Part shown: piece after piece, positions 1 through 64,000 of the stretch
Position numbering within the stretch: the stretch's first letter is position 1
Layout: every line of letters begins with the position of its first letter
Source of the DNA: Bradyrhizobium lablabi
GTDB taxonomy: Bacteria; Pseudomonadota; Alphaproteobacteria; Rhizobiales; Xanthobacteraceae
Reading direction: 5' to 3'
DNA length: 64,000 nt
Assembly: GCF_900141755.1 (NCBI RefSeq)
Contig: NZ_LT670844.1
Span: 3,534,001-3,598,000, forward strand
The notes under the pieces: generated by a model
What the model saw: only the letters and a program-made list of their open reading frames with translations
Told to the model about the DNA's origin: nothing
Database searches by the model: none
Translations under genes and position numbers: made by a program

Positions 1-406
1 TGCCGGCGAGATCCTTCGGCGTCCTGAGACCGGCAGCGTAGGCGTTGTTACTGGCGAAATATCCAATCAAGGGATACCCCGCCTTCTCGCGGCTCATGCC
101 GCCGATCACTTTCAAGGTGCCCTTGCCGGCGAGATTGTAGAGCCCCGCGGTGAACGCGGTGACCCCGAAATCGATATCGCCCGAAGTGGTCGCGACCGCG
201 ATCGGCTGCGCGGCGTCGAAGAACTTTAGGTCGACATCAAGCCCGGCCTCGTGAAAGTAGCCCTTGTCCTGCGCGATGAACACCGGCGCGGACGACGACA
301 GGCGCAGCACGCCGACTTTCGCTTTCAGCAAATCATCCGCCCGCGCGATCCCGCTCGCCGCGATCATCAGCAGGCCCGCCAAGGCGAGCCGTGCAACCCT
401 CATCAT
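1..406 (-). CDS. ABC transporter substrate-binding protein, NitT/TauT (NMT1) type, C-terminus cut by window edge
   Basis: The reading frame runs off the left edge, so only about 135 N-terminal residues are visible. It begins MMRVARLALAGLLMIAASG, a Sec signal peptide ending near ARA, followed by KVGVLRLSSSAPVFIAQDKG, then YFHEAGLDVDLKFF and TTSGDIDFGVTAF. This is the usual start of NMT1/SsuA-like periplasmic binding proteins, which capture a small organic or sulfonate/nitrate-like solute for an ABC importer. A GGAGG lies 7-8 bases before the first ATG, supporting the start. The FAD oxidoreductase gene upstream on the same strand ends 24 bases away, so the two are probably co-transcribed. The substrate cannot be told. 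The permease and ATPase would lie outside the window. Confidence 0.85.
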   Translation of the reverse strand, partial: MMRVARLALAGLLMIAASGIARADDLLKAKVGVLRLSSSAPVFIAQDKGYFHEAGLDVDLKFFDAAQPIAVATTSGDIDFGVTAFTAGLYNLAGKGTLKVIGGMSREKAGYPLIGYFASNNAYAAGLRTPKDLAG

Positions 407-430
407 CCAGTTTCCTCCGTCTGTTATTTA

Positions 431-1852
431 TTATAACCCTTTAGGGATCGCCTGATCCTGCCCGATAAACGCGCCCTGTTGCTTCAACTGTCGTTGCAAT
501 TTTTCAACGGCAATGTCGCGCGGAATTGTATTGCCGCCGAGCGCCAGCGCCGCCGCCGTTCCCGCCGCTTCGCCCATCGCAAAACAGGCCCCGGAGACGC
601 GCGCCGCCGACTGGCCATCATGGGTCATCGAGGCGCAGCGCCCGGCCACCAGCAGATTGTCGAGACCAACGGGAACCAGCATCCGATACGGCAATTCATT
701 AAACCCCCGCGACTCCGGGATCGGCGGAAATTTGAAGATCACGTCGCCCGCGACATGGGATTCCATCGGCCAGCCATTGACGCCGATCGAATCCGCAAAC
801 GACGTGCAGCCGAGCACGTCCTCGCCGGAGAGCATGTAGCCGCCGACCACGCGCCGCGTTTCGCGGATGCCGAGCTGCGGCGGCAGATCGACGATGTAGG
901 ATTTTTCAAACCCCGGCACGGTGCGCAGGAACTCGAACGCCTGCACCGCCTGCCGGCGGCCATCGATCTCGCCGCGCGTGAGATCATCCGGCTCGAGCCC
1001 GTTGATCGCGGTGCCGTCTTCGCGCGCGAGCTGGGTAAAGTTTACCCGCCATTCGATTTGCGAACGCTGCGGCCGCACGATCGCGGCCTTGCGCGGAAAG
1101 TGATGCGTGCCGCTGGCTTCCGCCTGCTCCATCAGCGCCGGGATCGTCCGCCAGGCTTCGCCCGCCTTTTGCGGATCGATACCGTTGAGGCGGAACATCA
1201 TCGAGGGGTACAACATGCTGCCGGCATTGTCGCCGACCTCATAAGGCGCGCCGGCCCAGGCCGCGAGATCGCCGTCGCCGGAGCAATCGATGAAAATATC
1301 CGCCGTGATCGCCTGCCGGCCGGCCTTGGTCTCGACCATCAGCGCGTTGATGCGCCTCTCGTCATGCATCACGACGCCCGCGCCGAGTGCGTGGAAAAGA
1401 ATATCCACCTTGTGGGCGGTAAGCAGGTCGTCGGCCGCGATCTTGTAGGCCGCGGTGTCGTAAGCCTGCGCCAGGATTTTCCCGAGAATGAGATGCGGCG
1501 CATTGAGCCCATCGAGCCGATCGATGCACGCCAAAAACTCCGAGGCGATGCCCTGCACCACGCGATGCATCTCGCCATGCACATTGGCATGCAGCCCGCA
1601 AAAATTCGTCACCCCCGCCGCCGTGCCCATGCCGCCGAGAAAGCCGTAGCGCTCGATCAACAGCGTGCGGCGGCCGGCACGCGCCGCGGCGACCGCGGCC
1701 GCGATCCCCGCAGGTCCGCCGCCGAGCACCGCGACTTCATATTCGCCGTAGAGCGGCACCTGGCGCGCGGGTTCTTCGATTGACCTGGAGGGCAAGTTGG
1801 GGTTCCCGGATGGTGGGCGGGGATCATGCCCCGGCGGACCGATTTTAGCCAT
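431..1852 (-). CDS. FAD-dependent oxidoreductase (FAD_oxidored family)
   Basis: The protein has 473 residues. A Rossmann dinucleotide site is seen near residues 38-75: EVAVLGGGPAGIAAAVAAAR followed by LLIERYGFLGGMGTAAG, the hallmark of the FAD_oxidored (PF12831-like) group. A second conserved block, ADIFIDCSGDGDLAAWAG, and a C-terminal FAD contact (NLLVAGRCASMTHDG, then SGACFAMGEAAGTAAALAL) complete the fold. Members oxidise or reduce small molecules but few have known substrates. The neighbour downstream is a substrate-binding protein, suggesting a small catabolic operon that imports and oxidises the same compound. No good ribosome-binding site precedes the ATG, so the start is less certain than the family. 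A 60-bp relic of a paralogue of its N-terminus lies at 2299-2358. Confidence 0.85.
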   Translation of the reverse strand: MAKIGPPGHDPRPPSGNPNLPSRSIEEPARQVPLYGEYEVAVLGGGPAGIAAAVAAARAGRRTLLIERYGFLGGMGTAAGVTNFCGLHANVHGEMHRVVQGIASEFLACIDRLDGLNAPHLILGKILAQAYDTAAYKIAADDLLTAHKVDILFHALGAGVVMHDERRINALMVETKAGRQAITADIFIDCSGDGDLAAWAGAPYEVGDNAGSMLYPSMMFRLNGIDPQKAGEAWRTIPALMEQAEASGTHHFPRKAAIVRPQRSQIEWRVNFTQLAREDGTAINGLEPDDLTRGEIDGRRQAVQAFEFLRTVPGFEKSYIVDLPPQLGIRETRRVVGGYMLSGEDVLGCTSFADSIGVNGWPMESHVAGDVIFKFPPIPESRGFNELPYRMLVPVGLDNLLVAGRCASMTHDGQSAARVSGACFAMGEAAGTAAALALGGNTIPRDIAVEKLQRQLKQQGAFIGQDQAIPKGL

Positions 1853-2008
1853 CGCGCCAAAGGACTAGCGCGCTGTTTGTATTTTGTCGCCTGCATGGTT
1901 TGCAAGCTCTGGCCCTGCCGCAACAAAATAGACCGCGTGCCGCTGTCGGATTTCATCCGCCAATTTCGTCATCCTGTCGAGGATTGGCCCGCCAAGGAGG
2001 TTCGGCAG

Positions 2009-2299
2009 ATGGCAACCAAGGAAGAGGCGATAAAGGTTCAATTCACCGCGCAACTTCAGAAAAGCCCCGCCAAAGGCGGTTGGAACTACGTTATTTGGCC
2101 TGAATCGGCCACGTTCTTCAAAACCCGCGGCCTGGTGAAGGTTCAGGGCACGATTGACGGGCGTCCCTTCCGGAGTGCGTTCATGGCGATGGGCGGCGGG
2201 GTGCACAAGCTGCCGGTCAAGGCGGAAACCCGCCAGCTCCTCGGCAAGAAGACCGGCGATATCGTAACCGTGCGGCTGATGGCGCGGGAACGGAGGTGA
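2009..2299 (+). CDS. DUF1905 domain protein
   Basis: I place the start at the ATG that gives MATKEEAIKVQFTAQLQ, because AAGGAGG lies 8-9 bases upstream; the frame is open further upstream but that stretch is not protein-like. The 96-residue product contains VQFTAQLQ...GGWNYVIWPESATFFKTRG, VKVQGTIDGRPFRSAFMAMG and HKLPVKAETRQLLGKKTGD, the compact beta-barrel pattern of DUF1905. Proteins of this kind are cytoplasmic and usually occur alone or fused to a YdeI-like domain; no biochemical role is established. It stands alone between the FAD oxidoreductase (divergent) and a GntR gene (convergent), and context does not suggest a role. Confidence 0.85.
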   Translation: MATKEEAIKVQFTAQLQKSPAKGGWNYVIWPESATFFKTRGLVKVQGTIDGRPFRSAFMAMGGGVHKLPVKAETRQLLGKKTGDIVTVRLMARERR

Positions 2300-2358
2300 T
2301 GGCGGCTGCGATGCCCGCAGGCCCACCGCCGAGCAGACCCACCTCATACTCCCCTCAT
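2299..2358 (-). pseudogene. relic of the N-terminus of a second FAD oxidoreductase
   Basis: Read on the minus strand, this stretch encodes GEYEVGLLGGGPAGIAAA, almost the same as YGEYEVAVLGGGPAGIAAA in the FAD oxidoreductase at 431-1852. By eye the DNA is about three quarters identical to 1693-1752 over roughly 60 bases. There is no continuation into an open frame on either side, so it is a fragment left after deletion of a paralogue or a partial duplication. It sits directly after the DUF1905 stop codon. Confidence 0.6.
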
Positions 2359-2395
2359 GCTGTCTTGTGATCAACAGAGATCGATCGTGAACGGG

Positions 2396-3271
2396 TCACG
2401 ATGATGCTGTCGCTTTTGCCCTCGGCCGGCTGCCGCGCTTGCGGCCGGGTGGCTGGGGCGCACCTCCGGATGGCGTTTTTCTGTTGGCAGGTAGCACATT
2501 CTGCTGAGACTGCCGGCGTGGCGTGGAAGCTCCCTGAGAAATGTCCTTGCGCTGCTCGTCTCTCTGTTCAGCAAGCAAAAGCAACGGGGCGTCCCCACCG
2601 CTATTGAGCCCGACCAGGAAATCCATCCCGGCGCGCATCACATGCTCGGCTGCAAGCGTAGCGGCGGCGCGCTCGTCGCCCTTGATGATCGCGCGCAAGA
2701 TCGCCGCGTGCTCCTCCCAGGAGCGGGCTTGCCGGCCCGGATCCATCGGCGCGAACAGCATCGCGGTCCGTTCACGCAGTTTCTGCAGCAGATCCCCGAG
2801 AACCGTATTTTGTCCGGCCGCGGCGAGTTCGCTGTGGAAACGCTGGTTGAGATCGAACAACTGCTCAAAACGCTTGGCCGCGACTGCCGCATTTCCCTTG
2901 CTCAGCACCGCCTCGATGCGCTTGATGATCTGCTTGTCCTGCCGGCGCGCCGCGAGCCTGGCGTTCTGCCCCTCGAGCAGGGCCCGCAATTCGATCGTCT
3001 CGCGTGCCTCCTGCTCCGTCATCGTCGCTACCGCCGCGCCCCGACGCGCGGTTACTTCGATCAGACCCTCGGAGGCGAGCGCACGGATCGCCTCGCGCAC
3101 CGGATTGCGGGAGACCCCCAGTTCGTCGGCAAGACGGCCCTCAATCAAACGTTCGCCTGGCTTCAATCGCCCGGACAAGATGGCCTGGCGGAGCTCCGCC
3201 ACCACCTGGTCGTGAAGCGGGGAATGGGCCTCGCCAAGTCGACGCTTCGCTGTTCCGATCGTGAGCGCCAT
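2396..3271 (-). CDS. GntR-family transcriptional regulator, FCD (FadR) subfamily
   Basis: The 291-residue protein has an N-terminal winged helix (LHDQVVAELRQAILSGRLKP, then GERLIEGRLADELGVSRNPVREAIRAL, residues about 18-65) and a C-terminal FCD ligand-binding bundle (ELRALLEGQNARLAA; FDLNQRFHSELAAAGQN; HAAILRAIIKGDERAAATLAAEHV) that supplies the metal/ligand histidines. Such proteins usually repress carboxylate catabolism genes until the substrate binds. About 55 residues after the FCD domain form an unusual basic, low-complexity tail. It lies just downstream of the ferredoxin/diiron-oxidase cluster on the same strand, and two TTGTATAC-type dyads in that cluster's divergent promoter are the obvious candidate operators. 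That link is inferred. Confidence 0.9.
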   Translation of the reverse strand: MALTIGTAKRRLGEAHSPLHDQVVAELRQAILSGRLKPGERLIEGRLADELGVSRNPVREAIRALASEGLIEVTARRGAAVATMTEQEARETIELRALLEGQNARLAARRQDKQIIKRIEAVLSKGNAAVAAKRFEQLFDLNQRFHSELAAAGQNTVLGDLLQKLRERTAMLFAPMDPGRQARSWEEHAAILRAIIKGDERAAATLAAEHVMRAGMDFLVGLNSGGDAPLLLLAEQRDEQRKDISQGASTPRRQSQQNVLPANRKTPSGGAPQPPGRKRGSRPRAKATASS

Positions 3272-3512
3272 GTCGTCAACCTATCCAAAAATCAATCGGC
3301 CGCCGTCGAGACAAGCACAACAACGCAGACGATTCTGAAGCGCGCGCCAGTTTACTGCAATCCGCCCCATATGCCATCCGGTCGATACGCATAGCCTTCC
3401 TTGCGCACAGTTCAGCGGATCGCATCAAATGCGCCATTGAGCGCGCCATAGGATTCGGCTTCATTCCCGGTAACCGTGCCGGCTGCCCGGCTATGTGACT
3501 GTCCATGGTAAC

Positions 3513-3878
3513 CTATTGCGCCGGTCCATCGGGCGGGGGTGCAACTGCCGCTACGTCCGGCTCGCTGCGGGGGGCCGCGGCACGACGCTCCGCCAGCGGC
3601 ACCCAGGAGACACTGACGTCGCCGTTCAGGAAGGTCTGGCAGGCCATACGGTAACCGGCCTTGAATTGCTCTTCGGTCAGATGTTTGCGCTCTTTGGGCT
3701 TGATGGCATCGGTGTGCTCAAGGCCTTGCTCTATCCTGCATTTGCAGGTGCCGCATAGTCCGCCGCCGCACTTGAATGGAATCCCGCCCTGCTCGCGCAA
3801 CGAAACCCGCAGCAGATTGCTGTTTTCCGGCGCGCTCGCCACCTTGCCGTTGTTCGTCAGGAATGTGACTTGAATCAT
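3513..3878 (-). CDS. 2Fe-2S ferredoxin (plant type) with C-terminal extension
   Basis: This 121-residue protein begins MIQVTFLTNNGKVASAPENS and carries the plant-type cluster signature CGGGLCGTCKC at about residues 37-47, with the fourth cysteine in AGYRMACQTFLNGD. These four cysteines ligate a [2Fe-2S] centre that carries single electrons to an oxygenase or oxidase. The last 25 residues (RRAAAPRSEP...PPPDGPAQ) are proline/alanine rich and look disordered. It is the last gene of a four-gene run with a second ferredoxin, a 102-residue unknown protein and a heme-oxygenase-like diiron oxidase. I infer that it reduces that oxidase. The ribosome-binding site is weak. Confidence 0.9.
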   Translation of the reverse strand: MIQVTFLTNNGKVASAPENSNLLRVSLREQGGIPFKCGGGLCGTCKCRIEQGLEHTDAIKPKERKHLTEEQFKAGYRMACQTFLNGDVSVSWVPLAERRAAAPRSEPDVAAVAPPPDGPAQ

Positions 3879-3901
3879 GTCGGTGACCGGCTGACAACAC
3901 T

Positions 3902-4210
3902 TCAGCTTGCAGGCAGCGCCGTCTTGCGCAACTCGGTGTCCATGTGGCCGAACGTCGTGAGGTGCTGCAGCTCCTTGAGCGCCTGCTCGGTCGTCTCGAA
4001 TTTTTCCAGGAATTTTACAGGCACATCGTTGACGATCGCGGTGTCGTCTTCGACGACGCGGATCTTGGTGCGCTCTTCAAGCAGTTCCGCGATCACGAAG
4101 TGCGCTTTGGTATGCCCGTAAAACAGATAGTCGTAAGCCTCGAGCGGCCGAAGACCCCTGACGGTCTCGGTCCTGAATTGTCCGGGCTTGCTTGTCAGAA
4201 TGACATACAT
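3902..4210 (-). CDS. small conserved protein of unknown function in the ferredoxin/diiron-oxidase operon
   Basis: I do not recognise the family. The 102-residue product starts MYVILTSKPGQFRTETVRG and has no signal peptide or membrane segment. It is mixed alpha/beta with ...EAYDYLFYGHTKAHFVIAEL, then EERTKIRVVEDDTAIVNDVP, KFLEKFETTEQALKELQHL and a polar tail. GAGGA stands 8 bases before the ATG, a strong start signal. Its place between two ferredoxin genes and downstream of the oxidase suggests a role as an accessory or substrate-channel subunit of that redox system, but nothing in the sequence proves it. Confidence 0.7.
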   Translation of the reverse strand: MYVILTSKPGQFRTETVRGLRPLEAYDYLFYGHTKAHFVIAELLEERTKIRVVEDDTAIVNDVPVKFLEKFETTEQALKELQHLTTFGHMDTELRKTALPAS

Positions 4211-4257
4211 GGCAATTCCTCATTGTCATTGGCAACGCGCCGGACCGCTCGCCGCGG

Positions 4258-4593
4258 TCAGGAGCCTTGAAGAGCCGCGGGTGCCGAGGGCTCGATCGGG
4301 ATCTCGTCTTGCAAGAGTTCTACATCGTGGCTGAGCCAAAGCTGACAAATCAGCCGGTAGCCTTCATCCAGTCCCGGACCCAACCGCCTCTTTTCCTTCC
4401 AGTTCGGCTCAGGCAATTGCTCGGCTCCCTTAAGGACACGGCAGGCGCATTTTCCGCACTTCCCCATCCCGCATCCATATCGCAGATGAGGATAAGGAAA
4501 CTGCCTGATGCCCGCCTTCACGACCAGATTTGTGTTAGCTGCCACCTCGCCGTGATAGGCGTGACCGTCGCGATGCAGGGTTACCTTGGGCAC
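4258..4593 (-). CDS. second 2Fe-2S ferredoxin
   Basis: The frame is open from 4632, but that start would overlap the oxidase gene by 35 bases. I prefer the GTG at 4593, five bases after the oxidase stop, which gives (V)PKVTLHRDGHAYHGEVAAN, the usual beginning for this family. The [2Fe-2S] signature is CGMGKCGKCACRV, with the fourth cysteine in EGYRLICQLWL. It differs clearly from the ferredoxin at 3513-3878, so the two are not a recent duplication; they may serve different partners or potentials. Operon position directly after the diiron oxidase argues that it feeds electrons to it. Confidence 0.9.
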   Translation of the reverse strand: MPKVTLHRDGHAYHGEVAANTNLVVKAGIRQFPYPHLRYGCGMGKCGKCACRVLKGAEQLPEPNWKEKRRLGPGLDEGYRLICQLWLSHDVELLQDEIPIEPSAPAALQGS

Positions 4594-4597
4594 CCGA

Positions 4598-5368
4598 TCA
4601 AGCCTGCAGCAATTGCCGCTCGCCTTGCTCAACTTTGCGCTCGACGTTCTCGATCTCGCTGATCGGAACGTCCTTGGCGACGTAGTCCCAATAAAGCGCG
4701 GTGGTGTACAGTAGCCGCATCTGCGCCCCTATTTCGCAGATTTTCAGGCAGCGTTGTTGCAGCTCGACAGTATCGGCGTGCTCAAGAACGATCTGATAGC
4801 CGCGTTCGCCATGGATTTCGTCGGAAACGATATGGAGATCGAAGAATTCGACTTCCTCATCGGTGAATTTGTACTTCTCGCGCAGGGTCGGCGTTTGCTT
4901 GCGATAGATCGACGGCACCTGCGACTCCAGACCGACCACGAGACCGGCGACCGCGACGATCGGATCTTCGCGCATCGCCACCGCATAACACCAGCTCTGC
5001 AGGCCGCGCGTGGTGGCGGTCATGTTGTCAGGATCGATGACGCGCGCGCGCGTCGTGCCGCAGGCTTCGGCAAAACGGATCAGGAGATCGGTATGGCGGT
5101 CGCCGCCAATCTCTTCTTCGTACATGTTGGCCAGCAGGAAGTCCTTGGCCTCGGTGTACCGTTCCGGCATCCGGGCATAGACATAGGCCAGATAGTCCGC
5201 GAACGGCCCGACATAGTGGTAATGATTCTCAGCCCAGCTTGCGAGATGCGCCCGGCTCAGCTTGCCGCTTGCCCAGGCGATGCTGAACGGGGCCTTGTTG
5301 GCGCTCTTGCCCTTGATCGCATTTTCGAGAGCGGTGCGGAATTCCACATGGTTCATCAATTCAGGCAT
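4598..5368 (-). CDS. heme-oxygenase-like diiron oxidase (PqqC/TenA/CADD-like fold)
   Basis: The ATG at 5368 is preceded by AAGGAA at good spacing and gives a 256-residue helical protein. Candidate metal ligands are E47 in WAENHYHYVG, E85 and H92 in MYEEEIGGDRH, E148 in VVGLESQVPS, and H179, D183 and H186 in FFDLHIVSDEIHGE. The E-x6-H and H-x3-D-x2-H spacings equal those of the CADD diiron site as I remember it, whereas PqqC and TenA lack the full set. Such enzymes activate oxygen for N-oxygenation, C-C cleavage or self-modification. Two ferredoxin genes follow and a permease gene is divergent, so I infer a ferredoxin-fed oxidase acting on an imported acid or amine. The actual reaction is unknown. 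Confidence 0.8.
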   Translation of the reverse strand: MPELMNHVEFRTALENAIKGKSANKAPFSIAWASGKLSRAHLASWAENHYHYVGPFADYLAYVYARMPERYTEAKDFLLANMYEEEIGGDRHTDLLIRFAEACGTTRARVIDPDNMTATTRGLQSWCYAVAMREDPIVAVAGLVVGLESQVPSIYRKQTPTLREKYKFTDEEVEFFDLHIVSDEIHGERGYQIVLEHADTVELQQRCLKICEIGAQMRLLYTTALYWDYVAKDVPISEIENVERKVEQGERQLLQA

Positions 5369-5420
5369 GGTCGCGTTCCTTTGTGGACATGGCTGGTCGA
5401 GGCGGCATTGGATCACCAAA

Positions 5421-5440
5421 ATTGTATACTTTATACGAGA
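5421..5440. promoter_or_regulatory. putative GntR operator 1
   Basis: The sequence ATTGTATACTTTATACGAGA contains the dyad GTATA-CTT-TATAC (5424-5436). It lies about 55-70 bases upstream of the diiron oxidase start. A close inverted copy occurs at 5533-5552, near the divergent permease. TTGTATAC half sites are common operators of FCD-type GntR repressors, one of which is encoded at 2396-3271. Assignment is inferred from position and symmetry. Confidence 0.45.
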
Positions 5441-5532
5441 ACAGTCAATCGGCGGACCTGCTCATATCGCAGGCGCTTGTGCAGTCATTTGACCATTCTT
5501 TGGCGCACCGCATCACAAATTATCGCTTGCGT

Positions 5533-5552
5533 TCGAGAATACAGTATACAAT
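5533..5552. promoter_or_regulatory. putative GntR operator 2 (inverted copy)
   Basis: Read on the minus strand this is ATTGTATACTGTATTCTCGA, matching operator 1 at 15 of 20 positions with the same ATTGTATACT start. It lies about 50-65 bases upstream of the permease start at 5600. One copy near each divergent gene suggests coordinate control by a single regulator. Confidence 0.4.
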
Positions 5553-5599
5553 CCTTTGGCCGTAAGCTCGGCAGTCCGGTTCCATTCGGCGAGGGATAC

Positions 5600-7153
5600 A
5601 TGAGTCAGCACGTCACGATCACCGCCGCCCATTGGGTCTATCTCGCAGGTGTATTGGCGGTCGTGCTCACGATGGTGCTGCGCGCCAACGTGGTTGTCCC
5701 TTCCATCGTTGCCACCTTCGCCGTGGCGTTGGTATGGACGCACAGCCCGGTGAGTGCGCTTGGAAGCATCTTCAATGCCAGCTTCGTCGCGGCCAAGGAG
5801 CTGTTCAACATCTTTCTCGTGATCGCGCTGATCACCTCGCTCCTGAACGCACTGAAGTCGCTGCGCTCCGACGTTCTCATGGTGCAGCCGTTCCGGACGG
5901 TGATGACGAATGGTCACACCGCCTTCTTTGTGCTTTCTGCCGTGACCTATGTGATTTCGCTGTTTTTCTGGCCGACGCCCGCCGTTCCGCTGGTGTCGGC
6001 GGTGCTGTTGCCCGCCGCGATCATCGCCGGGCTGCCGCCGATCGCCGGCGCGATGGCGATCGCGATCGCCGGTCAGGGCATGGCATTGTCCTCGGACTAT
6101 GTGATCGGCGTTGCCCCCGGCATAAGCGCCAAGGCTGCCGGCGCCGCAATCAGCGCCGCAGCAGTGGCCGACCGCGCCCTGGCGCTGTCACTTATCACCG
6201 GCGGCGTTGCCTTGCTGCTTGCCTATTTCTCCATTCGCAAACTTATTCGTCCGGGCAGCGAAGCGTTGCTGCTGCGCTGGCAGCGTCAATCGAGCACGGG
6301 TGAACTCGAACGCCTGGAAGCCGCCGGCAGTTTCGACAAGGCCGAGATCGCGCGCGGTACCAGTGCCAGCTATGAAGAACCACTCGCGGTCGATGCCCAG
6401 ATCAGGACCGAGCTGCCCGTCGGAAAGCGGCGCGCCTACTGGTCGAAATTCTTCGCCATTCTCACTCCACTCGGATTCCTGGCCGTGATCGCGGTGATGG
6501 TATTGCCCAAACTGGGCGCTGGCCGCGGGTTGCCGGGACTCAAGGGCGGCGACGCGGCCGCGCTGGTCGGCGGCATGGGTGCGGCGCTGATGATTCTGGC
6601 GACGCTGGCCGCCGAAGGTCCGCGCAAGAGCCTCGACGTCTGTGCCGACCATATCACCGACGGCTTCGTTTTCGCCTTCAAGGCGATGGGCTCGGTTCTT
6701 CCGATCGCAGGCTTCTTTTTCATGGGAGCAGGCGGCGATCTCGCTGCCGGCGTTCTCAACGTCCCGGTCGGCGAAGCGCCGCCGTTGCTGTTCAACTTGA
6801 TCCAGAACGCCCAGCAATGGATTCCGCACAATCACGTGCTGGTGGCATTTGGCGTGCTGCTGGTCGGCATGATCACCGGCGTCGATGGTTCCGGCTTCGC
6901 CGGCCTCCCGCTCACGGGGTCGCTGGCGGGCGCGCTTGGACCGACGGTCGGGCTTGACGTGACCACGCTGTGCGCCGTCGGGCAGATGGGCGCGGTGTGG
7001 ACCGGCGGAGGCACCTTGATCGCATGGTCGTCGCTGATCGCGGTGGCGGGGTTCGCTCGCGTGTCGGTGCTCGACACGGTCCGCGCCCTTCTGCTACCCG
7101 TGCTGGCCGGTCTCTTCGTATCGACCGTCTGCGCCGTCCTGTTCTGGAGCTAG
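5600..7153 (+). CDS. polytopic permease, probable organic-acid transporter
   Basis: The frame is open far upstream, through the antisense of the oxidase, but the real start is the ATG at 5600 with GAGGGA just before it (MSQHVTITAAHWVYLAGVLA). The 517-residue protein has about 12 hydrophobic segments arranged in two similar halves with a hydrophilic loop at residues 215-285. Conserved-looking stretches include FWPTPAVPLVSAVLLPAAII, AIAIAGQGMALSSDYVIG and TGVDGSGFAGLPLTGSLAG, typical of the ion-transporter superfamily (GntP/DcuC/CitMHS-like carriers). I cannot assign the exact family or substrate. It is divergent from the diiron oxidase operon and followed by a GlcG/HbpS gene, so it likely imports the compound handled by that cluster. 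Confidence 0.75.
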   Translation: MSQHVTITAAHWVYLAGVLAVVLTMVLRANVVVPSIVATFAVALVWTHSPVSALGSIFNASFVAAKELFNIFLVIALITSLLNALKSLRSDVLMVQPFRTVMTNGHTAFFVLSAVTYVISLFFWPTPAVPLVSAVLLPAAIIAGLPPIAGAMAIAIAGQGMALSSDYVIGVAPGISAKAAGAAISAAAVADRALALSLITGGVALLLAYFSIRKLIRPGSEALLLRWQRQSSTGELERLEAAGSFDKAEIARGTSASYEEPLAVDAQIRTELPVGKRRAYWSKFFAILTPLGFLAVIAVMVLPKLGAGRGLPGLKGGDAAALVGGMGAALMILATLAAEGPRKSLDVCADHITDGFVFAFKAMGSVLPIAGFFFMGAGGDLAAGVLNVPVGEAPPLLFNLIQNAQQWIPHNHVLVAFGVLLVGMITGVDGSGFAGLPLTGSLAGALGPTVGLDVTTLCAVGQMGAVWTGGGTLIAWSSLIAVAGFARVSVLDTVRALLLPVLAGLFVSTVCAVLFWS

Positions 7154-7200
7154 AGCCAGCCATCATCAGCATTCGCAGTGCGAACCGCCGGGTATAACGA

Positions 7201-7680
7201 ATGAGACCTTCGATCAAATTGGAGCTCGCAGAAGCGCGCCACATGGTCGCCGCCGCCATCCGTAAATCCTTCGAGATCGGTGTGCCGGAGACGGTATGCG
7301 TCGTCGACGAAGGCGGCTATCCGCTGGCACTCGAACGGATGGACGGCGCGCGCCTGACCGGACCCCAGATCGCCTGGAACAAGGCCTTCACCGCGGCCGG
7401 GCACAAGCGCTCGACCCACTTGTTCAACCAGGCGCCGAGCGGCCCCGCGCTTCCGGGCAATGAAGCCTTTGGCATTCAGTGGAGTTTCGAAGGCAAATTT
7501 GCCGTGTTTGTTGGCGGTTTTCCGATCGTCGTGGACGATGAGGTCGTCGGCGGCATCGGCCTCAGCGGCGGCAACGGCGAGCAAGACACCGCCTGCGGCG
7601 TCGCGGCCCTGCAGGCCCTGCAGGAGTTGCTGGCGCCGAACAAGCATCACGTTCTGGTCCAGGCCGACATCAAGATGTGA
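7201..7680 (+). CDS. GlcG/HbpS family protein
   Basis: The 159-residue protein shows the whole GlcG/HbpS (PF03928) pattern: LELAEARHMVAAAIRKSFE, VCVVDEGGYPLALERMDGA, AWNKAFTAAGHKRSTH, GKFAVFVGGFPIVVDDEVVG and GIGLSGGNGEQDTACGVAAL. Family members bind heme or small ligands, and one (GlcG) occurs in glycolate operons, but the enzymatic role is unclear. There is no signal peptide, so it is probably cytoplasmic. It follows the permease by 47 bases and is likely in the same transcript. In this context it may sense or process the permease substrate. Confidence 0.88.
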   Translation: MRPSIKLELAEARHMVAAAIRKSFEIGVPETVCVVDEGGYPLALERMDGARLTGPQIAWNKAFTAAGHKRSTHLFNQAPSGPALPGNEAFGIQWSFEGKFAVFVGGFPIVVDDEVVGGIGLSGGNGEQDTACGVAALQALQELLAPNKHHVLVQADIKM

Positions 7681-7698
7681 TCGACGGGCAGCGGCGCC

Positions 7699-8856
7699 TC
7701 AACGAATGGGCATCAGATTTTGCGGCGCGGCGTACGGTCGGCTGATGGTCGGAAACAGCGGCTTGGGACGCGGCGGCGGCGGTCGTGTCAGCGCGACCGG
7801 CGCCGACGACGCGTCGAGCGGCACATCGTGCGGCGTCGATTTACGCAATCGAATTTCAATTCGCCGCCGCTCGCGGATGTCACCGGAAAAAAAGCCGTCG
7901 ACGGCGAGCGTCTCGTCGGTATTGACAAGTTGCGCGCCGGACAAAGGGATCAGCTTGTATCCATAAAGCAGCGGCGACCGATTTAGCACGCTGACCACGG
8001 ATACCGCCCTGGCGAGCCCGAGCCCCGCATTGTCGGCCGGGACGAGACTGGCGACGTCGGCGTAATTCTTCAGAACCGGCACCAGATCACGATCGAGGTT
8101 TGATTGCCGCAAACCCACCGGCTGTTCATCGGTGTGGCCGACGACTTCGACGACATCGACGTCATACTTTTTGATCAGCGCGGCGATTTCCTCGGGCGTC
8201 GAAGTTATCAGCTTGTCGCGAAACTCGGGCGACAGCTCCGCGCTTCCCGTCTCAAAGAAATATCCGCCGGCTTCGCTCAGGCTGATGATGGGAGGCCATT
8301 GATGGGCCGGTTGGTTGCCAGCGGAAAGCCCTTTGGCAATCGCGTCTGCAATCATTTGCGGCGTCGTTGAAGGCTTCGCAAGCTCCGGCATGATTTTTTC
8401 GATACTCCCGACGATCTCCGCGTCGCGCAGCGCCTTTTCCACGCTGATGCCCCTGGAATTGAGCCGATCCACATTGGCGAGCCGGTCGCTGATATCCTTT
8501 TCCGACAGGCCGCCCTTTTTCAATTCGGCCATTGCATTGCGGCTTTCCACGAGCTCGCGCCAAAATTCATCCACGGCCTTGGCGCCGGCCGAACTCGAGA
8601 CCTCGGAGCGAAGCCGCTCATAGAGCTCCGGGTTCTGTTTGATCGCCATGATCAGATTATGCTCGGCCATGCTGTCCACCCGCTCGACACGGACCTGCTC
8701 TTCGGCCTCCTGCCGTCTGGTCTGTTCTCTCTTCAGGAACGTGGCCATCGTGATCAAGAGGCAGAAGATCAAAAGGATGACGATCTCGGCCATGGTCAGG
8801 CCGAGCACCAGACCCTGGCGATACGATGACGATTGCCGGAAGATATGACCGTCCAT
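7699..8856 (-). CDS. MotB/OmpA-like peptidoglycan-binding membrane protein
   Basis: The start is the ATG at 8856 (MDGHIFRQSSSYRQGLVLGL); longer frames run into the next gene. The 385-residue protein has one transmembrane segment at residues 14-40 (LTMAEIVILLIFCLLITMAT), a charged helical periplasmic stalk to about residue 210, and a C-terminal OmpA-like domain: YFFETGSAELSPEFRDKLI, VVEVVGHTDEQPVG, LGLARAVSVVSVL and ERRRIEIRLRKS. This is the MotB/ZorB layout: an inner-membrane anchor gripping peptidoglycan. It is the last gene of a four-gene run with a MotA-like protein and a vWA-like protein. Function is unknown; an ion-driven stator is inferred from its partner. Confidence 0.85.
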   Translation of the reverse strand: MDGHIFRQSSSYRQGLVLGLTMAEIVILLIFCLLITMATFLKREQTRRQEAEEQVRVERVDSMAEHNLIMAIKQNPELYERLRSEVSSSAGAKAVDEFWRELVESRNAMAELKKGGLSEKDISDRLANVDRLNSRGISVEKALRDAEIVGSIEKIMPELAKPSTTPQMIADAIAKGLSAGNQPAHQWPPIISLSEAGGYFFETGSAELSPEFRDKLITSTPEEIAALIKKYDVDVVEVVGHTDEQPVGLRQSNLDRDLVPVLKNYADVASLVPADNAGLGLARAVSVVSVLNRSPLLYGYKLIPLSGAQLVNTDETLAVDGFFSGDIRERRRIEIRLRKSTPHDVPLDASSAPVALTRPPPPRPKPLFPTISRPYAAPQNLMPIR

Positions 8857-8917
8857 AGTGAGCCTGCCTGACGATTGAATAGCGACGATTGATTCTCCTC
8901 TCGCCGCACCATACCAG

Positions 8918-9982
8918 TTAGTAGTTTCCGTCTCCCTCGAAGCGCGTCGAGGGAGACGGCGACAGCGGCGTTTCGACGACCGCGGCCGAAGGCTCGGAGG
9001 CGGCACGGGCCGCTTCGGCGGCCCTGATCTCGGACAACAGAATAGTAATCGCGCTCGAAAGCGCTTGCGTCTGCTTCAGGTTGGAATTCACCGAAATGGC
9101 CTGCACCTCGGCATTCTTGCCGAAGGTAGAGACCACGCGCGTCAGGCCCTGAATCACTGGATTGAGCTTCACCTCGATAATGTGTTCCGGTGTCTGCAAT
9201 GCGGCGAGCCTCGAGACGACGTCATCGATCGACGTTACGATGGCGGCGGTGCTGGTGGAGAGGCGAGCGCCGTCCTCGGCAAGTTGCTTTGCCACCGTCT
9301 CGAAAGTCTCCAAAACCCTGGCGTTGAGTTGCTCGACGGTTTCACCGGATTTCTTCGATGCGTCCTGCAGCGGCTTGTTGGCCTCGAGCGCGAAACCCTC
9401 GAGCTGGCCGACAATCCGGTCCTTGGCCTCTTTCAGCATCGTGTCGATCTCATCCACGGCGTCGGCGATCGATTGCTGGGTGGCCCGCCTGAACGAGCCG
9501 AATTCAATCACCGTGCTTTCGAGTTCGCGCCGCACCCGTCGCGACGCCTCGGCAAGCTCCAGCCGCGCCGCCTGCTCGACTTCGACGGGATCGCGCCGCA
9601 TCTGGTTGAAGAAGATCCGCAGCGTGATGCCGGCAATGGTCGAACCGATCGCGATGCCGAAATTCTGCACGATCTGTTCCGCCGAGCCTTCGGCCGAAAA
9701 TTGATACAGCGACACGGCGAGGCTGGTCAGGGTGAACAGAAAACCCATGTAATACAAATTGTCGCCGGACTGGTCGTCGCGCAGGCGAAACAGCCGCGCC
9801 AGCCCAAGCACGAGCGCGTAGGCGACCATGATCAGGACTGGGACCAGGGTTACCTGGACCGCGCCGAACCCGTTGAGCTTGGAGAACACGATGTAGCCGG
9901 CGCCCGACAAGACCACGGCGAAGAACAACAGCCCGTTCAATAGCCCAGGCGGCATCTCCCGAAGACTATTGGTTGAGGCCAC
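8918..9982 (-). CDS. MotA/ZorA-like membrane protein with long coiled coil
   Basis: The 354-residue protein has four transmembrane segments within its first 125 residues (GLLNGLLFFAVVLSGAGYIV; VTLVPVLIMVAYALVLGLA; YMGFLFTLTSLAVSLY; FGIAIGSTIAGITLRIFF) and then a long predicted coiled coil (residues about 135-330, e.g. ARLELAEASRRVRRELE and LNARVLETFETVAKQLAEDG). Four helices with a cytoplasmic coiled-coil tail are the layout of MotA/TolQ-like proton channels, especially ZorA. The start is a GTG that overlaps the previous stop by one base (TAGTG), with GGGAG upstream, so translation is coupled. I cannot see a certain proton-binding residue, so stator function is inference. Confidence 0.7.
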   Translation of the reverse strand: MASTNSLREMPPGLLNGLLFFAVVLSGAGYIVFSKLNGFGAVQVTLVPVLIMVAYALVLGLARLFRLRDDQSGDNLYYMGFLFTLTSLAVSLYQFSAEGSAEQIVQNFGIAIGSTIAGITLRIFFNQMRRDPVEVEQAARLELAEASRRVRRELESTVIEFGSFRRATQQSIADAVDEIDTMLKEAKDRIVGQLEGFALEANKPLQDASKKSGETVEQLNARVLETFETVAKQLAEDGARLSTSTAAIVTSIDDVVSRLAALQTPEHIIEVKLNPVIQGLTRVVSTFGKNAEVQAISVNSNLKQTQALSSAITILLSEIRAAEAARAASEPSAAVVETPLSPSPSTRFEGDGNY

Positions 9983-10812
9983 TACCTTGCTCCCTGCAAT
10001 CGCCGAGCGCCGTCGAACACACCCCTGTTGTCAGTGATCCACTCCCTCCAAAAATCGATGTGCCGCACGGTGTCGATCGCTGCCTCGGTTTGCTGGACGT
10101 ATTCGATCTTGACGTGCGCATCATGCAGGTCCGTCCGAAATTTCAGATAGGCGGGCGACCGCTTGAACCTCTGGTACGACAAATCACCGGCAGCCGGATA
10201 TTGGCTGTAAAGATGGGTGTATTCCAGCATGTCGGAAATCACGATCAGCTTCTTTTCGACCTTTTTAGCCGCATCGCTGGAAAACTGGTCGATCGCGATG
10301 TCCTGGATCGCACCCATGATCGGCGAGCTTTTTGACTTTGCCGACGACAGGCTGTTTTTAATGGCATCCTTGGCCGGCTGCCGGAAGTTTTCGAGCCAGC
10401 GCATGCGCGCGATCCGCGGATTATCGGTCCATTCGCTCAGGCCCGTTCCGTCCCCCGGATTGCATCTCGAAAACAGCGACCGGCTGCGGCCGCCGGCAAT
10501 GTCGAGCACGCGGATGTCGAACTTGTAGTACGCAGGCAGCGCGGCCACCTGATCCTCGAGCATGCCGAGAAGCTGGCGCTGGGTCGGTTCCGGCAGGTCA
10601 TCGGAAGTATCGACCAGAACGACCGTGATGCCGTCGGGCCCGCTGACCGGGCATAGGGTAGCAGCGTCGAGCTTGGGCTTCTGCGGGGCGGAAAAATAGA
10701 ACAGCGCCAGAAAGCCCAATGCCACCATGGCAAAGAGGATCAACACGATGCCGCCGATCGCAGCGCCCGCGCCGCGCGCGCTGTTACGTTTTCTTGGCTG
10801 CAGCCGGGCCAA
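9982..10812 (-). CDS. membrane-anchored von Willebrand A-like protein
   Basis: The start is a TTG preceded by GGAGG at ideal spacing, overlapping the upstream gene by 29 bases. The 276-residue product has an arginine/lysine-rich N-terminus, one membrane anchor (GGIVLILFAMVALGFLALFY, residues 20-39), and a domain with vWA features: GITVVLVDTSDDLPEPTQ (a DTSD metal-site motif) and KLIVISDMLEYTHLY. Together these suggest an extracytoplasmic Rossmann-like vWA fold used for protein contacts. The first MIDAS motif is incomplete (DTSDD rather than DxSxS). It probably assembles with the products of the adjoining MotA/MotB-like genes. Confidence 0.65.
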   Translation of the reverse strand: MARLQPRKRNSARGAGAAIGGIVLILFAMVALGFLALFYFSAPQKPKLDAATLCPVSGPDGITVVLVDTSDDLPEPTQRQLLGMLEDQVAALPAYYKFDIRVLDIAGGRSRSLFSRCNPGDGTGLSEWTDNPRIARMRWLENFRQPAKDAIKNSLSSAKSKSSPIMGAIQDIAIDQFSSDAAKKVEKKLIVISDMLEYTHLYSQYPAAGDLSYQRFKRSPAYLKFRTDLHDAHVKIEYVQQTEAAIDTVRHIDFWREWITDNRGVFDGARRLQGAR

Positions 10813-12253
10813 ACTTGCCCTCCGGGATCAGGTCGTCGATTTCGCGGTAGGAGCGCACGGCCTCATCGAACGCCTCGTGAATGGCCTGAATCTGACCCTT
10901 CAAGATGTCCTGTGCCTCGAGGATCGATTGACGAAGCTGATCCCGTGCCGTCTCGTCCCGGTCGGTTCCGACATAGACGATGCGATCCATGTTGTAAGGC
11001 TTTGTGAAGTAAGCCGGCGCCGGCGTGCTGCGCGCCTTGCGGTTGGCTTCACGGTAGATCGCGAGCAATGCGCGGCAGGATCGCTCGATGTGATTTTGAT
11101 GCTCGGCAAACCGCTGCGCCAGGCGTCCCCGCGCCTGAATGATGGCATCGAACTCGCCGCGCCGGACCGATAAATCCCGCGCCGCGCCGTTCATCGCCTC
11201 GCTCGCGGCGTCCCTGATATCGCGCAGCCGCTCGACCAGTTCGGCCTTGCCCTCGGTGTATTGGGCGCGGGCCTCGTTGCATCGTTGTTCCAGCGAGGCA
11301 TAGCCAAAATACGGATCGGTGAACAGCAATCCGTCGGTCATGGCGATCAGCGAGAAAATAAAACCGATCCCGAAAAACACCCAGGAGATGATGTCGTTCA
11401 GGACGAATGGCGCTTTCAGAAGCTGGATCATGACCTCCTGCCCGGCATCGCCGTTCACGCTGGGAGTTATTTCGCGCAGATGGGCGAGCGTGAGATTTAG
11501 TCCGATCGCGAACGCGAGATAGAGGATGAAGGATGCAAGGCCGATCAGTTTGAAGAAGAAGTTGCGGCGATTGATCAGACGGATCGGCACCAGGCCCCAC
11601 AGGAAGCTCGCGATAATGTTCAGCGCAGCAAAGCTCACCGCCTGCACGGCGCCGCCGAGCAGCCCCTGCGGATTGGATTTGGCGAGAAAATTGCCGTTGA
11701 TCACGACTTCGACGACGAAGAGAACCGCCAATATTCCGACCTTGAGGATGGTCTTGCCTTGCGATGACAGCCGCGCCGGCCGCACAAGCTTGTGGCGCTT
11801 GCGAAAATCATCGCGCTCCTGTTCCGAATCATAAAGCCGCCGCCGCAGGCTGAACAATTCGTCCCGGCCCAGCGCTGCCTCGGCGCGGAATTCGCCGACC
11901 GATTCGGGCGCGGCCTGCTGGATGATCGCGAACCGCTCCTCGAAATTAAGCGCGGTCAGGCGCTCGTCATAGGTGTGCAGGTGCTCAAGATAAATTGAAT
12001 GCGCATCTTGCTTGTGGGTCTCGATCAGTTCCACGACCCGATGCTCGATGTCGTCGAGGGTCTCGGCATCGGTGGACGGGCGTTCCTCGGCGCCGCGCAC
12101 GCCGCCATCGGCCGAAAGGTTCAGATCGTCGGCGACGTGATTGACATTGAGATCGAGAAACACCTCGGTCGACGGCCGATAGGGGTGCTGGGGCTTGCTC
12201 AGCAAACCCATGAGCCTCGAAATGGCAGACCGCTTCCCTTGAGCCTCGTTCAT
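10784..12253 (-). CDS. polytopic membrane protein with coiled-coil flanks, unknown function
   Basis: I do not recognise a family. The frame opens at a TTG at 12316, but the first ATG at 12253 (MNEAQGKRSAISRLMGLLSK) gives 489 residues and has GGGAAG upstream. A soluble helical N-terminal part (about residues 1-165) is followed by roughly four to five membrane segments (ILKVGILAVLFVVEVVIN; AVSFAALNIIASFLWGLVPI; LIGLASFILYLAFAIGLNL; IISWVFFGIGFIFSLIAMT) and a C-terminal helical domain rich in Glu/Arg (RCNEARAQYTEGKAELVERL). It is the first gene of the four-gene envelope operon and its stop overlaps the vWA-like gene, so it is a likely structural part of the same complex. Confidence 0.7.
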   Translation of the reverse strand: MNEAQGKRSAISRLMGLLSKPQHPYRPSTEVFLDLNVNHVADDLNLSADGGVRGAEERPSTDAETLDDIEHRVVELIETHKQDAHSIYLEHLHTYDERLTALNFEERFAIIQQAAPESVGEFRAEAALGRDELFSLRRRLYDSEQERDDFRKRHKLVRPARLSSQGKTILKVGILAVLFVVEVVINGNFLAKSNPQGLLGGAVQAVSFAALNIIASFLWGLVPIRLINRRNFFFKLIGLASFILYLAFAIGLNLTLAHLREITPSVNGDAGQEVMIQLLKAPFVLNDIISWVFFGIGFIFSLIAMTDGLLFTDPYFGYASLEQRCNEARAQYTEGKAELVERLRDIRDAASEAMNGAARDLSVRRGEFDAIIQARGRLAQRFAEHQNHIERSCRALLAIYREANRKARSTPAPAYFTKPYNMDRIVYVGTDRDETARDQLRQSILEAQDILKGQIQAIHEAFDEAVRSYREIDDLIPEGKFGPAAAKKT

Positions 12254-12342
12254 CCAACTTCCCAGTTCAGCCACCGGCCGCCCGCGCCGCGCCTTAGTGC
12301 CAAACTTGGGCACCAAATCGTTGCATGTCTAGGCGATCACAG

Positions 12343-12373
12343 AAGCCCCCGCAATAAGCCGCGGCCGGGGCTT
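12343..12373 (+). terminator. weak hairpin with GC stem, possible terminator
   Basis: AAGCCCC at 12343-12349 pairs with GGGGCTT at 12367-12373, followed by TTCGTTATAAT. There is no plus-strand gene just upstream. It may be a leftover terminator or have no function. Confidence 0.25.
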
Positions 12374-12601
12374 TTCGTTATAATCATTGCATAACATTGC
12401 AGCCCTGGTGCAGGCGTTTTTGTTCATAATGCTGTCGTGCGCTGCAATGGCTTACGCTGGTTTTCTAGCGGCGGACGCACGGCCTAAAAGCCGCAGCATC
12501 AAGGCAAACGCTGTCGCGCTGACCGCAACCGGTTGCGCGGCGACATCAGCTTGTGGAAGATAGGTTCCAGATCATCGGGCCTCGAACAGGAAACCTCCAC
12601 A

Positions 12602-13576
12602 ATGCGGATTTGCATTTTCGGCGCGGGCGCGGTCGGCAGCCATTTTGCGGTACGGCTCGCGCTTGCCGGACATGAGGTCTCCTGCGTGATGCGCGGGCCG
12701 CATCTGGAAGCTGTCAAAGCGAAAGGCTTGACGCTTCGCGTTGGTAGCTCCGAATTCCCGGCGCGGGTGAACGCATCCGACGACCCGGCGGCGCTCGGTC
12801 GCCAGGATCTTGTCATCAGCACCCTGAAAGCCAATGCGCTGGGCGACCTTGTCGCGGGGCTGCCACCGCTGCTGCGCGACGACACCGCGATCGTGTTCGC
12901 CCAGAACGGCATTCCCTGGTGGTACGATATCGCCCTCTCTCCCGATCATCCGCCGCCGCCCGATCTCGCCTTTCTCGATCCAGGCGGCCGCTTGCGCGCC
13001 ACAGTCTCGCGCGAGCGCATCATCGGCGGGGTGATCTTTTCGGCCAATGAAGTCGTCGAACCCGGTATCGTCGTCAATCTCTCGCCGGAGCGAAACATGC
13101 TGCTGGTCGGGGAATGCGATGACGCCCCGAGCGCACGGATCGAGCGCGTGCGCGCCGTGCTCAAGGAAGCCTCGATCCAGTCGGGCGAGGTCACGCGGAT
13201 CAGGCGGGCAATCTGGTCCAAGCTGATGACTAACATGTCGATGTCGGTGCTGTGCCTGATTACCGGGCAAACCGCTAGGGCGGCGAGAGCCGACCCCGCG
13301 CTCCGCGATGTGGTGCCGCGGCTGCTCGACGAGGCGCAGGCGATCGGCCAAAGCTGCTATGCGGATGTCGAGCGCGTCACGCGCTCCGGACCTGCGCCCG
13401 ATCACAAGCCTTCGCTGTTGCAGGATTACGAACGCGGCCGGCCGATGGAAATCGATACGCTGGTGCGCGCGCCGGCGGCGTTTGCGAAGGCCGCAGGCCT
13501 GTCGACGCCGATGCTCGACCTGTTGGCGGGGCTCGCCGTCCAAAAGGCAGGGGATAAGGGGCTCTACCAGGGTTGA
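12602..13576 (+). CDS. panE: ketopantoate reductase-like (ApbA/PanE) dehydrogenase
   Basis: The ATG at 12602 gives MRICIFGAGAVGSHFAVRLA, a textbook NADPH-binding GxGxxG start; upstream residues in the same frame lack this. Other family marks are VISTLKANALGDLVAGLPPL, IVFAQNGIPWWY (the NG of the active site), RAIWSKLMTNMSMSVLCLIT (with the catalytic lysine) and a C-terminal helical domain with HKPSLLQDYERGRPMEIDTL, including the substrate-binding S-x-x-D-x-x-x-G-R-x-x-E block. The family reduces 2-dehydropantoate to pantoate for CoA synthesis, but alphaproteobacteria often carry several paralogues that act on other 2-keto acids. It stands alone, so the exact substrate is uncertain. Confidence 0.85.
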   Translation: MRICIFGAGAVGSHFAVRLALAGHEVSCVMRGPHLEAVKAKGLTLRVGSSEFPARVNASDDPAALGRQDLVISTLKANALGDLVAGLPPLLRDDTAIVFAQNGIPWWYDIALSPDHPPPPDLAFLDPGGRLRATVSRERIIGGVIFSANEVVEPGIVVNLSPERNMLLVGECDDAPSARIERVRAVLKEASIQSGEVTRIRRAIWSKLMTNMSMSVLCLITGQTARAARADPALRDVVPRLLDEAQAIGQSCYADVERVTRSGPAPDHKPSLLQDYERGRPMEIDTLVRAPAAFAKAAGLSTPMLDLLAGLAVQKAGDKGLYQG

Positions 13577-13682
13577 ACGCCGGTTCGAAGCAACCGTCAT
13601 CATCGGCAGGCGGGATTTGCGCTATGAAGGTCAGGAGCAAAATCGCGTCGCGGAAACGCAGCAAGGCAAAGGAGTGCTGCCC

Positions 13683-13937
13683 TTGAAATTTCTTGCATCC
13701 CTCATGCTGGCGCTGTTGACCGGCGCGGCTCCCGCTTCCGCTGAGGTTGAGCAATGCCGCTTCATCCCGGCCAAAGCCGAGCGGGAGGCGTGTTACACGC
13801 GACAGGAAGCAGCGCTTGCCGCCAAGCGCAAGCCCGAGCCGAGCCGCGACACCACGACGCTGGACCAGTTGCAGCAAATGCGACGGGACGATGACGCGGT
13901 TTACCAAAGCCTGCGCAGCATCTGCCGGGGATGTTGA
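13683..13937 (+). CDS. small exported cysteine protein ending in ICRGC
   Basis: AAGGAG stands eight bases before a TTG at 13683, giving LKFLASLMLALLTGAAPASA as a signal peptide and a mature part of about 64 residues (EVEQCRFIPAKAEREACYTR ... SLRSICRGC). Four cysteines in the mature part suggest two disulfides in the periplasm. I do not know its function. The C-terminal ICRGC is shared with the partial gene at 63737-64000, and the last 30 bases of this gene are found again, detached, at 16405-16434 and 19821-19850. It follows the PanE-like gene by about 105 bases. Confidence 0.65.
   Translation: MKFLASLMLALLTGAAPASAEVEQCRFIPAKAEREACYTRQEAALAAKRKPEPSRDTTTLDQLQQMRRDDDAVYQSLRSICRGC
13908..13937 (+). 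repeat. 30-bp tail repeat, copy A (in gene)
   Basis: This is the 3' end of the ICRGC gene, from AGCCTGCGCAGC to GGGATGTTGA, including the stop codon. Identical 30-base copies occur at 16405-16434 and 19821-19850. The match to copy B extends leftward to 13896 with one difference. Confidence 0.9.
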
Positions 13938-14166
13938 GCGGGTTTTCCGATCATTTTGCAGCCGCATTCAATCTCGCAATCGTCGAATGCCGCTTCACAA
14001 GCGGGGCGAATTGATGGAAGATTGCAACCTCTGGAAGATCGAAGACATTTGAAATATTGGGGCGGGAGAACGGACGGTCGAGATTTTAGGGACGTCCTGC
14101 CCACCCCGCGACATTTCGACATTTGCACGCGCCGCCGTGCCGAGAGACATTGTTGGAGAAACGAAT

Positions 14167-16191
14167 ATGGCATTCAAAACCTATGGATTGCTGATCGGAA
14201 AAATCATCGCATCGCGCCCGAAGCGGCGGGGAAGTCCGCATTGGCTTCTCATGGTGCAGCCCGGAAACCCCGAACATCCCCCCTACCGTGTGGCGGTCAA
14301 TCTGCAGTCGACGGAGCGCGGACGAACGCCCGAACTGCAATATCAGATCGTGAATTTTGGCAAACGCGGCACGCCCGCCGGCGACAAGCTCATCAAGGAT
14401 ATTGTGAAACTCGGCATGACGGCGGACTTCGTCCCGGCCAGCTCGGGGTCATCCCTGCCGCAGCTGGATTTCGTGCGCGGCGGTTTTCTCAATCCGAAGA
14501 AATTCGACGATCTTCGTCGAGGTTCGAAGACGCTGGAGAACGAATTCAAAAAAACGCTGACCGAGGCCAGAAAATCCGGAAAATCGGGCGCGCTGATTGC
14601 CGTTTTCGGCACCGGTTCTCCGGTCGACCCGGAGACCCATGAAGCGGTCCCGACCGGCTTCACCGGCATCGAAAACATTCATATGAACCAGGGCGCCAAG
14701 AACCTCATCAATGGCAAGCCCCATTATGTCGAAAACGCCCCCAACCAGGACGGCGGCGTCATCTTCTTGCTTCCGGGCGGAGCCAGGGGCTTCTTTGTCA
14801 AGTTCCACTCGCAGACGACAACCACCCGCGACGACGGCAACCCCGCGGAGACGGGGATCACGGAGATCGACAAGACCTCCACTTCTGTCCGCAACGCGAT
14901 CATGCCTAAGCCCCGCAAGCGGTCGATGGCGGCGCGGCGCACCACACGCAATACGGTCTCGGCTCCCGTGACCGCGACCGCACTCCCCGCGAAAGGCAAG
15001 ACCAACCCACCGGCGACGCTAAATCCGCAAGGCTATATGTTCGCCGACATCGACCCCAAGGATGCGTCCGGCACATTCATTCCGGACGACGACGGGAATA
15101 CCTACAACACCCCTTACGTGCAGGTGCGGTCCTTGGGCCAAACCAAGGGCCCGGTGCCGACGCCGCGCATCTATCCGCGCATGGATCTCGCGACGGTCAT
15201 CGGCGCCAACCCGCCGGGTTATGTGAGCAACGCAAGCGGCAAGAGCCTCGCATTCGACGTGATCGGCGACAGTGGTGCTGCGACCGAGAAGAACCTGAAC
15301 GAATTCGAACTCAAGGTTACGGATTTGATGACGCGCGACGCGGTCACGTCGTCTCCGCCGGCCTTCTTGTATCATGTCGGCGACGTGGTCTATTTCTACG
15401 GCGAAGAGAACTACTATTACAGCCAATTCTACGAGCCGTTTAAGGGTTATCCGGCGCCCATCTTCGCGATCCCTGGAAATCACGACGGCATCACCTATAA
15501 CGATTCCATGGTTTCGCTGGATTCGTTCCAGAAGGCGTTTTGCGCGGAAAAGCCGGGCGACCGGTGGGTCGGCTCCGGCGCCATCCTGCGCTCTCCGATG
15601 ACGCAGCCCGGGGTCTATTTCACGCTCGATACACCACTGCTGTCGATCATCGGCCTCTACAGCAATATCGGCGAATCCTTTGGCTGGCTCGACGAACCGC
15701 AATTGCTGTTCCTCTATCAGGAGCTGGTGCGGCTGAAGAAATTACGCAGCGGCGGAATGCCGGCGGTAATCTTGGCGATCCACCATTTTCCGCGCTGGTT
15801 TCCCGATCAAAAGCCGGCGGACCCGACCAGCGCCGCGATCGATGCGGCCTGCAAGAAGGCGGGCTTCTGGCCGGATGCGGTGATTTGCGGCCATGCGCAT
15901 CTCTACCAAAGGGTGGTGCGGCAAGATACCGGGCAAGACATTCCTTACGTCGTGACCGGCGCCGGCGGCCATGTCGTAACTCCCGGCCAGGAAGTCGGAA
16001 AATCCTTCATGAAGCAGCTTGATCCGCATCTGGGCCTTACGATTTTCGAATCCGGCTATGTCCGCGCGACGGTTGCTAGTCCATCGCGCGGCGATCCGAC
16101 GCTGCGCTTCGAGTATCGCAGCGTCAAGCCGAAGGGCGGCGGTCCGGACGACGCCTGCGAGGTCAACCTCAGAACCAACAAGCTGGTTTGA
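14167..16191 (+). CDS. DUF2278 (YukJ-like) domain fused to a calcineurin-like metallophosphoesterase
   Basis: The ATG at 14167 has GGAG upstream and begins MAFKTYGLLIGKIIASRPKR. Residues 1 to about 230 match DUF2278: HWLLMVQPG, YRVAVNLQS, ELQYQIVNF, LDFVRGGFLNP, ALIAVFGTG, IENIHMNQGA and APNQDGGVIFL. After a basic linker, residues about 340-650 form a calcineurin-like metallophosphoesterase with all motifs: DVIGDSG, YHVGDVVYF, AIPGNHDG, ILAIHHFP and VICGHAHLYQR. The 674-residue protein has no signal peptide. The phosphoesterase part should bind two metals and cleave phosphate esters. The role of DUF2278 is unknown. The gene lies between two copies of the 30-bp tail repeat, which hints at acquisition or rearrangement. 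Confidence 0.85.
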   Translation: MAFKTYGLLIGKIIASRPKRRGSPHWLLMVQPGNPEHPPYRVAVNLQSTERGRTPELQYQIVNFGKRGTPAGDKLIKDIVKLGMTADFVPASSGSSLPQLDFVRGGFLNPKKFDDLRRGSKTLENEFKKTLTEARKSGKSGALIAVFGTGSPVDPETHEAVPTGFTGIENIHMNQGAKNLINGKPHYVENAPNQDGGVIFLLPGGARGFFVKFHSQTTTTRDDGNPAETGITEIDKTSTSVRNAIMPKPRKRSMAARRTTRNTVSAPVTATALPAKGKTNPPATLNPQGYMFADIDPKDASGTFIPDDDGNTYNTPYVQVRSLGQTKGPVPTPRIYPRMDLATVIGANPPGYVSNASGKSLAFDVIGDSGAATEKNLNEFELKVTDLMTRDAVTSSPPAFLYHVGDVVYFYGEENYYYSQFYEPFKGYPAPIFAIPGNHDGITYNDSMVSLDSFQKAFCAEKPGDRWVGSGAILRSPMTQPGVYFTLDTPLLSIIGLYSNIGESFGWLDEPQLLFLYQELVRLKKLRSGGMPAVILAIHHFPRWFPDQKPADPTSAAIDAACKKAGFWPDAVICGHAHLYQRVVRQDTGQDIPYVVTGAGGHVVTPGQEVGKSFMKQLDPHLGLTIFESGYVRATVASPSRGDPTLRFEYRSVKPKGGGPDDACEVNLRTNKLV

Positions 16192-16240
16192 AGCCGGCTT
16201 TCCGGGAATGTTCACTGACCCGAAAGCAAAACACTCACTC

Positions 16241-16398
16241 GCCTCTTGCGCCGGAGGGCGACAACCTCAGCATGCTGAGCGCCGCGCCGAGCAGGGCAAA
16301 GCCAACGCCGGCCAGCAGCGAGAGCCGGGTGCCCTCCACGGGATAACGAGCCAGAAAGAGCGAGACCAGCGCCGCACCTGTGGTCTGGCCCAGCGGTC
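16241..16398 (-). pseudogene. duplicated 3' fragment of the MFS transporter gene
   Basis: These 158 bases match 19911-20068 at a constant offset of 3670, with about nine differences by eye. Read on the minus strand they encode the MFS C-terminus (LGQTTGAALVSLFLARYP ... LSMLRLSPSGARG). The rest of the transporter is missing. The fragment joins directly to an orphan copy of the ICRGC gene tail, so it is a rearrangement scar. Confidence 0.85.
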
Positions 16399-16404
16399 TA
16401 CCAA

Positions 16405-16434
16405 AGCCTGCGCAGCATCTGCCGGGGATGTTGA
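16405..16434 (+). repeat. 30-bp tail repeat, copy B (orphan)
   Basis: Identical to 13908-13937 and preceded by GGTCTACCAA, which also matches the ICRGC gene (13896 onward, one difference). Translated, it gives VYQSLRSICRGC-stop without the rest of the gene. It adjoins the MFS fragment. Confidence 0.9.
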
Positions 16435-16436
16435 AC

Positions 16437-16845
16437 GCCCGCGCGTCCCATCGCATGCCGCGGCTCAAGACGCTGCGGCCGTTCCGTCCCGGCGATCGAG
16501 GCGGGCACCGAGATCGATCTCTCAGCCGCTCGCTGTGCGAGCGTTCGGTTCCAAGATGACTTGCTGGCGCGGCTTCGAATCGGTCAGCCTCGATTACCCT
16601 TCTTAGCGTTTCCCTTCGTCACCGACAGAACGCACGAGTCAGCAGCAGGCTTTTCAAGAATTTTATAAAAGTTTTAGACCGCATCTGTTTTGAAGTTCTG
16701 TCGGATAGTGGCAGTCGGGACACGACTAAACGTTGTAGGATTCGCAGCGATTTGCAGTCGGAAAATATTGCTCGCGAATATTGAGCAGCGATTTCATGAC
16801 CAAGCCGTAGGTTAATCAAGGAACAACTGTTCTTAGAAGGAACAG
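16437..16845. other. non-coding stretch before the autotransporter
   Basis: About 400 bases without a convincing gene. The left part is GC rich. From about 16640 it becomes AT rich (ATTTTATAAAAGTTTTAGAC), as expected for the promoter of the autotransporter that starts at 16846. I see no recognisable operator. Confidence 0.5.
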
Positions 16846-19677
16846 ATGCTTGGAACCGAGGCCCGCAAAGTGTCGCGCCCCCCGCTGATGGGGTTCTCGC
16901 CAAAGCACGATGAAGCCGCAGATTTCTGCGGCGTAGATCATGTATGTAATCCAGATCGGTTGCATGATCATGATTCGGCGTCGAACCCGGCGCCCGCGTC
17001 CCGAACGATCGATCGTCGTCGTCATGGTTGGCGAAGGATCGCGCTCGCAGTGCTTGCTCTATGCGGTGCGGGTAGCCCGATCGACATCGCGAAAGCCCAG
17101 TGTTCGATTTCCTCAAGCTATAACGGCACCTTCGTTCAGCCTGGCGTCGGATCCTGTACGATCACGCCGGGTACCACCCTCGGCGCGTCTCCTTTTGGCT
17201 TCTATCCGGCTCCCTACACGGGGCCAGTCTCCATCAACGCAGGTGCCGGCGACCAGATCACCGCCAACGGCATCACCATATTTTGGGTAAACGGCCAGGG
17301 CATCGGTGGTCTGGCCCGGAACGGCGGCGTGCTCATCTTCGGCGGCGGATCAACCATCAACGAGGGAATAAATGGCGGCGGCGGGAATACTGGCCTGGTC
17401 GCGGATGGACTCAACAGCCAGATCATCGCGACCGGTCTCGCCGTCAATATGGGAGGCGCGGGAAACAATGTTGGCGCCAATGCCGTCAATGGCGGCACGA
17501 TCACGCTGAACAGCGGGACGGCCGTCTCGTTCCTTCAGGGCGGCGGCGGGAATACTGGCCTGTTGGCATCCGGTGCGGGCAGCCGGATCATAACGAATGA
17601 CGCGACCGTGATTATCCCGCTCGTCGGGGGTTCGGGCGGTAATGATACCGGCGCGCGAGCCGAGGGAGGTGCTGCCATCACGCTCAATGGAGGCGCGGTC
17701 ACCCTTCAGGGCAATGGCGGCGGCGAGACGGGTCTGCTGGCGACTGGCTCCGGCAGCAGCATCAGCGGCACCGGCGTGGCGGTCAACGTCTCAAGCAATG
17801 GCGGCAATGCTCGCGGCGGGTTTTTGCAAAACGGTGCGACCATCGACCTGACCGGCGGCAGCGTCACCACGTCCGGCGGCGCCGGCAGCTATGGATTTCT
17901 CTTGCAAGCGCCGGCAGGCGTGACGAATGCGCTGGGCCTCGACGGCACGATAGTCAGCTCGGCGTCAGATGCGTTCGCGGTGCAAGGGGGCGGCGCCGCC
18001 ATCAACGCCGTCGACGCGACGGTAACCAGCAATAATGGAATCCTGCTGAGTGCCGTGCAGAACGCCACCGTCACAATGTCGAGCAATCACTCGGTACTGA
18101 CGGGCGCGATTTTCACCGACAACACCAGCACAAGCAACGTCACGCTCGCTGGCGGAACGATCTGGAATATGACCGGCAGCTCCAACGTCACCAATCTGGT
18201 GAACAACGACAGCGATATCATCGTTACCGCACCGGTATCATCAACGGCCTTCAAGACTTTGACCGTGGTGAACTACACGGGCACCGGCGGGACAATCACG
18301 CTCAACACCTTTCTCGGTGCCGACAATTCGCCGTCCGATCGGCTGATCGTCAATGGCGGCACGGCGACAGGCTCGACAAATCTCAGGATTCAAAACGCCA
18401 ACGGCCCCGGATATCAGACGGTTGCCGACGGCATCCTGGTCGTGAATACGACCAATGGCGGCGCCACGACTCCCGGCGCCTTCACGCTCGCTGGTGAGGT
18501 GCGCGGCGGCGCCTACGATTATTTTCTGTTCCGCGGCGGCCTCAGCGGCAATGCCCCCGATAACTGGTTCCTGCGCTCTTCGTTCGATGTACCGCCGATA
18601 CCACCGACACCTGAAGTTCCGCCCCCCATATTGCCACCCGATCCGCCGCCATCGACGCTGCCGCCGGGCATCTATCCGATCATCGGGCCGGAACTCGCTA
18701 CCTATGGTGTCGTCCAGCCCGTCGCCCGGCAATTGGGTCTTGCGACGCTGGGCACACTCAATCAGCGCATCGGCGACACGATGACACTGGCGAACGCCGG
18801 TACTGATGCGGCTGGATGGGGCCGCTCGGATTGGGGACGGTTATTCGGACGGCAGGTCAACGATCATTATCAGGCCTTTGCCGATCCGCGTGCAGACGGC
18901 TGGATAGGAGGCTTGCAGGGCGGCGTCGACCTCTGGCGCGCCAACTGGCTTTCCGGCCACCGCGACGCCGCGGGCGTTTATTTCGCCTATGGCCAGGCCA
19001 ATGTTAATGTGAACGGTCTCGTCACCAATGCGGCTGCAACCGGCTATGTGCTCACCCATACCGGCACCCTCAGTCTCGACGCGTTTTCCGCGGGCGCCTA
19101 TTGGACTCACTACGGTCCCAGCGGCTGGTATCTCGATGCGGTCCTGCAAAGGACGTCATATGGAGGTAACGCAACGACGCAATTCGCCCAGTTACCGACC
19201 AACGGCGTTGGCTTCATTTCGTCGCTGGAAGCGGGCTATCCAATACCACTGCCGCTTGGGCCGCATTTCGTGCTGGAGCCTCAAGCGCAGATCATCTGGC
19301 AGAAGGTTTCGTTCAATGATGCCAATGACGGTTTGGGCACGGTCGGCCTCGGCGCGACCTCAGGTCCGACCGGACGGCTAGGCGTGCGCGGCCAATGGAC
19401 CATCGATAGCAACAATGGAATTGTGTGGCAGCCTTATGTGGGAGTTAATTTCTGGCGAAGCTGGGGTACGAAAGCCGCGACGACGTTTTCCGCGATCGAT
19501 CAGGTGCAGCTGATCGAGAGCACAACACGCACGGAAGTCCTGGGCGGTGTAACCGCCAAGCTTAACAACCGTCTCAGTTTCTACGCCCAAGGCGGCTATC
19601 AATTCGTGATAGATCGATCGAACAACGGTAACCGCAGCGGCGCCCAAGGCAATATCGGGCTTCGATATACCTGGTGA
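16846..19677 (+). CDS. autotransporter-domain outer membrane protein (type Va)
   Basis: AGAAGGA stands just before the ATG. The first 60 residues are an unusual charged extension, then RRIALAVLALCGAGSP and a cleavage site near IAKA|Q. The passenger (residues about 85-590) is a glycine/asparagine/threonine-rich beta-helix with recurring GGGGNTGLLA, GGGETGLLATGSGS and GGTITLNSG blocks. A proline-rich linker (PPIPPTPEVPPPILPPDPPP) leads to a 12-strand beta-barrel (WGRLFGRQVNDHYQAFADP ... NIGLRYTW), ending in the aromatic residue needed for outer membrane insertion. No protease triad is visible, so it is more likely an adhesin or surface protein. The gene is flanked by two copies of the 30-bp tail repeat. 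Confidence 0.88.
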   Translation: MLGTEARKVSRPPLMGFSPKHDEAADFCGVDHVCNPDRLHDHDSASNPAPASRTIDRRRHGWRRIALAVLALCGAGSPIDIAKAQCSISSSYNGTFVQPGVGSCTITPGTTLGASPFGFYPAPYTGPVSINAGAGDQITANGITIFWVNGQGIGGLARNGGVLIFGGGSTINEGINGGGGNTGLVADGLNSQIIATGLAVNMGGAGNNVGANAVNGGTITLNSGTAVSFLQGGGGNTGLLASGAGSRIITNDATVIIPLVGGSGGNDTGARAEGGAAITLNGGAVTLQGNGGGETGLLATGSGSSISGTGVAVNVSSNGGNARGGFLQNGATIDLTGGSVTTSGGAGSYGFLLQAPAGVTNALGLDGTIVSSASDAFAVQGGGAAINAVDATVTSNNGILLSAVQNATVTMSSNHSVLTGAIFTDNTSTSNVTLAGGTIWNMTGSSNVTNLVNNDSDIIVTAPVSSTAFKTLTVVNYTGTGGTITLNTFLGADNSPSDRLIVNGGTATGSTNLRIQNANGPGYQTVADGILVVNTTNGGATTPGAFTLAGEVRGGAYDYFLFRGGLSGNAPDNWFLRSSFDVPPIPPTPEVPPPILPPDPPPSTLPPGIYPIIGPELATYGVVQPVARQLGLATLGTLNQRIGDTMTLANAGTDAAGWGRSDWGRLFGRQVNDHYQAFADPRADGWIGGLQGGVDLWRANWLSGHRDAAGVYFAYGQANVNVNGLVTNAAATGYVLTHTGTLSLDAFSAGAYWTHYGPSGWYLDAVLQRTSYGGNATTQFAQLPTNGVGFISSLEAGYPIPLPLGPHFVLEPQAQIIWQKVSFNDANDGLGTVGLGATSGPTGRLGVRGQWTIDSNNGIVWQPYVGVNFWRSWGTKAATTFSAIDQVQLIESTTRTEVLGGVTAKLNNRLSFYAQGGYQFVIDRSNNGNRSGAQGNIGLRYTW

Positions 19678-19786
19678 AACCCCTCCAACCGATTCCTGTC
19701 CATTTGGAAGAATCGGCAGTTTCCGTTTCTGCACCAAGGCGCACTCCGCTCCGCTTTGACCGGAGGTTCAACTTCGGTCACCATGA

Positions 19787-19821
19787 CGAGGGAATTCACT
19801 TTCGGCAACGGAGTTGCGTCA
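19787..19821 (+). repeat. orphan copy of the lanmodulin-like gene leader
   Basis: The 35 bases from CGAGGGAATTCACTTTCGGC to GTTGCGTCA match 21371-21405, the leader with ribosome-binding site of the EF-hand gene, at 33 of 35 positions. It ends exactly where tail repeat copy C begins. Confidence 0.8.
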
Positions 19822-19850
19822 GCCTGCGCAGCATCTGCCGGGGATGTTGA
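19821..19850 (+). repeat. 30-bp tail repeat, copy C (orphan)
   Basis: Identical to 13908-13937. It is joined on the left to the orphan leader copy (19787-19821), not to ICRGC gene sequence, and lies 12 bases before the convergent end of the MFS gene. Confidence 0.9.
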
Positions 19851-19862
19851 ACGGCATTTGCC

Positions 19863-21284
19863 TCACTCGCCCCTCAGGCGCTGGTCCTCGCGGACCCGCA
19901 CCCGCTCGGCGCCTCTTGCGCCGGAGGGCGACAACCTCAGCATGCTGAGCGCCGCGCCGAGCAAGGCAAAGCCAACGCCAGCCAGCAGCGAGAGCCGGGT
20001 GCCCTCCACAGGATAGCGAGCCAGAAACAGCGAGACCAGGGCCGCACCCGTGGTCTGGCCCAGCAGTCGCGCTGTCCCAAGCATGCCGCTTGCGCCGCCG
20101 CTCCGCTCGCGCGGCGCGGCTGCGATCATGGTGCGGTTGTTGGGGGTCTGGAACAGACCGAATCCCGCGCCTGCCAGCGCCATCCGCCATATCACATCGG
20201 CAATCCCGGGATCATCCGGCAATAGCGCCAACGCGCCAAGGCCGAGCGCGAATAACAAGAGCCCGATGCCGCCCAACAGCCCCGCCGGGTAGCGTTCAAC
20301 CAGTCGCCCGGCGAGCGGCGCCGCGAAGGCAACCGCAATCGGCCAAGGCGTGATCAGAAGTCCGATCTCGACCGCCGAATAGCCGAACCGGCTCTCCAGA
20401 TAAAACGGCAGCGCCACAAGCGCCAGCATCTGGGCGCAGAAGGAGGCTATTGAAGTCGCGATCGACAGCGCGAAAATAGGAATCCGCAGCAGGTCCAACG
20501 GCAATAGTGGCGAAGCCATTTGGGTCTGCCGCAGCACCAGCAAAACGCCGGCGACGGCAGCGACGCCGAATTCCGACAGGCTGGTGATGAAAGCTCCGCC
20601 ATGACCGGCGCTATCGATGGCGAGGATGCCGAGGCCGAAGGTGACCGCGCTCAGCGCAGCGCTCTGCCAGTCGAAGGCGTGACCGGCCGGCATTGTGTGT
20701 GGCAGACAGCGCCACCCGATGAGGAGCGCGATGATGCCAAGCGGGACATTGACGGCGAACAAATACGGCCAGGTTCCGACCGCCAGAATGGCGGCTGCGA
20801 CCGTCGGTCCGACGGCGGCGGAGACGGCAACCACCATGGCGTTGATGCCGATACCACGCCCGAGCAGGTCGCGCGGGTAGATGTATCGGACCAGCGCCAT
20901 GTTGACGCTCATGATCCCTGCGGCGCCAAACCCTTGCAGGATGCGCGCCACGGTCAGCAGCGGCAGCGTATGCGCCAGCGCGCAAAACAGCGATGCGATC
21001 GTGAACAGCAACAGCCCCGCCAGATAGACGCGGCGATAGCCGGCGATCTCGCCGAGCGACGACAGCGGCAGCAGCGAGATCGTGATCGCCAATTGATAGC
21101 CGTTGACGATCCAGATCGAAAACGCCGGGTCCGCGTTGAGGTCCCTGGCGATGGTGGGGAGTGCAACATTGGCAATGGCACCGTCCATTACCGCCATCAC
21201 AAGGCCAAGTGCTATCGTCAGAATGGCCCAATTGCGCTGCGGCGGCGGCAGGCCATCGGCGTGCTCGATCTTGGCGGACGACAT
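19863..21284 (-). CDS. MFS multidrug-type transporter, DHA2 (14-TM) family
   Basis: The frame opens at a TTG at 21305; I prefer the ATG at 21284 (MSSAKIEHADGLPPPQRN), though no clear ribosome-binding site supports either. About 470 residues with 14 predicted helices. Family motifs: LGLVMAVMDGAIANVALPTI (helix 1, DHA2 motif D1), GYRRVYLAGLLLFTIASLFC, RILQGFGAAGIMSVNMAL and VGPTVAAAILAVGTWPYLF (motif C, an antiporter mark). Such proteins export drugs or metabolites with proton exchange. The 3' end is duplicated at 16241-16398. It is divergent from the lanmodulin-like gene, about 120 bases apart, so they may share a control region, but a functional link is not shown. Confidence 0.9.
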   Translation of the reverse strand: MSSAKIEHADGLPPPQRNWAILTIALGLVMAVMDGAIANVALPTIARDLNADPAFSIWIVNGYQLAITISLLPLSSLGEIAGYRRVYLAGLLLFTIASLFCALAHTLPLLTVARILQGFGAAGIMSVNMALVRYIYPRDLLGRGIGINAMVVAVSAAVGPTVAAAILAVGTWPYLFAVNVPLGIIALLIGWRCLPHTMPAGHAFDWQSAALSAVTFGLGILAIDSAGHGGAFITSLSEFGVAAVAGVLLVLRQTQMASPLLPLDLLRIPIFALSIATSIASFCAQMLALVALPFYLESRFGYSAVEIGLLITPWPIAVAFAAPLAGRLVERYPAGLLGGIGLLLFALGLGALALLPDDPGIADVIWRMALAGAGFGLFQTPNNRTMIAAAPRERSGGASGMLGTARLLGQTTGAALVSLFLARYPVEGTRLSLLAGVGFALLGAALSMLRLSPSGARGAERVRVREDQRLRGE

Positions 21285-21370
21285 GGGATGAATTTGGGCT
21301 TTCAATATCCTGGCAGTTTTGCGCGGGCGTTAGGCCGCGGGGAGGAATTATCAAGGATCGGTCCCAAGGG

Positions 21371-21405
21371 CGAGGGAACTCACTTTCGGCAGCGGAGTTG
21401 CGTCA
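21371..21405 (+). repeat. leader of the lanmodulin-like gene (repeated at 19787-19821)
   Basis: It contains the GGAG ribosome-binding site and the A of the start codon. The partner copy is detached from any coding sequence. Confidence 0.75.
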
Positions 21406-21842
21406 TGCAAGTCGAAACCGGACAGGCTGACCCCATGATATCGCGCCGCACATTGGTTCTCGCATTTACCGCGACTGCGCTGCTCGCCGGTGGGATGCCG
21501 GTCTCGGCAAAATCCCCCCGCTCTCGGCTGGTCGGGATGCTCGATACGGATAATGATGGCACGGTCGACCTCGCCGAGGCCAAGAAGGCCGCATCGGATC
21601 TGTTTGACAGATTGGATCGGGACCATGACGGCACGCTCGACCAACGCGAGCTTGCTCGCAGATTAACTCCGAAGGAGTTCGCCGCTGCCGATCCCGACCA
21701 CGATGGGACCCTCACCAAGGACGAATACCTCGCCGTGGTCGAGCAGCGCTTCAGCGCCGCGGATCCGGATCATGACGGGACGCTGGACGCCAAGGAATTG
21801 AATTCAAAGGCTGGTCAAGCTCTCTTGCGACTTTTGAAATAG
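21405..21842 (+). CDS. lanM: lanmodulin-like periplasmic lanthanide-binding EF-hand protein
   Basis: The ATG at 21405 has GGAG upstream; a second ATG at 21435 (MISRRTLVLAFTATALLAGG) would give just the signal peptide, which ends near VSA|K and has a twin arginine. Four EF-hand loops follow at residues 47-58 (DTDNDGTVDLAE), 71-82 (DRDHDGTLDQRE), 96-107 (DPDHDGTLTKDE) and 120-131 (DPDHDGTLDAKE). Loop-to-loop distances are 24, 25 and 24 residues, the close packing of lanmodulin rather than calmodulin, and loops 3 and 4 have the lanmodulin proline at position 2. Loop 3 has Thr instead of Asp at position 9. Lanmodulin binds lanthanides in the periplasm; the xox island nearby agrees. Metal choice is inferred. 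Confidence 0.85.
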   Translation: MQVETGQADPMISRRTLVLAFTATALLAGGMPVSAKSPRSRLVGMLDTDNDGTVDLAEAKKAASDLFDRLDRDHDGTLDQRELARRLTPKEFAAADPDHDGTLTKDEYLAVVEQRFSAADPDHDGTLDAKELNSKAGQALLRLLK

Positions 21843-21856
21843 TCGCAAGCCGTCAA

Positions 21857-22249
21857 TCAGACCCCGCCGGGTTGAACGTAGCAGAACACGTACCCGCCGC
21901 GACTCAAGAATACGATGCCGTGACCGGTTGGATTCGACCTGTCCCATTTGAGCTTGTTATTCGGGATCTCGATTTCCGTTCCGAGCGCGACGTGAGGCCG
22001 GCCGCGCGGTTCGTCGGGCCGGTCATCTGTGATGGTCGCGTAGGTTTTGCCGTCTTTGACGTGGATCTCGTCAGCCCAATAGGCGTCGGCCTCGCCGCAA
22101 CATGACGCATTCGGAACGTCCGGCTGCATGAGGGCCTGATACCATTCCCGGATTTCGGGATCGACTGCTCCCCATTGTCCGATATCGCGGGCGTTAACGA
22201 CTGAAATCGAGCAAGCAAGAATACCGAGACAAAGGATGATGCGCTTCAT
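21857..22249 (-). CDS. exported protein of unknown function
   Basis: Start at the ATG (MKRIILCLGILACSISVVNA) with AGGAG nine bases upstream. The signal peptide is followed by about 110 residues: RDIGQWGAVDPEIREWYQAL, PNASCCGEADAYWADEI, KDGKTYATITDDRPDEPRGR and GIVFLSRGGYVFCYVQPGGV. A CC pair and one more cysteine are present. I recognise it only as a common rhizobial exported protein with no assigned role. It is convergent with the lanmodulin-like gene (14 bases between stops). Confidence 0.75.
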   Translation of the reverse strand: MKRIILCLGILACSISVVNARDIGQWGAVDPEIREWYQALMQPDVPNASCCGEADAYWADEIHVKDGKTYATITDDRPDEPRGRPHVALGTEIEIPNNKLKWDRSNPTGHGIVFLSRGGYVFCYVQPGGV

Positions 22250-22425
22250 CCGGTCCAACTCCTGGGTTTACCGGCGAAGTCAATTCAAGCAAGCTTCGTG
22301 CCGAAAATCGTTGCACTGCGGTAAGTGACAGGGATATCAACAACATTTGCGCAGTTCCGACGCCGCTGAGCCCCGTATTTTTACGGACGGCCCAAGCTGA
22401 CCACCGCGGTTCCAATAGGGGAACC

Positions 22426-22809
22426 CTACCTTGGACCCCAGTGGGCAAACACGATCCAGCCGAGCGCAGCCGCCGCAAAAATCCAGATCGCAATGATGGC
22501 GGCCGCGGCGACCCTGTTGCGCGGTCGCGTCGCGGCCTCGTCCGCCATCGCGCGACACTCGGCCATGACGTCTTCGGGGATCAGCGACAGCACCAGCCAA
22601 ATGCCCAGCGGCACGATGATCAAATCGTCCACATAACCCAGCACCGGAATGAAATCCGGAATGAGATCGATCGGCGAAAGCGCATATCCCGCGACCGCGA
22701 TGGCGAGAATCCTTGCATGCCAGGGCACGCGCGGGCTTTGAGCCGCAAGATAAATCGCGTGCGCATCCCGTTTCAGTCTGCGCGCCCAACTCTTGATCTT
22801 GTTGAGCAT
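22426..22809 (-). CDS. DUF1232 (YkvA-like) membrane protein
   Basis: The protein begins MLNKIKSWARRLKRDAHAIY and has the DUF1232 core LAIAVAGYALSPIDLIPDFI then PVLGYVDDLIIVPLGIWLVL, with a C-terminal membrane helix (AAAIIAIWIFAAAALGWIV). A GTG at 22857 overlapping the upstream stop (GTGA) is an alternative start and would add 16 residues. The function of the family is unknown; members are small inner-membrane proteins. It follows the PQQ-associated binding protein directly and is probably co-transcribed. Confidence 0.85.
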   Translation of the reverse strand: MLNKIKSWARRLKRDAHAIYLAAQSPRVPWHARILAIAVAGYALSPIDLIPDFIPVLGYVDDLIIVPLGIWLVLSLIPEDVMAECRAMADEAATRPRNRVAAAAIIAIWIFAAAALGWIVFAHWGPR

Positions 22810-22853
22810 GAAATAGCTCAAATCACCCTTCGCGGCCGGACGGCCAACTATCG

Positions 22854-24068
22854 TCACTTAAGCTTGCACTTGGTTTCGGGCCGATCGAGGCCAAGCGTAT
22901 CAAGCGCCGATACCTGATGAAGGAAACCCTCCTGCGGCGATACCGACACCGTGTTTCTGCCGTCGAACAGCAGGATGGGCTGGCGCAGTTGCAGGTTCCA
23001 GTCACGCAGCGTGAGCTTCTGACCCTTGAAGGCGGCAACCGAGAATTCCGGGCTCTTGATGTAGGCAAGCATCTTGCCGGGTTCGCCGGAATTGGCGCGG
23101 ACCGCCGCTTCGCCGATCATGCGCACCGCCGTCCAGGCCTGGATGTCCTGCGCCGTCATCGGGCGCGAAAACGCTTTCGTAAAACGGTTTTGCAGCTGCA
23201 CGGCGCCCCATTGATCGAAAGCGGCATTCCATGTGGTGGGCACGAGTCCCGCGGAGCCTGCGACCGGACGGGGATCCCAGGTACGATACGGCAGGTACCC
23301 GGCAAAAACCTCGCTTTCATCCGCCGCAACAAGCACGTCGTGGTCGGGCAGGCCTTGCGTCACCACCGGCATCTGCCGCTGAATCTCGGCGACGCCGCTA
23401 TCGGTGCGTCGCGCGCCGCCAGAGTCCTTGAATTCACGCTCCTCGACGATCTTGGCGCCGAATCGGATCGCGGCATGGCGCAATGCATCGGCAAACAAGA
23501 CATCGTTTTCGTGCGAGCCTTTCAGCAGCACCCATTTGCGCCACTTCTTCCAGATCAGATATTGCGCGAGCGCGTCGGCGAGCATGGAACGCGTGGGAGC
23601 GACATGAATCACATTGCCCCGACAATCCTGTTCGCGCAGCCGTTCGTCCAGTGCGGATACGTTGATCAAGGTCTCGCTGCGCGCTAGGCCTGCGTCAGCC
23701 ACCTTCAGCAGCCGATCCGCATCGAGGTTCGTGACGATGAACGACACGCCCTGGTCGGCCAGCGAATTCATGGCTGCGACCGGGTCGTCGCCCTCGCCGA
23801 GCAATTTATCGATCAGCGTATAGCGCTGATTGAGGAAGCGCCCGGTGGCATTGTCGTCTTCGGTTGCGAGCTGGGCTCCGGCAAGCCCGTCATTGCCGGC
23901 CGGGATATCGATCAGCGATATCCGGATTCGCGATGGTGCCTGGCGGAGGTAGCCGATCTTGATTTCCAGCGGCTGCTCGGAGAGGCCCGCTGCGCTGGAA
24001 GCGATCAGTGCGCAGATACCAAGCAGCAGCCGAAGCAAATCACGCCTCCCATAAATTATTTTTGTCAT
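22854..24068 (-). CDS. PQQ-associated periplasmic ABC-type binding protein (branched-chain type)
   Basis: The 404-residue protein has a signal peptide (RRDLLRLLLGICALIASSAA) and then a type I periplasmic binding fold: IKIGYLRQAPSRIRISLIDI, DGLAGAQLATEDDNATGRFL, FIVTNLDADRLLKVADAG, LINVSALDERLREQDCRG and KWVLLKGSHENDVLFADAL. Proteins of this sort sit beside xoxF and the YVTN beta-propeller in quinoprotein clusters and, in Methylorubrum, a related protein belongs to the lanthanide uptake (lut) locus. It is divergent from the beta-propeller gene at 24189. Its ligand is unknown; PQQ, a lanthanide complex or an alcohol are candidates. The matching ABC-2 ATPase and permease are at 36162-37780. Confidence 0.8.
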   Translation of the reverse strand: MTKIIYGRRDLLRLLLGICALIASSAAGLSEQPLEIKIGYLRQAPSRIRISLIDIPAGNDGLAGAQLATEDDNATGRFLNQRYTLIDKLLGEGDDPVAAMNSLADQGVSFIVTNLDADRLLKVADAGLARSETLINVSALDERLREQDCRGNVIHVAPTRSMLADALAQYLIWKKWRKWVLLKGSHENDVLFADALRHAAIRFGAKIVEEREFKDSGGARRTDSGVAEIQRQMPVVTQGLPDHDVLVAADESEVFAGYLPYRTWDPRPVAGSAGLVPTTWNAAFDQWGAVQLQNRFTKAFSRPMTAQDIQAWTAVRMIGEAAVRANSGEPGKMLAYIKSPEFSVAAFKGQKLTLRDWNLQLRQPILLFDGRNTVSVSPQEGFLHQVSALDTLGLDRPETKCKLK

Positions 24069-24188
24069 TCTTTGTCACACTTGGCGCTCGAAAGTACTCC
24101 ATTTACCGCTTGGCGCAATGCGACCGATATTCATTGCATCGACGGAATGGCACCCTATTGTTCCAGATAAAAGTCGGGAGGACGCTAA

Positions 24189-25172
24189 ATGTTCGATTTG
24201 CGCTGGATCGCGGTAGTTGGCTTTTCACTACTATGGATGTCTGTCTCGGCCGATTCTGCCTTCGGTTACCTTGCCTATGTTTCGAACGAAAAGGGCAATT
24301 CCGTCTCCGTGATCGACACCGACAAATTGGAGACGGTCGCAACCATCAAGACCGGGCAACGGCCGCGCGGCATCGAAGCCTCCCGCGACGGCAAATACGT
24401 CTATGTGGCGCTCGGCGACGACGACCTGATCCAGGTCATCGACACCAAGAGCCTGACCGTCATCGGCGACTTGCCCTCCGGCCCGGATCCCGAACAGTTC
24501 ACCCTCGATCCCTCGGGAAAGATCCTTTACGTCGCCAATGAAAATGACGCGATGGTGACCGTGCTCGACCTGGAGAAGCGCGCATCGATCGGCGAGGTCT
24601 CGGTCGGCATCGAGCCCGAGGGCATGACGGTCAGCCCGGATTCCAAGATTCTGATTTGCACGTCAGAGACGACCAGCATGGTCCATTTCATCGATACGGC
24701 AACCCGCCAGATCGTGGACAATTTGCTGGTCGGTTCCCGTCCGCGGTTTTCGGCATACAAGGCTGACGGATCGGAGTTATGGGTCACCTCGGAAATCGGC
24801 GGCAACCTCGCGATCATCGATCCGGCCACGCGCAAACTCAAGCAGACGGTGACGTTCGAGATCCCCGGCCTTCGATCCGAGGCCATTCAGCCCGTCGGCA
24901 TCAACATTACCAAGGATGGCAAGCTTGGCTTCGTCGATCTGGGGCCTGCCAATCGGGTCGCTGTGGTCGATGGCGTCACGCACGCGGTCCTGAAATATCT
25001 ATTGGTCGGCCAGCGGGTTTGGCACGGCGCCTTTACGCCGGACGAGAAATATCTGCTGGTCGCCAATGGCGTCTCGAACGATGTCTCCGTCATCGACGTG
25101 GCGCGCTTGCATGTCATCAAATCGATCCAGGTCGGAGAATTGCCCTGGGGCATAGCCTTCGGCCCGCACTGA
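24189..25172 (+). CDS. PQQ-dependent catabolism-associated YVTN beta-propeller protein
   Basis: The 327-residue protein starts MFDLRWIAVVGFSLLWMSVS (signal peptide, cleaved near SFG/AFG) and consists of seven YVTN-type repeats: LAYVSNEKGNSVSVIDTDKL, RPRGIEASRDGKYVYVALGD, LYVANENDAMVTVLDLEKRA, EPEGMTVSPDSKILICTS and so on to WGIAFGPH. It is the periplasmic propeller that accompanies the PQQ-linked ABC transporter in xox/ped clusters and resembles LutD of the lanthanide uptake locus. A GGGAGGA stands before the ATG. Its biochemical role is not known. It may gather a ligand for the transporter. Confidence 0.85.
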   Translation: MFDLRWIAVVGFSLLWMSVSADSAFGYLAYVSNEKGNSVSVIDTDKLETVATIKTGQRPRGIEASRDGKYVYVALGDDDLIQVIDTKSLTVIGDLPSGPDPEQFTLDPSGKILYVANENDAMVTVLDLEKRASIGEVSVGIEPEGMTVSPDSKILICTSETTSMVHFIDTATRQIVDNLLVGSRPRFSAYKADGSELWVTSEIGGNLAIIDPATRKLKQTVTFEIPGLRSEAIQPVGINITKDGKLGFVDLGPANRVAVVDGVTHAVLKYLLVGQRVWHGAFTPDEKYLLVANGVSNDVSVIDVARLHVIKSIQVGELPWGIAFGPH

Positions 25173-25173
25173 A

Positions 25174-25380
25174 TTAAATTTTCCGCTTCTTGCTGTCGGG
25201 ATAGTTGCAGCTCCATTTCCTGGCCTGCCACTGCGGATGTTTGCCGATCCACTCGGCGATATAGGGCTGCGCAGCCATCATGCATTGCTCGACTGAACCG
25301 TCCCAGGCGAACTGAAGATATTTTTCTTCGCAATGGGCGGGATCGGCGATGGCACAGACGGTCAGGATGATTTCAATCAA
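25174..25380 (-). CDS. small protein with four cysteines, unknown function
   Basis: A TTG start has GGAGG five bases upstream. The 68-residue product reads MIEIILTVCAIADPAHCEEK then YLQFAWDGSVEQCMMAAQ, WIGKHPQWQARKWSCNYP and a basic tail. It has four cysteines and a short hydrophobic start, too short for a sure signal peptide. It overlaps nothing and converges with the beta-propeller gene, one base between stops. I cannot assign a function. Confidence 0.6.
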   Translation of the reverse strand: MIEIILTVCAIADPAHCEEKYLQFAWDGSVEQCMMAAQPYIAEWIGKHPQWQARKWSCNYPDSKKRKI

Positions 25381-25674
25381 TCTGCCCTCCCCTCAAAGCC
25401 GCTTCGTCACATTACGCCCAATTGCACCGACGTTTTCAAATTTCGAAAATAATCTCGCGCCGCAGCGGAACCTGATCCGCGATGTCCGTCGCCGTCGTCG
25501 ATCACCGCGTTGCCCACATTTCCTGAAGGACATGCCGGCGATCTGCACGGTGGGCATTGCCGCATCTCGATCGGCGAGAAAAAAGACAGCGAGACTTACA
25601 AAAAAATCGCCGGCCTTGACATTGAACGCGAGCGTGCAATCTTTTCAAAACTACGGATCGATTTGCTCAGGAAG
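25381..25674. other. long leader region upstream of the formaldehyde oxidation operon
   Basis: About 290 bases with no convincing gene. Together with the dyad and tandem repeat that follow, it forms a 429-base upstream region of the dehydrogenase gene. Confidence 0.4.
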
Positions 25675-25699
25675 CACGATGTTACATTATAACATCGTG
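25675..25699. promoter_or_regulatory. perfect 10-bp inverted repeat, putative operator of the formaldehyde oxidation operon
   Basis: CACGATGTTA (25675-25684) and TAACATCGTG (25690-25699) are perfect reverse complements around the 5-base spacer CATTA. It lies about 110 bases before the dehydrogenase start. It lacks a following T-run, so it is more likely a protein-binding site than a terminator. Confidence 0.55.
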
Positions 25700-25720
25700 A
25701 TCGCAGTGCGATTTGCCCGA

Positions 25721-25756
25721 CGGACTTCCAATTTTCAACGGACTTCCAATTTTCAA
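25721..25756. repeat. tandem 18-bp direct repeat
   Basis: Two exact copies of CGGACTTCCAATTTTCAA stand head to tail (25721-25738 and 25739-25756), with a degenerate third copy (CATCAATTTTCCAAG) after. They lie between the dyad and the ribosome-binding site of the dehydrogenase. A role in regulation or a slippage product are both possible. Confidence 0.7.
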
Positions 25757-25809
25757 AGACCATCAATTTTCCAAGCTCAAGAAAAACGATTTGAGTGGAG
25801 GAACGGCAA

Positions 25810-26919
25810 ATGAAGACACGCGCCGCTGTCGCGTTTGAGGCAAAGAAGCCCCTTGAAATCGTCGAGCTAGATCTGGATGGCCCCAAGGCGGGCGAAGTCC
25901 TTGTCGAAATCAAGGCGACGGGGATCTGCCACACCGACGCCTATACGCTTGATGGCTTCGACAGCGAGGGGATTTTCCCCTCGATCCTCGGCCATGAGGG
26001 CGCCGGCATCGTCCGGGAGGCGGGAAGCGGCGTGACCTCGGTGAAACCAGGCGATCACGTGATCCCGCTCTACACGCCGGAATGCCGCCAATGCAAAAGT
26101 TGCCTGAGCGGCAAGACCAATCTATGTACCGCGATCCGCGCGACCCAGGGCAAGGGCCTGATGCCTGACGGCACCACCCGCTTCAGCCACAAGGGCAAGC
26201 CGATCTTCCATTATATGGGCTGCTCGACGTTTTCGAACTTTACCGTGCTGCCGGAAATCGCGGTGGCGAAGATCCGCGAAGACGCGCCCTTCGACAAGAG
26301 TTGCTACATCGGCTGTGGTGTGACGACCGGTGTCGGCGCGGTGGTGAACACCGCCAGGGTGACGCCGGGCGCCAACGTGGTCGTGTTCGGGCTTGGCGGC
26401 ATCGGGCTCAATGTCATCCAGGGCGCCAAGATGGTCGGCGCCGACAAGATCATCGGCGTTGACGTCAACGACAGCAAGGAAGAATGGGGCCGCCGCTTCG
26501 GCATGACGCATTTCGTCAACCCCAAGAAGATCGATGGCGATATCGTCCAGCATCTGGTCGCGCTGACCGACGGCGGCGCCGACTATACCTTCGACTGCAC
26601 CGGCAACACCACCGTGATGCGCCAGGCGCTCGAGGCCTGCCACCGCGGCTGGGGCACGTCGGTCATTATCGGCGTGGCGGAAGCCGGCAAGGAAATTTCA
26701 ACCCGGCCATTCCAGCTCGTGACCGGCCGGGTCTGGAAGGGCACCGCGTTCGGCGGCGCGCGCGGCCGAACCGACGTGCCGAAAATCGTCGACTGGTACA
26801 TGAACGGCAAGATCCAGATCGATCCGATGATTACCCATGTCCTCAAGCTGGAGGAGATCAACAAGGGATTCGATTTGATGCATGAGGGCAAATCGATCCG
26901 TTCGGTGGTTGTTTTCTAA
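25810..26919 (+). CDS. frmA: S-(hydroxymethyl)glutathione dehydrogenase / class III alcohol dehydrogenase
   Basis: GGAGGAACGGCAA precedes the ATG. The 369-residue zinc enzyme oxidises S-hydroxymethylglutathione to S-formylglutathione with NAD. Catalytic zinc ligands are the Cys of [16 protein letters not shown], the His of [10 protein letters not shown] and Cys of [14 protein letters not shown]. The structural zinc cysteines are in [15 protein letters not shown]. The coenzyme site is [19 protein letters not shown], with D of IGVDVN selecting [16 protein letters not shown] and the absence of the short-chain alcohol pocket support class III. It begins a three-gene formaldehyde pathway (dehydrogenase, Gfa, S-formylglutathione hydrolase) that detoxifies or dissimilates formaldehyde made by XoxF. 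Confidence 0.97.
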
Positions 26920-26973
26920 ACCAAGAGCCGTGTTCTAAATCAAGAAGCGTCAAACAAACAGGAGGAATGACCC

Positions 26974-27543
26974 ATGACTGTTCATATCCACCCATCGGTT
27001 GACAGCGGAGTAAAGCAGGGCACCGGGAACTTCGCCGGCGGAACCCTTGTTTGCAAATGCCAGGACAAGCCGGTCAAGGTCGGCATCAAGGGCGACGTCG
27101 CACACAATCACGCCTGCGGTTGCACCCAATGCTGGAAACCCGAAGGAGCAACCTTTGCGGTGATCGCGGTCGTCCCGCGCGACAACGTGACCGTTCTTGA
27201 GAACGGCGACAAGCTGCGCGTGATCGACGCGTCGGCGACGATCCAGCGGCATGCTTGCAAGGTTTGCGGTGCCCATATGTACGGCCGCATCGAGAACAAG
27301 GGCCATCCGTTCTATGGTCTCGACTTCATCCATCCCGAATTGTTCACCGAAGGCGGCTCGGCCGCTCCGGGATTTGCCGCGTTTGTGTCCTCGGTGATCG
27401 AGTCCGGCGTCGAGCCGTCCGAGCTGCCAGCGATCAGATCGCGCCTCAAGGAACTCGGACTCGAGCCCTATGATTGCCTGTCGCCGGCACTGATGGATCA
27501 CATCGCCGCGCACGTGGCGAAATCGAGACCCAAGGCGGCCTGA
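26974..27543 (+). CDS. gfa: S-(hydroxymethyl)glutathione synthase (glutathione-dependent formaldehyde-activating enzyme)
   Basis: GGAGGAATGACCC precedes the ATG. The 189-residue protein is full length for Gfa. Zinc-binding cysteines: [26 protein letters not shown] and [13 protein letters not shown]. Other marks are [30 protein letters not shown] and a C-terminus ending PKAA. Gfa speeds the union of formaldehyde and glutathione, giving the substrate of the upstream dehydrogenase. It lies 54 bases after that gene, in the same transcript. Confidence 0.96.
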
Positions 27544-27640
27544 TCGCCATGCCCGGCTCGGTCGGTGAACAACCACCTGCCGAGCCTGGGCCGACCGCCG
27601 TTGCAATCCCGTCGCCGTGCGGCGCTGGAGCCGTAAGATC

Positions 27641-28483
27641 ATGACGGTCGAAACCGTTTCCCTCAACCGGTCTCACGATGGCATGCAGGGCGTCTACCGG
27701 CACGCCAGCCGCGAGACTGGAACCGGCATGACCTTTTCGGTCTTTGTCCCTCCACATCAAGACGGCGCGAAGCTACCGGTGGTCTGGTATCTGTCAGGCC
27801 TCACCTGCACCCACACCAACGTCACGGAAAAGGGCGAATTTCGCCAGGCGTGTGCCGAATTGGGCCTGATCTTTGTCGCGCCGGACACCAGCCCACGCGG
27901 AAATGTGCCCGGCGATCCTGCAGGCCTCTACGATTTCGGGCTTGGCGCCGGATTTTATGTCGATGCCACAGAACAGCCATTCGCGCGCAATTACCGCATG
28001 TGGAGCTACGTCACCGAAGAGCTGCCTGGGCTGATCGCCGAGCATTTTCCGGCCGATCCCAAGCGCCAATCGATCCTCGGCCATTCCATGGGTGGGCATG
28101 GCGCACTGACGATCGCGCTGCACCATCCCGACCGCTATCGCGCGGCCAGCGCGTTTTCGCCGATTGTGGCGCCGTCACAAGTGCCTTGGGGGATCAAGGC
28201 ATTGTCCGGATATCTCGGCGAGGCGCGCGACGCCTGGCGCAAGCACGATACCGTCGCATTGATCGAGGATGGCGCGCGGTTTTCCGATTTTCTGGTCGAT
28301 GTCGGCGATGCCGATCAATTCCTGAGCGAACAACTTCGCCCCGAACTATTGGAGCGCGCCTGTTCGCAAGCCGGTATTCCCCTTATCCTTCGCCGCCAGC
28401 CCGGCTATGACCACTCTTATTACTTCGTATCGACCTTCATGGCAGATCACATGCGCTGGCACGCCGCGCGAATGAAAGCATGA
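27641..28483 (+). CDS. fghA: S-formylglutathione hydrolase
   Basis: The start at 27641 (MTVETVSLNRSHDGMQGVYR) gives 280 residues, the usual length. It is an alpha/beta hydrolase: catalytic Ser149 in ILGHSMGGHGAL, Asp in DVGDADQFL and His in QPGYDHSYYFVSTFMADH. LPVVWYLSGLTCTHTN forms the oxyanion side and PDTSPRG is typical for the family. It splits S-formylglutathione into formate and glutathione, completing the formaldehyde oxidation route. It lies 97 bases after gfa. Confidence 0.97.
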   Translation: MTVETVSLNRSHDGMQGVYRHASRETGTGMTFSVFVPPHQDGAKLPVVWYLSGLTCTHTNVTEKGEFRQACAELGLIFVAPDTSPRGNVPGDPAGLYDFGLGAGFYVDATEQPFARNYRMWSYVTEELPGLIAEHFPADPKRQSILGHSMGGHGALTIALHHPDRYRAASAFSPIVAPSQVPWGIKALSGYLGEARDAWRKHDTVALIEDGARFSDFLVDVGDADQFLSEQLRPELLERACSQAGIPLILRRQPGYDHSYYFVSTFMADHMRWHAARMKA

Positions 28484-28530
28484 TCCAGCCTCAATCGCGT
28501 GGCGGTATCGGGCCAAGGGGAGCAGCAGGA

Positions 28531-28872
28531 ATGGCGAAGACGACGGCCCGGATAGCCCTCATTTTGGCGTTCGTTCCCACCGGCGCGCTCGCCAAGGACA
28601 CCCAGTTCTGGAACCTGACGGCCAATACGATCACCGCGCTGCAGCTTTCTCCGGCCGGCAAGAACGAGTGGGGTTCGAACCAGGCCGACAATGACCGCGA
28701 CCACACCGTCGATCACGACGAGCGGCTGAAAATAACCGATACCGCGACCGGCACATATGATGTCAAATTTGTCGACAAAAGCGGGAGGACCTGCATCGTC
28801 GCGAATGTTCAGGTCAAGGCGGGCTCGATCTTCACGATCGAGGAGAAAAATCTAACAAGCTGCTCCAGATAG
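28531..28872 (+). CDS. small exported protein of unknown function in the methylotrophy island
   Basis: The start giving MAKTTARIALILAFVPTGAL has a signal peptide ending near ALA|K; an ATG at 28480 overlapping the hydrolase stop is less likely. The mature part of about 92 residues reads KDTQFWNLTANTITALQLSP, AGKNEWGSNQADNDRDHTVD, ERLKITDTATGTYDVKF and SGRTCIVANVQVKAGSIFTI, a small beta-sandwich-like protein with two cysteines. I do not know a function. The DNDRDHTVDHDE stretch is acidic and might bind a metal, though it is not a proper EF-hand. It sits between the hydrolase and a substrate-binding protein. Confidence 0.75.
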   Translation: MAKTTARIALILAFVPTGALAKDTQFWNLTANTITALQLSPAGKNEWGSNQADNDRDHTVDHDERLKITDTATGTYDVKFVDKSGRTCIVANVQVKAGSIFTIEEKNLTSCSR

Positions 28873-28901
28873 AAGCGATCGATCGCGCGGAAACATCGGC
28901 A

Positions 28902-29870
28902 ATGTTCAGATTTTTCGTAACACTCTGCCTTGTGGTCGCCGCTGCACCGGCGCTGGCCGGCGAGACCTTGCGCATCGGCCTGCAGACGACCGGCACGTTT
29001 GCCTGGCAACTCGACGTGATCCGCCGCCACCACCTTGCCGATCGCGCTGGCCTCGATTTGAAAATCAGCGCATACGCTTCGCCAGATGCCGGCAAGCTCG
29101 CGCTCAATAGCGGCTCGGTCGATCTCGCCGTCGTCGATTGGCTCTGGGTTGCGCGAGCGCGCGCGCTCGGCGCCAAATGGCTGTTCTATCCCTATTCCAG
29201 CGCGGCCGGCGCCATTATGGTGAAAAGCGAATCGCCGGTACGGAAGATCGACGATCTCAGGGGTCGGGTTCTCGCCATTGCGGGCGGTCCGCTCGACAAA
29301 AGCTGGCTTATTGTCCAGGCGGCGGCGCTCCGCCGGGGCATCGATCTCAAGCGCGAGGCGACCCTCGCATACGGTGCCCCGCCGCTGATTTTTCAGAAAT
29401 TAGAGCAGGGCGAAGCCGAAGCGAGCCTCAATTTCTGGAATTTCTGCGCCAGGCTCGAGGCAAGAGGCTATCGGAGGATCCTCGATGTGCGTGATGCGGA
29501 AGTGGCCCTCGGGCTGCAACAGCCGGTGGGCCTCATCGGCTACACGTTTTCTGAGGAATTCGCCGCGAGCCACAGGAGCATGATTGATCGCTTCATCGCG
29601 ATTAGCGAACAGGCCGATGACATCATGCTGCGATCCGACGGGGAATGGGAAGCCCTTCGCCCGCTGATGAACGCAGAGGATGAACCGACGTTCAAGGCAT
29701 ATCGTGATCAGACCAGAGCGGGAATTCCGAGACGGCCGATCGCCGAGGAGGAAGCGGACGCCCGCAGGCTTTTCAAGGCCCTGGCGAGCATCGGAGGCCC
29801 GGAGCTCGTGGGTCCTTCGCAAGAACTTGATCCAGGTCTCTATTACCAGCCTGCTCCGAACGGAAACTGA
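28902..29870 (+). CDS. ABC transporter substrate-binding protein, NitT/TauT (NMT1) type
   Basis: 322 residues with signal peptide MFRFFVTLCLVVAAAPALAG. The binding-protein pattern is clear: LRIGLQTTGTFAWQLDVIRR, GLDLKISAYASPDAGKLALN, GSVDLAVVDWLWVARAR, DDLRGRVLAIAGGPLDKSW and ALRRGIDLKREATLAYG. It opens a three-gene ABC operon (binding protein, permease at 29871, ATPase at 30571) placed within the xox island of many alphaproteobacteria. The ligand is unproven; PQQ precursors, a lanthanophore or a C1-related compound are possible. The start codon of the permease follows its stop directly. Confidence 0.88.
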   Translation: MFRFFVTLCLVVAAAPALAGETLRIGLQTTGTFAWQLDVIRRHHLADRAGLDLKISAYASPDAGKLALNSGSVDLAVVDWLWVARARALGAKWLFYPYSSAAGAIMVKSESPVRKIDDLRGRVLAIAGGPLDKSWLIVQAAALRRGIDLKREATLAYGAPPLIFQKLEQGEAEASLNFWNFCARLEARGYRRILDVRDAEVALGLQQPVGLIGYTFSEEFAASHRSMIDRFIAISEQADDIMLRSDGEWEALRPLMNAEDEPTFKAYRDQTRAGIPRRPIAEEEADARRLFKALASIGGPELVGPSQELDPGLYYQPAPNGN

Positions 29871-30611
29871 GTGTTACCGAGAATCTATTCGCTGGCCGCT
29901 CTGATCGCCATTTGGGCCCTTGCAGCGGCATTGGCTCAATCACGTCTGTTGCCGGGCCCGCTCGCGATTGGGACGACAATCCTCGCCGACCTTCGTTCCG
30001 GCGAGCTGCCGTACCAGATCGGCTGCACGCTCGCGCGCGTGATCGTCGCGTTCGCGATCGCGATGGTGCTGGGCATTATCGCAGGTTATGCGATGGGCCG
30101 CTCGAGAACGATCGATCGATACGCCGATCCGTGGCTCGTCGTGCTTCTCAACATGCCGGCGCTGGTGACGATCATCTTTGCCTATATCTGGATCGGCCTC
30201 AACGAGACCGCCGCGATCCTGGCGGTAGCAGCCAACAAGCTGCCCAATGTGGTCGTCTTCATGCGCGAGGGCGCCCGCGCGCTCGATCCCGACTTCGACG
30301 AGATGGCGAAGGCCTTCAAATTCACCTGGTTTTCCAGAATTCGTCATGTCGTGATACCGCAGCTCGCGCCATTTCTGGCGGCAAGCTCGCGCTCCGGTCT
30401 GTCGATCATCTGGAAGATCGTTCTGGTGGTCGAGTTGATCGGGCGCCCGAATGGCGTGGGCTTCGTCCTGGGTTCGGCATTCTCGTTGTTCGACATGGCC
30501 AAAATACTAAGCTATGCGATCTCCTTCATCGCACTTATGCTGGTGATCGAAAGTCTTTTGGTGCAACCGCTTGAACGACGCGCAATTCGCTGGCGACGCC
30601 AACCCGCTTGA
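29871..30611 (+). CDS. ABC transporter permease, NitT/TauT type
   Basis: A GTG start follows the previous TGA without a gap. The 246-residue protein has about six membrane helices and the EAA-like loop FDEMAKAFKFTWFSRIRHV followed by VIPQLAPFLAASSRSGLSI, which contacts the ATPase. IGCTLARVIVAFAIAMVLGI and PALVTIIFAYIWIGLNETAA are typical of the SsuC/TauC family. Its last 41 bases overlap the ATPase gene, so the three products are made together. Confidence 0.93.
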   Translation: MLPRIYSLAALIAIWALAAALAQSRLLPGPLAIGTTILADLRSGELPYQIGCTLARVIVAFAIAMVLGIIAGYAMGRSRTIDRYADPWLVVLLNMPALVTIIFAYIWIGLNETAAILAVAANKLPNVVVFMREGARALDPDFDEMAKAFKFTWFSRIRHVVIPQLAPFLAASSRSGLSIIWKIVLVVELIGRPNGVGFVLGSAFSLFDMAKILSYAISFIALMLVIESLLVQPLERRAIRWRRQPA

Positions 30612-31335
30612 GCTCCGCATCGATGCGAAGAGCTTTCTGTCGGCGGATGGCACGCCGGTGGAAGTCGTCCGCGGCCTCGACCTTCGGCTCGAAGCGGGGT
30701 CGTTCGGGGCGCTGATCGGCCCTTCCGGATGCGGCAAGACCACGATCCTTAGAATCGCAGCCGGGCTCGATCCGGATTTCCGCGGCGTGGTTTGTGCACC
30801 GGGATCCGGGCGTCTGGGCATGGTATTTCAGGAGCCCCGCCTGCTGCCTTGGCGAACGGTCGAGGAGAACATCCGGCTTGCGCTGCCGGCAGGCAAGGCC
30901 GCCGCCGATCTGACGGAACTGGTCGAGATCCTTGGCCTCGGTTCCCACCTGGCACGATATCCCGGCGAGTTGTCATTGGGGCTTGCACGCCGCACCGCCA
31001 TTGCCCGGGCATTTGCGGTGCGGCCGGATTTTCTGCTGCTGGACGAACCTTTTGTGTCGCTGGATGAAACGGTCGCCGCAAGACTGCGCAACGAGCTTGT
31101 GGCGCTGACGACGCGGACAAAAGTGACGACCTTATTTGTGACCCACGATCTGGCCGAAGCCATCCAGCTGGCGGATCGCCTGTTTTTTCTGTCCGACCGC
31201 CCTGCGCACATTATCGCCGAAAGGACGCTGCCGCCGCCCCGGGGAGCGCGCAGCAGCGACGTCATTGCGTCGATCGCTGCTGAAATGCGGCTGTTGGTGT
31301 CGCAGGCGACGGCCGATGCCAAACGAGGTTGTTAG
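30571..31335 (+). CDS. ABC transporter ATP-binding protein, NitT/TauT type
   Basis: 254 residues starting at a TTG inside the permease gene. Walker A is IGPSGCGKTTIL, Q-loop FQEPRLLPWRT, Walker B FLLLDEPFVSLDE and the H-loop FVTHDLAEAIQLADR. The signature loop reads LSLGLARRTAIARAF, where most members have LSGGMRQR; the changed first glycine (LSLG) is unusual and may affect ATPase rate. It ends two bases before the convergent response regulator stop. Confidence 0.92.
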   Translation: MNDAQFAGDANPLELRIDAKSFLSADGTPVEVVRGLDLRLEAGSFGALIGPSGCGKTTILRIAAGLDPDFRGVVCAPGSGRLGMVFQEPRLLPWRTVEENIRLALPAGKAAADLTELVEILGLGSHLARYPGELSLGLARRTAIARAFAVRPDFLLLDEPFVSLDETVAARLRNELVALTTRTKVTTLFVTHDLAEAIQLADRLFFLSDRPAHIIAERTLPPPRGARSSDVIASIAAEMRLLVSQATADAKRGC

Positions 31336-31336
31336 G

Positions 31337-31957
31337 TCATACCAGCCGACTCTCGATGGCGAAGCGCACCAGTTCGGAGGAAGAGCGCAAACCGAGCTTC
31401 TGGCGCATGATGGAAGACGTATTGGCGATCGTCTTGTAGGACGCATTGATCAGCCAGGCGATCTCGGAAAGGCTCTTGCCGGCGCCCAAGAGACGCAGGA
31501 TCTCGATCTCGCGCTGCGTCAATTTCGCAAGACGGCTTTCGGCCAATCCCGGCCCGGCAAAGGCGATGCTTTGTGCGATGGCGGACGGCAAAAATACCCC
31601 GCCGTCGCCCACCTTGCGAATGGCTTCGAGGAGATCGCCGGGGTCACCAGACTTGGAGACATAGCCTTTGGCGCCGATCTCGATGGCGCGCGCCGCAAAG
31701 ATCGGATCGTCGTTCATGCTGAACATGATGATGCGGGCGGTTGCATCGCGCGCCAGGATTCGCCGCGCCAGTTCAAAGCCCGAAACACCCGGCAAATTGA
31801 TGTCGAGAACGCAGACATCGGGACGCTCAGTGATAAAAGCCCCCTCGCCGCTTTCGGCATCCGCCGCTTCCAGAATCGTCACATCGGGATCGCCGGCCAA
31901 GAGCGCGCGGCAGCCCGAGGCAACGATGGGATGATCGTCAACGATCAGGATGCGCAT
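31337..31957 (-). CDS. NarL/FixJ-type response regulator
   Basis: The start at 31957 (MRILIVDDHPIVASGCRALL) fits; the open frame upstream is not protein-like. The 206-residue protein has a receiver domain with D7/D8, phospho-acceptor D52 in VCVLDINLPGVSG, Thr/Ser in IIMFSMND and K in GYVSKSGDP, then a LuxR-type helix-turn-helix: LTQREIEILRLLGAGKSLSE and IAWLINASYKTIANTSSIMR. It is divergent from a histidine kinase at 32193, clearly its partner. In methylotrophs such pairs control quinoprotein alcohol dehydrogenase genes; the paired dyads upstream of xoxF (40629-40661) are candidate targets. Confidence 0.9.
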   Translation of the reverse strand: MRILIVDDHPIVASGCRALLAGDPDVTILEAADAESGEGAFITERPDVCVLDINLPGVSGFELARRILARDATARIIMFSMNDDPIFAARAIEIGAKGYVSKSGDPGDLLEAIRKVGDGGVFLPSAIAQSIAFAGPGLAESRLAKLTQREIEILRLLGAGKSLSEIAWLINASYKTIANTSSIMRQKLGLRSSSELVRFAIESRLV

Positions 31958-32192
31958 TGATCTCGATCCGAGGCGCTCGCAGTTAAGCATTTGTAGACCA
32001 GTTTGCAGCGCAACACGAACGGCCCCGGCCAAATGGCCGCAGGGTGCGGATGTTGACCGTTTGCCTCCACCACCTTCGGACGATGCCTTTCCGGAAGAAG
32101 TGCAGTACCGTTCAATTAGATAATCAGTGTTTTTGGCTGTCAACGTTTTGCAACTCTGCAACCGGATGCAGCCGCCGAAGTGGAGCCTGGCA

Positions 32193-33593
32193 ATGTGGCA
32201 GAAGCTCTCTTTGCGCGCACGGCTGAACACGCTTTTGGCGCTCGTGATGGTGCTCGGTCTGGTCGTCAACATCGCACGGCTGCTGCTGGAGGCAGGCCCG
32301 CGGGTGGCGGCCGAAGATCAAAGCGTGATCAGGCTGGCGCGCGGTTTTGTCGAGACTTCGGTGTCGGATCTCAACGACGCGCCAGATCCCGAAGCAAGGC
32401 TCGACCAGATAGTCGCGGGCCTGAAGCAATTGCGCCATGTCAGTATCGCGCGCGAGCCTCATCCGGCCGCCGGCAGCGCGCCCGCGGCCTCAGCGTCGCC
32501 CAGCGACCCGGCCGAGCCGCGGCAGGTTCCCGAATGGTTTCTGAGCGTCATTCACCCGGAACAGACAACGGTGCGCGTTCCGATTGCCGTGAATGGGCGG
32601 TCGCTGGGGTCGCTGGTCATTACCTCGCACCCGACCGACGAAATAGCCGAGATCTGGGACGGCATCGTCACCCAGATTGGAATCGGCTCCGCGATCGCGT
32701 TAGCGCTCTTTCTCATCACGATGACCGTCGTCAACCGCGCGCTGGAGCCAATAAAATCGCTCGCGGATGCGATGGGCTCAATCGAGGCGGGCCGCTATGA
32801 TACCCGTGTCACGCCCAGCGGCTCGCCTGAGCTCGCCGCGATCTGCCGAAAACTGAACGATCTGGCATCCGTGCTGCAAACAACCGTCGAGGACAAGCAA
32901 CGCCTCGCCGAGCGGGTGGTTTCGTTGCAGGACGTCGAGCGCAAGGAGATCGCGCGCGACCTGCACGACGAGTTTGGCCCCTATCTGTTTGCGCTCCGCG
33001 CGCACACCACCTCGCTGACGCGATTGGCAGATAGCCCTGAGCCCGATCTTGGCGCTTTGCGCCGGCACATCGGCGCCATGTTCGATCAGGTCAATGCGCT
33101 GCAGCGATTCAACCGGCGCGTCCTGGAGCGACTGCGGCCCGTGGGCCTTGCGGAACTTGGCCTTACCGATGCGCTCGAGGCGCTGTTGCGGCTTTGGCGC
33201 GAAACCTATCCCGGTGTCGTAATTCAAACCTCGATCTCGCCATCGCTCGGCGCCCGCGGCGAGACGGCGGAATTGACGATCTATCGCATCATTCAGGAAG
33301 CCCTGACCAACGTGTTCCGCCACGCCCGCGCGACAGAGGTCGATATCACGATCGCGCCGGCGGCACCCCGCCGAACGGGAACCGCCGAAACGGAAGCCAT
33401 CATGGTGAGCGTCCGCGACAACGGCGCTGGCCTTCCGGCCGATCACAAACAGGGCTTCGGAATGCTTGGCATGCGCGAGCGGGTCTTGGCATTGGGCGGC
33501 ACGATGACGGTTGCGTCGACAAATCGTGGCGTCACCGTGGAGGCGCTGGTTCCCTGCGGGCTCCAGCCATCCCCAATATTTCAACCAACGTGA
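32193..33593 (+). CDS. membrane sensor histidine kinase, HisKA_3 (NarX/DesK-like) type
   Basis: The ATG at 32193 has GGAG eight bases upstream and gives MWQKLSLRARLNTLLALVMV. Two membrane helices (residues 10-30 and 163-183) enclose a periplasmic sensor domain of about 130 residues. HAMP follows (LEPIKSLADAMGSIEAGRYD), then HisKA_3 with H258 in ERKEIARDLHDEFG, and the ATPase domain with IIQEALTNVFRHARA, VSVRDNGAGLPAD and GFGMLGMRERVLALGG. Its partner is the divergent NarL-type regulator. The signal is unknown; methanol, formaldehyde or lanthanide state are guesses from context. Confidence 0.93.
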   Translation: MWQKLSLRARLNTLLALVMVLGLVVNIARLLLEAGPRVAAEDQSVIRLARGFVETSVSDLNDAPDPEARLDQIVAGLKQLRHVSIAREPHPAAGSAPAASASPSDPAEPRQVPEWFLSVIHPEQTTVRVPIAVNGRSLGSLVITSHPTDEIAEIWDGIVTQIGIGSAIALALFLITMTVVNRALEPIKSLADAMGSIEAGRYDTRVTPSGSPELAAICRKLNDLASVLQTTVEDKQRLAERVVSLQDVERKEIARDLHDEFGPYLFALRAHTTSLTRLADSPEPDLGALRRHIGAMFDQVNALQRFNRRVLERLRPVGLAELGLTDALEALLRLWRETYPGVVIQTSISPSLGARGETAELTIYRIIQEALTNVFRHARATEVDITIAPAAPRRTGTAETEAIMVSVRDNGAGLPADHKQGFGMLGMRERVLALGGTMTVASTNRGVTVEALVPCGLQPSPIFQPT

Positions 33594-33716
33594 GTCAAAA
33601 CCAGCCGATCGGGATTTTTTCCCGATGGCGCGACCTAATTTTCCCGATGTCGATCGCCTGTCGATATCCTAGCATTCCTGACCTGGAGACTTTAAGAAAA
33701 GCCAAAGCGGAATGCG

Positions 33717-36149
33717 ATGCGGCGGATACGCGCTCGATCCCTGTTTATCGTGCCGGCATCGATATGCCTGTTTTCCGGGAATGATATCGCGCGCGCCGAG
33801 GATCCGCCCGGCGCGGTGCAGGCATTGCCGCCCATCGTGGTCACGGGAACCAAGACTGGCGTTAAGCGCGGCCAGACGACAGGCGCCACCCGCATCGCCC
33901 GGACCGTGCCGAGGCTCGTGGTCTACCCGACCACGCCGTTATCGGGCCCAGGCTCCGGTATCGATCCCGAAAAGGTGCCGGCCAGCGTCAACGTCGTCGA
34001 CGCCAATCAGATCAAGCAGGCCGGCTCGCTGAACGTCAGCGATGCCCTGCAAAAATACGTGCCGGGTATCGTCGTCAATGAAGTTTCCGGCAATCCATTC
34101 CAGCCGAACGTGCAATTTCGCGGCTTCGTCGCTTCGCCTGTGGCCGGCACCCCGCAGGGGCTTGCGGTCTACCAGAACGGCGTGCGCATCAACGAAGCGT
34201 TCGGCGACACCGTCAACTGGGATTTGATTCCGACCGCGGCGATAAAATCGGTCACGGTGGTGACCAATAATCCAGCCTTCGGCTTGAACGCGCTGGGCGG
34301 CGCCATCGACATGCAGATGAAAGACGGCTTTGCCTATCAGGGCGCCGAAATCGACACGATGGGCGGCTCGTTCGGGCGCATCCAAAGCTCGGCGCAGTGG
34401 GGAAAACAGGTCGATCATTTTGCCGTCTACGGCGCGCTCGAGGGATTGCACGATGACGGATTTCGCAATTTCTCGCCCTCGGATGTTCGCCGCTTTTACG
34501 GTGATGTCGGCTACCGGAACGATGGAAACGAATTTCATCTCAACATGGGCGCCGCCGATAACAGGTTCGGCGCGACCGCAACGGCGCCGGTCGAGCTGCT
34601 TCAGCAATTTTGGGGCGCGACCTTCACCACGCCGCAAATCACCAACAACCGCGTTGGCTATGTCAATCTCACCGGGAAAGTCGAGGCCACGCCGAGCTGG
34701 ACGATCGAAGGTGTTGCGCATTTGCGGGTTTTCGACCAGAAGACCGAGGATGGCAACCCGACCGGAACTCAGCCCTGCACCACCGATCCGACGCTGCTCT
34801 GCTTTGGCAACGGCAGCACGCCGGCAAATGGCCTGAATGGGGCCCAGCTCGCTAATCCCTTCGATCCGAGCGCCACACTGGGAGAGATCGACCGAACGAC
34901 GACGCGATCGACGACGACGGGCGCGTCGTTGCAAGCCACAAATACCGATCAATTGTTCGGTCACGGCAACCATTTCACGGTCGGAACAAGTTTCGATTCC
35001 AGCGTGACGCACTTCTCGGCCCTCCCGGAACTGGGCACGATTGGTCCGAATTTCGTCGTCAGCGGTAGTGGAATATTTCTCGGCCAATCCGGCAATCCGG
35101 TTTCGATCGGCCCGGTGGCGCTTCGCACCACCAATCAATATAGCGGGCTTTATGCGCTCGATACGTTCGACGTCACCAACGCGTTCTCGATCACCGGCGG
35201 CGGCCGCTTCAACCTCGCTGATATCAAGCTCGAAGACCAGATCGGCAGCGCGTTAAACGGCAATGCCAGCTATACCCGCTTCAATCCGCTGATTGGCGGC
35301 ACCTATAAGATCACCCAGGGCGTTTCGGCCTATGCCGGCTATTCCGAAGCCAACCGCGCGCCAACCCCGCTGGAACTCGGTTGCGCCGATCCCGCCCGTC
35401 CCTGCATCGTCGCCGCATTCCTGGTCTCCGATCCGCCGCTGAAACAAGTCGTGTCCCGCACCGTGGAAGCTGGCCTGCGCGGCAGCAGTGAAGTGAACAT
35501 CGGCACGCTCGGGTGGAAGCTCGGGGTATTCCGCGCGGATAATACCGACGACATCCTCGCCATTCCCAGCCCAGTGCTGCAGGGATTCGGTTATTTTCAG
35601 AACGTCGGTTCGACGCGCCGGCAGGGGATCGAGGCCGAAGTCAATCTCAAATCGAGCGCCCTGCAGCTATACGCCAGCTACGCCCTCGTCGACGCCCGAT
35701 TCCTTGATGCTCTGCAGGTCGGCTCCAACAGCCCCTTCGCAGATGCCAACGGCCACGTCCAGATCGTTCCCGGCGATCGAATCCCCGCCATCCCGCGAAA
35801 CCGGGTCAAGGCCGGCATCGATTATTCGATCACCGATGCGTTCAAGATCGGAGGCGACGCCCTGTTCGTCAGCAGTCAATATTTTGTCGGCGACGAATCC
35901 AATCAGGCGCCGAGGCTGCCGTCCTATGCGGTTTTCAACCTCCACGCCTCGTACCAGATCGACAAGACGATGCATATCTACGCGCGTGCGGACAATATCT
36001 TTGATAATCGCTACGCGACCTACGGAACATTCTTCAATACCGGCACGGTTCCGAATTTCGCCAATGGCGGCGCGCCCTTCACCGACCCGCGCTCGATCAG
36101 CCCGGCGCGGCCGCGCGCGCTCTATGTCGGCCTGAAGGCCACGTTCTGA
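33717..36149 (+). CDS. TonB-dependent outer membrane receptor, candidate lanthanide/lanthanophore receptor
   Basis: 810 residues with signal peptide (SLFIVPASICLFSGNDIARA), TonB box ALPPIVVTGTK near residue 40, plug domain (VPASVNVVDANQIKQAGSLN, QKYVPGIVVNEVSGNPFQPN, FRGFVASPVAGTPQGLAVYQ, GVRINEAFGDTVNWDLIP, NPAFGLNALGGAIDMQMKDG) and a 22-strand barrel ending RALYVGLKATF. Such receptors import large or scarce ligands through the outer membrane. Its place beside the xox regulators and the ABC-2 transporter parallels LutH in the Methylorubrum lanthanide uptake locus. That assignment is by context. Acidic barrel segments could bind metal but cannot be proved from sequence. Confidence 0.9.
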   Translation: MRRIRARSLFIVPASICLFSGNDIARAEDPPGAVQALPPIVVTGTKTGVKRGQTTGATRIARTVPRLVVYPTTPLSGPGSGIDPEKVPASVNVVDANQIKQAGSLNVSDALQKYVPGIVVNEVSGNPFQPNVQFRGFVASPVAGTPQGLAVYQNGVRINEAFGDTVNWDLIPTAAIKSVTVVTNNPAFGLNALGGAIDMQMKDGFAYQGAEIDTMGGSFGRIQSSAQWGKQVDHFAVYGALEGLHDDGFRNFSPSDVRRFYGDVGYRNDGNEFHLNMGAADNRFGATATAPVELLQQFWGATFTTPQITNNRVGYVNLTGKVEATPSWTIEGVAHLRVFDQKTEDGNPTGTQPCTTDPTLLCFGNGSTPANGLNGAQLANPFDPSATLGEIDRTTTRSTTTGASLQATNTDQLFGHGNHFTVGTSFDSSVTHFSALPELGTIGPNFVVSGSGIFLGQSGNPVSIGPVALRTTNQYSGLYALDTFDVTNAFSITGGGRFNLADIKLEDQIGSALNGNASYTRFNPLIGGTYKITQGVSAYAGYSEANRAPTPLELGCADPARPCIVAAFLVSDPPLKQVVSRTVEAGLRGSSEVNIGTLGWKLGVFRADNTDDILAIPSPVLQGFGYFQNVGSTRRQGIEAEVNLKSSALQLYASYALVDARFLDALQVGSNSPFADANGHVQIVPGDRIPAIPRNRVKAGIDYSITDAFKIGGDALFVSSQYFVGDESNQAPRLPSYAVFNLHASYQIDKTMHIYARADNIFDNRYATYGTFFNTGTVPNFANGGAPFTDPRSISPARPRALYVGLKATF

Positions 36150-36161
36150 AGGATGCCCTGC

Positions 36162-37007
36162 TCAGCCGGCGGGACCATTGCGGCGGGCGAGGAAGCCGCG
36201 GGCGGGATCGTAGGCCAGGATCGCGCCAAACAGAAACGCCAGCGTGCAACCGAGCACCACGCCGAGCGACACCCAGGCCACCTGCCCATAGAGCGCAAAG
36301 CGGATCAGCTCAACCGCATGCGTGAAGGGATTGAGCTCGCAGACATAATACAGCAGCAGGCTGGATTCCTTGATCCGCCACAGCGGATACAGCGCCGACG
36401 ATGCAAAGAACATCGGAAAGATCACAAAATTCATCACGCCGGCAAAATTCTCGAGCTGCTTGATCAGCGACGAAATCAGCATGCCCAATGCCCCCAGCAT
36501 GAATCCGCTTAGCAGCAGTGCCGGCAGCAGCGCCAGATAGCCGAGCGGCGGCGCCTCGATATCCCAGAACCAGGCGATCAGCAGGAAGGCGTAGGCTTGC
36601 AGAACGGATACCAGCGTGCCCGCCAAAAGCTTCGATGTGAGCAGCCACCAGCGCGGGAACGGGCTGACAAGCAGCGTGCGCATTCCCCCGGTTTCACGGT
36701 CATAGACCATCGTCAGTGATGATTGCATGCCGTTGAAAAGCTGGATCATCGCGATCAGGCCGGGCGCGATATAGACTTCGTAGAGCACGTAAGTCTCGTA
36801 GGGCGGAATGATGGAGACGCCGAGCACCTGCCGAAATCCGGCGGCAAAAATGAAGAGCCAGACCAGCGGGCGCACCAGCGCGGAGACAAAGCGTTCGCGC
36901 TGATGGATGAAGCGCAACGCCTCGCGCCAGACGATGCCCTTGAGGCAGATGAAATACTGCGAAAGCGTAAAACCTTGGTGGTCCGTTGCATCGACCGTGA
37001 CCGTCAT
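36162..37007 (-). CDS. PQQ-associated ABC-2 type permease
   Basis: 281 residues with six membrane helices in ABC-2 arrangement: ALVRPLVWLFIFAAGFRQVL, YIAPGLIAMIQLFNGMQSSL, VYDRETGGMRTLLVSPFPRW, LLTSKLLAGTLVSVLQAYAF and GALGMLISSLIKQLENFAG. It closely follows the pattern of the permease in ped/xox clusters. Its ATG overlaps the ATPase stop by four bases, so it works with the ATPase at 37004-37780 and, I infer, the binding protein at 22854-24068, although ABC-2 permeases usually export. It converges with the TonB receptor. Confidence 0.9.
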   Translation of the reverse strand: MTVTVDATDHQGFTLSQYFICLKGIVWREALRFIHQRERFVSALVRPLVWLFIFAAGFRQVLGVSIIPPYETYVLYEVYIAPGLIAMIQLFNGMQSSLTMVYDRETGGMRTLLVSPFPRWWLLTSKLLAGTLVSVLQAYAFLLIAWFWDIEAPPLGYLALLPALLLSGFMLGALGMLISSLIKQLENFAGVMNFVIFPMFFASSALYPLWRIKESSLLLYYVCELNPFTHAVELIRFALYGQVAWVSLGVVLGCTLAFLFGAILAYDPARGFLARRNGPAG

Positions 37008-37780
37008 CCCGCCGGCTCCCGTTCTTCCTGGTCGGCGGCCCCGGTCAGCCGGTTGAATGCGTCGCGCAAGTCGCTAGCTCCGGACTTACCGACGACCTCG
37101 CCGAGCCCGCCATGCGCAAGGATGTTGCCCTTGTGCAGGACCACCACATCGTCGCCGGCGCCGGCTTCGTCGATGAGATGCGTCGCCCACAGCACGCCAA
37201 TGCCCTCCACCATCGAAAGCCTGCGAACGTGGTCGAGAATGTCGGCGCGCGCCTTGATATCGAGGCCGACGGTGGGTTCGTCGAGCAGCAGCAAACGGGG
37301 CTGGTGCAGCAGCGCCCGGGCAATCTCGATGCGGCGCATCTGACCTATTGAAAGATTTCCGACCCGATCCAGCGCGCGATCGGTCATGGCCACGCGATCC
37401 AGGACTTGCGCGATCAATTCCTTGGCTCGCTTGCTGGCGATACCGTGCAGCGCAGCATGGTACATCAGGTTCTGTCGCACCGAGATGTCGATATCGAGCG
37501 CGCGGGACTGAAACACGACGCCCAATTTGCTCAGGGCCGCACCCGGATCGCGCGCGACATCGTGCCCGAAAATGCGGATTTGACCCGATCTTATCGCATA
37601 GAGACGTGTAATCAGCGAAAACAGCGTCGACTTCCCGGCGCCATTCAATCCCAACAGGACGTTAAAGGACGACGGCCTGACAGTGAGGCTGACATTATTC
37701 AATGCGACCCGCGCACCGTAGCGATGGCTGACGCGATCGATCTCAAGCGCGGGCACTTGCGCAAGCGGGAATGGCTTCAT
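37004..37780 (-). CDS. PQQ-associated ABC transporter ATP-binding protein
   Basis: The ATG at 37780 has GGGAG five bases upstream (MKPFPLAQVPALEIDRVSHR), giving 258 residues. Walker A GLNGAGKSTLFSL, Q-loop VVFQSRALDIDISV, signature NLSIGQMRRIEIARALLHQP (LSIGQ, with Ile for the usual Gly/Ser), Walker B LLLLDEPTVGLD and H-loop LWATHLIDEA. It is the energy unit of the ABC-2 transporter and resembles LutE/PedA-type ATPases of quinoprotein clusters. Role in lanthanide, PQQ or metallophore movement is inferred. Confidence 0.92.
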   Translation of the reverse strand: MKPFPLAQVPALEIDRVSHRYGARVALNNVSLTVRPSSFNVLLGLNGAGKSTLFSLITRLYAIRSGQIRIFGHDVARDPGAALSKLGVVFQSRALDIDISVRQNLMYHAALHGIASKRAKELIAQVLDRVAMTDRALDRVGNLSIGQMRRIEIARALLHQPRLLLLDEPTVGLDIKARADILDHVRRLSMVEGIGVLWATHLIDEAGAGDDVVVLHKGNILAHGGLGEVVGKSGASDLRDAFNRLTGAADQEEREPAG

Positions 37781-38068
37781 TACCACTCCCGAACGCGCCT
37801 TGCCCATCCGCAAGCTAGCACATCGGAACCCCATACGTCGCGCAATCCACCGCCGATGAAATGCGTCATGCTTGGTATTTCCGACACGCAGGTCTTGAGG
37901 TTCATGTTCGCGATTTAGCCTACCGCGTTGTGTGCAGCAAGCTTCGGCGACGCTAGCTTGACCCGGATTCCCGATCCTGACAAAAATTATTCATGCTGGC
38001 GAAATTCAGTGCTGTACCTTGTGTTGCAGCGCACCGAACGTTCGGCATGTAAAACGCGCCGCTAGAGA

Positions 38069-38440
38069 ATGTTCACGATGGCCTGCCTGCGCATCTTGTT
38101 CCGATCAAGCGCTTTGTTGGCGATCTCAATCGCGGCCGCGAGCCCGCGCGCCATGGCCGAAGATCTCAATGACTATCCAACCGCGGCGCGCGCGGACTAT
38201 GTTTTCGGCTGCATGAAGGCCAACGGCGAAACTCAGGAACTTTTGCAAAAATGTTCCTGCTCGATCGACGTCATTGCCTCGATCATCCCTTACGACCGTT
38301 ACGTGACCACCGAGACTGTTCTCTCGATGTCCCAGGTCACGGGTCCGGTCGGTTCCGAGTTTCGATCGACCGAGCAAGCCAAGCAGGCGCTGCAGGAATT
38401 CCGCCGGGCCCAAGCGGAGGCAGAAGTTCGCTGCTTTTGA
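38069..38440 (+). CDS. small exported cysteine protein, unknown function
   Basis: 123 residues with signal peptide (ACLRILFRSSALLAISIAAA, cleaved near AMA|E). The mature part is helical with cysteines in YVFGCMKANG, LLQKCSCSIDVI and EVRCF. PYDRYVTTETVLSMSQ and EQAKQALQEFRRAQAEAE complete it. The CMKxNG...CxCxxD pattern recurs in small periplasmic proteins in xox/PQQ clusters, as far as I recall, but no role is known. It lies between the ABC ATPase (divergent) and the SoxYZ-like carrier (convergent). Confidence 0.8.
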   Translation: MFTMACLRILFRSSALLAISIAAASPRAMAEDLNDYPTAARADYVFGCMKANGETQELLQKCSCSIDVIASIIPYDRYVTTETVLSMSQVTGPVGSEFRSTEQAKQALQEFRRAQAEAEVRCF

Positions 38441-38464
38441 ACGAACTCCCTTCGGATTCCGCCG

Positions 38465-39316
38465 CTACAGCAGCGATTTTTCGATCGACCATTCGTCCTT
38501 GAAGCGATTCTTGCTGGTATCGACGGCTTCGGCGCGGAAACTGGCGGCGCCATTGGGCTGGTAGTTGAAACGGATATTGGGATCCTCCGAGATCGCGATC
38601 CCGCCGTCCATCGCCACCACGAGATCGTCGCCCTGCCATATCCTGAGATTGTCGATAAAGAACGGCGGCACGTAAAGCCGCGTCAATTGATCCATCTGCA
38701 GGCCCGAATTCTGCGGATGACGCAGCATGATCTGGGCCTCCGGCAGCGCGGCGCCCTCGACGCGGAAGCTGCGGAACTTCATCTGACCCAGCATCGCCTT
38801 GGTCGCGTCGCTATTCGATGCAGCCGGCGCGGAGCACCCGCCGGACGCTTTCACATAAGCCTTGACGCCATAGAGCTGGCCATCGCTGAGTTCGGCAATC
38901 GCGCGCACATAGGAATAGGAATCGACCCGGACCCGGGTTGAAATCGAGGTGACGCCGGACCGTGGACCGATGGTAAACGTCCCGGCGACGGGCGCGGGGT
39001 TTTCGTCGATGACAAGCGTCAGCGATTGCAGCGTCCGCTTTTCGTCACCGGGAAGGTTGACGCGCATGCCGATCGGCACGATCGCGGCATCCTCGGCGCG
39101 CCGCGGCGCATCGAGGATCACGAGCCCCGAACCATCGAGGATCGGACGATTTTTGAAAATGTCGCCCTTGATGCTGTTCCAGGTATCTTCCGCGGGCTGC
39201 TCAGCCTGGGCGCGCGCCGCTGGCGGCCCCGCAAAATAAGGCCCTGCAAAATAAGACCCTGAAAGACAAACCGTGGCGATCAGAGCCGGCACGGTCACTC
39301 TGGAGAGAATCGACAT
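38465..39316 (-). CDS. quinoprotein dehydrogenase-associated SoxYZ-like carrier protein
   Basis: The ATG at 39316 has GGAGG at good spacing. The signal peptide begins MSILSRVTVPALIATVCLSG; a 15-base tandem repeat in it encodes YFAGPYFAGP. The SoxY-like part (residues about 40-165) ends in VKASGGCSAPAAS, with the cysteine that carries the cargo in SoxY. The SoxZ-like part follows (MLRHPQNSGLQMDQLTR, PPFFIDNLRIWQGDDLVVAM, EDPNIRFNYQPNG). These fused carriers are found with PQQ dehydrogenases and a metallohydrolase, here the next gene at 39413. The cargo is not known. It is periplasmic. Confidence 0.88.
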   Translation of the reverse strand: MSILSRVTVPALIATVCLSGSYFAGPYFAGPPAARAQAEQPAEDTWNSIKGDIFKNRPILDGSGLVILDAPRRAEDAAIVPIGMRVNLPGDEKRTLQSLTLVIDENPAPVAGTFTIGPRSGVTSISTRVRVDSYSYVRAIAELSDGQLYGVKAYVKASGGCSAPAASNSDATKAMLGQMKFRSFRVEGAALPEAQIMLRHPQNSGLQMDQLTRLYVPPFFIDNLRIWQGDDLVVAMDGGIAISEDPNIRFNYQPNGAASFRAEAVDTSKNRFKDEWSIEKSLL

Positions 39317-39412
39317 GGTCGACCTCCATTTCCGCAATGAAGCGCCGGTCAACCTATCTGAAACACGCTCGAGCAACAAGCCGCGCTTGCCGTTGTCGGA
39401 GATTCGGTGGCG

Positions 39413-40369
39413 TCACTCCCATTCGAGCTCCCCGAAGGCGGCAATGACGTTGCGCGAACTGTATTCGTCGAACAGCTCCCAGCGCGACTGTTCGCTTCGT
39501 CCGGCCTCTTTGGCTGCCTTGGTAAGGGGTATCCCTTGCGCGATGAGGCCGCGCACTTCGGCAGCGAGGCTTTCGAAGTAGCGGCGTTCGTCCTCGACCG
39601 CACCGCGCCAATCGCTGACGACCGGACCATGCCCGGGAACAACGCGTTCAATGGGCATGCGCCGGAGCTCCTCGAGGTCGGCGAGGAAGCCGCGAATGCT
39701 GCCGTCGAGCACCGGCAGGTGCCCGACGAACAGGAGATCGCCGGCAAACAGCGTAGAACTTTGGCCGTCGAGGACCGTCAGGTCGTTGTCGGTATGCGCC
39801 GGCTGCCAGGCCTTTAGGCTCAATAGACGGCCGCCGAGATCGATCTGCATGTCGTTATCGACGAGCAGCGTGGGCGGCACAATCCTCACCTCGTCGATGA
39901 GTGCATCGCCGAGCAACCGACGAAACGCCTTTAAATAAAATTCTCCGCGTGCCACCAGCGCGCGCGGCAAGTTCCTGTGCCCCACGAAAATGGTCCCTTC
40001 GCTTGCGAATGCGGCGTTGCCAAACAAATGATCGGGATGAACATGGGTATTGATGACATAGCGAACCGGCTTTGACGTCACGGCGCGGATCGCCGCAAGC
40101 AGGCGCGCTCCTTCGCGCACGCTGCCGCCGGAATCAATCACGGCCACCGTATCGCCGCCGACAACAAAACCGACATTGGCGGTGTCACCCTGATTGGCCT
40201 CGCTCATCATCTCGATATTGCCGATGTGAGCGTAGACGCCGGGCGCGACCTCCGAGACGGATAACGGCGTGACCGCCGCTTGCGGCTGCGCATTGCCATC
40301 GCGCGGAGGCAACATCAAACCAAGAATCGCGCCAAGGACGATGCCCACGAAACGCAATGCCCACCTCAC
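39413..40369 (-). CDS. quinoprotein relay system zinc metallohydrolase (metallo-beta-lactamase fold)
   Basis: I place the start at a GTG giving (V)[19 protein letters not shown], a signal peptide cut near GNA|Q; the frame opens earlier at 40447. The metal site is H109, H111, D113 and H114 in [13 protein letters not shown], a further His in [13 protein letters not shown], Asp in [17 protein letters not shown], and His in [12 protein letters not shown]. It belongs to the hydrolases that accompany the SoxYZ-like carrier and quinoprotein dehydrogenases and is probably co-transcribed with it (96 bases apart). The reaction is unknown; release or repair of a carrier-bound group has been supposed. 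Confidence 0.88.
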
Positions 40370-40628
40370 GCGCCCATCGGGGTGGGCACGGCAAAGCACC
40401 GAGCAAAACAAAGTGCTTCGGCAAATCGTCAGTTTATTGCCTCCCACAATTCACAACGAAGCTCGCGGTTCCCACATGGTCTGAAAAATTTCTACGCGCA
40501 TCGCGGTGCAGTGCAAGAGCGCCGAAAAAATCGGACATCGACGCTGTCGCATTTCATAACTTGCGTATGCTTGCAGAGTTACATAAGCTTTTTCTTCTTC
40601 TGAAACCAAGGTGAAGCGTGCTTCCTGA

Positions 40629-40661
40629 TTCACAGATGTGAAACGATTCACAGGACTGTGA
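40629..40661. promoter_or_regulatory. two tandem dyads upstream of xoxF, putative regulator binding sites
   Basis: TTCACA-GA-TGTGAA (40629-40642) and TCACAG-GA-CTGTGA (40648-40661) are perfect inverted repeats whose centres are 19 bases apart. They also share the direct repeat GATTCACAG. They lie 105-137 bases before the xoxF start, in the divergent region with the metallohydrolase gene. This arrangement fits two dimers bound on nearly the same face of the helix. The regulator may be the NarL-type protein at 31337-31957. Confidence 0.55.
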
Positions 40662-40765
40662 CAGGTGCCGGAAGAATTCATCCAAAAGAGGGCGGCCGAC
40701 GTCCCGCGGAGAATCTGATCCAAGGAGCGTCAGCCACCCTCGGCAAAAACCCAGGGAGGAAGCGA

Positions 40766-42646
40766 ATGAACAAAATCTTAATCGCTACGACTTCGATCTT
40801 CGGCCTATTGGCCGTGCAAGGCTTTCCCGCGCGCGCCGATCAGGACTTGGACAATCGAGCCAAGGATCCCAAACAATGGGTTATGCAACAAGGCGATAAC
40901 GCCAACACGCGCTATTCCAAGCTCAATCAGATCAATTCATCCAACGCCAACAAGCTGCAGGTAGCCTGGACGTTCTCGACCGGCGTGCTGCGCGGTCACG
41001 AAGGCGGACCGCTCGTGGTTGGCGACGTGATGTACGTGCACGCGCCGTTTCCAAATACGGTCTATGCGCTCGACCTGAACCATGAAGGCAAGATTCTCTG
41101 GAAGTATGAACCGCGGCAAGATCCCAACGTCATCCCGATCATGTGCTGCGACACCGTCAATCGCGGCGTCGCCTACGCGGATGGCAAGATATTCCTGCAT
41201 CAGGCCGATACGACTCTCGTCGCGCTCGATGCCAAGACCGGACAAAAGGTCTGGTCGGTGATGGATGGCGAAGCCGGCAAGGGACAGTCCGGCACGGACG
41301 CTCCGTTCGTATTCAAGGACAAGGTTCTCGTCGGTATTTCCGGCGGCGAATTCGGCGTGCGCGGCTGGGTCAGCGCCTACAACATCAAGGACGGCAAGCT
41401 TGCCTGGCGCGGCTTTTCGGAAGGGCCGGACTCCGACACGCTGATCGATCCCGTCAAGACGACGGCGCTCGGCAAGCCGGTCGGGCCTAATTCGTCGACC
41501 TCCACCTGGCAGGGCGACCAGTGGAAGATCGGCGGCGGCGCCACATGGGGTTGGTATTCCTACGATCCCGAATTGAACCTCGTCTATTACGGTTCGGGCA
41601 ACCCCTCGACCTGGAATCCGGTGCAACGCCCCGGCGATAACAGGTGGTCGATGTCGATCTGGGCACGCGACCTCGATAGCGGCGCCGTCAAATGGATCTA
41701 CCAGATGACGCCGCACGACGAATGGGACTTCGACGGCGTCAACGAGATGATCCTGACCGATCAGACCGTCGGCGGCACGCCGCGGAAGCTCCTCACCCAT
41801 TTCGACCGAAACGGTTTCGGTTACACGCTTGACCGGACCAACGGCGAATTGCTGGTCGCGGAAAAATTCGATCCGGTGGTGAACTGGGCAACCAAGGTCG
41901 ACATGGACAAGTCGTCCAAGACCTACGGTCGTCCGCTGGTCGTCGACGCCTATTCGACGCAGCACAACGGCGAAGACTCTAACTCCAAGGGGATTTGCCC
42001 GGCGGCGCTTGGCACCAAGGACGAACAGCCTGCGGCCTATAGCCCCGACACGCAGTTGTTCTACGTGCCGACAAACCATGTCTGCATGGACTATGAACCC
42101 TACAAGGTATCCTACACTGCCGGTCAGGCCTATGTCGGCGCGGCGGTGGCGATGTATCCGCCCAAGGGCGAGACCAACATGGGCAACTTCATCGCCTGGG
42201 ACGGCAAGACCGGCAAGATCGTGTGGTCCAACAAGGAGGAATTCTCCGCCTGGGGCGGCGCGTTGGCGACCGCCGGCAATGTCGTGTTCTACGGCACGCT
42301 TGAGGGTTACTTGAAGGCCGTCGATGCCAAGACCGGGAAGGAACTCTACAAGTTCAAGACCCCGTCCGGCATCATCGGCAACGTCATGACCTATGAGCAC
42401 GGCGGCAAGCAATACGTTGCCGTGCTTTCCGGCGTCGGCGGTTGGGCCGGCATCGGCTTGGCGGCCGGTCTGCTTCAGCCTGAAAACGCCGCCGCCTGGC
42501 ATGGCGCGGTCGATCAGGGCAAGTTGCCGCCCAAAGAGAAGACTGTCGATACCGCGGGCCTTGGTGCTGTCGGTGGCTATGCGGGTCTTGCGTCCTATAC
42601 CTCGCTCGGCGGGACGTTGACCGTGTTTGCTCTGCCAAGCAACTAA
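40766..42646 (+). CDS. xoxF: lanthanide-dependent PQQ methanol dehydrogenase XoxF
   Basis: GGGAGGAAGCGA precedes the ATG. The 626-residue periplasmic enzyme has a signal peptide (cut near ARA|D) and an eight-bladed quinoprotein propeller. Visible active-site parts: vicinal disulfide C127-C128 in [10 protein letters not shown], metal ligand E195 in [11 protein letters not shown]279 in YGSGNP, catalytic D321 and the extra D323 in [11 protein letters not shown]. The second Asp is the mark of lanthanide enzymes; calcium MxaF has Ala there. It oxidises methanol (and formaldehyde) and passes electrons to XoxG. A terminator-like hairpin follows, then xoxG and xoxJ. Two dyads upstream suggest controlled expression. 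Confidence 0.98.
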
Positions 42647-42678
42647 GGCCGACGCCACGGCTGGGTGACAATGAATTC

Positions 42679-42717
42679 GGCGCGCCGCCGCTTGCGTTGC
42701 GGCGCGCCGATTTTTTT
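42679..42717 (+). terminator. intrinsic terminator between xoxF and xoxG
   Basis: GGCGCGCCGC (42679-42688) pairs with GCGGCGCGCC (42699-42708), a perfect 10-bp stem with a 10-base loop, followed by GA and seven Ts. It is a strong Rho-independent terminator on the plus strand. It probably reduces xoxG/xoxJ expression relative to xoxF. Confidence 0.85.
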
Positions 42718-42758
42718 GCCCAACCACCATCTCCCAAAATTGTGTGAGGACAGTTTAC

Positions 42759-43295
42759 GTGAGCATCAATCAGTGGAAATTCGTGCTCGTCCTGTTGGCG
42801 GGCGTGTCGGCGAGTACTTTGGCGAGCGGCGTCGCATGCGCCGACGGATCGGGCGATCCGGCGGTGGCTTCCTCCGACGACGGCAAGTACGCGGACAAGG
42901 ACGGCAGTCCGACCTACAAGGTCGGTGAGGACGGGGTTGTCGACTGGTACACTTATTCCGGCTTTCGTCGCTATCATTCCGACTGCCATGTCTGTCATGG
43001 CCCGAATGGCGAGGGATCAAGCTATGCGCCGGCGCTGGCCGATTCGTTGAAGACGCTGAGCTACGTCGACTTCAACAATATCGTGACCAATGGCCGCAAG
43101 AACGTGGACGCCGCCAATGACAAGGTGATGCCGGCGTTCGCGGACAACGTCAACGTGATGTGCTTCCTCGACGACATCTACGTGTATTTGCGAGCCCGCG
43201 CCAACAACGCCATTCCGGGTGGCCGTCCTCCGAAGCACGAGGACAAGCCCGAGGCAGCGAAGGCGGCCGAAACCAGCTGTACGGGCATCAAATGA
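42759..43295 (+). CDS. xoxG: cytochrome c XoxG, electron acceptor of XoxF
   Basis: The GTG at 42759 has AGGA eight bases upstream (the frame opens at another GTG at 42744). The 178-residue protein has a signal peptide (KFVLVLLAGVSASTLASGVA) and one heme site, C76-x2-C79-H80 in HSDCHVCHGPNGEGSS, with axial Met in DKVMPAFADN. It is the c-type cytochrome that takes electrons from XoxF and hands them to the oxidase chain. The tail (HEDKPEAAKAAETSCTGIK) is charged. The stop overlaps the xoxJ start (ATGA). Confidence 0.93.
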   Translation: MSINQWKFVLVLLAGVSASTLASGVACADGSGDPAVASSDDGKYADKDGSPTYKVGEDGVVDWYTYSGFRRYHSDCHVCHGPNGEGSSYAPALADSLKTLSYVDFNNIVTNGRKNVDAANDKVMPAFADNVNVMCFLDDIYVYLRARANNAIPGGRPPKHEDKPEAAKAAETSCTGIK

Positions 43296-44218
43296 GTTCG
43301 GGACGCAGCAAAACATCGGCGACGCCGACACCTCATATTTCGAGGTGGCCGGCAATCATTCTGAAAGGCGTGACCGCCGTGCTGGCATGCGCCCTTGTCG
43401 GTTTGCAATCCGGCAGGGCCGCGGCCCAGGCCAGCGATCCCGGGTCGCTCGAGCTTGTCGATCCCAACGTCTTCCGCGCCTGCGGCGATCCGCGCAATCT
43501 GCCGTTCTCCAATGAGAAAGGCGAAGGGTTTGAAAACAAGCTCGCCGAACTCTTTGCCGCCAAGCTCGGCAAGAAACTCAGCTACACCTACGTCCCGCAG
43601 GCAACCGGTTTCGTCCGGATGACGCTGGGCTCGTACCGTTGCGATATCATCATGGGATTTCCGCAAGGCGACGATCAGGCGCAAGTAACGATCCCCTACT
43701 ACCGGACCACCTATGCCTTGATCGCAAAACGCGGAAGCGGCCTGGAAGACGTCACCGCTATCGATGATCCAAAGCTGAGGGATAAGCGAATCGGCATTGT
43801 CGCGAGGACGCCGCCGACCACGAACATGGCGATCAACGGCCTCTTGGCCCACGCAAAATCCTACCCGCTTTTCATCGACACCCGCGCGGACTCCTCGGCG
43901 CAGGCGATGATCGACGATCTCGCCCGAGGCGATATTGATTGCGGCATATTATGGGGGCCGATGGCGGGCTATTACGCCAGCCGGGCCGACCCGCCCTTGT
44001 TGGTCGTGCCCTTGACCAAGGAAACCACGGGACCGCCGATGATTTTTCGCATCGGCATGGCGGTGCGCCCGGCGGACCAGGAGTGGAAACGTGCGATCAA
44101 CAAGCTGATCACGGAAAATCAGGCGGAGATCAACAGACTGCTGATCAGCTACCACATCCCAATCCTCGACGAGGCCAACGTGCCGATCACGGCCGAGACG
44201 CTTTCGAAGCGGCCATGA
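43292..44218 (+). CDS. xoxJ: XoxJ, periplasmic binding protein-like partner of XoxF
   Basis: The ATG overlaps the xoxG stop by four bases, fixing the start. The 308-residue protein has a long n-region, a hydrophobic segment (ILKGVTAVLACALVGLQSG) and a cleavage site near AAA|Q. The body resembles solute-binding proteins: VDPNVFRACGDPRNLPFSNE, KGEGFENKLAELFAAKLGKK, YRCDIIMGFPQGDDQAQVT and DCGILWGPMAGYYASR. XoxJ is thought to help activate or assemble XoxF. Its stop overlaps the next gene (ATGA), so four genes from xoxG are tightly coupled. Confidence 0.93.
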   Translation: MSSGRSKTSATPTPHISRWPAIILKGVTAVLACALVGLQSGRAAAQASDPGSLELVDPNVFRACGDPRNLPFSNEKGEGFENKLAELFAAKLGKKLSYTYVPQATGFVRMTLGSYRCDIIMGFPQGDDQAQVTIPYYRTTYALIAKRGSGLEDVTAIDDPKLRDKRIGIVARTPPTTNMAINGLLAHAKSYPLFIDTRADSSAQAMIDDLARGDIDCGILWGPMAGYYASRADPPLLVVPLTKETTGPPMIFRIGMAVRPADQEWKRAINKLITENQAEINRLLISYHIPILDEANVPITAETLSKRP

Positions 44219-44772
44219 TCGCAACCGCCATCCGCTTCGCGTTCGCTGCAATGGTCATTGCTGCCGCTGAGGCTTTGGCAGCCGACGTGCCCGAGCCGGA
44301 TGCCTATCGCCTCGACAACTACCGTGCGCCGACACCCGCAACACTGCGCGGCGCCAGTGTCATCGGGACGGACGAAGCGGAGGAGATCTGGCGCAGCCAT
44401 ACGGCTTCCTTTGTCGACGTGATGCCGAGGCCGCCGCGACCGCGGGAGCTACCCGCCGGAACGATTTGGCATGACAAGCCACGAGCCAATATTCCCGGCA
44501 GCATTTGGCTACCTGACACCGGCTACGGCGAACTCGCGCCGAGCATGGCTGACTATTTCGCGAAAGGCCTGGAAAAGGCGACCAATGGCGATCGCGCCAG
44601 AAGGCTGGTCATATATTGCCTGGAGAATTGCTGGATGTCGTGGAATGCCGCCAAGCGCGCGCTGGCGCTCGGCTATTCCGACGTCGCGTGGTACCCTGAA
44701 GGGACCGACGGCTGGTTTGCCGCGCTGCTTCCGCTGGAAGATGCCACGCCGGAACCGCGTCCGGGCGAATAG
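44215..44772 (+). CDS. PQQ-dependent catabolism-associated CxxCW motif protein
   Basis: The ATG overlaps the xoxJ stop. The 185-residue protein has signal peptide MIATAIRFAFAAMVIAAAEA and a rhodanese-like fold with FVDVMPRPPRPRELP, IPGSIWLPDTGYGEL and the motif VIYCLENCWMSWNAAKRAL (CxxCW). It is regularly encoded with xoxF/xoxJ. The cysteine pair implies sulfur transfer or disulfide exchange in the periplasm, perhaps in maturing the dehydrogenase or its cytochrome. That role is inferred. Confidence 0.9.
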   Translation: MIATAIRFAFAAMVIAAAEALAADVPEPDAYRLDNYRAPTPATLRGASVIGTDEAEEIWRSHTASFVDVMPRPPRPRELPAGTIWHDKPRANIPGSIWLPDTGYGELAPSMADYFAKGLEKATNGDRARRLVIYCLENCWMSWNAAKRALALGYSDVAWYPEGTDGWFAALLPLEDATPEPRPGE

Positions 44773-44802
44773 ACCGATCCATCGGCGCCACGCTCAAGAC
44801 TC

Positions 44803-45447
44803 TCATTTCGCCGGCGCATCGGCGCTCAAGACGTCCTGTATCGCTCTTCCCAAGTCGAACAGCCGCTTCTCGATCAGGACGGGCACGTCGCAGACATAGG
44901 TGGTCGATTTCCGCCGGTCCTCGAAAATACGGGTCTGCCACGACAGTTGCGTGGCGAGCGCCTCGCTCGAGGTTTGATCGGCGTCGGGCTTGTCCTGCAA
45001 TTCCCTTATCTTCTGGGTTTTGTCGCGGATGTCCTCGGCCATGGCCTTCTGTTTGCGTGAAAAGCGTTCGATCCCGCTCATGACCTGGTCGCGCCGCGCG
45101 TTGAGCGTCGAATACAACGCGACGAACAGCGATTTTGCCTTCTGCTGCTTCACCTCGGGCGTTCCGGTTACATAGTCGGCGATCAATTTGCGCGCGTCGT
45201 CCATGGAGGTACGGCGCGCGGCCAGACGCGCGACGAGTTCCGCATCCTTGGCGTCGACGGGCTTATCCTTGTCAATTGCCTCGATCGGGGGACCGCTCCA
45301 GACACTCGCGATCGAAATCTCCGGAACCTTCAATTGCTGGCAAGGCCAATCCGGATAGCGGGGGTCGAGCGCAAGTGCCGGCTGCGTCGCGCACATCGTC
45401 AGCGCTACCGCGACGCAGCACAAAAAAATACGCGTCGAAAGAGCCAC
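44803..45447 (-). CDS. exported helical protein, unknown function
   Basis: A GTG with GGGAGG upstream starts a signal peptide (ALSTRIFLCCVAVALTMCAT, cut near ALA|L). The mature part of about 188 residues is highly helical and charged (RDQVMSGIERFSRKQKAMAE, DIRDKTQKIRELQDKPDAD), with DPRYPDWPCQQLKVPEISIA near its start and TTYVCDVPVLIEKRLFDLG near the end. The WPCQQ...CDVP cysteines may form a disulfide. No family is recognised. It converges with the CxxCW gene. Confidence 0.8.
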   Translation of the reverse strand: MALSTRIFLCCVAVALTMCATQPALALDPRYPDWPCQQLKVPEISIASVWSGPPIEAIDKDKPVDAKDAELVARLAARRTSMDDARKLIADYVTGTPEVKQQKAKSLFVALYSTLNARRDQVMSGIERFSRKQKAMAEDIRDKTQKIRELQDKPDADQTSSEALATQLSWQTRIFEDRRKSTTYVCDVPVLIEKRLFDLGRAIQDVLSADAPAK

Positions 45448-45585
45448 GCCGCCTCCCTGGAGTCCTGTATTCGTCTTTTTCGCAGGCCCGCCGATGCTTG
45501 TCGAAACGAGATCGCTGATGCAGGCCTATCGAAAATATATTCGGTATGCTGTGGTCCCCGCAAATCAAATTCGGTCGGGTTTACG

Positions 45586-47154
45586 ATGCACCCTGCCCCG
45601 GAAGTCTTGCGCATGCTCACGCCCTTTGTCGCGTGGCTTTACGGTTGCCTGACGTCCGCGCTGCCGATCACTCCGGTGTATGCCGATGCCGCCGGCGCTC
45701 CCATGATCGAGCCTTCAAGCTTGCCGCGCATCGGCAGCGTCGACCAGCGCTTCCAGTCCTACAACATCGAAATGGTCGAAGTCACCGGCGGAAGATTTTG
45801 GAAGCCCTATCGATCGGAAGGCGGCGCTCGGCCGGCGCCTTCCCCGCGATCGGGATCGGACACGCCAGCGAGCATGCATTCGAATTTATATCAATACCGG
45901 CCGCCGATTGATCTCACCAACGCGCGCTTACGAAAGCTCGCGACGGCGCTGGCGCCTGCCTACCTGCGGGTCAGCGGCACCTGGGCCAACAGCACTTACT
46001 TTGCCGATCAGGACAACGCGCCGTCGTCGCCTCCCGCCGGATTCAAAAGCATCCTGACGCATCAGCAGTGGCAAGGCGTGGTCAATTTCGCGCAAGCGGT
46101 CGACGCGCGGATCGTGACCTCGTTCGCGATAAGCGCTGGCACCCGTGACGCCGTCGGCGTCTGGCAGACGGATCAGGCCAATCGTGTTCTTGCTTTTACA
46201 CGCTCGGTCGGAGGCCGCATCGCCGCCGCTGAATTCATGAACGAACCTGATCTCGCCGAGATGGGCGGCGCTCCATCTGGCTATGACGCTGCCGCCTATG
46301 GAAGGGATTTTGCAATTTTTCGCGCGTTCATGAGGCGGACTGCGCCTGAGACCATGATCCTGGGCCCCGGCACGGTCGGCGACCCCACGCTCGCCTCCGA
46401 CCTGCTCGCCGCATCCGATCCCAGCGTCGATGTGTTCTCCTATCACTATTATGGCACGTTGTCGGAGCGGTGCAGCGGCAACAGCGCTCCGGAGGCTGCG
46501 CTTTCCGAACCATGGCTTTCGGGGACGGATCGGGCCCTGAGTTTTCACAAAACGCTTCGCAACAAATTTGCACCCGGCAAGCCGATCTGGCTCACCGAAA
46601 CCGCGGAGGCCGCGTGCGGCGGAAACAAGTGGGCCGCAAGCTTCCTGGATACGTTCCGGTATCTCGATCAGCTCGGGCGGCTTGCCAAGGCCGGCGTTCA
46701 AGTCGTGATGCACAACACGCTCGCGGCAAGCGATTACGGCTTGCTCGACGAGAGGACGCTGCAGCCGAGGCCGAATTATTGGGGCGCGTGGCTCTGGCGA
46801 CAATTGATGGGACCCACGGTGCTCGACGCAGGTCCGTCCAGCCCATCCGGACTTCACGTCTACGCCCATTGTCAAAGTGGCACGCCGGGCGGCGTGGCGC
46901 TTCTCGTGATCAACACCGACCGCGATGCACCGCATACGCTCATGCTTCCGATCCCGTCGCGGCGTTACACGCTGGACGCCGCTAGTCTCTTGGACGAGCG
47001 CGTCAGGCTAAATGGCCGCGCCCTGGCGCTTGAGACGGGTGATGAATTGCCGACGATCGCAGGCGCTCCAACGGACGCCAGTACCCTGGTGTTCGAGCCG
47101 ACCACAATTACTTTTCTGGCCGTTCCAGAGGCCGGAAATCGGGCGTGTCGATAA
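45586..47154 (+). CDS. GH79 (heparanase-like) family glycoside hydrolase, exported
   Basis: The frame opens at 45334, but the signal peptide begins at MHPAPEVLRMLTPFVAWLYG (45586) or at the ATG at 45613, which has GGAAG upstream. The 522-residue product has a TIM-barrel with YLRVSGTWANSTYFADQD, the acid/base E220 in AAEFMNEPDL, and nucleophile E338 in IWLTETAEAACGG, followed by a beta-sandwich (GVALLVINTDRDAPHTLMLP). The pattern is that of heparanase and beta-glucuronidase relatives (clan GH-A). Substrate is unknown. A glycosidase in a methylotrophy island is odd; it could release methanol-yielding or sugar-linked compounds from plant matter, but this is speculation. Confidence 0.75.
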   Translation: MHPAPEVLRMLTPFVAWLYGCLTSALPITPVYADAAGAPMIEPSSLPRIGSVDQRFQSYNIEMVEVTGGRFWKPYRSEGGARPAPSPRSGSDTPASMHSNLYQYRPPIDLTNARLRKLATALAPAYLRVSGTWANSTYFADQDNAPSSPPAGFKSILTHQQWQGVVNFAQAVDARIVTSFAISAGTRDAVGVWQTDQANRVLAFTRSVGGRIAAAEFMNEPDLAEMGGAPSGYDAAAYGRDFAIFRAFMRRTAPETMILGPGTVGDPTLASDLLAASDPSVDVFSYHYYGTLSERCSGNSAPEAALSEPWLSGTDRALSFHKTLRNKFAPGKPIWLTETAEAACGGNKWAASFLDTFRYLDQLGRLAKAGVQVVMHNTLAASDYGLLDERTLQPRPNYWGAWLWRQLMGPTVLDAGPSSPSGLHVYAHCQSGTPGGVALLVINTDRDAPHTLMLPIPSRRYTLDAASLLDERVRLNGRALALETGDELPTIAGAPTDASTLVFEPTTITFLAVPEAGNRACR

Positions 47155-47278
47155 CAGTCGTTGCCGCCGAGCTCGGCGCGGCATTTTTTTCTGCTGAAAT
47201 CCCTCTTGTCCCTGGTCTAGGATTGCCGCTGCAGCAGCCTCATGGCTGAAATAACAAACGTCCCCGGGAGCGACCGCC

Positions 47279-48199
47279 TTGCATCGCCACACTGCGTTTC
47301 TATGCTCGATTACGATCGCGGTGCTGAGCGCAGCACCCGATGCGCGCGCCGCGGACCCCGACCGGTGCCAGGGACTATCCCGCCGGCATGAAATTGCAAA
47401 GCCGCAAGTTTCGGCGATGGAAGTGTCGTTGACGCTGTTTTCGGCGGTCGACGGCAATTGCCTCGACCTGACGACAAAACTGCTCGATGAGGGCGCATCC
47501 CTCGACGCGCGGGACCGGCTTGGCGCCCGGCCTCTGAGCCATGCCGCGAAGTCCGGCCATCCCAGGATGGTCGAGCTGCTGCTGGCGCGCGGCGCGCCGA
47601 TCGATGCCCGCAATCTCGACGGTGCCACCGCGCTGTATTTTGCCGCCGAAGGCAGCCATATCCTGATCGCGCAACGGCTGATCGAACGCGGCGCCGACGT
47701 CAATCTCACCGGACCGAGCGCGATCTCCCCGATCGCGGCCGCCGCCTATGCCGGCAATGACTTGATCGTCGAGGCGTTGCTTGCCCATGGCGCCGATTCG
47801 CGAACACCCGACGACACCGGAAAGACGCCGCTCATCTATGCGGCGGCGAGCGCCAGGCTCGATATCGTGAAGCGATTGCTGGCACAAAATATCGATGTCA
47901 ACGCGCGCTATCGCAATGATTTGACGCTATTGATGTGGGCATCGGGTCCGGATGATCAAGTTCCCGAAGCGCAGGCGATCAAGGTTGTTGCTTATCTCGT
48001 GGACGCCGGCGCACATATCGACGACCGCGATGACCGCGGCCGCACCGCGCTGATGATCGCGGCCGAAGGCGGCCATGCTGACATCGCCGATCTTTTGCTC
48101 GCGAAAGGCGCCGATCCCTCTCTGAAGGACAAAACGGGAAAACGCGCCGCGGATCTGACGGTATTGTCCTCGCTGCGCGAGCGGCTGATGCCGCCGTAG
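47279..48199 (+). CDS. exported ankyrin-repeat protein
   Basis: A TTG with GGGAG upstream begins the signal peptide MHRHTAFLCSITIAVLSAAP (cut near ARA|A). The rest of the 306 residues hold about seven ankyrin repeats: GARPLSHAAKSGHPRMVELL, GATALYFAAEGSHILIAQRL, GKTPLIYAAASARLDIVKRL and GRTALMIAAEGGHADIADLL. Such periplasmic ankyrin proteins act as binding scaffolds. Similar genes lie beside PQQ dehydrogenase clusters and next to catalases. The partner is not known. Confidence 0.88.
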   Translation: MHRHTAFLCSITIAVLSAAPDARAADPDRCQGLSRRHEIAKPQVSAMEVSLTLFSAVDGNCLDLTTKLLDEGASLDARDRLGARPLSHAAKSGHPRMVELLLARGAPIDARNLDGATALYFAAEGSHILIAQRLIERGADVNLTGPSAISPIAAAAYAGNDLIVEALLAHGADSRTPDDTGKTPLIYAAASARLDIVKRLLAQNIDVNARYRNDLTLLMWASGPDDQVPEAQAIKVVAYLVDAGAHIDDRDDRGRTALMIAAEGGHADIADLLLAKGADPSLKDKTGKRAADLTVLSSLRERLMPP

Positions 48200-48241
48200 A
48201 GCGGGATGCGCTAAGACTGCGCGTGCGCAAACTCGTTTCCT

Positions 48242-48455
48242 TCTCCCCTTGTGGGAGAAGGTGGCCGTAGGCGGCCTTCGGCCGCCGTTCTTTTTAATTA
48301 GGACGCCGATGCTTTGCATCGGCTATGCGAAGTCCGTGACGGATGAGGGGTCTGCATCCGCGGAGAGAACCCCTCACCCGCCTTCGCGGAGTTTATCATC
48401 GGGCGGCGCTTCGCGCCGACCCGTTGGCGAAGCCACCCTCTCCCACAAGGGGAGA
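48242..48455. repeat. 214-bp palindromic intergenic repeat element
   Basis: The ends are 24-base inverted repeats with one mismatch: TCTCCCCTTGTGGGAGAAGG at 48242 and its complement ending at 48455. Inside are smaller palindromes (GGCCTTCGGCC; CCGATGCTTTGCATCGG). The form is that of the short interspersed palindromic elements frequent between genes in Bradyrhizobium. No coding sequence. It follows the ankyrin gene and may fold and stop transcription both ways. Confidence 0.85.
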
Positions 48456-48491
48456 GGGTACAGCCGTCGACTAATCTCACCTGCTAAGTAC

Positions 48492-49079
48492 TCACAGGCC
48501 CGCCAGATATTCCGCCAGCGGCGCAAGGTCCTCAGGCGAGGTGGCGAGCATCAGGTCGGACATGCCCGGATTATTGCCGCGCGCGCGGGTGCGGAAATCG
48601 TCCATGGTCTTGGTCAGGTATTCCTTGCTCATGCCTGCGAGCCTAGGGATCGTGCCGTCACCCTGAAAGTGATCGAGATGGCAGCCCGTGCAACCCACCG
48701 AGCGGTTGGCGTTCAGCGCCTTCTCGGCCATTTCCTTCGGCGCGCGAGGCTGGCCCAGATCGGGCCACGGCTTCTTCGAAAAATAATCCGCGATATCGAG
48801 CATGTCCTGTCGCTCCAGGGAGGAGGCGATCGGCTGCATGATGTCGTTCTTGCGATCGCCGCGCTTGAAATCACGCAGCTCGATATAGAGGTAGCCCGCT
48901 TGCTGCCCCCAGATGATCGGTGTGGTCTTGTCGACCGGTTTGCCGGACGCGCCATGGCAGCCGGCGCAGACTTGCGTCTTTTCTTCGATGCTTTGGGCGT
49001 AGAGCGGCGTTACGCCGACGTTCAACAGTGCCGCCAAAGCGACGGCGCCGAAACTGCACGATCCCAACCTGCCGCTCAT
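48492..49079 (-). CDS. diheme cytochrome c (c4-like), exported
   Basis: Start at the ATG giving MSGRLGSCSFGAVALAALLN, a signal peptide cut near LYA|Q; the frame is open upstream. The 195-residue protein has two heme motifs, VCAGCHGASGKPV and GCTGCHLDHFQGDG, with Met ligands likely in NDIMQPIASS and NPGMSDLMLA. It resembles cytochrome c4/cytochrome c subunits that accept electrons from quinoprotein alcohol dehydrogenases. The neighbour at 49200-50909 is such a dehydrogenase on the same strand, with a terminator between them. Confidence 0.88.
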   Translation of the reverse strand: MSGRLGSCSFGAVALAALLNVGVTPLYAQSIEEKTQVCAGCHGASGKPVDKTTPIIWGQQAGYLYIELRDFKRGDRKNDIMQPIASSLERQDMLDIADYFSKKPWPDLGQPRAPKEMAEKALNANRSVGCTGCHLDHFQGDGTIPRLAGMSKEYLTKTMDDFRTRARGNNPGMSDLMLATSPEDLAPLAEYLAGL

Positions 49080-49113
49080 TGATCCGATCCAGTGAAGAAA
49101 CCTGACAATAAAA

Positions 49114-49142
49114 GAAGCGGGACCGCAAACGGGTCCCGCTTC
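49114..49142 (-). terminator. intrinsic terminator of the second PQQ dehydrogenase gene
   Basis: Arms of 11 bases, GAAGCGGGACC (49114-49124) and GGTCCCGCTTC (49132-49142), are perfect complements with a 7-base loop. On the minus strand the stem is followed by TTTTATTGTC. It lies 58 bases after the dehydrogenase stop and before the cytochrome gene. Confidence 0.85.
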
Positions 49143-49199
49143 ACGCTTGGACAATCGCAGATACCGCTTAGATCATGATCCGATTAGATTGATCACGCT

Positions 49200-50909
49200 C
49201 TAGTCAAGCGAAAACGCGATGATGTTGTTGCCGCGGTGGAAGTCGATCTGGGTGTTACCGCCCGCTCCCACCACGATATATTGCTTGCCGCCCACCATGT
49301 AGCTCGAGGGTGGCGCGTTGACGCCGGCGCCGGCACGAAAACTCCACAATTCCTTGCCGTTGGACGAATTGTAAGCCGCGAACTTGCCGTTGCCTTCACC
49401 CGTAAAAACAAGACCGCCGGCGGTTGCCAGAATGCCGCCGATCATCGGCTCGGGTGTCTTCACCTGCCATTTGATCTTGCCGGTGTTGTAGTTGACGGCG
49501 GTGATGTTGCCCGCCTGGGCCTCGCCTGGGATCACCTTGAAGGCGCCGCCAAGCCACAGCTTGCCGTTCGGATAGGGCGAGTTCTCGACAAAGTAGTTCA
49601 TCGGCTGATGCAGGTTGATGGCGTAGGCAAGCTCCTGTCCGGGGTCGGTGGCGATCGGCGACCATTCGACGCCGCCGTTCGCCCCCGGAAGCATGCGGGC
49701 GCCTTCCTTGGTGGGAAGGGTCCACATGTTCTCCTGCGGCACCATGGCGTCGGAGAAACGGATCAGGCTGCAATCCTTGCGGTCGTGAACATAGATGTGG
49801 CCGGTCTTTCCGGCATGGATCAGGCCCGGGATGGTCTTGCCGTCCTTGCCCTTCACATCCAAGAGCACCGGCGGGCTTGCCGCATCGAGGTCCCAGACGT
49901 CGTGGGCGATGTACTGGAAGTGGCAGAGGTATTTGCCGGTATCGAGATCAAGCGCGACCAGCGAGTTCGTATAAAGATTGTCGCCGGGCCGGATCGAGCC
50001 ATCGAGATCGGGCGAAGGATTGCCGACGACGAAATAGATCCGGTTGGTTGCAAGATCGATGGCAGGATTCTGCCATACGCCGCCGCCCAATTTCTTGTAG
50101 GGATCGCCGATCTTGGCGAGCTGATCCTTTTCGGCCTGGATATTGCGGTGCATGTCGCGGCCGGTGGCGTCCTTGGTCGCCCAGACGCCTACGCTATTCT
50201 CCGGGATGGTATTGAACGACCAAATCAGTTTTCCGGTTTTGGCGTCGTAGGCCCGCATGAAGCCGCGGATGCCGTACTCGCCGCCGTTGGTGCCGATCAG
50301 AACCTTGTCCTTGATGACGGTCGGCGCCATCGTCTCGCTGTAGCCGAGCTCCGGATCAGCAATGTCGGTGGACCAGACGACATCGCCGGTCTTGGCATTG
50401 AGGGCGACCAGTTTGGAGTCGAGGGTGGCCAGGTAGACGCGGTCGCCGAGCACCTGGACGCCGCGATTGTTGGGGCCGCAGCAGTAGGTCGTTATCGGTC
50501 CCATCTTGTGATTATAGTGCCACAGCTGAGCGCCGGTCTTGGCGTCGAGCGCATAGACATGGCTGAACGACGTCGTCACGAACATCACGCCATCGACGAC
50601 AATGGGCGACGTCTCCAGCGATTCCTTGACGTCGGTCTGGAAGATCCACGCCACGTGCAGGTGTTTTACGCTGTTGCGGTCGATCTGCTTGGCCGGATAA
50701 AACCGTGTCTGGGCGTAATTGCCGTTGGTCAAAAGAAAATTAGTTGAGTTCTTGTCCGCCGAGTTGAGCTGCTGTTGAGTGACCGGAGAAACCATCGCCT
50801 GGCCCGACGCCGCCTTGGTCTCCTGCTTGGTTTCCTGTGCGCTGACAGGGCCTGTGAGCAAGCCCGCCACAGCGAACACAGCGGCGCATCCAATAGAAAA
50901 TCTATGCAT
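49200..50909 (-). CDS. PQQ-dependent alcohol dehydrogenase of lanthanide type (second quinoprotein)
   Basis: The ATG at 50909 starts a signal peptide ([20 protein letters not shown], cut near VSA|Q); the frame is open further upstream but is not protein-like. The 569-residue protein has the propeller fold with vicinal disulfide C143-C144 in [12 protein letters not shown]211 in [11 protein letters not shown]297 in VVGNPSPD, catalytic D340 and extra D342 in [11 protein letters not shown]. The second Asp marks lanthanide use. It is clearly distinct from XoxF, lacks its insertions, and resembles the ethanol/other-alcohol group. The upstream VirA/VirG-like genes suggest induction by a signal compound. 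The substrate is unknown. Confidence 0.93.
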
Positions 50910-51357
50910 GTTTCCGCCCCAATTTTTATTGTTGAATCTAACCGGCACGTTGCACGCCGGACATTTCAAATCTGAACCGACTAGGTTGGTTTGACAAGGA
51001 GAAACGGCGCCGGCGAGGTTCGCAGATGTTGCCGTGGCCGGACATTTTGTGATCGGCAGATCGGCGCGCCTCGCAATGTCAGGTTTCACCGACTGAGCGC
51101 CTGCAGCAGGCGTCAAGCCGTCTGGATTGCGGGCCCAGAAGCGCGAGTTTCGCGCGTAACATCATTCGCTTGGGAGGCTGTTGCAGTGCATTTATGATTT
51201 CGGAGGCAGTCTGAATTTCGCACTGCCGCATCACGCGAGTCTGCTTGCCGAGAAATGATGAAGCACTTGAAAGCGTGATCGCCGCACACCGGCGCCGAAA
51301 AATCGCGCGCAATTCTCAATCAGCGAATTCGTGACTTGTTCGTCGCTGGGCGCGATC
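50910..51357. other. upstream region of the second PQQ dehydrogenase
   Basis: About 450 bases without a convincing gene, between the dehydrogenase start and the end of the kinase gene. The right part (51160-51350) is of lower GC content. I see no clear dyad or vir-box copy here. Confidence 0.4.
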
Positions 51358-53841
51358 TTACGATTGCAGCTGCGGGGCTCCAGAGGCCTGAAGACAACGC
51401 GACAATGCCCCGGCCAACTCCGAATACGCCAGCGGTTGACGGACCACTTCGAAAATTCCAGAAGATGCCAGCCTTTGAGCGTCCAGATCCCGCGCTGAAG
51501 GTGTCGCCAGAATGATCGGCAGGTCAGGCGCAATATCATGCAACGCGGTTGCGAAATCGAGCGCAGCGGCGGCGCCGCGCGGGTGGCTTACGAGCGCCGC
51601 GTCAAAACGGGTTTTCACGGCATAGGCTTGCGCGGCCTCAGCAAGCTCGGTGAAGCCGACCGGCTCATAGCCGAGAGCCGCCAGAACCTCCTCATACCGC
51701 AGCAAGCGCTCGCGTTCCGCTTCAAGCACCAGCACGGTTTCGCCAGCGCCACGACCGGCCACGCCTGGCGAATGTTGAATGGATATCGGCTCATTGGACG
51801 AGACCGATGGAAGCCAGATATCGAACCGCGTTCCAACTCCGGGAGTGCTCGCTACCGTAACAGCCCCGTCGTGTTCCTCAACGATTTCACGAACCGTCGC
51901 AAGCCCGAGGCCGTTGCCGTCGGGACGCGTCGTAAAGAACGGCTCGAAAATCCGCTCCAGCGTCGCTTCGTCCATGCCACGCCCCGGATCCGAGATCGAC
52001 AGGATCGCGAAGCGACCAGGGCCGATATCGATACGCCCGACCCGCAACGCCTCTGTTACCTCCCGCACTTCAATCAGAATCTTGATGTCGCCCGGCCCAT
52101 CCATGGCTTGTGCAGCGTTGTTGCAAAGATTCAGGATGACCTGCTGTAATTGCGCGGGTTCGGCCGATACGACCGCCGCTTCGGACGTCTCCTTCACCCT
52201 GATCCCGACCTGGGAAGGTAGCGACGCAGCCAGCAACCCCTTGGTTTCCGCAACCAAGGCCTTGAGACAGACATGCTCCCGCCTGCCCTCGCCGCTTCGC
52301 CCGAATGTAAGAATCTGATCGACGAGTTGGCGTGCCCGCTCGCCGGCGCGACGAATTTCGGTGAGGTTGGCTGCCGGCTGCCGGTCTGAGCTGACCGGGG
52401 CATCGGCCATTTCCGTATAACCGAGGATGGCGCCTACGATGTTGTTGAAGTTATGGGCGATCCCGCTCGCAAAGTTGCCAATGGTCTCCATCCGGCGGGC
52501 CTGTTGCAGGTTCGCTTCCAGACGCTCCTTCTCCCGCTCGAGAAAGACCCTGCCGACCGCTTGGCCGATCGCATCGAACGCCATGCGAAACAGTGAGACT
52601 TCAGCCGATGGGATAAGGGCTCCTGCGCGCAGTGCATCGAAGCCGAGAATCGCAGGGGTTCTCTTCTGACATATGTTTGAGATACACAGCCAGCCTTGAA
52701 CGCCGGCGCCGGCAAGTAAAGTCATCGTGTCATCAGGATGCGCCGGCCTGACCTTTGGAATTTGAATCACACAGTCCTCACCCCGACCAAAACGCGGAGC
52801 AAGCTGCAGCGCACGCTCGGGCCAGCCTGGCGGAAATTCCGCTCCTTGGCGCGACCATCGATAGATTTGCTTCGCCTCGCCGGCCACCACGAAATAGGCG
52901 CGATCCGCGCCGACGCATCCGGCCAGTCTTTCGAGCGCACTGCCGACATGCTCGGCGATCTCATGGTGCTGTGAATTGATGAATCGCGTCGAGATGCCGG
53001 CGATCACGTGCTCGAACGCGGCGCGCCGACGCAAGGCCACCGCCCGCGCCCGCAATTGCAGCCCAAGATAGATGAGGGCAGCGAGCAGCATCAGCGACGC
53101 CGAGTAAAGCAGAACTCTGTATTGCCGCGCCTTCGCGCGCTCCGCAAGCTGACGTTCCATGATCAACGAACGAACGATGTCCTGCTCGCGCGTGCTCGCC
53201 GCGGCGGTCAGCTCCTTCAGCGCGGCATCGGTCGCCGGCAGCAGATCATGCAATATTCCGCCATGCGCGATTGCCGCCTGGACAGAATCGGCATCGCTGG
53301 GCGGGCTTTGCAGACCCGCAAGCTGCTCCAGGCGATTCTTGACCTCGTGCACCGCAGCGGGCGACGTATCGAGCGTGAGGTGCAGCATGGCAGATGAGAG
53401 CGAGCTGGCGGCAGCAACCAGCGGCCGGTCGTACGAACCTGCAAGACGCGCGCTGAACATTCCAAAATAGGCGAAAGAGTTCCGCAGCAATGCATTCCTG
53501 CTCTTGAACTTCTCAACGAGGTCGCGCTGCCGGTCGGCGCGTTCAGCCAAGACATCAATTGCAGCGCGTAGTTCTGAATCCGTGGCCGCTGCTTCTCGCA
53601 ATCGATCAAGCGAGCCGGCGTAGGCATCCGTCAGGTGTGCCAACGCATCGTAGTTTCGTGACAGACCGGCGCGCGCGGTCAACACCTCCCGGTTCAATCC
53701 TCGCTCGAGTCTAGAAAACTCGTCAAGCGCTTGAAGCTCACGATCGTAGCGAGCGTAATTCGGATATAACCCGCTCAGCAGCAGCCAGGTGAGTAGCAGG
53801 ATAAAGAACGCGCCGACGATAGCGATAGACGTTATCCTCAT
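51358..53841 (-). CDS. VirA-like hybrid sensor histidine kinase
   Basis: 827 residues. Helix 1 (residues 5-25), a periplasmic helical DAHL-like sensor domain (about 30-240), helix 2 (243-262), GAF-like domain (about 280-430), HisKA with H463 in NFASGIAHNFNNIVGAILGY, ATPase domain (NLCNNAAQAMDG, SDPGRGMDEATLERIFEPFF, NGLGLATVREIVEEH), and a C-terminal receiver-like domain. The layout is that of VirA-like kinases. The receiver is degenerate: VLVLEAERE replaces the acidic pocket and FDAALVSHP lacks the phospho-acceptor Asp. Its ATG overlaps the upstream cytochrome peroxidase-like gene (ATGA). The probable partner is the VirG-like regulator at 56041. Confidence 0.92.
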   Translation of the reverse strand: MRITSIAIVGAFFILLLTWLLLSGLYPNYARYDRELQALDEFSRLERGLNREVLTARAGLSRNYDALAHLTDAYAGSLDRLREAAATDSELRAAIDVLAERADRQRDLVEKFKSRNALLRNSFAYFGMFSARLAGSYDRPLVAAASSLSSAMLHLTLDTSPAAVHEVKNRLEQLAGLQSPPSDADSVQAAIAHGGILHDLLPATDAALKELTAAASTREQDIVRSLIMERQLAERAKARQYRVLLYSASLMLLAALIYLGLQLRARAVALRRRAAFEHVIAGISTRFINSQHHEIAEHVGSALERLAGCVGADRAYFVVAGEAKQIYRWSRQGAEFPPGWPERALQLAPRFGRGEDCVIQIPKVRPAHPDDTMTLLAGAGVQGWLCISNICQKRTPAILGFDALRAGALIPSAEVSLFRMAFDAIGQAVGRVFLEREKERLEANLQQARRMETIGNFASGIAHNFNNIVGAILGYTEMADAPVSSDRQPAANLTEIRRAGERARQLVDQILTFGRSGEGRREHVCLKALVAETKGLLAASLPSQVGIRVKETSEAAVVSAEPAQLQQVILNLCNNAAQAMDGPGDIKILIEVREVTEALRVGRIDIGPGRFAILSISDPGRGMDEATLERIFEPFFTTRPDGNGLGLATVREIVEEHDGAVTVASTPGVGTRFDIWLPSVSSNEPISIQHSPGVAGRGAGETVLVLEAERERLLRYEEVLAALGYEPVGFTELAEAAQAYAVKTRFDAALVSHPRGAAAALDFATALHDIAPDLPIILATPSARDLDAQRLASSGIFEVVRQPLAYSELAGALSRCLQASGAPQLQS

Positions 53842-54854
53842 GGCGACGCTCCGACAGGCGAGCCGCGGTATTTTCCAGTCAGGGTCTGGAGATAGGCAAC
53901 GATCGCGTTCACCTGCTGGTCTGTCAGTGTTGAATTCAGTTGAGCAAGGCCCATTTTCCGGACAGCCTCATCGAGGGTCTGCGCGCTGCCGTCGTGAAAA
54001 TAGGGCGGCGTTGTCGCGACATTTCGCAGGCTCGGCACCCGTAGAATTTCGGGCTTCGGCGACGCCAACGGATGGAAAATTCCATGTCGCTCGAAAAGAT
54101 TGCCACCGACATTCACGCCCTGGTGACAGGACACGCATCCCAAGGATTTAAATAGCCAATATCCGTTCAGTTCTTCCTTCGACAACGCTGCTGCATCTCC
54201 TGTCAACCAACGATCGAATTTGCTGTCAGGTGTTACCAGCGTTCGCTCGAAACTTGTGATCGCGTCCACCATGTTCGCTGCGTCCGGGCCACTGCCATAG
54301 GCGGCAGTGAACTCCTTGCGCATGTCGGGATCAGCGGCGAGCTTTGCTACCACCTCGGAAATGCTGATGCCCATGATCTGAGGATTCGCCAGTGCGGCTT
54401 GGACATCCGACTCCATGGTCCGGAGTCTTCCCTCCCAACCAAGGCGGAAGTTGAGCGTCGCATTGAATATCGTAGGGGTGTTGAATGGCAGGCTTGAACC
54501 ATCCAGGCCGATGTCCTGCCGCTTCGTGGTTGCGCCATTGCTGCTGACATCGTGACATGACAAGCAACTTCGCGAATTGTCGCGAGACAAGCGCGGATCG
54601 CCGAACAGACGCTCCCCGAGTTTGACCTTCCGTGGGTCGATCGGTGGAGGCTCGGGTATCGGAGTGATGGGTTCTTCGGCGATAGTGCCGACCGATGCGG
54701 GTGGCTGGTCGAGCGGCTGCGATGGCGCCGCAGCCAGTTGCAAGCCACAAAGGACCACGACGCCGATCGCGATTGCGCAATATCCGTAGCGGACGAATGC
54801 AGCTAGCCCAGGACCAGCGCAATTGCGTAACTCGAGAAGTGTTCTGAACGGCAT
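53838..54854 (-). CDS. diheme cytochrome c peroxidase/MauG-family protein
   Basis: I choose the ATG at 54854, three bases after a small upstream open frame ends; an ATG at 54899 is an alternative. About 338 residues: N-terminal membrane segment (YGYCAIAIGVVVLCGLQLAA), proline-rich linker, heme 1 at RSCLSCHDVSSNGATTKRQD, heme 2 at LGCVSCHQGVNVGGNLFER, and NTPTIFNATLNFRLGWEGRL, PSLRNVATTPPYFHDGSAQT as in CcpA/MauG. The family reduces peroxide or modifies proteins. Being coupled to a VirA-like kinase gene, it may supply a redox signal to it, an unusual pairing. Confidence 0.88.
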   Translation of the reverse strand: MPFRTLLELRNCAGPGLAAFVRYGYCAIAIGVVVLCGLQLAAAPSQPLDQPPASVGTIAEEPITPIPEPPPIDPRKVKLGERLFGDPRLSRDNSRSCLSCHDVSSNGATTKRQDIGLDGSSLPFNTPTIFNATLNFRLGWEGRLRTMESDVQAALANPQIMGISISEVVAKLAADPDMRKEFTAAYGSGPDAANMVDAITSFERTLVTPDSKFDRWLTGDAAALSKEELNGYWLFKSLGCVSCHQGVNVGGNLFERHGIFHPLASPKPEILRVPSLRNVATTPPYFHDGSAQTLDEAVRKMGLAQLNSTLTDQQVNAIVAYLQTLTGKYRGSPVGASP

Positions 54855-54856
54855 AT

Positions 54857-55036
54857 TCAGGAAGCTTCGGTCGGAACGGAGATATCCCGCTCCCGACATA
54901 GATCGCGCCGTCTAACCCGGTTTTGGGTCATAACGGTGTTCATGCCGGCCGAGAACTTGTCACGGACGAACAAGCGACCCGCTGCATGGATGAAGCCTAG
55001 TCCGGCGATGGCATAGGTGACGAGGTCAGCAATCAC
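54857..55036 (-). CDS. small open frame coupled to the peroxidase-like gene
   Basis: A GTG with GAGG seven bases upstream starts a 59-residue frame (IADLVTYAIAGLGFIHAAGR then LFVRDKFSAGMNTVMTQNRV and an Arg-rich tail). It overlaps the end of the gene upstream by 11 bases and ends three bases before the peroxidase ATG. The first 20 residues could form a membrane helix. It may be a real small membrane protein or a coupling leader; no relatives are known to me. Confidence 0.4.
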   Translation of the reverse strand: MIADLVTYAIAGLGFIHAAGRLFVRDKFSAGMNTVMTQNRVRRRDLCRERDISVPTEAS

Positions 55037-55721
55037 GGCGGTACCTCGTGACCTGCGCGATCCCTGATCGGTTGGGGATGCCGAAATTCCGCGACGCCCT
55101 GCGATCGGGCTGCAGCAGGGCAGCGACCGCCTTTTTGATCTCGCGCGCGCGACGCCGTTGTGCCCACCGGCCTGCGAGGGCGCGCCAAGCCTTGGCTAGC
55201 CAACTTCGGCGGGTTGATCCATCGGTATCGGACAAAACATTTCCGGATGCCGTCTCCGATCCGGATCCCGCTCGATTGATCTCGTCCTCAACTTCGGCTA
55301 CGCCGGAATCCATTGCCGAAACAACGATGGCCATCGCCCTGCGTCGCGCGCGCCAGGAAATCTCGTCCGGCTCTGGAGCACGTACGGCCACGGCAGATGG
55401 CTCGACAGGCGACGCCGCAGCCGCGTGCGGATAAGCGTGGTATGACGCGCCGTACAACGCAAAGCCTTCCATAAAGAAGGCAAGGATCGGCGACGACCAG
55501 AGCGTAGTATGCTGGCGATCTGATCGCGTCACCGCACCCATCACCGACGGCTGCGACCTCGCCTCTGTCCTGTCGAGCCTTTCTGTTCCGTCGAGCCTTG
55601 GCGCCCGCATCAATCCGTCATGCATCATGTTGGGTCTATCGCGCAAGTCGACGCGTATCGAGCGGCTCTGAAGGTCGTAGAGTCTGGTGGCCCTGTTTGC
55701 TGATTGGTGCGATTTCGACAT
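55026..55721 (-). CDS. hypothetical protein with one membrane segment
   Basis: The ATG at 55721 (MSKSHQSANRATRLYDLQSR) has GGGAG upstream. The 231-residue product has a central hydrophobic segment (SPILAFFMEGFALYGASYHA), a Pro/Ala-rich stretch, a helical part (ISWRARRRAMAIVVSAMDSG) and a basic C-terminal helix (LAGRWAQRRRAREIKKAVAA) that faintly recalls DUF1127-like tails. I cannot name it. Gene order suggests it belongs to the kinase-peroxidase operon. Confidence 0.5.
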   Translation of the reverse strand: MSKSHQSANRATRLYDLQSRSIRVDLRDRPNMMHDGLMRAPRLDGTERLDRTEARSQPSVMGAVTRSDRQHTTLWSSPILAFFMEGFALYGASYHAYPHAAAASPVEPSAVAVRAPEPDEISWRARRRAMAIVVSAMDSGVAEVEDEINRAGSGSETASGNVLSDTDGSTRRSWLAKAWRALAGRWAQRRRAREIKKAVAALLQPDRRASRNFGIPNRSGIAQVTRYRRDC

Positions 55722-55860
55722 CGGTTGCTCCCACGAGCTGTGCGCTGATAAAGGGGGATTTGCTGCGATCGACCCGGATGTCGAGAGCTGCCGCCGAGCT
55801 CGTGCAGCTCGCCGCAATCACCAACCTGGCGAGCACGTGAACCAACCATCTCGTCTTCAC
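55636..55860 (-). CDS. possible small exported protein
   Basis: A GTG start gives (V)KTRWLVHVLARLVIAASC then TSSAAA, a good signal peptide, followed by LDIRVDRSKSPFISAQLVGA and TDVEIAPISKQGHQTL. Total 74 residues. It overlaps the 5' end of the previous gene by 86 bases in another frame, so one of the two starts may be wrong. AAGGGG lies upstream at a long spacing. Function unknown. Confidence 0.4.
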   Translation of the reverse strand: MKTRWLVHVLARLVIAASCTSSAAALDIRVDRSKSPFISAQLVGATDVEIAPISKQGHQTLRPSEPLDTRRLAR

Positions 55861-56040
55861 GGGCGAAGATGCCCCTTGATATCTGCCCAACGAACGAACT
55901 CGAAGGGATTGGCGTTTCGGCAACACGAGATTCTCCGTCAATCGATACGGAGACTCTGGTGGTCGCCGGTTACGTGATCATCACGCCCGCAGACAATTCG
56001 GTTACAACCGTAACGGCGCGGCGCCACATTTTGATCACTT

Positions 56041-56766
56041 TTAGAACGGCTCGACCGACAGCGCGAACACGTAGCCGATGCCGCGCTCGGTCTGGATCAC
56101 GCGCGGCGCACTCGGATCGGTCTCCAGTTTGCGCCGCAGCCGCAACACCTGGACGTCGATGCTGCGATCGAAAATATCCTCGTGAATTCGGGTCGCCTGC
56201 AACAAGTGCTCGCGCGACAACGGCCGCTGCGGCGCTTCGAGAAAGGCCAGCAACAACGCATACTCGCCTTTGCTCAGCGCGACCGGCGTCGCATTGGTAT
56301 CGAGCAGTCTTCGGCCGCGCCGTTCGAGCTGCCAGCCGCCGAACCGGTACCCGCCTCGCTCCGGATCACGTGTTCGCGCAACCCGCCCCATTTCTTGCCG
56401 CCGCAATACCGCACGGACGCGGGCAAGCAATTCCCGGAGGCTGAACGGCTTTACGACATAATCGTCCGCCCCGAGTTCGAGGCCGACGATGCGATCAATT
56501 TCGTCGGGACGATGGCCGGTCGTGATGATGACCGGTACATCCGAATGCGAACGAATTTCCCGCAAGAGATCCAGCCCGTCATCCTGACCGAGCCGCAGAT
56601 CCAGGATGATCAGGCTCGGAGGGGGCCCGGCAAAAAGCCGATTGAACTCTGTCCTGCTTGACGCAGACTTTGTTGGTACGTTGTTCTCTTCCAGATATTT
56701 GATCACCATTCGCCGCAGCGATGGGTCATCATCAACGACAACGACGTGTCCGCAATCCGCGAGCAT
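56041..56766 (-). CDS. VirG-like OmpR-family response regulator
   Basis: The ATG at 56766 begins MLADCGHVVVVDDDPSLRRM (a TTG at 56781 would add five residues). The 241-residue protein has a receiver with D12-D14, phospho-acceptor D56 in SLIILDLRLGQDDGLDLL, T in VIITTGHRPDE and K in DDYVVKPFSLRELLARV, then a winged helix: ALSKGEYALLLAFLEAPQRP, LSREHLLQATRIHEDIFDRS and IDVQVLRLRRKLETDPSAPR. The DNA-binding domain resembles VirG. The VirA-like kinase at 51358 is the likely partner. Vir-box-like TTTCAATTG sequences lie just upstream. Confidence 0.9.
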   Translation of the reverse strand: MLADCGHVVVVDDDPSLRRMVIKYLEENNVPTKSASSRTEFNRLFAGPPPSLIILDLRLGQDDGLDLLREIRSHSDVPVIITTGHRPDEIDRIVGLELGADDYVVKPFSLRELLARVRAVLRRQEMGRVARTRDPERGGYRFGGWQLERRGRRLLDTNATPVALSKGEYALLLAFLEAPQRPLSREHLLQATRIHEDIFDRSIDVQVLRLRRKLETDPSAPRVIQTERGIGYVFALSVEPF

Positions 56767-56775
56767 GAATTGATC

Positions 56776-56842
56776 TTTCAATTTTCTTGGTCACTAAGCG
56801 GTATTCTTTCAATTGGTCGCTAGGCTGTGTTTTCTCAATTTG
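56776..56842. promoter_or_regulatory. vir-box-like motifs upstream of the VirG-like gene
   Basis: On the minus strand, CAATTGAAA (56807-56815) matches the core of the Agrobacterium vir box TNCAATTGAAAY; AAATTGAAA (56776-56784) and CAAATTGAGA (56833-56842) are weaker copies. Spacings are 31 and 26 bases. The flanks GGTCACTAAGCG and GGTCGCTAGGCT also repeat with a 26-base period. Autoregulation by the VirG-like protein is inferred. Confidence 0.45.
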
Positions 56843-56889
56843 TATTATAATCGATATTCATTCTGATTGTATTATAATCGACATTCATT
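56840..56889. repeat. 23-bp direct repeat in the VirG-like promoter region
   Basis: TTGTATTATAATCGATATTC at 56840 and TTGTATTATAATCGACATTC at 56867 are the starts of two 23-base copies differing at one base, 27 bases apart. Each holds the palindrome ATTATAAT. They lie between the VirG-like gene and the AraC gene and may be promoter elements or operators. Confidence 0.75.
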
Positions 56890-56941
56890 TTGGCATCTTC
56901 CGTTTTCAATGCCCGCCCCGAATTACCAGCGCCCCGCGTGT

Positions 56942-57949
56942 CTAAGACTCCGGAGCTTGAACGTCGTGTGTCAACGACGCACTTTCGTCTGTACCGGCGC
57001 GCACTATTCCATCACTATTTCCGGCGTGCGCGCCCGGCGAATAACGGAACCGATGGCGGAATCTTCGCGCGAAATGCGCATAGTCGCGAAAGCCGCAGGC
57101 ATAGGCGATCTCGCTGAGCGGTTGGCCCGTCCGAAGCAACGCGCGGCGGTGCAGAAGGTGCGCGGCGCGGTCCAGGCGAAGCGTATAGATGAACCCGCTG
57201 CAGGTCGCGCCACGCTCCATGAAGAGTTTTTGAACGTAGCGTAACGAGATCCCCACTTCGGCGGCGGCCTCGACAGGCCCGAAATCAGGATCGGAGAGGC
57301 TGTCCTTGATCACGCCGCAGATCCGCGCGAACAGCTTGTCCGTGGAGCGCGAGATCGGTGGGGTATCGGACGGTGCAAATAGCGCGCCGACCAGATCATA
57401 GACGGCCAGCTGCATGTAGGAATCGGCCGCGGAGAATGATGATCCCTCCCCTTTAAGGGCATCGACGACGACCTCGTGCAGGAAACGTCCGGCCGGTGTT
57501 CCGCGCCTGCAAAAACCTCCCTGGGGTTCGAATCCAAGATGAGAAATCAGCGACTGGCGCGGCAAATGAAGCGACACCCATCGCGCGCTGGCGTTGTTAC
57601 CGAAATATGTGACGGGCCGGGCGGCGTCGACCAGAACGACGTCGCCTACTGCGATCCGCCGAGCCTGATCGTTCTGGATCATCGCTGATTTTCCAGAGAC
57701 TTGAATCCGAACATAGTAATGCTCCATGCCGTCGAGGCGAGCATCCCGGTAGGTCCGTTCGATCCGGCGTGCATTCCAGCCAATATCTGCTGCAGCGAGC
57801 CCGCATACATTCAGCCTCCGCGCCCAGCCCTGAAAGGCGTCGCGTTCGACGCCTTGCGGGCTATACCGCCCGCAAATCGTGCGGAGCGAAGCTCTCCACG
57901 CCTCGTAATCCAGTAGAGGCGTGCCTTCAACACCGTTGCTCTGAAGCAT
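56942..57949 (-). CDS. AraC-family transcriptional regulator (AraC_binding_2/FeaR-like)
   Basis: The ATG at 57949 has GGAG seven bases upstream. The 335-residue protein has an N-terminal AraC-binding-like domain (YYVRIQVSGKSAMIQNDQAR, IAVGDVVLVDAARPVTYFG, ARWVSLHLPRQSLISHLGFE) and a C-terminal double helix-turn-helix (VEAAAEVGISLRYVQKLFME and LSEIAYACGFRDYAHFARRF, then RHRFRYSPGAH). FeaR-like regulators activate aromatic amine or alcohol catabolism. Four genes on the same strand upstream (FAD oxidase, cytochrome, glycosyltransferase, exporter) are possible targets. Confidence 0.9.
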   Translation of the reverse strand: MLQSNGVEGTPLLDYEAWRASLRTICGRYSPQGVERDAFQGWARRLNVCGLAAADIGWNARRIERTYRDARLDGMEHYYVRIQVSGKSAMIQNDQARRIAVGDVVLVDAARPVTYFGNNASARWVSLHLPRQSLISHLGFEPQGGFCRRGTPAGRFLHEVVVDALKGEGSSFSAADSYMQLAVYDLVGALFAPSDTPPISRSTDKLFARICGVIKDSLSDPDFGPVEAAAEVGISLRYVQKLFMERGATCSGFIYTLRLDRAAHLLHRRALLRTGQPLSEIAYACGFRDYAHFARRFRHRFRYSPGAHAGNSDGIVRAGTDESASLTHDVQAPES

Positions 57950-58180
57950 GGTCGTCTCCGTTTTGGAGCGCGTCGGTCCGGAGGCGAAGTGGGGTCTCCG
58001 ACCGGCTCTCGCCATGCGGCGAATTGGGAAGTCTCAGGGACGTGATTAATTGTGATCAAGGTTCCCTGAAACAAACTACGTTTCGAAGCGGCACCGGCGG
58101 AAGCGACCCTGCCCATCGCCAGTTGCGATGGTCAGGCGCCGGAATGTGTCGAGCGATCAAACTTTCGGAGCATCTTGCTT

Positions 58181-59563
58181 CTATTCGGCAGCCAATGTAT
58201 GCCGATTGACAGGCAGCGGAATCGCGGAACAGAAAACATTGTCGGGATCATATTGCCGCTTGGCCTCGGTCAGCCGATTGACATTGCCCCCATAGCTCTT
58301 CGCCGCGCGCTCCGCGTCGCTGCCGGTGAGTAAATTCGGGTATCCGCCTGGAAGCGCCGTGGCACTGAAGGCCCGAAGAGTGGATCGAACCCAGCGCCGA
58401 TGCCAATGCTCATCGCGCGGCTCTGAACGATCGGCAAATGATGCAAGAATCTCGACCAGCACGTGATCGCGGCGAACGCCGAAGGCTGTCGCCTCTGCGG
58501 GCACGCGCGAAGCGGCGCCTCTGAATTCGTGGGTGAGGATGGCGCAGCCCGGTGAGACCGCGGTCCCCATCGCCCGAATGAAGGTGTCGATGCCGCTTCG
58601 ATCGAGCATTGGAAGCCAGCACGTCCCCATGAACACACGTTGTCCGGTGACGAGAAACGGATCGAATACGGCAAGCGAGGCGCCATACGCCATCGTATCT
58701 ACGGCGCCGGCAACCAGGGTTCCCAATCTGAAGAACGGCGCCAGGCGGGCTTCGCCTTGCTCCGGCAGACCGCACCATGTCGGCGCGATCATGACGAGCG
58801 GAGTGCCGTCGGGGCCGCCGACGAGCCCAAGCTGAACCGTCAGTTCGTCCGGTGCGAACGCCGCGATCTCGACGGCTCCTTCGAGAACAGCTCTCGCTTC
58901 ATGGAACGGAAAGAGCAGCATACCTGAGTGGACGCTCGGGAGATCGTGCACGCGGTATCGCATCGCCGTCACCACGCCAAAGTTTCCGCCGCCGCCCCGC
59001 AACGCCCAGAACAATTCATCTTCGTTGTCATGGCTGGCGGTAACGATGCGGCCATCGGCGAGTACAATTTCTGCGGCGAGTAGATTATCGAGTGCAAGTC
59101 CGAACCGGCCGATCAGCGGCCCGTAACCACCGCCCAGCGTCAGTCCGGTCATGCCGACGGAGCTGCACGAACCCGTGACCGCCGCGAGCCCGCGCGGATC
59201 GGTCACGGCAAGAACGTCCGAGGCGCGGGCGCCACCCGAAATTTGCGCGGTGCGATTGTCAGGGCCGACGCTCACGCCGTTCATGGCGCTGAGATCGATG
59301 ACGATCCCCTCGCACAGCGCGCGCCCGGCCCAATCATGACCTCCGCCGCGCACCGACAGCGGAAGGCAAGCGTCGCGTGCGGCTCGAACGGCCGACTGAA
59401 CCTCTTCGGGCGTGCGGCAGTGAGCGACCGCGCGCGGCATACGCCCGGTAGGTTTCGCCCAGATCGCCGTTGCGGCGGCATAGCGATCGTCGCCGGGCCT
59501 TGATAAGCGGCCGGACAGTTGCTTGCCGAGCCTATCGAACGTTGTTTCGATCAGATCCGTCAT
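58181..59563 (-). CDS. FAD-binding oxidase of the berberine-bridge (BBE) family, probably bicovalent FAD
   Basis: 460 residues. FAD-binding PCMH domain: RTPEEVQSAVRAARDACLPL, SVRGGGHDWAGRAL with H76, and TGSCSSVGMTGLTLGGGYGP with C133; His and Cys at these places are the two covalent flavin links of BBE-type oxidases. The BBE C-terminal motif is SYGGNVNRLTEAKRQYDPDN followed by VF. There is no signal peptide. These enzymes oxidise sugars, alcohols or alkaloids with oxygen or an electron acceptor. The membrane cytochrome gene upstream could supply an alternative acceptor. Substrate unknown. Confidence 0.9.
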   Translation of the reverse strand: MTDLIETTFDRLGKQLSGRLSRPGDDRYAAATAIWAKPTGRMPRAVAHCRTPEEVQSAVRAARDACLPLSVRGGGHDWAGRALCEGIVIDLSAMNGVSVGPDNRTAQISGGARASDVLAVTDPRGLAAVTGSCSSVGMTGLTLGGGYGPLIGRFGLALDNLLAAEIVLADGRIVTASHDNEDELFWALRGGGGNFGVVTAMRYRVHDLPSVHSGMLLFPFHEARAVLEGAVEIAAFAPDELTVQLGLVGGPDGTPLVMIAPTWCGLPEQGEARLAPFFRLGTLVAGAVDTMAYGASLAVFDPFLVTGQRVFMGTCWLPMLDRSGIDTFIRAMGTAVSPGCAILTHEFRGAASRVPAEATAFGVRRDHVLVEILASFADRSEPRDEHWHRRWVRSTLRAFSATALPGGYPNLLTGSDAERAAKSYGGNVNRLTEAKRQYDPDNVFCSAIPLPVNRHTLAAE

Positions 59564-59871
59564 TGCTCTTCTCCCTGGTCTGGCGGCGCGAACGCGATCA
59601 TTCGCGCGTCTCGACCGCGATTTTGAAAAATGGCAGCGGCTGATCTTGAAGATTCCTGCTGTTCGGGCTCAGCCCAATTCCGTTAGGGAAACGCCGAGAA
59701 CACGCCGGACCCAACGCGCGAGGTGGCTCTGCTCGGCGCGCTGCCGGTGACCAACGTCGACGGCGGGCCGCCATCGTCTTGCGCCAGATGAAGTTCTTCA
59801 CGCCCTATCATCATGTTGGTTCTCTCATGAGCGGGGTGACCCAATTGTGTAAACGCTTTCGTGCAAGGGTC
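59564..59871. other. non-coding stretch between the BBE oxidase and cytochrome genes
   Basis: 308 bases with no supported gene. It should contain the BBE gene promoter. I see no hairpin with a T-run and no clear operator. Confidence 0.4.
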
Positions 59872-60822
59872 TCAAGCGTTCGGCATGTGCGTCAGATATT
59901 CATAGATCGCCCGCAGTTCTTCATCGCCCATTCGTCCGATCGGCCGCCATGGCATTTGCTTGCCGAGTTCGTGGCCGTTGGGATCGACGCCGGTGCGCAT
60001 GGTGGTGACGAATTCCTCAAACTTCCATAGCTTTACAAGATTGAGGTCGGGCCCGAGCGGCGCCAGCTGTCCAGGTACACCGCCGGTCAACTTGTCGCCG
60101 TGGCAGCCGCGGCAGTCCTGATACGACAGGATGTATTCGCCGTACTGCAAATCAGGGCTCCTGGGCCGGGCGGTGACGACACCTGTAGATACCGGCTTAC
60201 CCTCCGGAAGCATTCCTGCACCGAGCATCATGATCCCTAACAGGTTGAGATGGTCGGGCGGATTACCGGTTTGCTTTCCGGCGGCCGGCAAACTGCGAAG
60301 GTATGCGATGACAGCCATTGTATCGTCATCGCTCAGTTTGCCGGCGTTGGTGTAGGACATGATGATCAGCCAATGCCCATCTTTGTCGACGCCGTTGCGA
60401 ATGGCCCGAAAAATGTCGCCATCCGACCAGTGGCTCAATTGCCCGGCGGGAGTGAGGTTGGAGGCCACCAACGATCCGATCGGTACTGGAAGATCCTCGG
60501 CGACATCGAGACCACCGGTGAGCGTGGCGGTTTTCGAATGGCAGCCGCTGCAGAAGCCGTTGGATATCGCCTGGCCGCGCACAATTTGTTCGGGCGTGCC
60601 GGCAACTTTCAAGTCGGAGGCCGGCGCGCTGCGAGCATGCAGCTTGATCAGTCCGACGAGCATAATAACGCTTATCAGAGATACGGCGCCTGAGAACAAA
60701 GCGGACAAGACCGTGCCGCCCCATTTCAAGAACTTATTCTCTGCCCTCCAGCTTCGCAGGCTCGACTGCGCCAGCAGCGCGGCTGTGGTGATCGACATGG
60801 CCGGGCCAAACAATTCAAGCAT
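59872..60822 (-). CDS. membrane-anchored diheme cytochrome c
   Basis: 316 residues. A membrane helix (TVLSALFSGAVSLISVIMLV, residues 37-56) anchors two cytochrome c domains with hemes at SNGFCSGCHSKTATLTGG and SYQDCRGCHGDKLTGGVPG; likely Met ligands are in LIIMSYTNAGK and GKQMPWRPIGRM. Layout is like the cytochrome subunits of membrane alcohol/aldehyde dehydrogenases, but with two rather than three hemes. Next to the BBE oxidase it may carry electrons from a periplasmic dehydrogenase. It starts MLELFGPAMSITTAALLAQS. Confidence 0.87.
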   Translation of the reverse strand: MLELFGPAMSITTAALLAQSSLRSWRAENKFLKWGGTVLSALFSGAVSLISVIMLVGLIKLHARSAPASDLKVAGTPEQIVRGQAISNGFCSGCHSKTATLTGGLDVAEDLPVPIGSLVASNLTPAGQLSHWSDGDIFRAIRNGVDKDGHWLIIMSYTNAGKLSDDDTMAVIAYLRSLPAAGKQTGNPPDHLNLLGIMMLGAGMLPEGKPVSTGVVTARPRSPDLQYGEYILSYQDCRGCHGDKLTGGVPGQLAPLGPDLNLVKLWKFEEFVTTMRTGVDPNGHELGKQMPWRPIGRMGDEELRAIYEYLTHMPNA

Positions 60823-60986
60823 GGTATATTTCCCGAATAATTTGAGCGATGATGGATAGCTTCAGGTCATGGAACATGCCGGCAAACGGGATGGGTCAGA
60901 CGCGACCCATCCGCGATGTGCAAAACCGGCGACCCCAATGAGTGCTGAGGCCGATGCAATGGCGATCTCGACGTGGGCTTATCGAG

Positions 60987-62333
60987 CTAGATTTGTAACT
61001 GACGACTGACTGCCCTCGCCTTACTTCGCTGCAAGCCCGCCTGCTTTGAACCATGGGACAGTTGGCCAACGATCCGAAGCACTTCGGATTGCATGTCGAT
61101 ACCGGCGAACTCGCCAGCTATCGCCGCTGCGCGCCGACGATAATCGGGTTTGTCGAGCACGGTCCGAACGGCTTCGCGCAACGCCTGTGGCGTTGGCTCG
61201 TTGCTGGCAAGATCGATCCCGACGCCGGACCAGGCAACACGCGCATTGACGTCGGCCTTGTCTTCGGTCAGCCCCGCGGTGACAAGGGGAATCCCAAAGC
61301 TCATCGCCTGGTTGACGCTGCCATAACCGCCGTTGGTGACGAACACGTCGACCTTGGGCAGTATCCATTCGAACGGCAGATATTGGGAAAGGCGCGCATT
61401 GCCCGGAATTGGGCCAGGTATCGCGTCGATGGGGCGCCCGCCTGCCGTCGCGACGACGAGCAGATCGGGCTCGTGCCCAAGCGCCGCCAGCGTCGGGCCG
61501 ATCAAGAGGCCGAAATTGTGATTGGCGAGCGTTCCCTGCGTCACCAGCACCACCTTGCGCGAGCCGTCGAGATCGTCGGCCCAGGACGGCAGCGGTGCCT
61601 GACCAGCAATGATCGGAGGCGTGCCGACAAAATGTACCGAGGGCGGGATGTCGCGCGGAAACTCGAAACTTGGAACCGTCAGCTGCAGATAGGCATCGGC
61701 AAGCTCGACGACGGAATCGAACAGGGTCATCGACAACGGTCCGACGCCGAGGGTCGCCAGGGATCGATTCAACCGATCGGCTACGGGCTGATAAACTAGC
61801 CTGTCATGTTCACAATACATCGCCGCGTAATCGTCGCGCTGCTGTTTCGTGGTTGCAGGCGGCAAACCGACAAAATGCGGAGCGCCATCTTCACGGTGCC
61901 AGTGCAAGAACGATGTGCCGCAAAGCACGATGGGAGGCCGTTTCGCGCGCGGCCCGAGCAGCATCGGCAATACTCCGAACAGCATGTCGTCACCGATGAC
62001 GATTTCGGCCGTGAAGTCTCGTATCGCCTGCTGCAGGCCCTTGTGCTGAGCAGGAATGGGGTCGACGAACACACGCTCCATGGCGACGCGCAACCAATCC
62101 AGCCCCGGGGGCACGGTCTTCAATTCGGGAGCAACCGATGCGAAGTCGCGCAGATCGAAGTCTGCGCCCGCGGGAAGCGCATAGAATTTTGCGCCGATCT
62201 CTTCGATGCGGTCGCGCAGCACACTGCCCGATAGAAAAGCGATCTCGTGGCCATCGACCATCAAGATGCGGGCAATCGCAAGCAGCGGATTGAGATGACC
62301 CGTGGCGGGCGTCGAAGCGATGAGGATTTTCAT
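60987..62333 (-). CDS. GT1-family (MGT/UGT-like) glycosyltransferase
   Basis: 448 residues. N-terminal acceptor domain starts MKILIASTPATGHLNPLLAI and contains EIVIGDDMLFGVLPMLLG. The C-terminal donor domain has KVVLVTQGTLANHNFGLLIG and VFVTNGGYGSVNQAMSFGIP (the donor-binding HCGxxS/NGG motif) then LVTAGLTEDKADVNARVAW. These enzymes attach a sugar from a nucleotide donor to small hydrophobic acceptors such as phenolics or macrolides. With the exporter upstream it may form a detoxification pair. Confidence 0.9.
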   Translation of the reverse strand: MKILIASTPATGHLNPLLAIARILMVDGHEIAFLSGSVLRDRIEEIGAKFYALPAGADFDLRDFASVAPELKTVPPGLDWLRVAMERVFVDPIPAQHKGLQQAIRDFTAEIVIGDDMLFGVLPMLLGPRAKRPPIVLCGTSFLHWHREDGAPHFVGLPPATTKQQRDDYAAMYCEHDRLVYQPVADRLNRSLATLGVGPLSMTLFDSVVELADAYLQLTVPSFEFPRDIPPSVHFVGTPPIIAGQAPLPSWADDLDGSRKVVLVTQGTLANHNFGLLIGPTLAALGHEPDLLVVATAGGRPIDAIPGPIPGNARLSQYLPFEWILPKVDVFVTNGGYGSVNQAMSFGIPLVTAGLTEDKADVNARVAWSGVGIDLASNEPTPQALREAVRTVLDKPDYRRRAAAIAGEFAGIDMQSEVLRIVGQLSHGSKQAGLQRSKARAVSRQLQI

Positions 62334-62493
62334 GTGACCTGTCTCTCTGCTGTCGGAAAGAGCTCCCTCCGGAGAATTGTCCGACGGGTCGGCTCAAGAT
62401 CAGAACAGGTTGGAGGATCGCGGTTACGCTTCGGCTGCGTGGCGGGACGAAACGGTTACGGCTGCAATGTGTGATGGCATTGCGAAGGCGCGC

Positions 62494-63711
62494 TCAGGAC
62501 GGAACGACGACGCGTTCGGCTGGACGGGCAAGCAGCAGATATGAGAGTAAGGCGACGAGCGAGCACACCGCCATGAGAGCGGTCATCGAGAGCGCCGAGT
62601 GTTCGTCATAGAGCATCGCGACGAGCCCGCTGACAACGGCGCCCGTCATCATTTGAATAGAGCCGGTCGCGGCACCGGCGGCGCCGGCAATCTGCGGCAA
62701 GGGCTGCATCGCCCCCTGCATCGCATTTGGCGCGATCAGCCCAAAGGCGAAGTTGGCAAGGACCAGCAGTGAAATGACGAGAGCGAGCGGCATCCAGCCG
62801 GCCAGCGTCATCGTCAGCAACGCCATGGCGGCGGCCGCCGCGACCAACAGCCCGATCGTCAGCGGATAGTCTGGCGCGACACCCCAGGCGCTGAGCCGGC
62901 CGTTGAGCAGCGCACCCGCCATGATTCCCAATGAGGTCGCAGCGAACACCAGGCCATACTGGTCGGGTCTCATCCCCTCGACATTGATCAGGAACAGCGA
63001 CGAGCCGCTGACATAAGCAAACAGCGTCCCGAAAGCGGCGGCGTTGACAAGGATGTACCCGAGACAAAGCGGATGCGTCAGGACCCGAAGATAGTTGCGC
63101 GCGATGACGGAGGGAACCAGACGGTTGGCCGGGTCTATTCGCGCGCTCTCGGCAAAGCCAATCGATATGGCCAGCAGCAACAACAGCCCGACCCCGGCAA
63201 GCACGGCCTGGATGAGGCGCCAACCGCCAAGGGCCAGCAGCGCCGCGCCCGCGCTCGGCGCGATCATGGGGACGATCATGGTAGCGATGGCCACATAGGA
63301 GAGTCTCGTGCGGGCAGCCTGACCCTCGAACAGGTCGCGGATGATGGCGAGCGCGATGGTCATGCTCGCGCCGGCGCCGGCCCCCTGGACGACACGCCAG
63401 GTCAGCAGCGTTGGCAGCGACCGCGCAAGCGCGCAGCCGATGCCGGCGATGATGAAAAGCGCGCAGGCGAACACCACGACCGGCTTGCGGCCGTATCGAT
63501 CGGAAGCCGGCCCATAGAATAGCGGCGCGACGGCGAAACCGAGCATAAAGAGGCTCATCATCAGGCCGGCGCGTGCGGGAGCGACGTGCAGTGCGGCACC
63601 CATGACCGTGAGCGCCGGCAGGCTCATGTCGATGCCAAAGGACGGCAGGGCGACGAGAAAACTCAACAATAAGGTGAAAGCCATGGAAGCAGGCGGAACG
63701 CGCACGCGCAT
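62494..63711 (-). CDS. MFS exporter, Bcr/CflA (DHA1) family
   Basis: The start MRVRVPPASMAFTLLLSFLV at 63711 gives 405 residues and 12 helices. DHA1 motifs: SLPALTVMGAALHVAPARAG, PLFYGPASDRYGRKPVVVFA (motif A), RVVQGAGAGASMTIALAIIR and VPMIAPSAGAALLALGGWRL (motif C). Bcr/CflA proteins export drugs, peptides or sulfonamides. It is first of the minus-strand run leading to the glycosyltransferase and oxidase, about 160 bases from the former. Confidence 0.9.
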   Translation of the reverse strand: MRVRVPPASMAFTLLLSFLVALPSFGIDMSLPALTVMGAALHVAPARAGLMMSLFMLGFAVAPLFYGPASDRYGRKPVVVFACALFIIAGIGCALARSLPTLLTWRVVQGAGAGASMTIALAIIRDLFEGQAARTRLSYVAIATMIVPMIAPSAGAALLALGGWRLIQAVLAGVGLLLLLAISIGFAESARIDPANRLVPSVIARNYLRVLTHPLCLGYILVNAAAFGTLFAYVSGSSLFLINVEGMRPDQYGLVFAATSLGIMAGALLNGRLSAWGVAPDYPLTIGLLVAAAAAMALLTMTLAGWMPLALVISLLVLANFAFGLIAPNAMQGAMQPLPQIAGAAGAATGSIQMMTGAVVSGLVAMLYDEHSALSMTALMAVCSLVALLSYLLLARPAERVVVPS

Positions 63712-63736
63712 CGTATCCGTTGGCTTTAGGAATCGA

Positions 63737-64000
63737 TCAGCAGCCGCGGCAAATATTGAGCTTGCGATCCACAGCTGCGTCCTCCTCCCCGATATGCTCG
63801 AGATCGCCGGGGTTCTCCGATGGAACGTCACGCGCATGCGGTTGGCGGTGGCCGACCGGCGCGCCCGTCAATCGCGTGTTTTGCGTGAGCAATGTGGGCG
63901 CGCGCAATGAGGGCACGGTTGCACTTGAGGATTGAGCCGACGATGTCACGCTTCCGACGGTCTGCGCGATCGTTACGCGACTGCCGAACATAGCCAGCAA
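63737..64000 (-). CDS. C-terminal part of an ICRGC-tailed protein, cut by window edge
   Basis: An open frame enters from the right edge and ends RDVPSENPGDLEHIGEEDAA then VDRKLNICRGC-stop. The region before is Ser/Thr/Ala rich (VGSVTSSAQSSSATVPSLRA). The closing VDRKLNICRGC resembles the end of the small exported protein at 13683-13937 (SLRSICRGC), suggesting the same family. The N-terminus lies outside the window. Function unknown. Confidence 0.45.
   Translation of the reverse strand: MLAMFGSRVTIAQTVGSVTSSAQSSSATVPSLRAPTLLTQNTRLTGAPVGHRQPHARDVPSENPGDLEHIGEEDAAVDRKLNICRGC

Follow-up and report, generated by a model that had tools for sequence, protein, structure and literature searches.

This locus raises the question of whether a short EF-hand gene of Bradyrhizobium lablabi encodes a lanmodulin, one of the small proteins by which bacteria retain rare-earth metals, as a sequence-only reading had proposed, and whether its loops, two without proline at position 2 and one with threonine at position 9, would give the protein a metal affinity or lanthanide preference of its own. 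The window, the whole stretch of DNA that was analysed, comprises 64,000 nucleotides (contig NZ_LT670844.1), and all coordinates refer to it.

The lanM gene and its EF-hand loops

The lanM reading frame (21405–21842, forward strand) is open throughout and contains four EF-hand loops. It has two in-frame ATG codons, at 21405 and at 21435. Most of the 120 nearest homologues listed are 135 residues long and begin at the second of these, with MISRR, so the coding sequence is most likely 21435–21842 (forward strand), a predicted 135-residue lanmodulin precursor matching NF053806.1; the start at 21405 would add 10 residues absent from most homologues. The frame first proposed is thus real, while its start, placed at 21405, should probably be moved to 21435. 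A protein search of the single 7.91-Mb contig of the host genome found one lanM copy, and between 21200 and 22000 no sigma-70 promoter or terminator consensus was found at the gene.

The precursor begins M-I-S-R-R-T-L-V and its putative signal peptide is MISRRTLVLAFTATALLAGGMPVSA (21435–21509, forward strand), with the cleavage after VSA placed by eye. The twin arginine (21444–21449, forward strand) lies in the stretch S-R-R-T-L-V, of which RRTLV fits the default TatP pattern RR.[FGAVML][LITMVF]. The four loops follow on the same strand: loop 1 DTDNDGTVDLAE (21543–21578), loop 2 DRDHDGTLDQRE (21615–21650), loop 3 DPDHDGTLTKDE with Thr at position 9 (21690–21725) and loop 4 DPDHDGTLDAKE (21762–21797). 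Their starts are 24, 25 and 24 residues apart, leaving 12, 13 and 12 residues between the loops, a spacing confirmed by translation and by comparison with homologues. The letters read earlier from the loops also held: T, R, P and P at position 2 of loops 1 to 4, N, H, H and H at position 4, and Thr at position 9 of loop 3. Hallmarks of lanmodulins are therefore found in the protein: four EF-hand motifs (PMC10232371), 12–13 residues between adjacent loops, and proline at position 2 of at least one EF-hand, here loops 3 and 4. At 135 residues the precursor is also within the family limit of fewer than 200, and, like other members, it is probably exported, the signal peptide being judged by eye and by its conservation.

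Family membership, predicted fold and known relatives

The NCBIfam lanmodulin equivalog NF053806.1 matches the window protein with 168.2 bits against a cut-off of 135 (E 8.8e-50), and the next-best NCBIfam family, the calcium-binding effector model XopAW, stays well below its own threshold (45.1 bits, cut-off 120). This profile search had been named beforehand as a possible refutation, and it favoured lanmodulin. The best sequence matches in the PDB are lanmodulins as well: Mex-LanM from Methylorubrum extorquens AM1 (entries 6mi5 and 8fns; 2.1e-29 and 2.5e-29), Ancylobacter LanM (9pi2; 7.4e-20) and Hans-LanM from Hansschlegelia quercus (8dq2 and 8fnr; 3.1e-18). An AlphaFold2 model, built from 42 sequences and with a mean pLDDT of 79.2, superposes on Nd-bound Mex-LanM (8fns) with a TM-score of 0.92 by target length and 1.3 Å, and has the three-helix bundle with outward metal sites of lanmodulins, here in a predicted, metal-free form. 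In a structure search all four matches with E of 0.001 or less were lanmodulins. Calmodulins came lower in the list with TM-scores of about 0.2, and a calmodulin-type calcium EF-hand protein was rejected on profile and fold.

That the gene might instead encode a calcium EF-hand protein of the calerythrin or CREC type is suggested by the mainly generic EF-hand models that Pfam returns and by the source name "Ca2+-binding EF-hand superfamily protein" carried by many homologues. We regard this as extremely improbable, since the lanmodulin model and fold fit far better than any calcium EF-hand protein and the loop spacing is that of lanmodulins. On the profile, the PDB matches, the spacing and the predicted fold, the window gene encodes a lanmodulin, as first proposed, and an ordinary member of a large family. 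As one among thousands of related sequences (4070 at E 1e-10), it changes little by itself. In a collection of 72,556 plasmid records, 54 matched, all with less than 60% identity (59% in the best row, which covers 74% of the query), and none of these 54 was Bradyrhizobium by name; the 15 lanmodulins that a 2025 paper places on Bradyrhizobium plasmids (PMC12482762) were not reproduced there.

For comparison across the family, genome searches were made at the level of the family (391 genomes, 110 with a match over the cut-off) and of the order (397 genomes, 29 over the cut-off, some of them common to both searches), with 120 neighbourhood stretches from the family search and 32 named loci as further sources. 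Selecting for 24/25/24 spacing with no fewer than 17 of the 20 EF-hand key letters gave 161 distinct lanmodulin domains, a set that leaves out lanmodulins with other spacing or fewer key letters. A tree of 153 rows (138 domains, 12 of the 120 listed homologues and three PDB chains) was built without loop positions 1, 2 and 9; it has few columns, and 82 of its 149 inner branches are open. The window protein falls in a 17-row group (SH-aLRT 90) on the Mex-LanM side, away from Hans-LanM. Three homologue lists, two of them from searches with the mature part only, were sorted by position 10 of loop 3 into 219 rows of the window type (K or R), 122 of a sister type (L, V, M or I) and 11 others, two rows being skipped for a low loop score.

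Mex-LanM shares with the window protein the four EF-hands, the 24/25/24 spacing, the predicted fold and 57% identity over 99 residues; it differs in having proline at position 2 of all four loops, Asp9 in loop 3 and Asn1 in loop 4. The lanmodulin of Methylobacterium aquaticum 22A, with T and K at position 2 of the first two loops, resembles the window protein in lacking both prolines and in the Thr of loop 1, but has Lys rather than Arg in loop 2, and its gene lies, in the published description, away from the lanthanide transport genes (PMC9260416). Ten Methylobacterium loci with the same T/K pattern (L195–L202, L206 and L208) retain Asp9 in loop 3, unlike the window protein. Ancylobacter LanM and Hans-LanM have the lanmodulin spacing, and Hans-LanM also the fold; however, Hans-LanM has Asn1 and Glu9 in loops 1–3 and one proline out of four, and is described as dimerising with light lanthanides. 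A Hans-type protein was rejected on the tree and the loop letters, Asn1 and Glu9 being absent from loops 1–3 of the window protein. The sister type consists of lanmodulins of Bradyrhizobium xox clusters (position 2 letters TPPP or PPPP, for example L052 and L191). It shares the genus and the Thr9 of loop 3 with the window protein and differs in the proline usual in loop 2 and in Leu at position 10 of loop 3. Judged from these alignments, the window lanmodulin has an ordinary proline pattern, a conserved twin arginine and a change in loop 3 that its relatives in Bradyrhizobium have in common with it.

Proline at position 2

In the sequence-only reading, proline at position 2 was called typical and its lack in loops 1 and 2 was singled out as special; neither view survives the comparison. 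Among the 161 domains, proline occupies position 2 of loops 1 to 4 in 54, 83, 149 and 143 cases, and all four loops have it in only 23. In 47 domains neither loop 1 nor loop 2 has it, and 35 of these retain it in loops 3 and 4; 22A LanM is without the same two prolines. On the 153-row tree, loops 1 to 4 require at least 10, 16, 7 and 11 changes of this state. The T/R/P/P pattern of the window protein recurs in 93 of the 119 nearest homologues listed that have readable loops (120 were listed). The varied counts, the repeated changes and this recurrence together make the pattern a trait of a group inside a widely varying family; by these counts, the absent prolines are common natural variation in lanmodulins, and proline at position 2 is no fixed mark of the family.

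The absent prolines of loops 1 and 2 could still give the window protein a distinct metal preference, mainly a weaker discrimination against Ca2+ with lanthanide affinity kept. The T and R at position 2 of these loops speak for this, and so does Mex-LanM, where substitution of the prolines by alanine lowered selectivity over Ca2+ and left lanthanide affinity intact (PMC12603986). By analogy, the latter result suggests that loss of proline would alter selectivity over Ca2+ rather than lanthanide affinity. Against a distinct preference, both prolines are absent from so many domains, and Hans-LanM and 22A LanM, with one and two of four prolines, both bind lanthanides. La3+ makes purified 22A LanM more compact, with 3.65 La3+ bound per molecule, and the His-tagged protein shows a smaller shift in gel filtration with Ca2+ than with La3+ (both from PMC9260416). 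On balance we hold a distinct preference caused by the prolines to be possible, though somewhat on the doubtful side. The idea is largely in print already, given these data on 22A LanM and on the Mex-LanM substitutions; a 2025 paper also lists three, two and one prolines out of four for the lanmodulins of RH AL1, 22A and H. quercus (PMC12603986). The term "4P2A" together with lanmodulin was not found in the open-licence literature.

Threonine or serine at position 9 of loop 3

Among the homologues listed, 218 of the 219 window-type rows carry T or S at position 9 of loop 3, as do all 122 sister-type and all 11 other rows; for the near relatives of the two Bradyrhizobium types this makes 340 of 341. 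At the same position the 161 domains show 94 Thr, 47 Asp, 11 Ser and seven Glu, while loops 1, 2 and 4 have Asp9 in 153, 142 and 146. In Mex-LanM, Asp9 forms a hydrogen bond to a metal-bound water, and in Hans-LanM Glu9 is itself a ligand (both from PMC10232371). Threonine is without the carboxylate of Asp9, so the second sphere of the loop 3 site would be expected to change, perhaps with another selectivity along the lanthanide series. The near-fixed T or S, next to the Asp9 kept by the other loops, and the water-holding role of Asp9 in Mex-LanM favour such an altered site; yet shared ancestry alone could maintain the residue, and Asp9 is common outside the two Bradyrhizobium types, which makes Thr/Ser9 a change of one lineage. 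An altered loop 3 site is accordingly a tentative reading, to which we give rather less than even weight. In the portions seen of the open-licence literature (including PMC10232371, PMC12482762, PMC10875860, PMC9260416, PMC7391723, PMC11845868, PMC12603986 and PMC11848957), no measured lanmodulin with Thr9 in loop 3 was found, and in such literature, likewise consulted in part, no binding data for a Bradyrhizobium lanmodulin. As a natural change at the water-holding position of Mex-LanM, found in a large group, Thr/Ser9 offers an inexpensive probe of the role of loop 3 in selectivity.

Position 1 varies between the types too. Of the homologues listed, 82 of the 219 window-type rows but none of the 122 sister-type rows have Glu1 in loop 2, and Asp1 in loop 4 occurs in 125 and 33 of them, respectively. 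These differences perhaps reflect a shift of strong sites between loops.

The twin arginine and the route of export

Of the 120 nearest homologues listed, 118 were scored by script as having RR close to the start (P0053, not counted, also has it), and so were 208 of the 219 window-type rows of the three lists. Inspected by eye, the 11 rows missed comprise P0055 and P0082, which have MISRR, seven that start downstream, and P0107 (SPR) and P0232 (SRH), which lack RR. With the seven downstream-starting rows left out, RR is thus present in 210 of the 212 complete window-type sequences listed; the count on the tree is 209 of 212, since P0195, with SRR, escaped the pattern used there. In the sister type, RR occurs in 87 of the 122 listed rows, or in 87 of 118 after four rows were dropped, 31 of the 118 having lost it (Fisher 2.5e-9 between the types, kinship ignored). 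On a FastTree phylogeny RR changed three times over a branch length of 13.87 in the window type against eight times over 6.58 in the sister type, a difference in rate with a binomial p of 0.007 (0.003 without P0195). The strict TatP pattern fits 169 of 219 window-type and 28 of 122 sister-type rows and, with Ile allowed, 203 of the 219. A Tat-type motif of (S/T)RR, any residue and then hydrophobic residues is kept in the relatives, and the seven TRPP rows for which DNA was available use four codon pairs for the two arginines. Methylobacterium and Hans-like precursors show by eye no S-R-R after the presumed start, while L196 has T-R-R.

Export of the lanmodulin precursor by Tat rather than by Sec would agree with several of these observations: the retention of RR in the window type while the hydrophobic residues that follow exchange freely, its slower change there, the excess of the strict TatP pattern, and a TatC encoded in the host genome. 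Other observations weigh against Tat. Among 61 signal peptides crudely called in the host genome, 22 carry RR in the n-region and nine fit the fuller pattern with Ile allowed, and the TatP pattern by itself wrongly picks out 7% of Gram-negative Sec proteins. Pseudomonas putida PedH, a lanthanide protein with RR, was unaffected by single tatC deletions (PMC6839425). The signal cores of the window type are less hydrophobic than those of loop-3-D9 loci without [ST]RR (p 1.6e-5) and as hydrophobic as those of the sister type (p 0.20); the most hydrophobic cores of all belong to D9 loci that do have [ST]RR. Signal hydrophobicity, which does not separate window and sister type, was dropped as support for Tat. 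Taken together, we consider Tat export of the precursor rather unlikely, though deserving of attention.

A bolder version would make the window-type lanmodulins Tat substrates with metal-gated export, acting as lanthanide exporter or sensor and not as a periplasmic catcher. Lanmodulin folds only on binding lanthanide, so an exporter of folded proteins could pass only the loaded form. However, short unstructured hydrophilic chains of 100–120 residues can pass Tat (PMC6708511), and metal gating therefore need not follow. For Tat export in general, MncA provides an earlier example in which the metal is secured before the protein is exported (PMC8867077). We think this version very doubtful. In a weaker form, a tight Ln3+ binder might fold in the cytoplasm and block Sec, and hence use Tat. 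In the passages seen of the open-licence literature no link of lanmodulin to twin-arginine export was found, papers that name both having lanmodulin among their references only, which does not prove its absence in print. If the twin arginine did mean Tat export, the compartment where these lanmodulins meet lanthanides would need rethinking.

Neighbourhood of lanM and proposed role

The proposed xox setting is borne out by the genes around lanM, which are of the lut, xox and formaldehyde-oxidation types. An ABC substrate-binding protein of the PQQ alcohol dehydrogenase type (TIGR03863, 467.5 bits, cut-off 413.6) lies 1 kb from lanM on the reverse strand (22854–24068), followed on the forward strand by a PQQ-associated beta-propeller (TIGR03866, 24189–25172, 480.3 bits, cut-off 287.3), the two neighbours named in the earlier reading. 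Three genes of glutathione-dependent formaldehyde oxidation, each over its cut-off, come next (class III alcohol dehydrogenase, S-(hydroxymethyl)glutathione synthase and S-formylglutathione hydrolase; 25795–28483, forward strand). Further on are a TonB-dependent receptor (33717–36149, forward strand) and an ABC permease and ATPase of the PQQ alcohol dehydrogenase type (36162–37834, reverse strand; TIGR03861 with 400.3 bits, cut-off 241.35, and TIGR03864 with 327.4 bits, cut-off 302.25). The group of xoxF, a methanol-metabolism cytochrome of the xoxG type and a xoxJ-type binding protein occupies 40658–44218 (forward strand), with xoxF itself at 40658–42646 (forward strand), 18.8 kb from lanM, close to the 19 kb first estimated. 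The xoxF product matches the lanthanide-dependent XoxF of entry 6oc5 at 1.7e-298, and a WDFDG stretch is common to both; its last Asp is, we assume, the lanthanide-diagnostic one. SoxYZ- and SoxH-like quinoprotein genes are also present in the neighbourhood.

The lut cluster of M. extorquens comprises an ABC system, a TonB receptor and lanM (PMC7391723). Counterparts in the window can be proposed from family names: the TIGR03863 protein would correspond by role to LutA and the TIGR03861/TIGR03864 permease and ATPase to LutF and LutE, while the TonB-dependent receptor is LutH-like by position only. The TIGR03863 protein begins MTKIIYGRRDLLRLLLG, likewise a twin-arginine-like signal.

Linkage in other genomes was counted for the 131 of 161 domains whose loci span 10 kb or more, a gene being called at 40% identity over half the query; window type here means T or S at position 9 with K, R or E at position 10, the window itself being left out. 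Genes of the xox type accompany lanM at 68 of 76 sister-type, 1 of 22 window-type, 0 of 27 loop-3-D9 and 0 of 6 Hans-like loci, where, as the stretches reach at most about 10 kb on each side, the 18.8-kb gap of the window would itself score as a miss. For lut-type genes the counts are 10 of 76, 6 of 22, 2 of 27 and 0 of 6, and six of the 22 window-type loci have lut- or xox-type genes in their stretch. In Bradyrhizobium sp. S69 (L180), 13 of 22 probed window genes occur in a 20-kb stretch, xoxF not among them. A 2024 survey reports lanmodulin in one Bradyrhizobium, not adjoining xoxF (PMC10875860), a situation closer to the window type than to the sister type.

While the family, the predicted fold and the neighbourhood of the window lanmodulin are shown by computation, metal binding, folding on binding and a buffering role would be expected by analogy with Mex-, Hans- and 22A-LanM. 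The protein would be exported and stay largely unfolded until metal binds; three or four Ln3+ ions would then fill the EF-hand loops and produce a compact three-helix bundle, and the loaded form would buffer lanthanides or pass them on between their uptake at the outer membrane, through the TonB receptor and the lut-type ABC system, and the XoxF methanol dehydrogenase. Taken as a whole, lanmodulin identity included, we consider this reading of the gene highly probable. The presence of xox genes at most sister-type loci supports it, whereas the weaker linkage in window-type loci speaks against it. In 22A, deletion of lanM left growth on methanol unimpaired, although La3+ made the mutant aggregate (PMC9260416), and a transposon study of M. 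extorquens had no hit in lanM (PMC7391723); on these grounds the physiological role of lanmodulin in general is unsettled.

Several further genes of the window deserve mention. An SsuA/NMT1-type binding protein with permease and ATPase is encoded at 28902–31335. A relative of this binding protein accompanies 74 of 76 sister-type Bradyrhizobium lanM genes, so the system may be an uncharacterised transporter of xox clusters. A 123-residue exported protein without NCBIfam or Pfam match (38069–38440) has relatives of about 57–75% identity in many sister-type loci, and a 133-residue exported protein, also without NCBIfam or Pfam match (21857–22258) and convergent with lanM, has relatives in loci L115, L122 and L179. 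Upstream of the lanM region an autotransporter with an outer-membrane barrel domain is located (16846–19677). In other genomes lanmodulin genes can be paired: two window-type lanmodulins (L099 and L121) occur in one genome (G359), with no xox or lut genes in their 20-kb stretch, and at L069, L075 and L097 (genomes G242, G204 and G382) a second lanmodulin gene shares the contig with the first at a distance of 17–20 kb, the second one in G382 being below the family cut-off and broken by two TGA codons.
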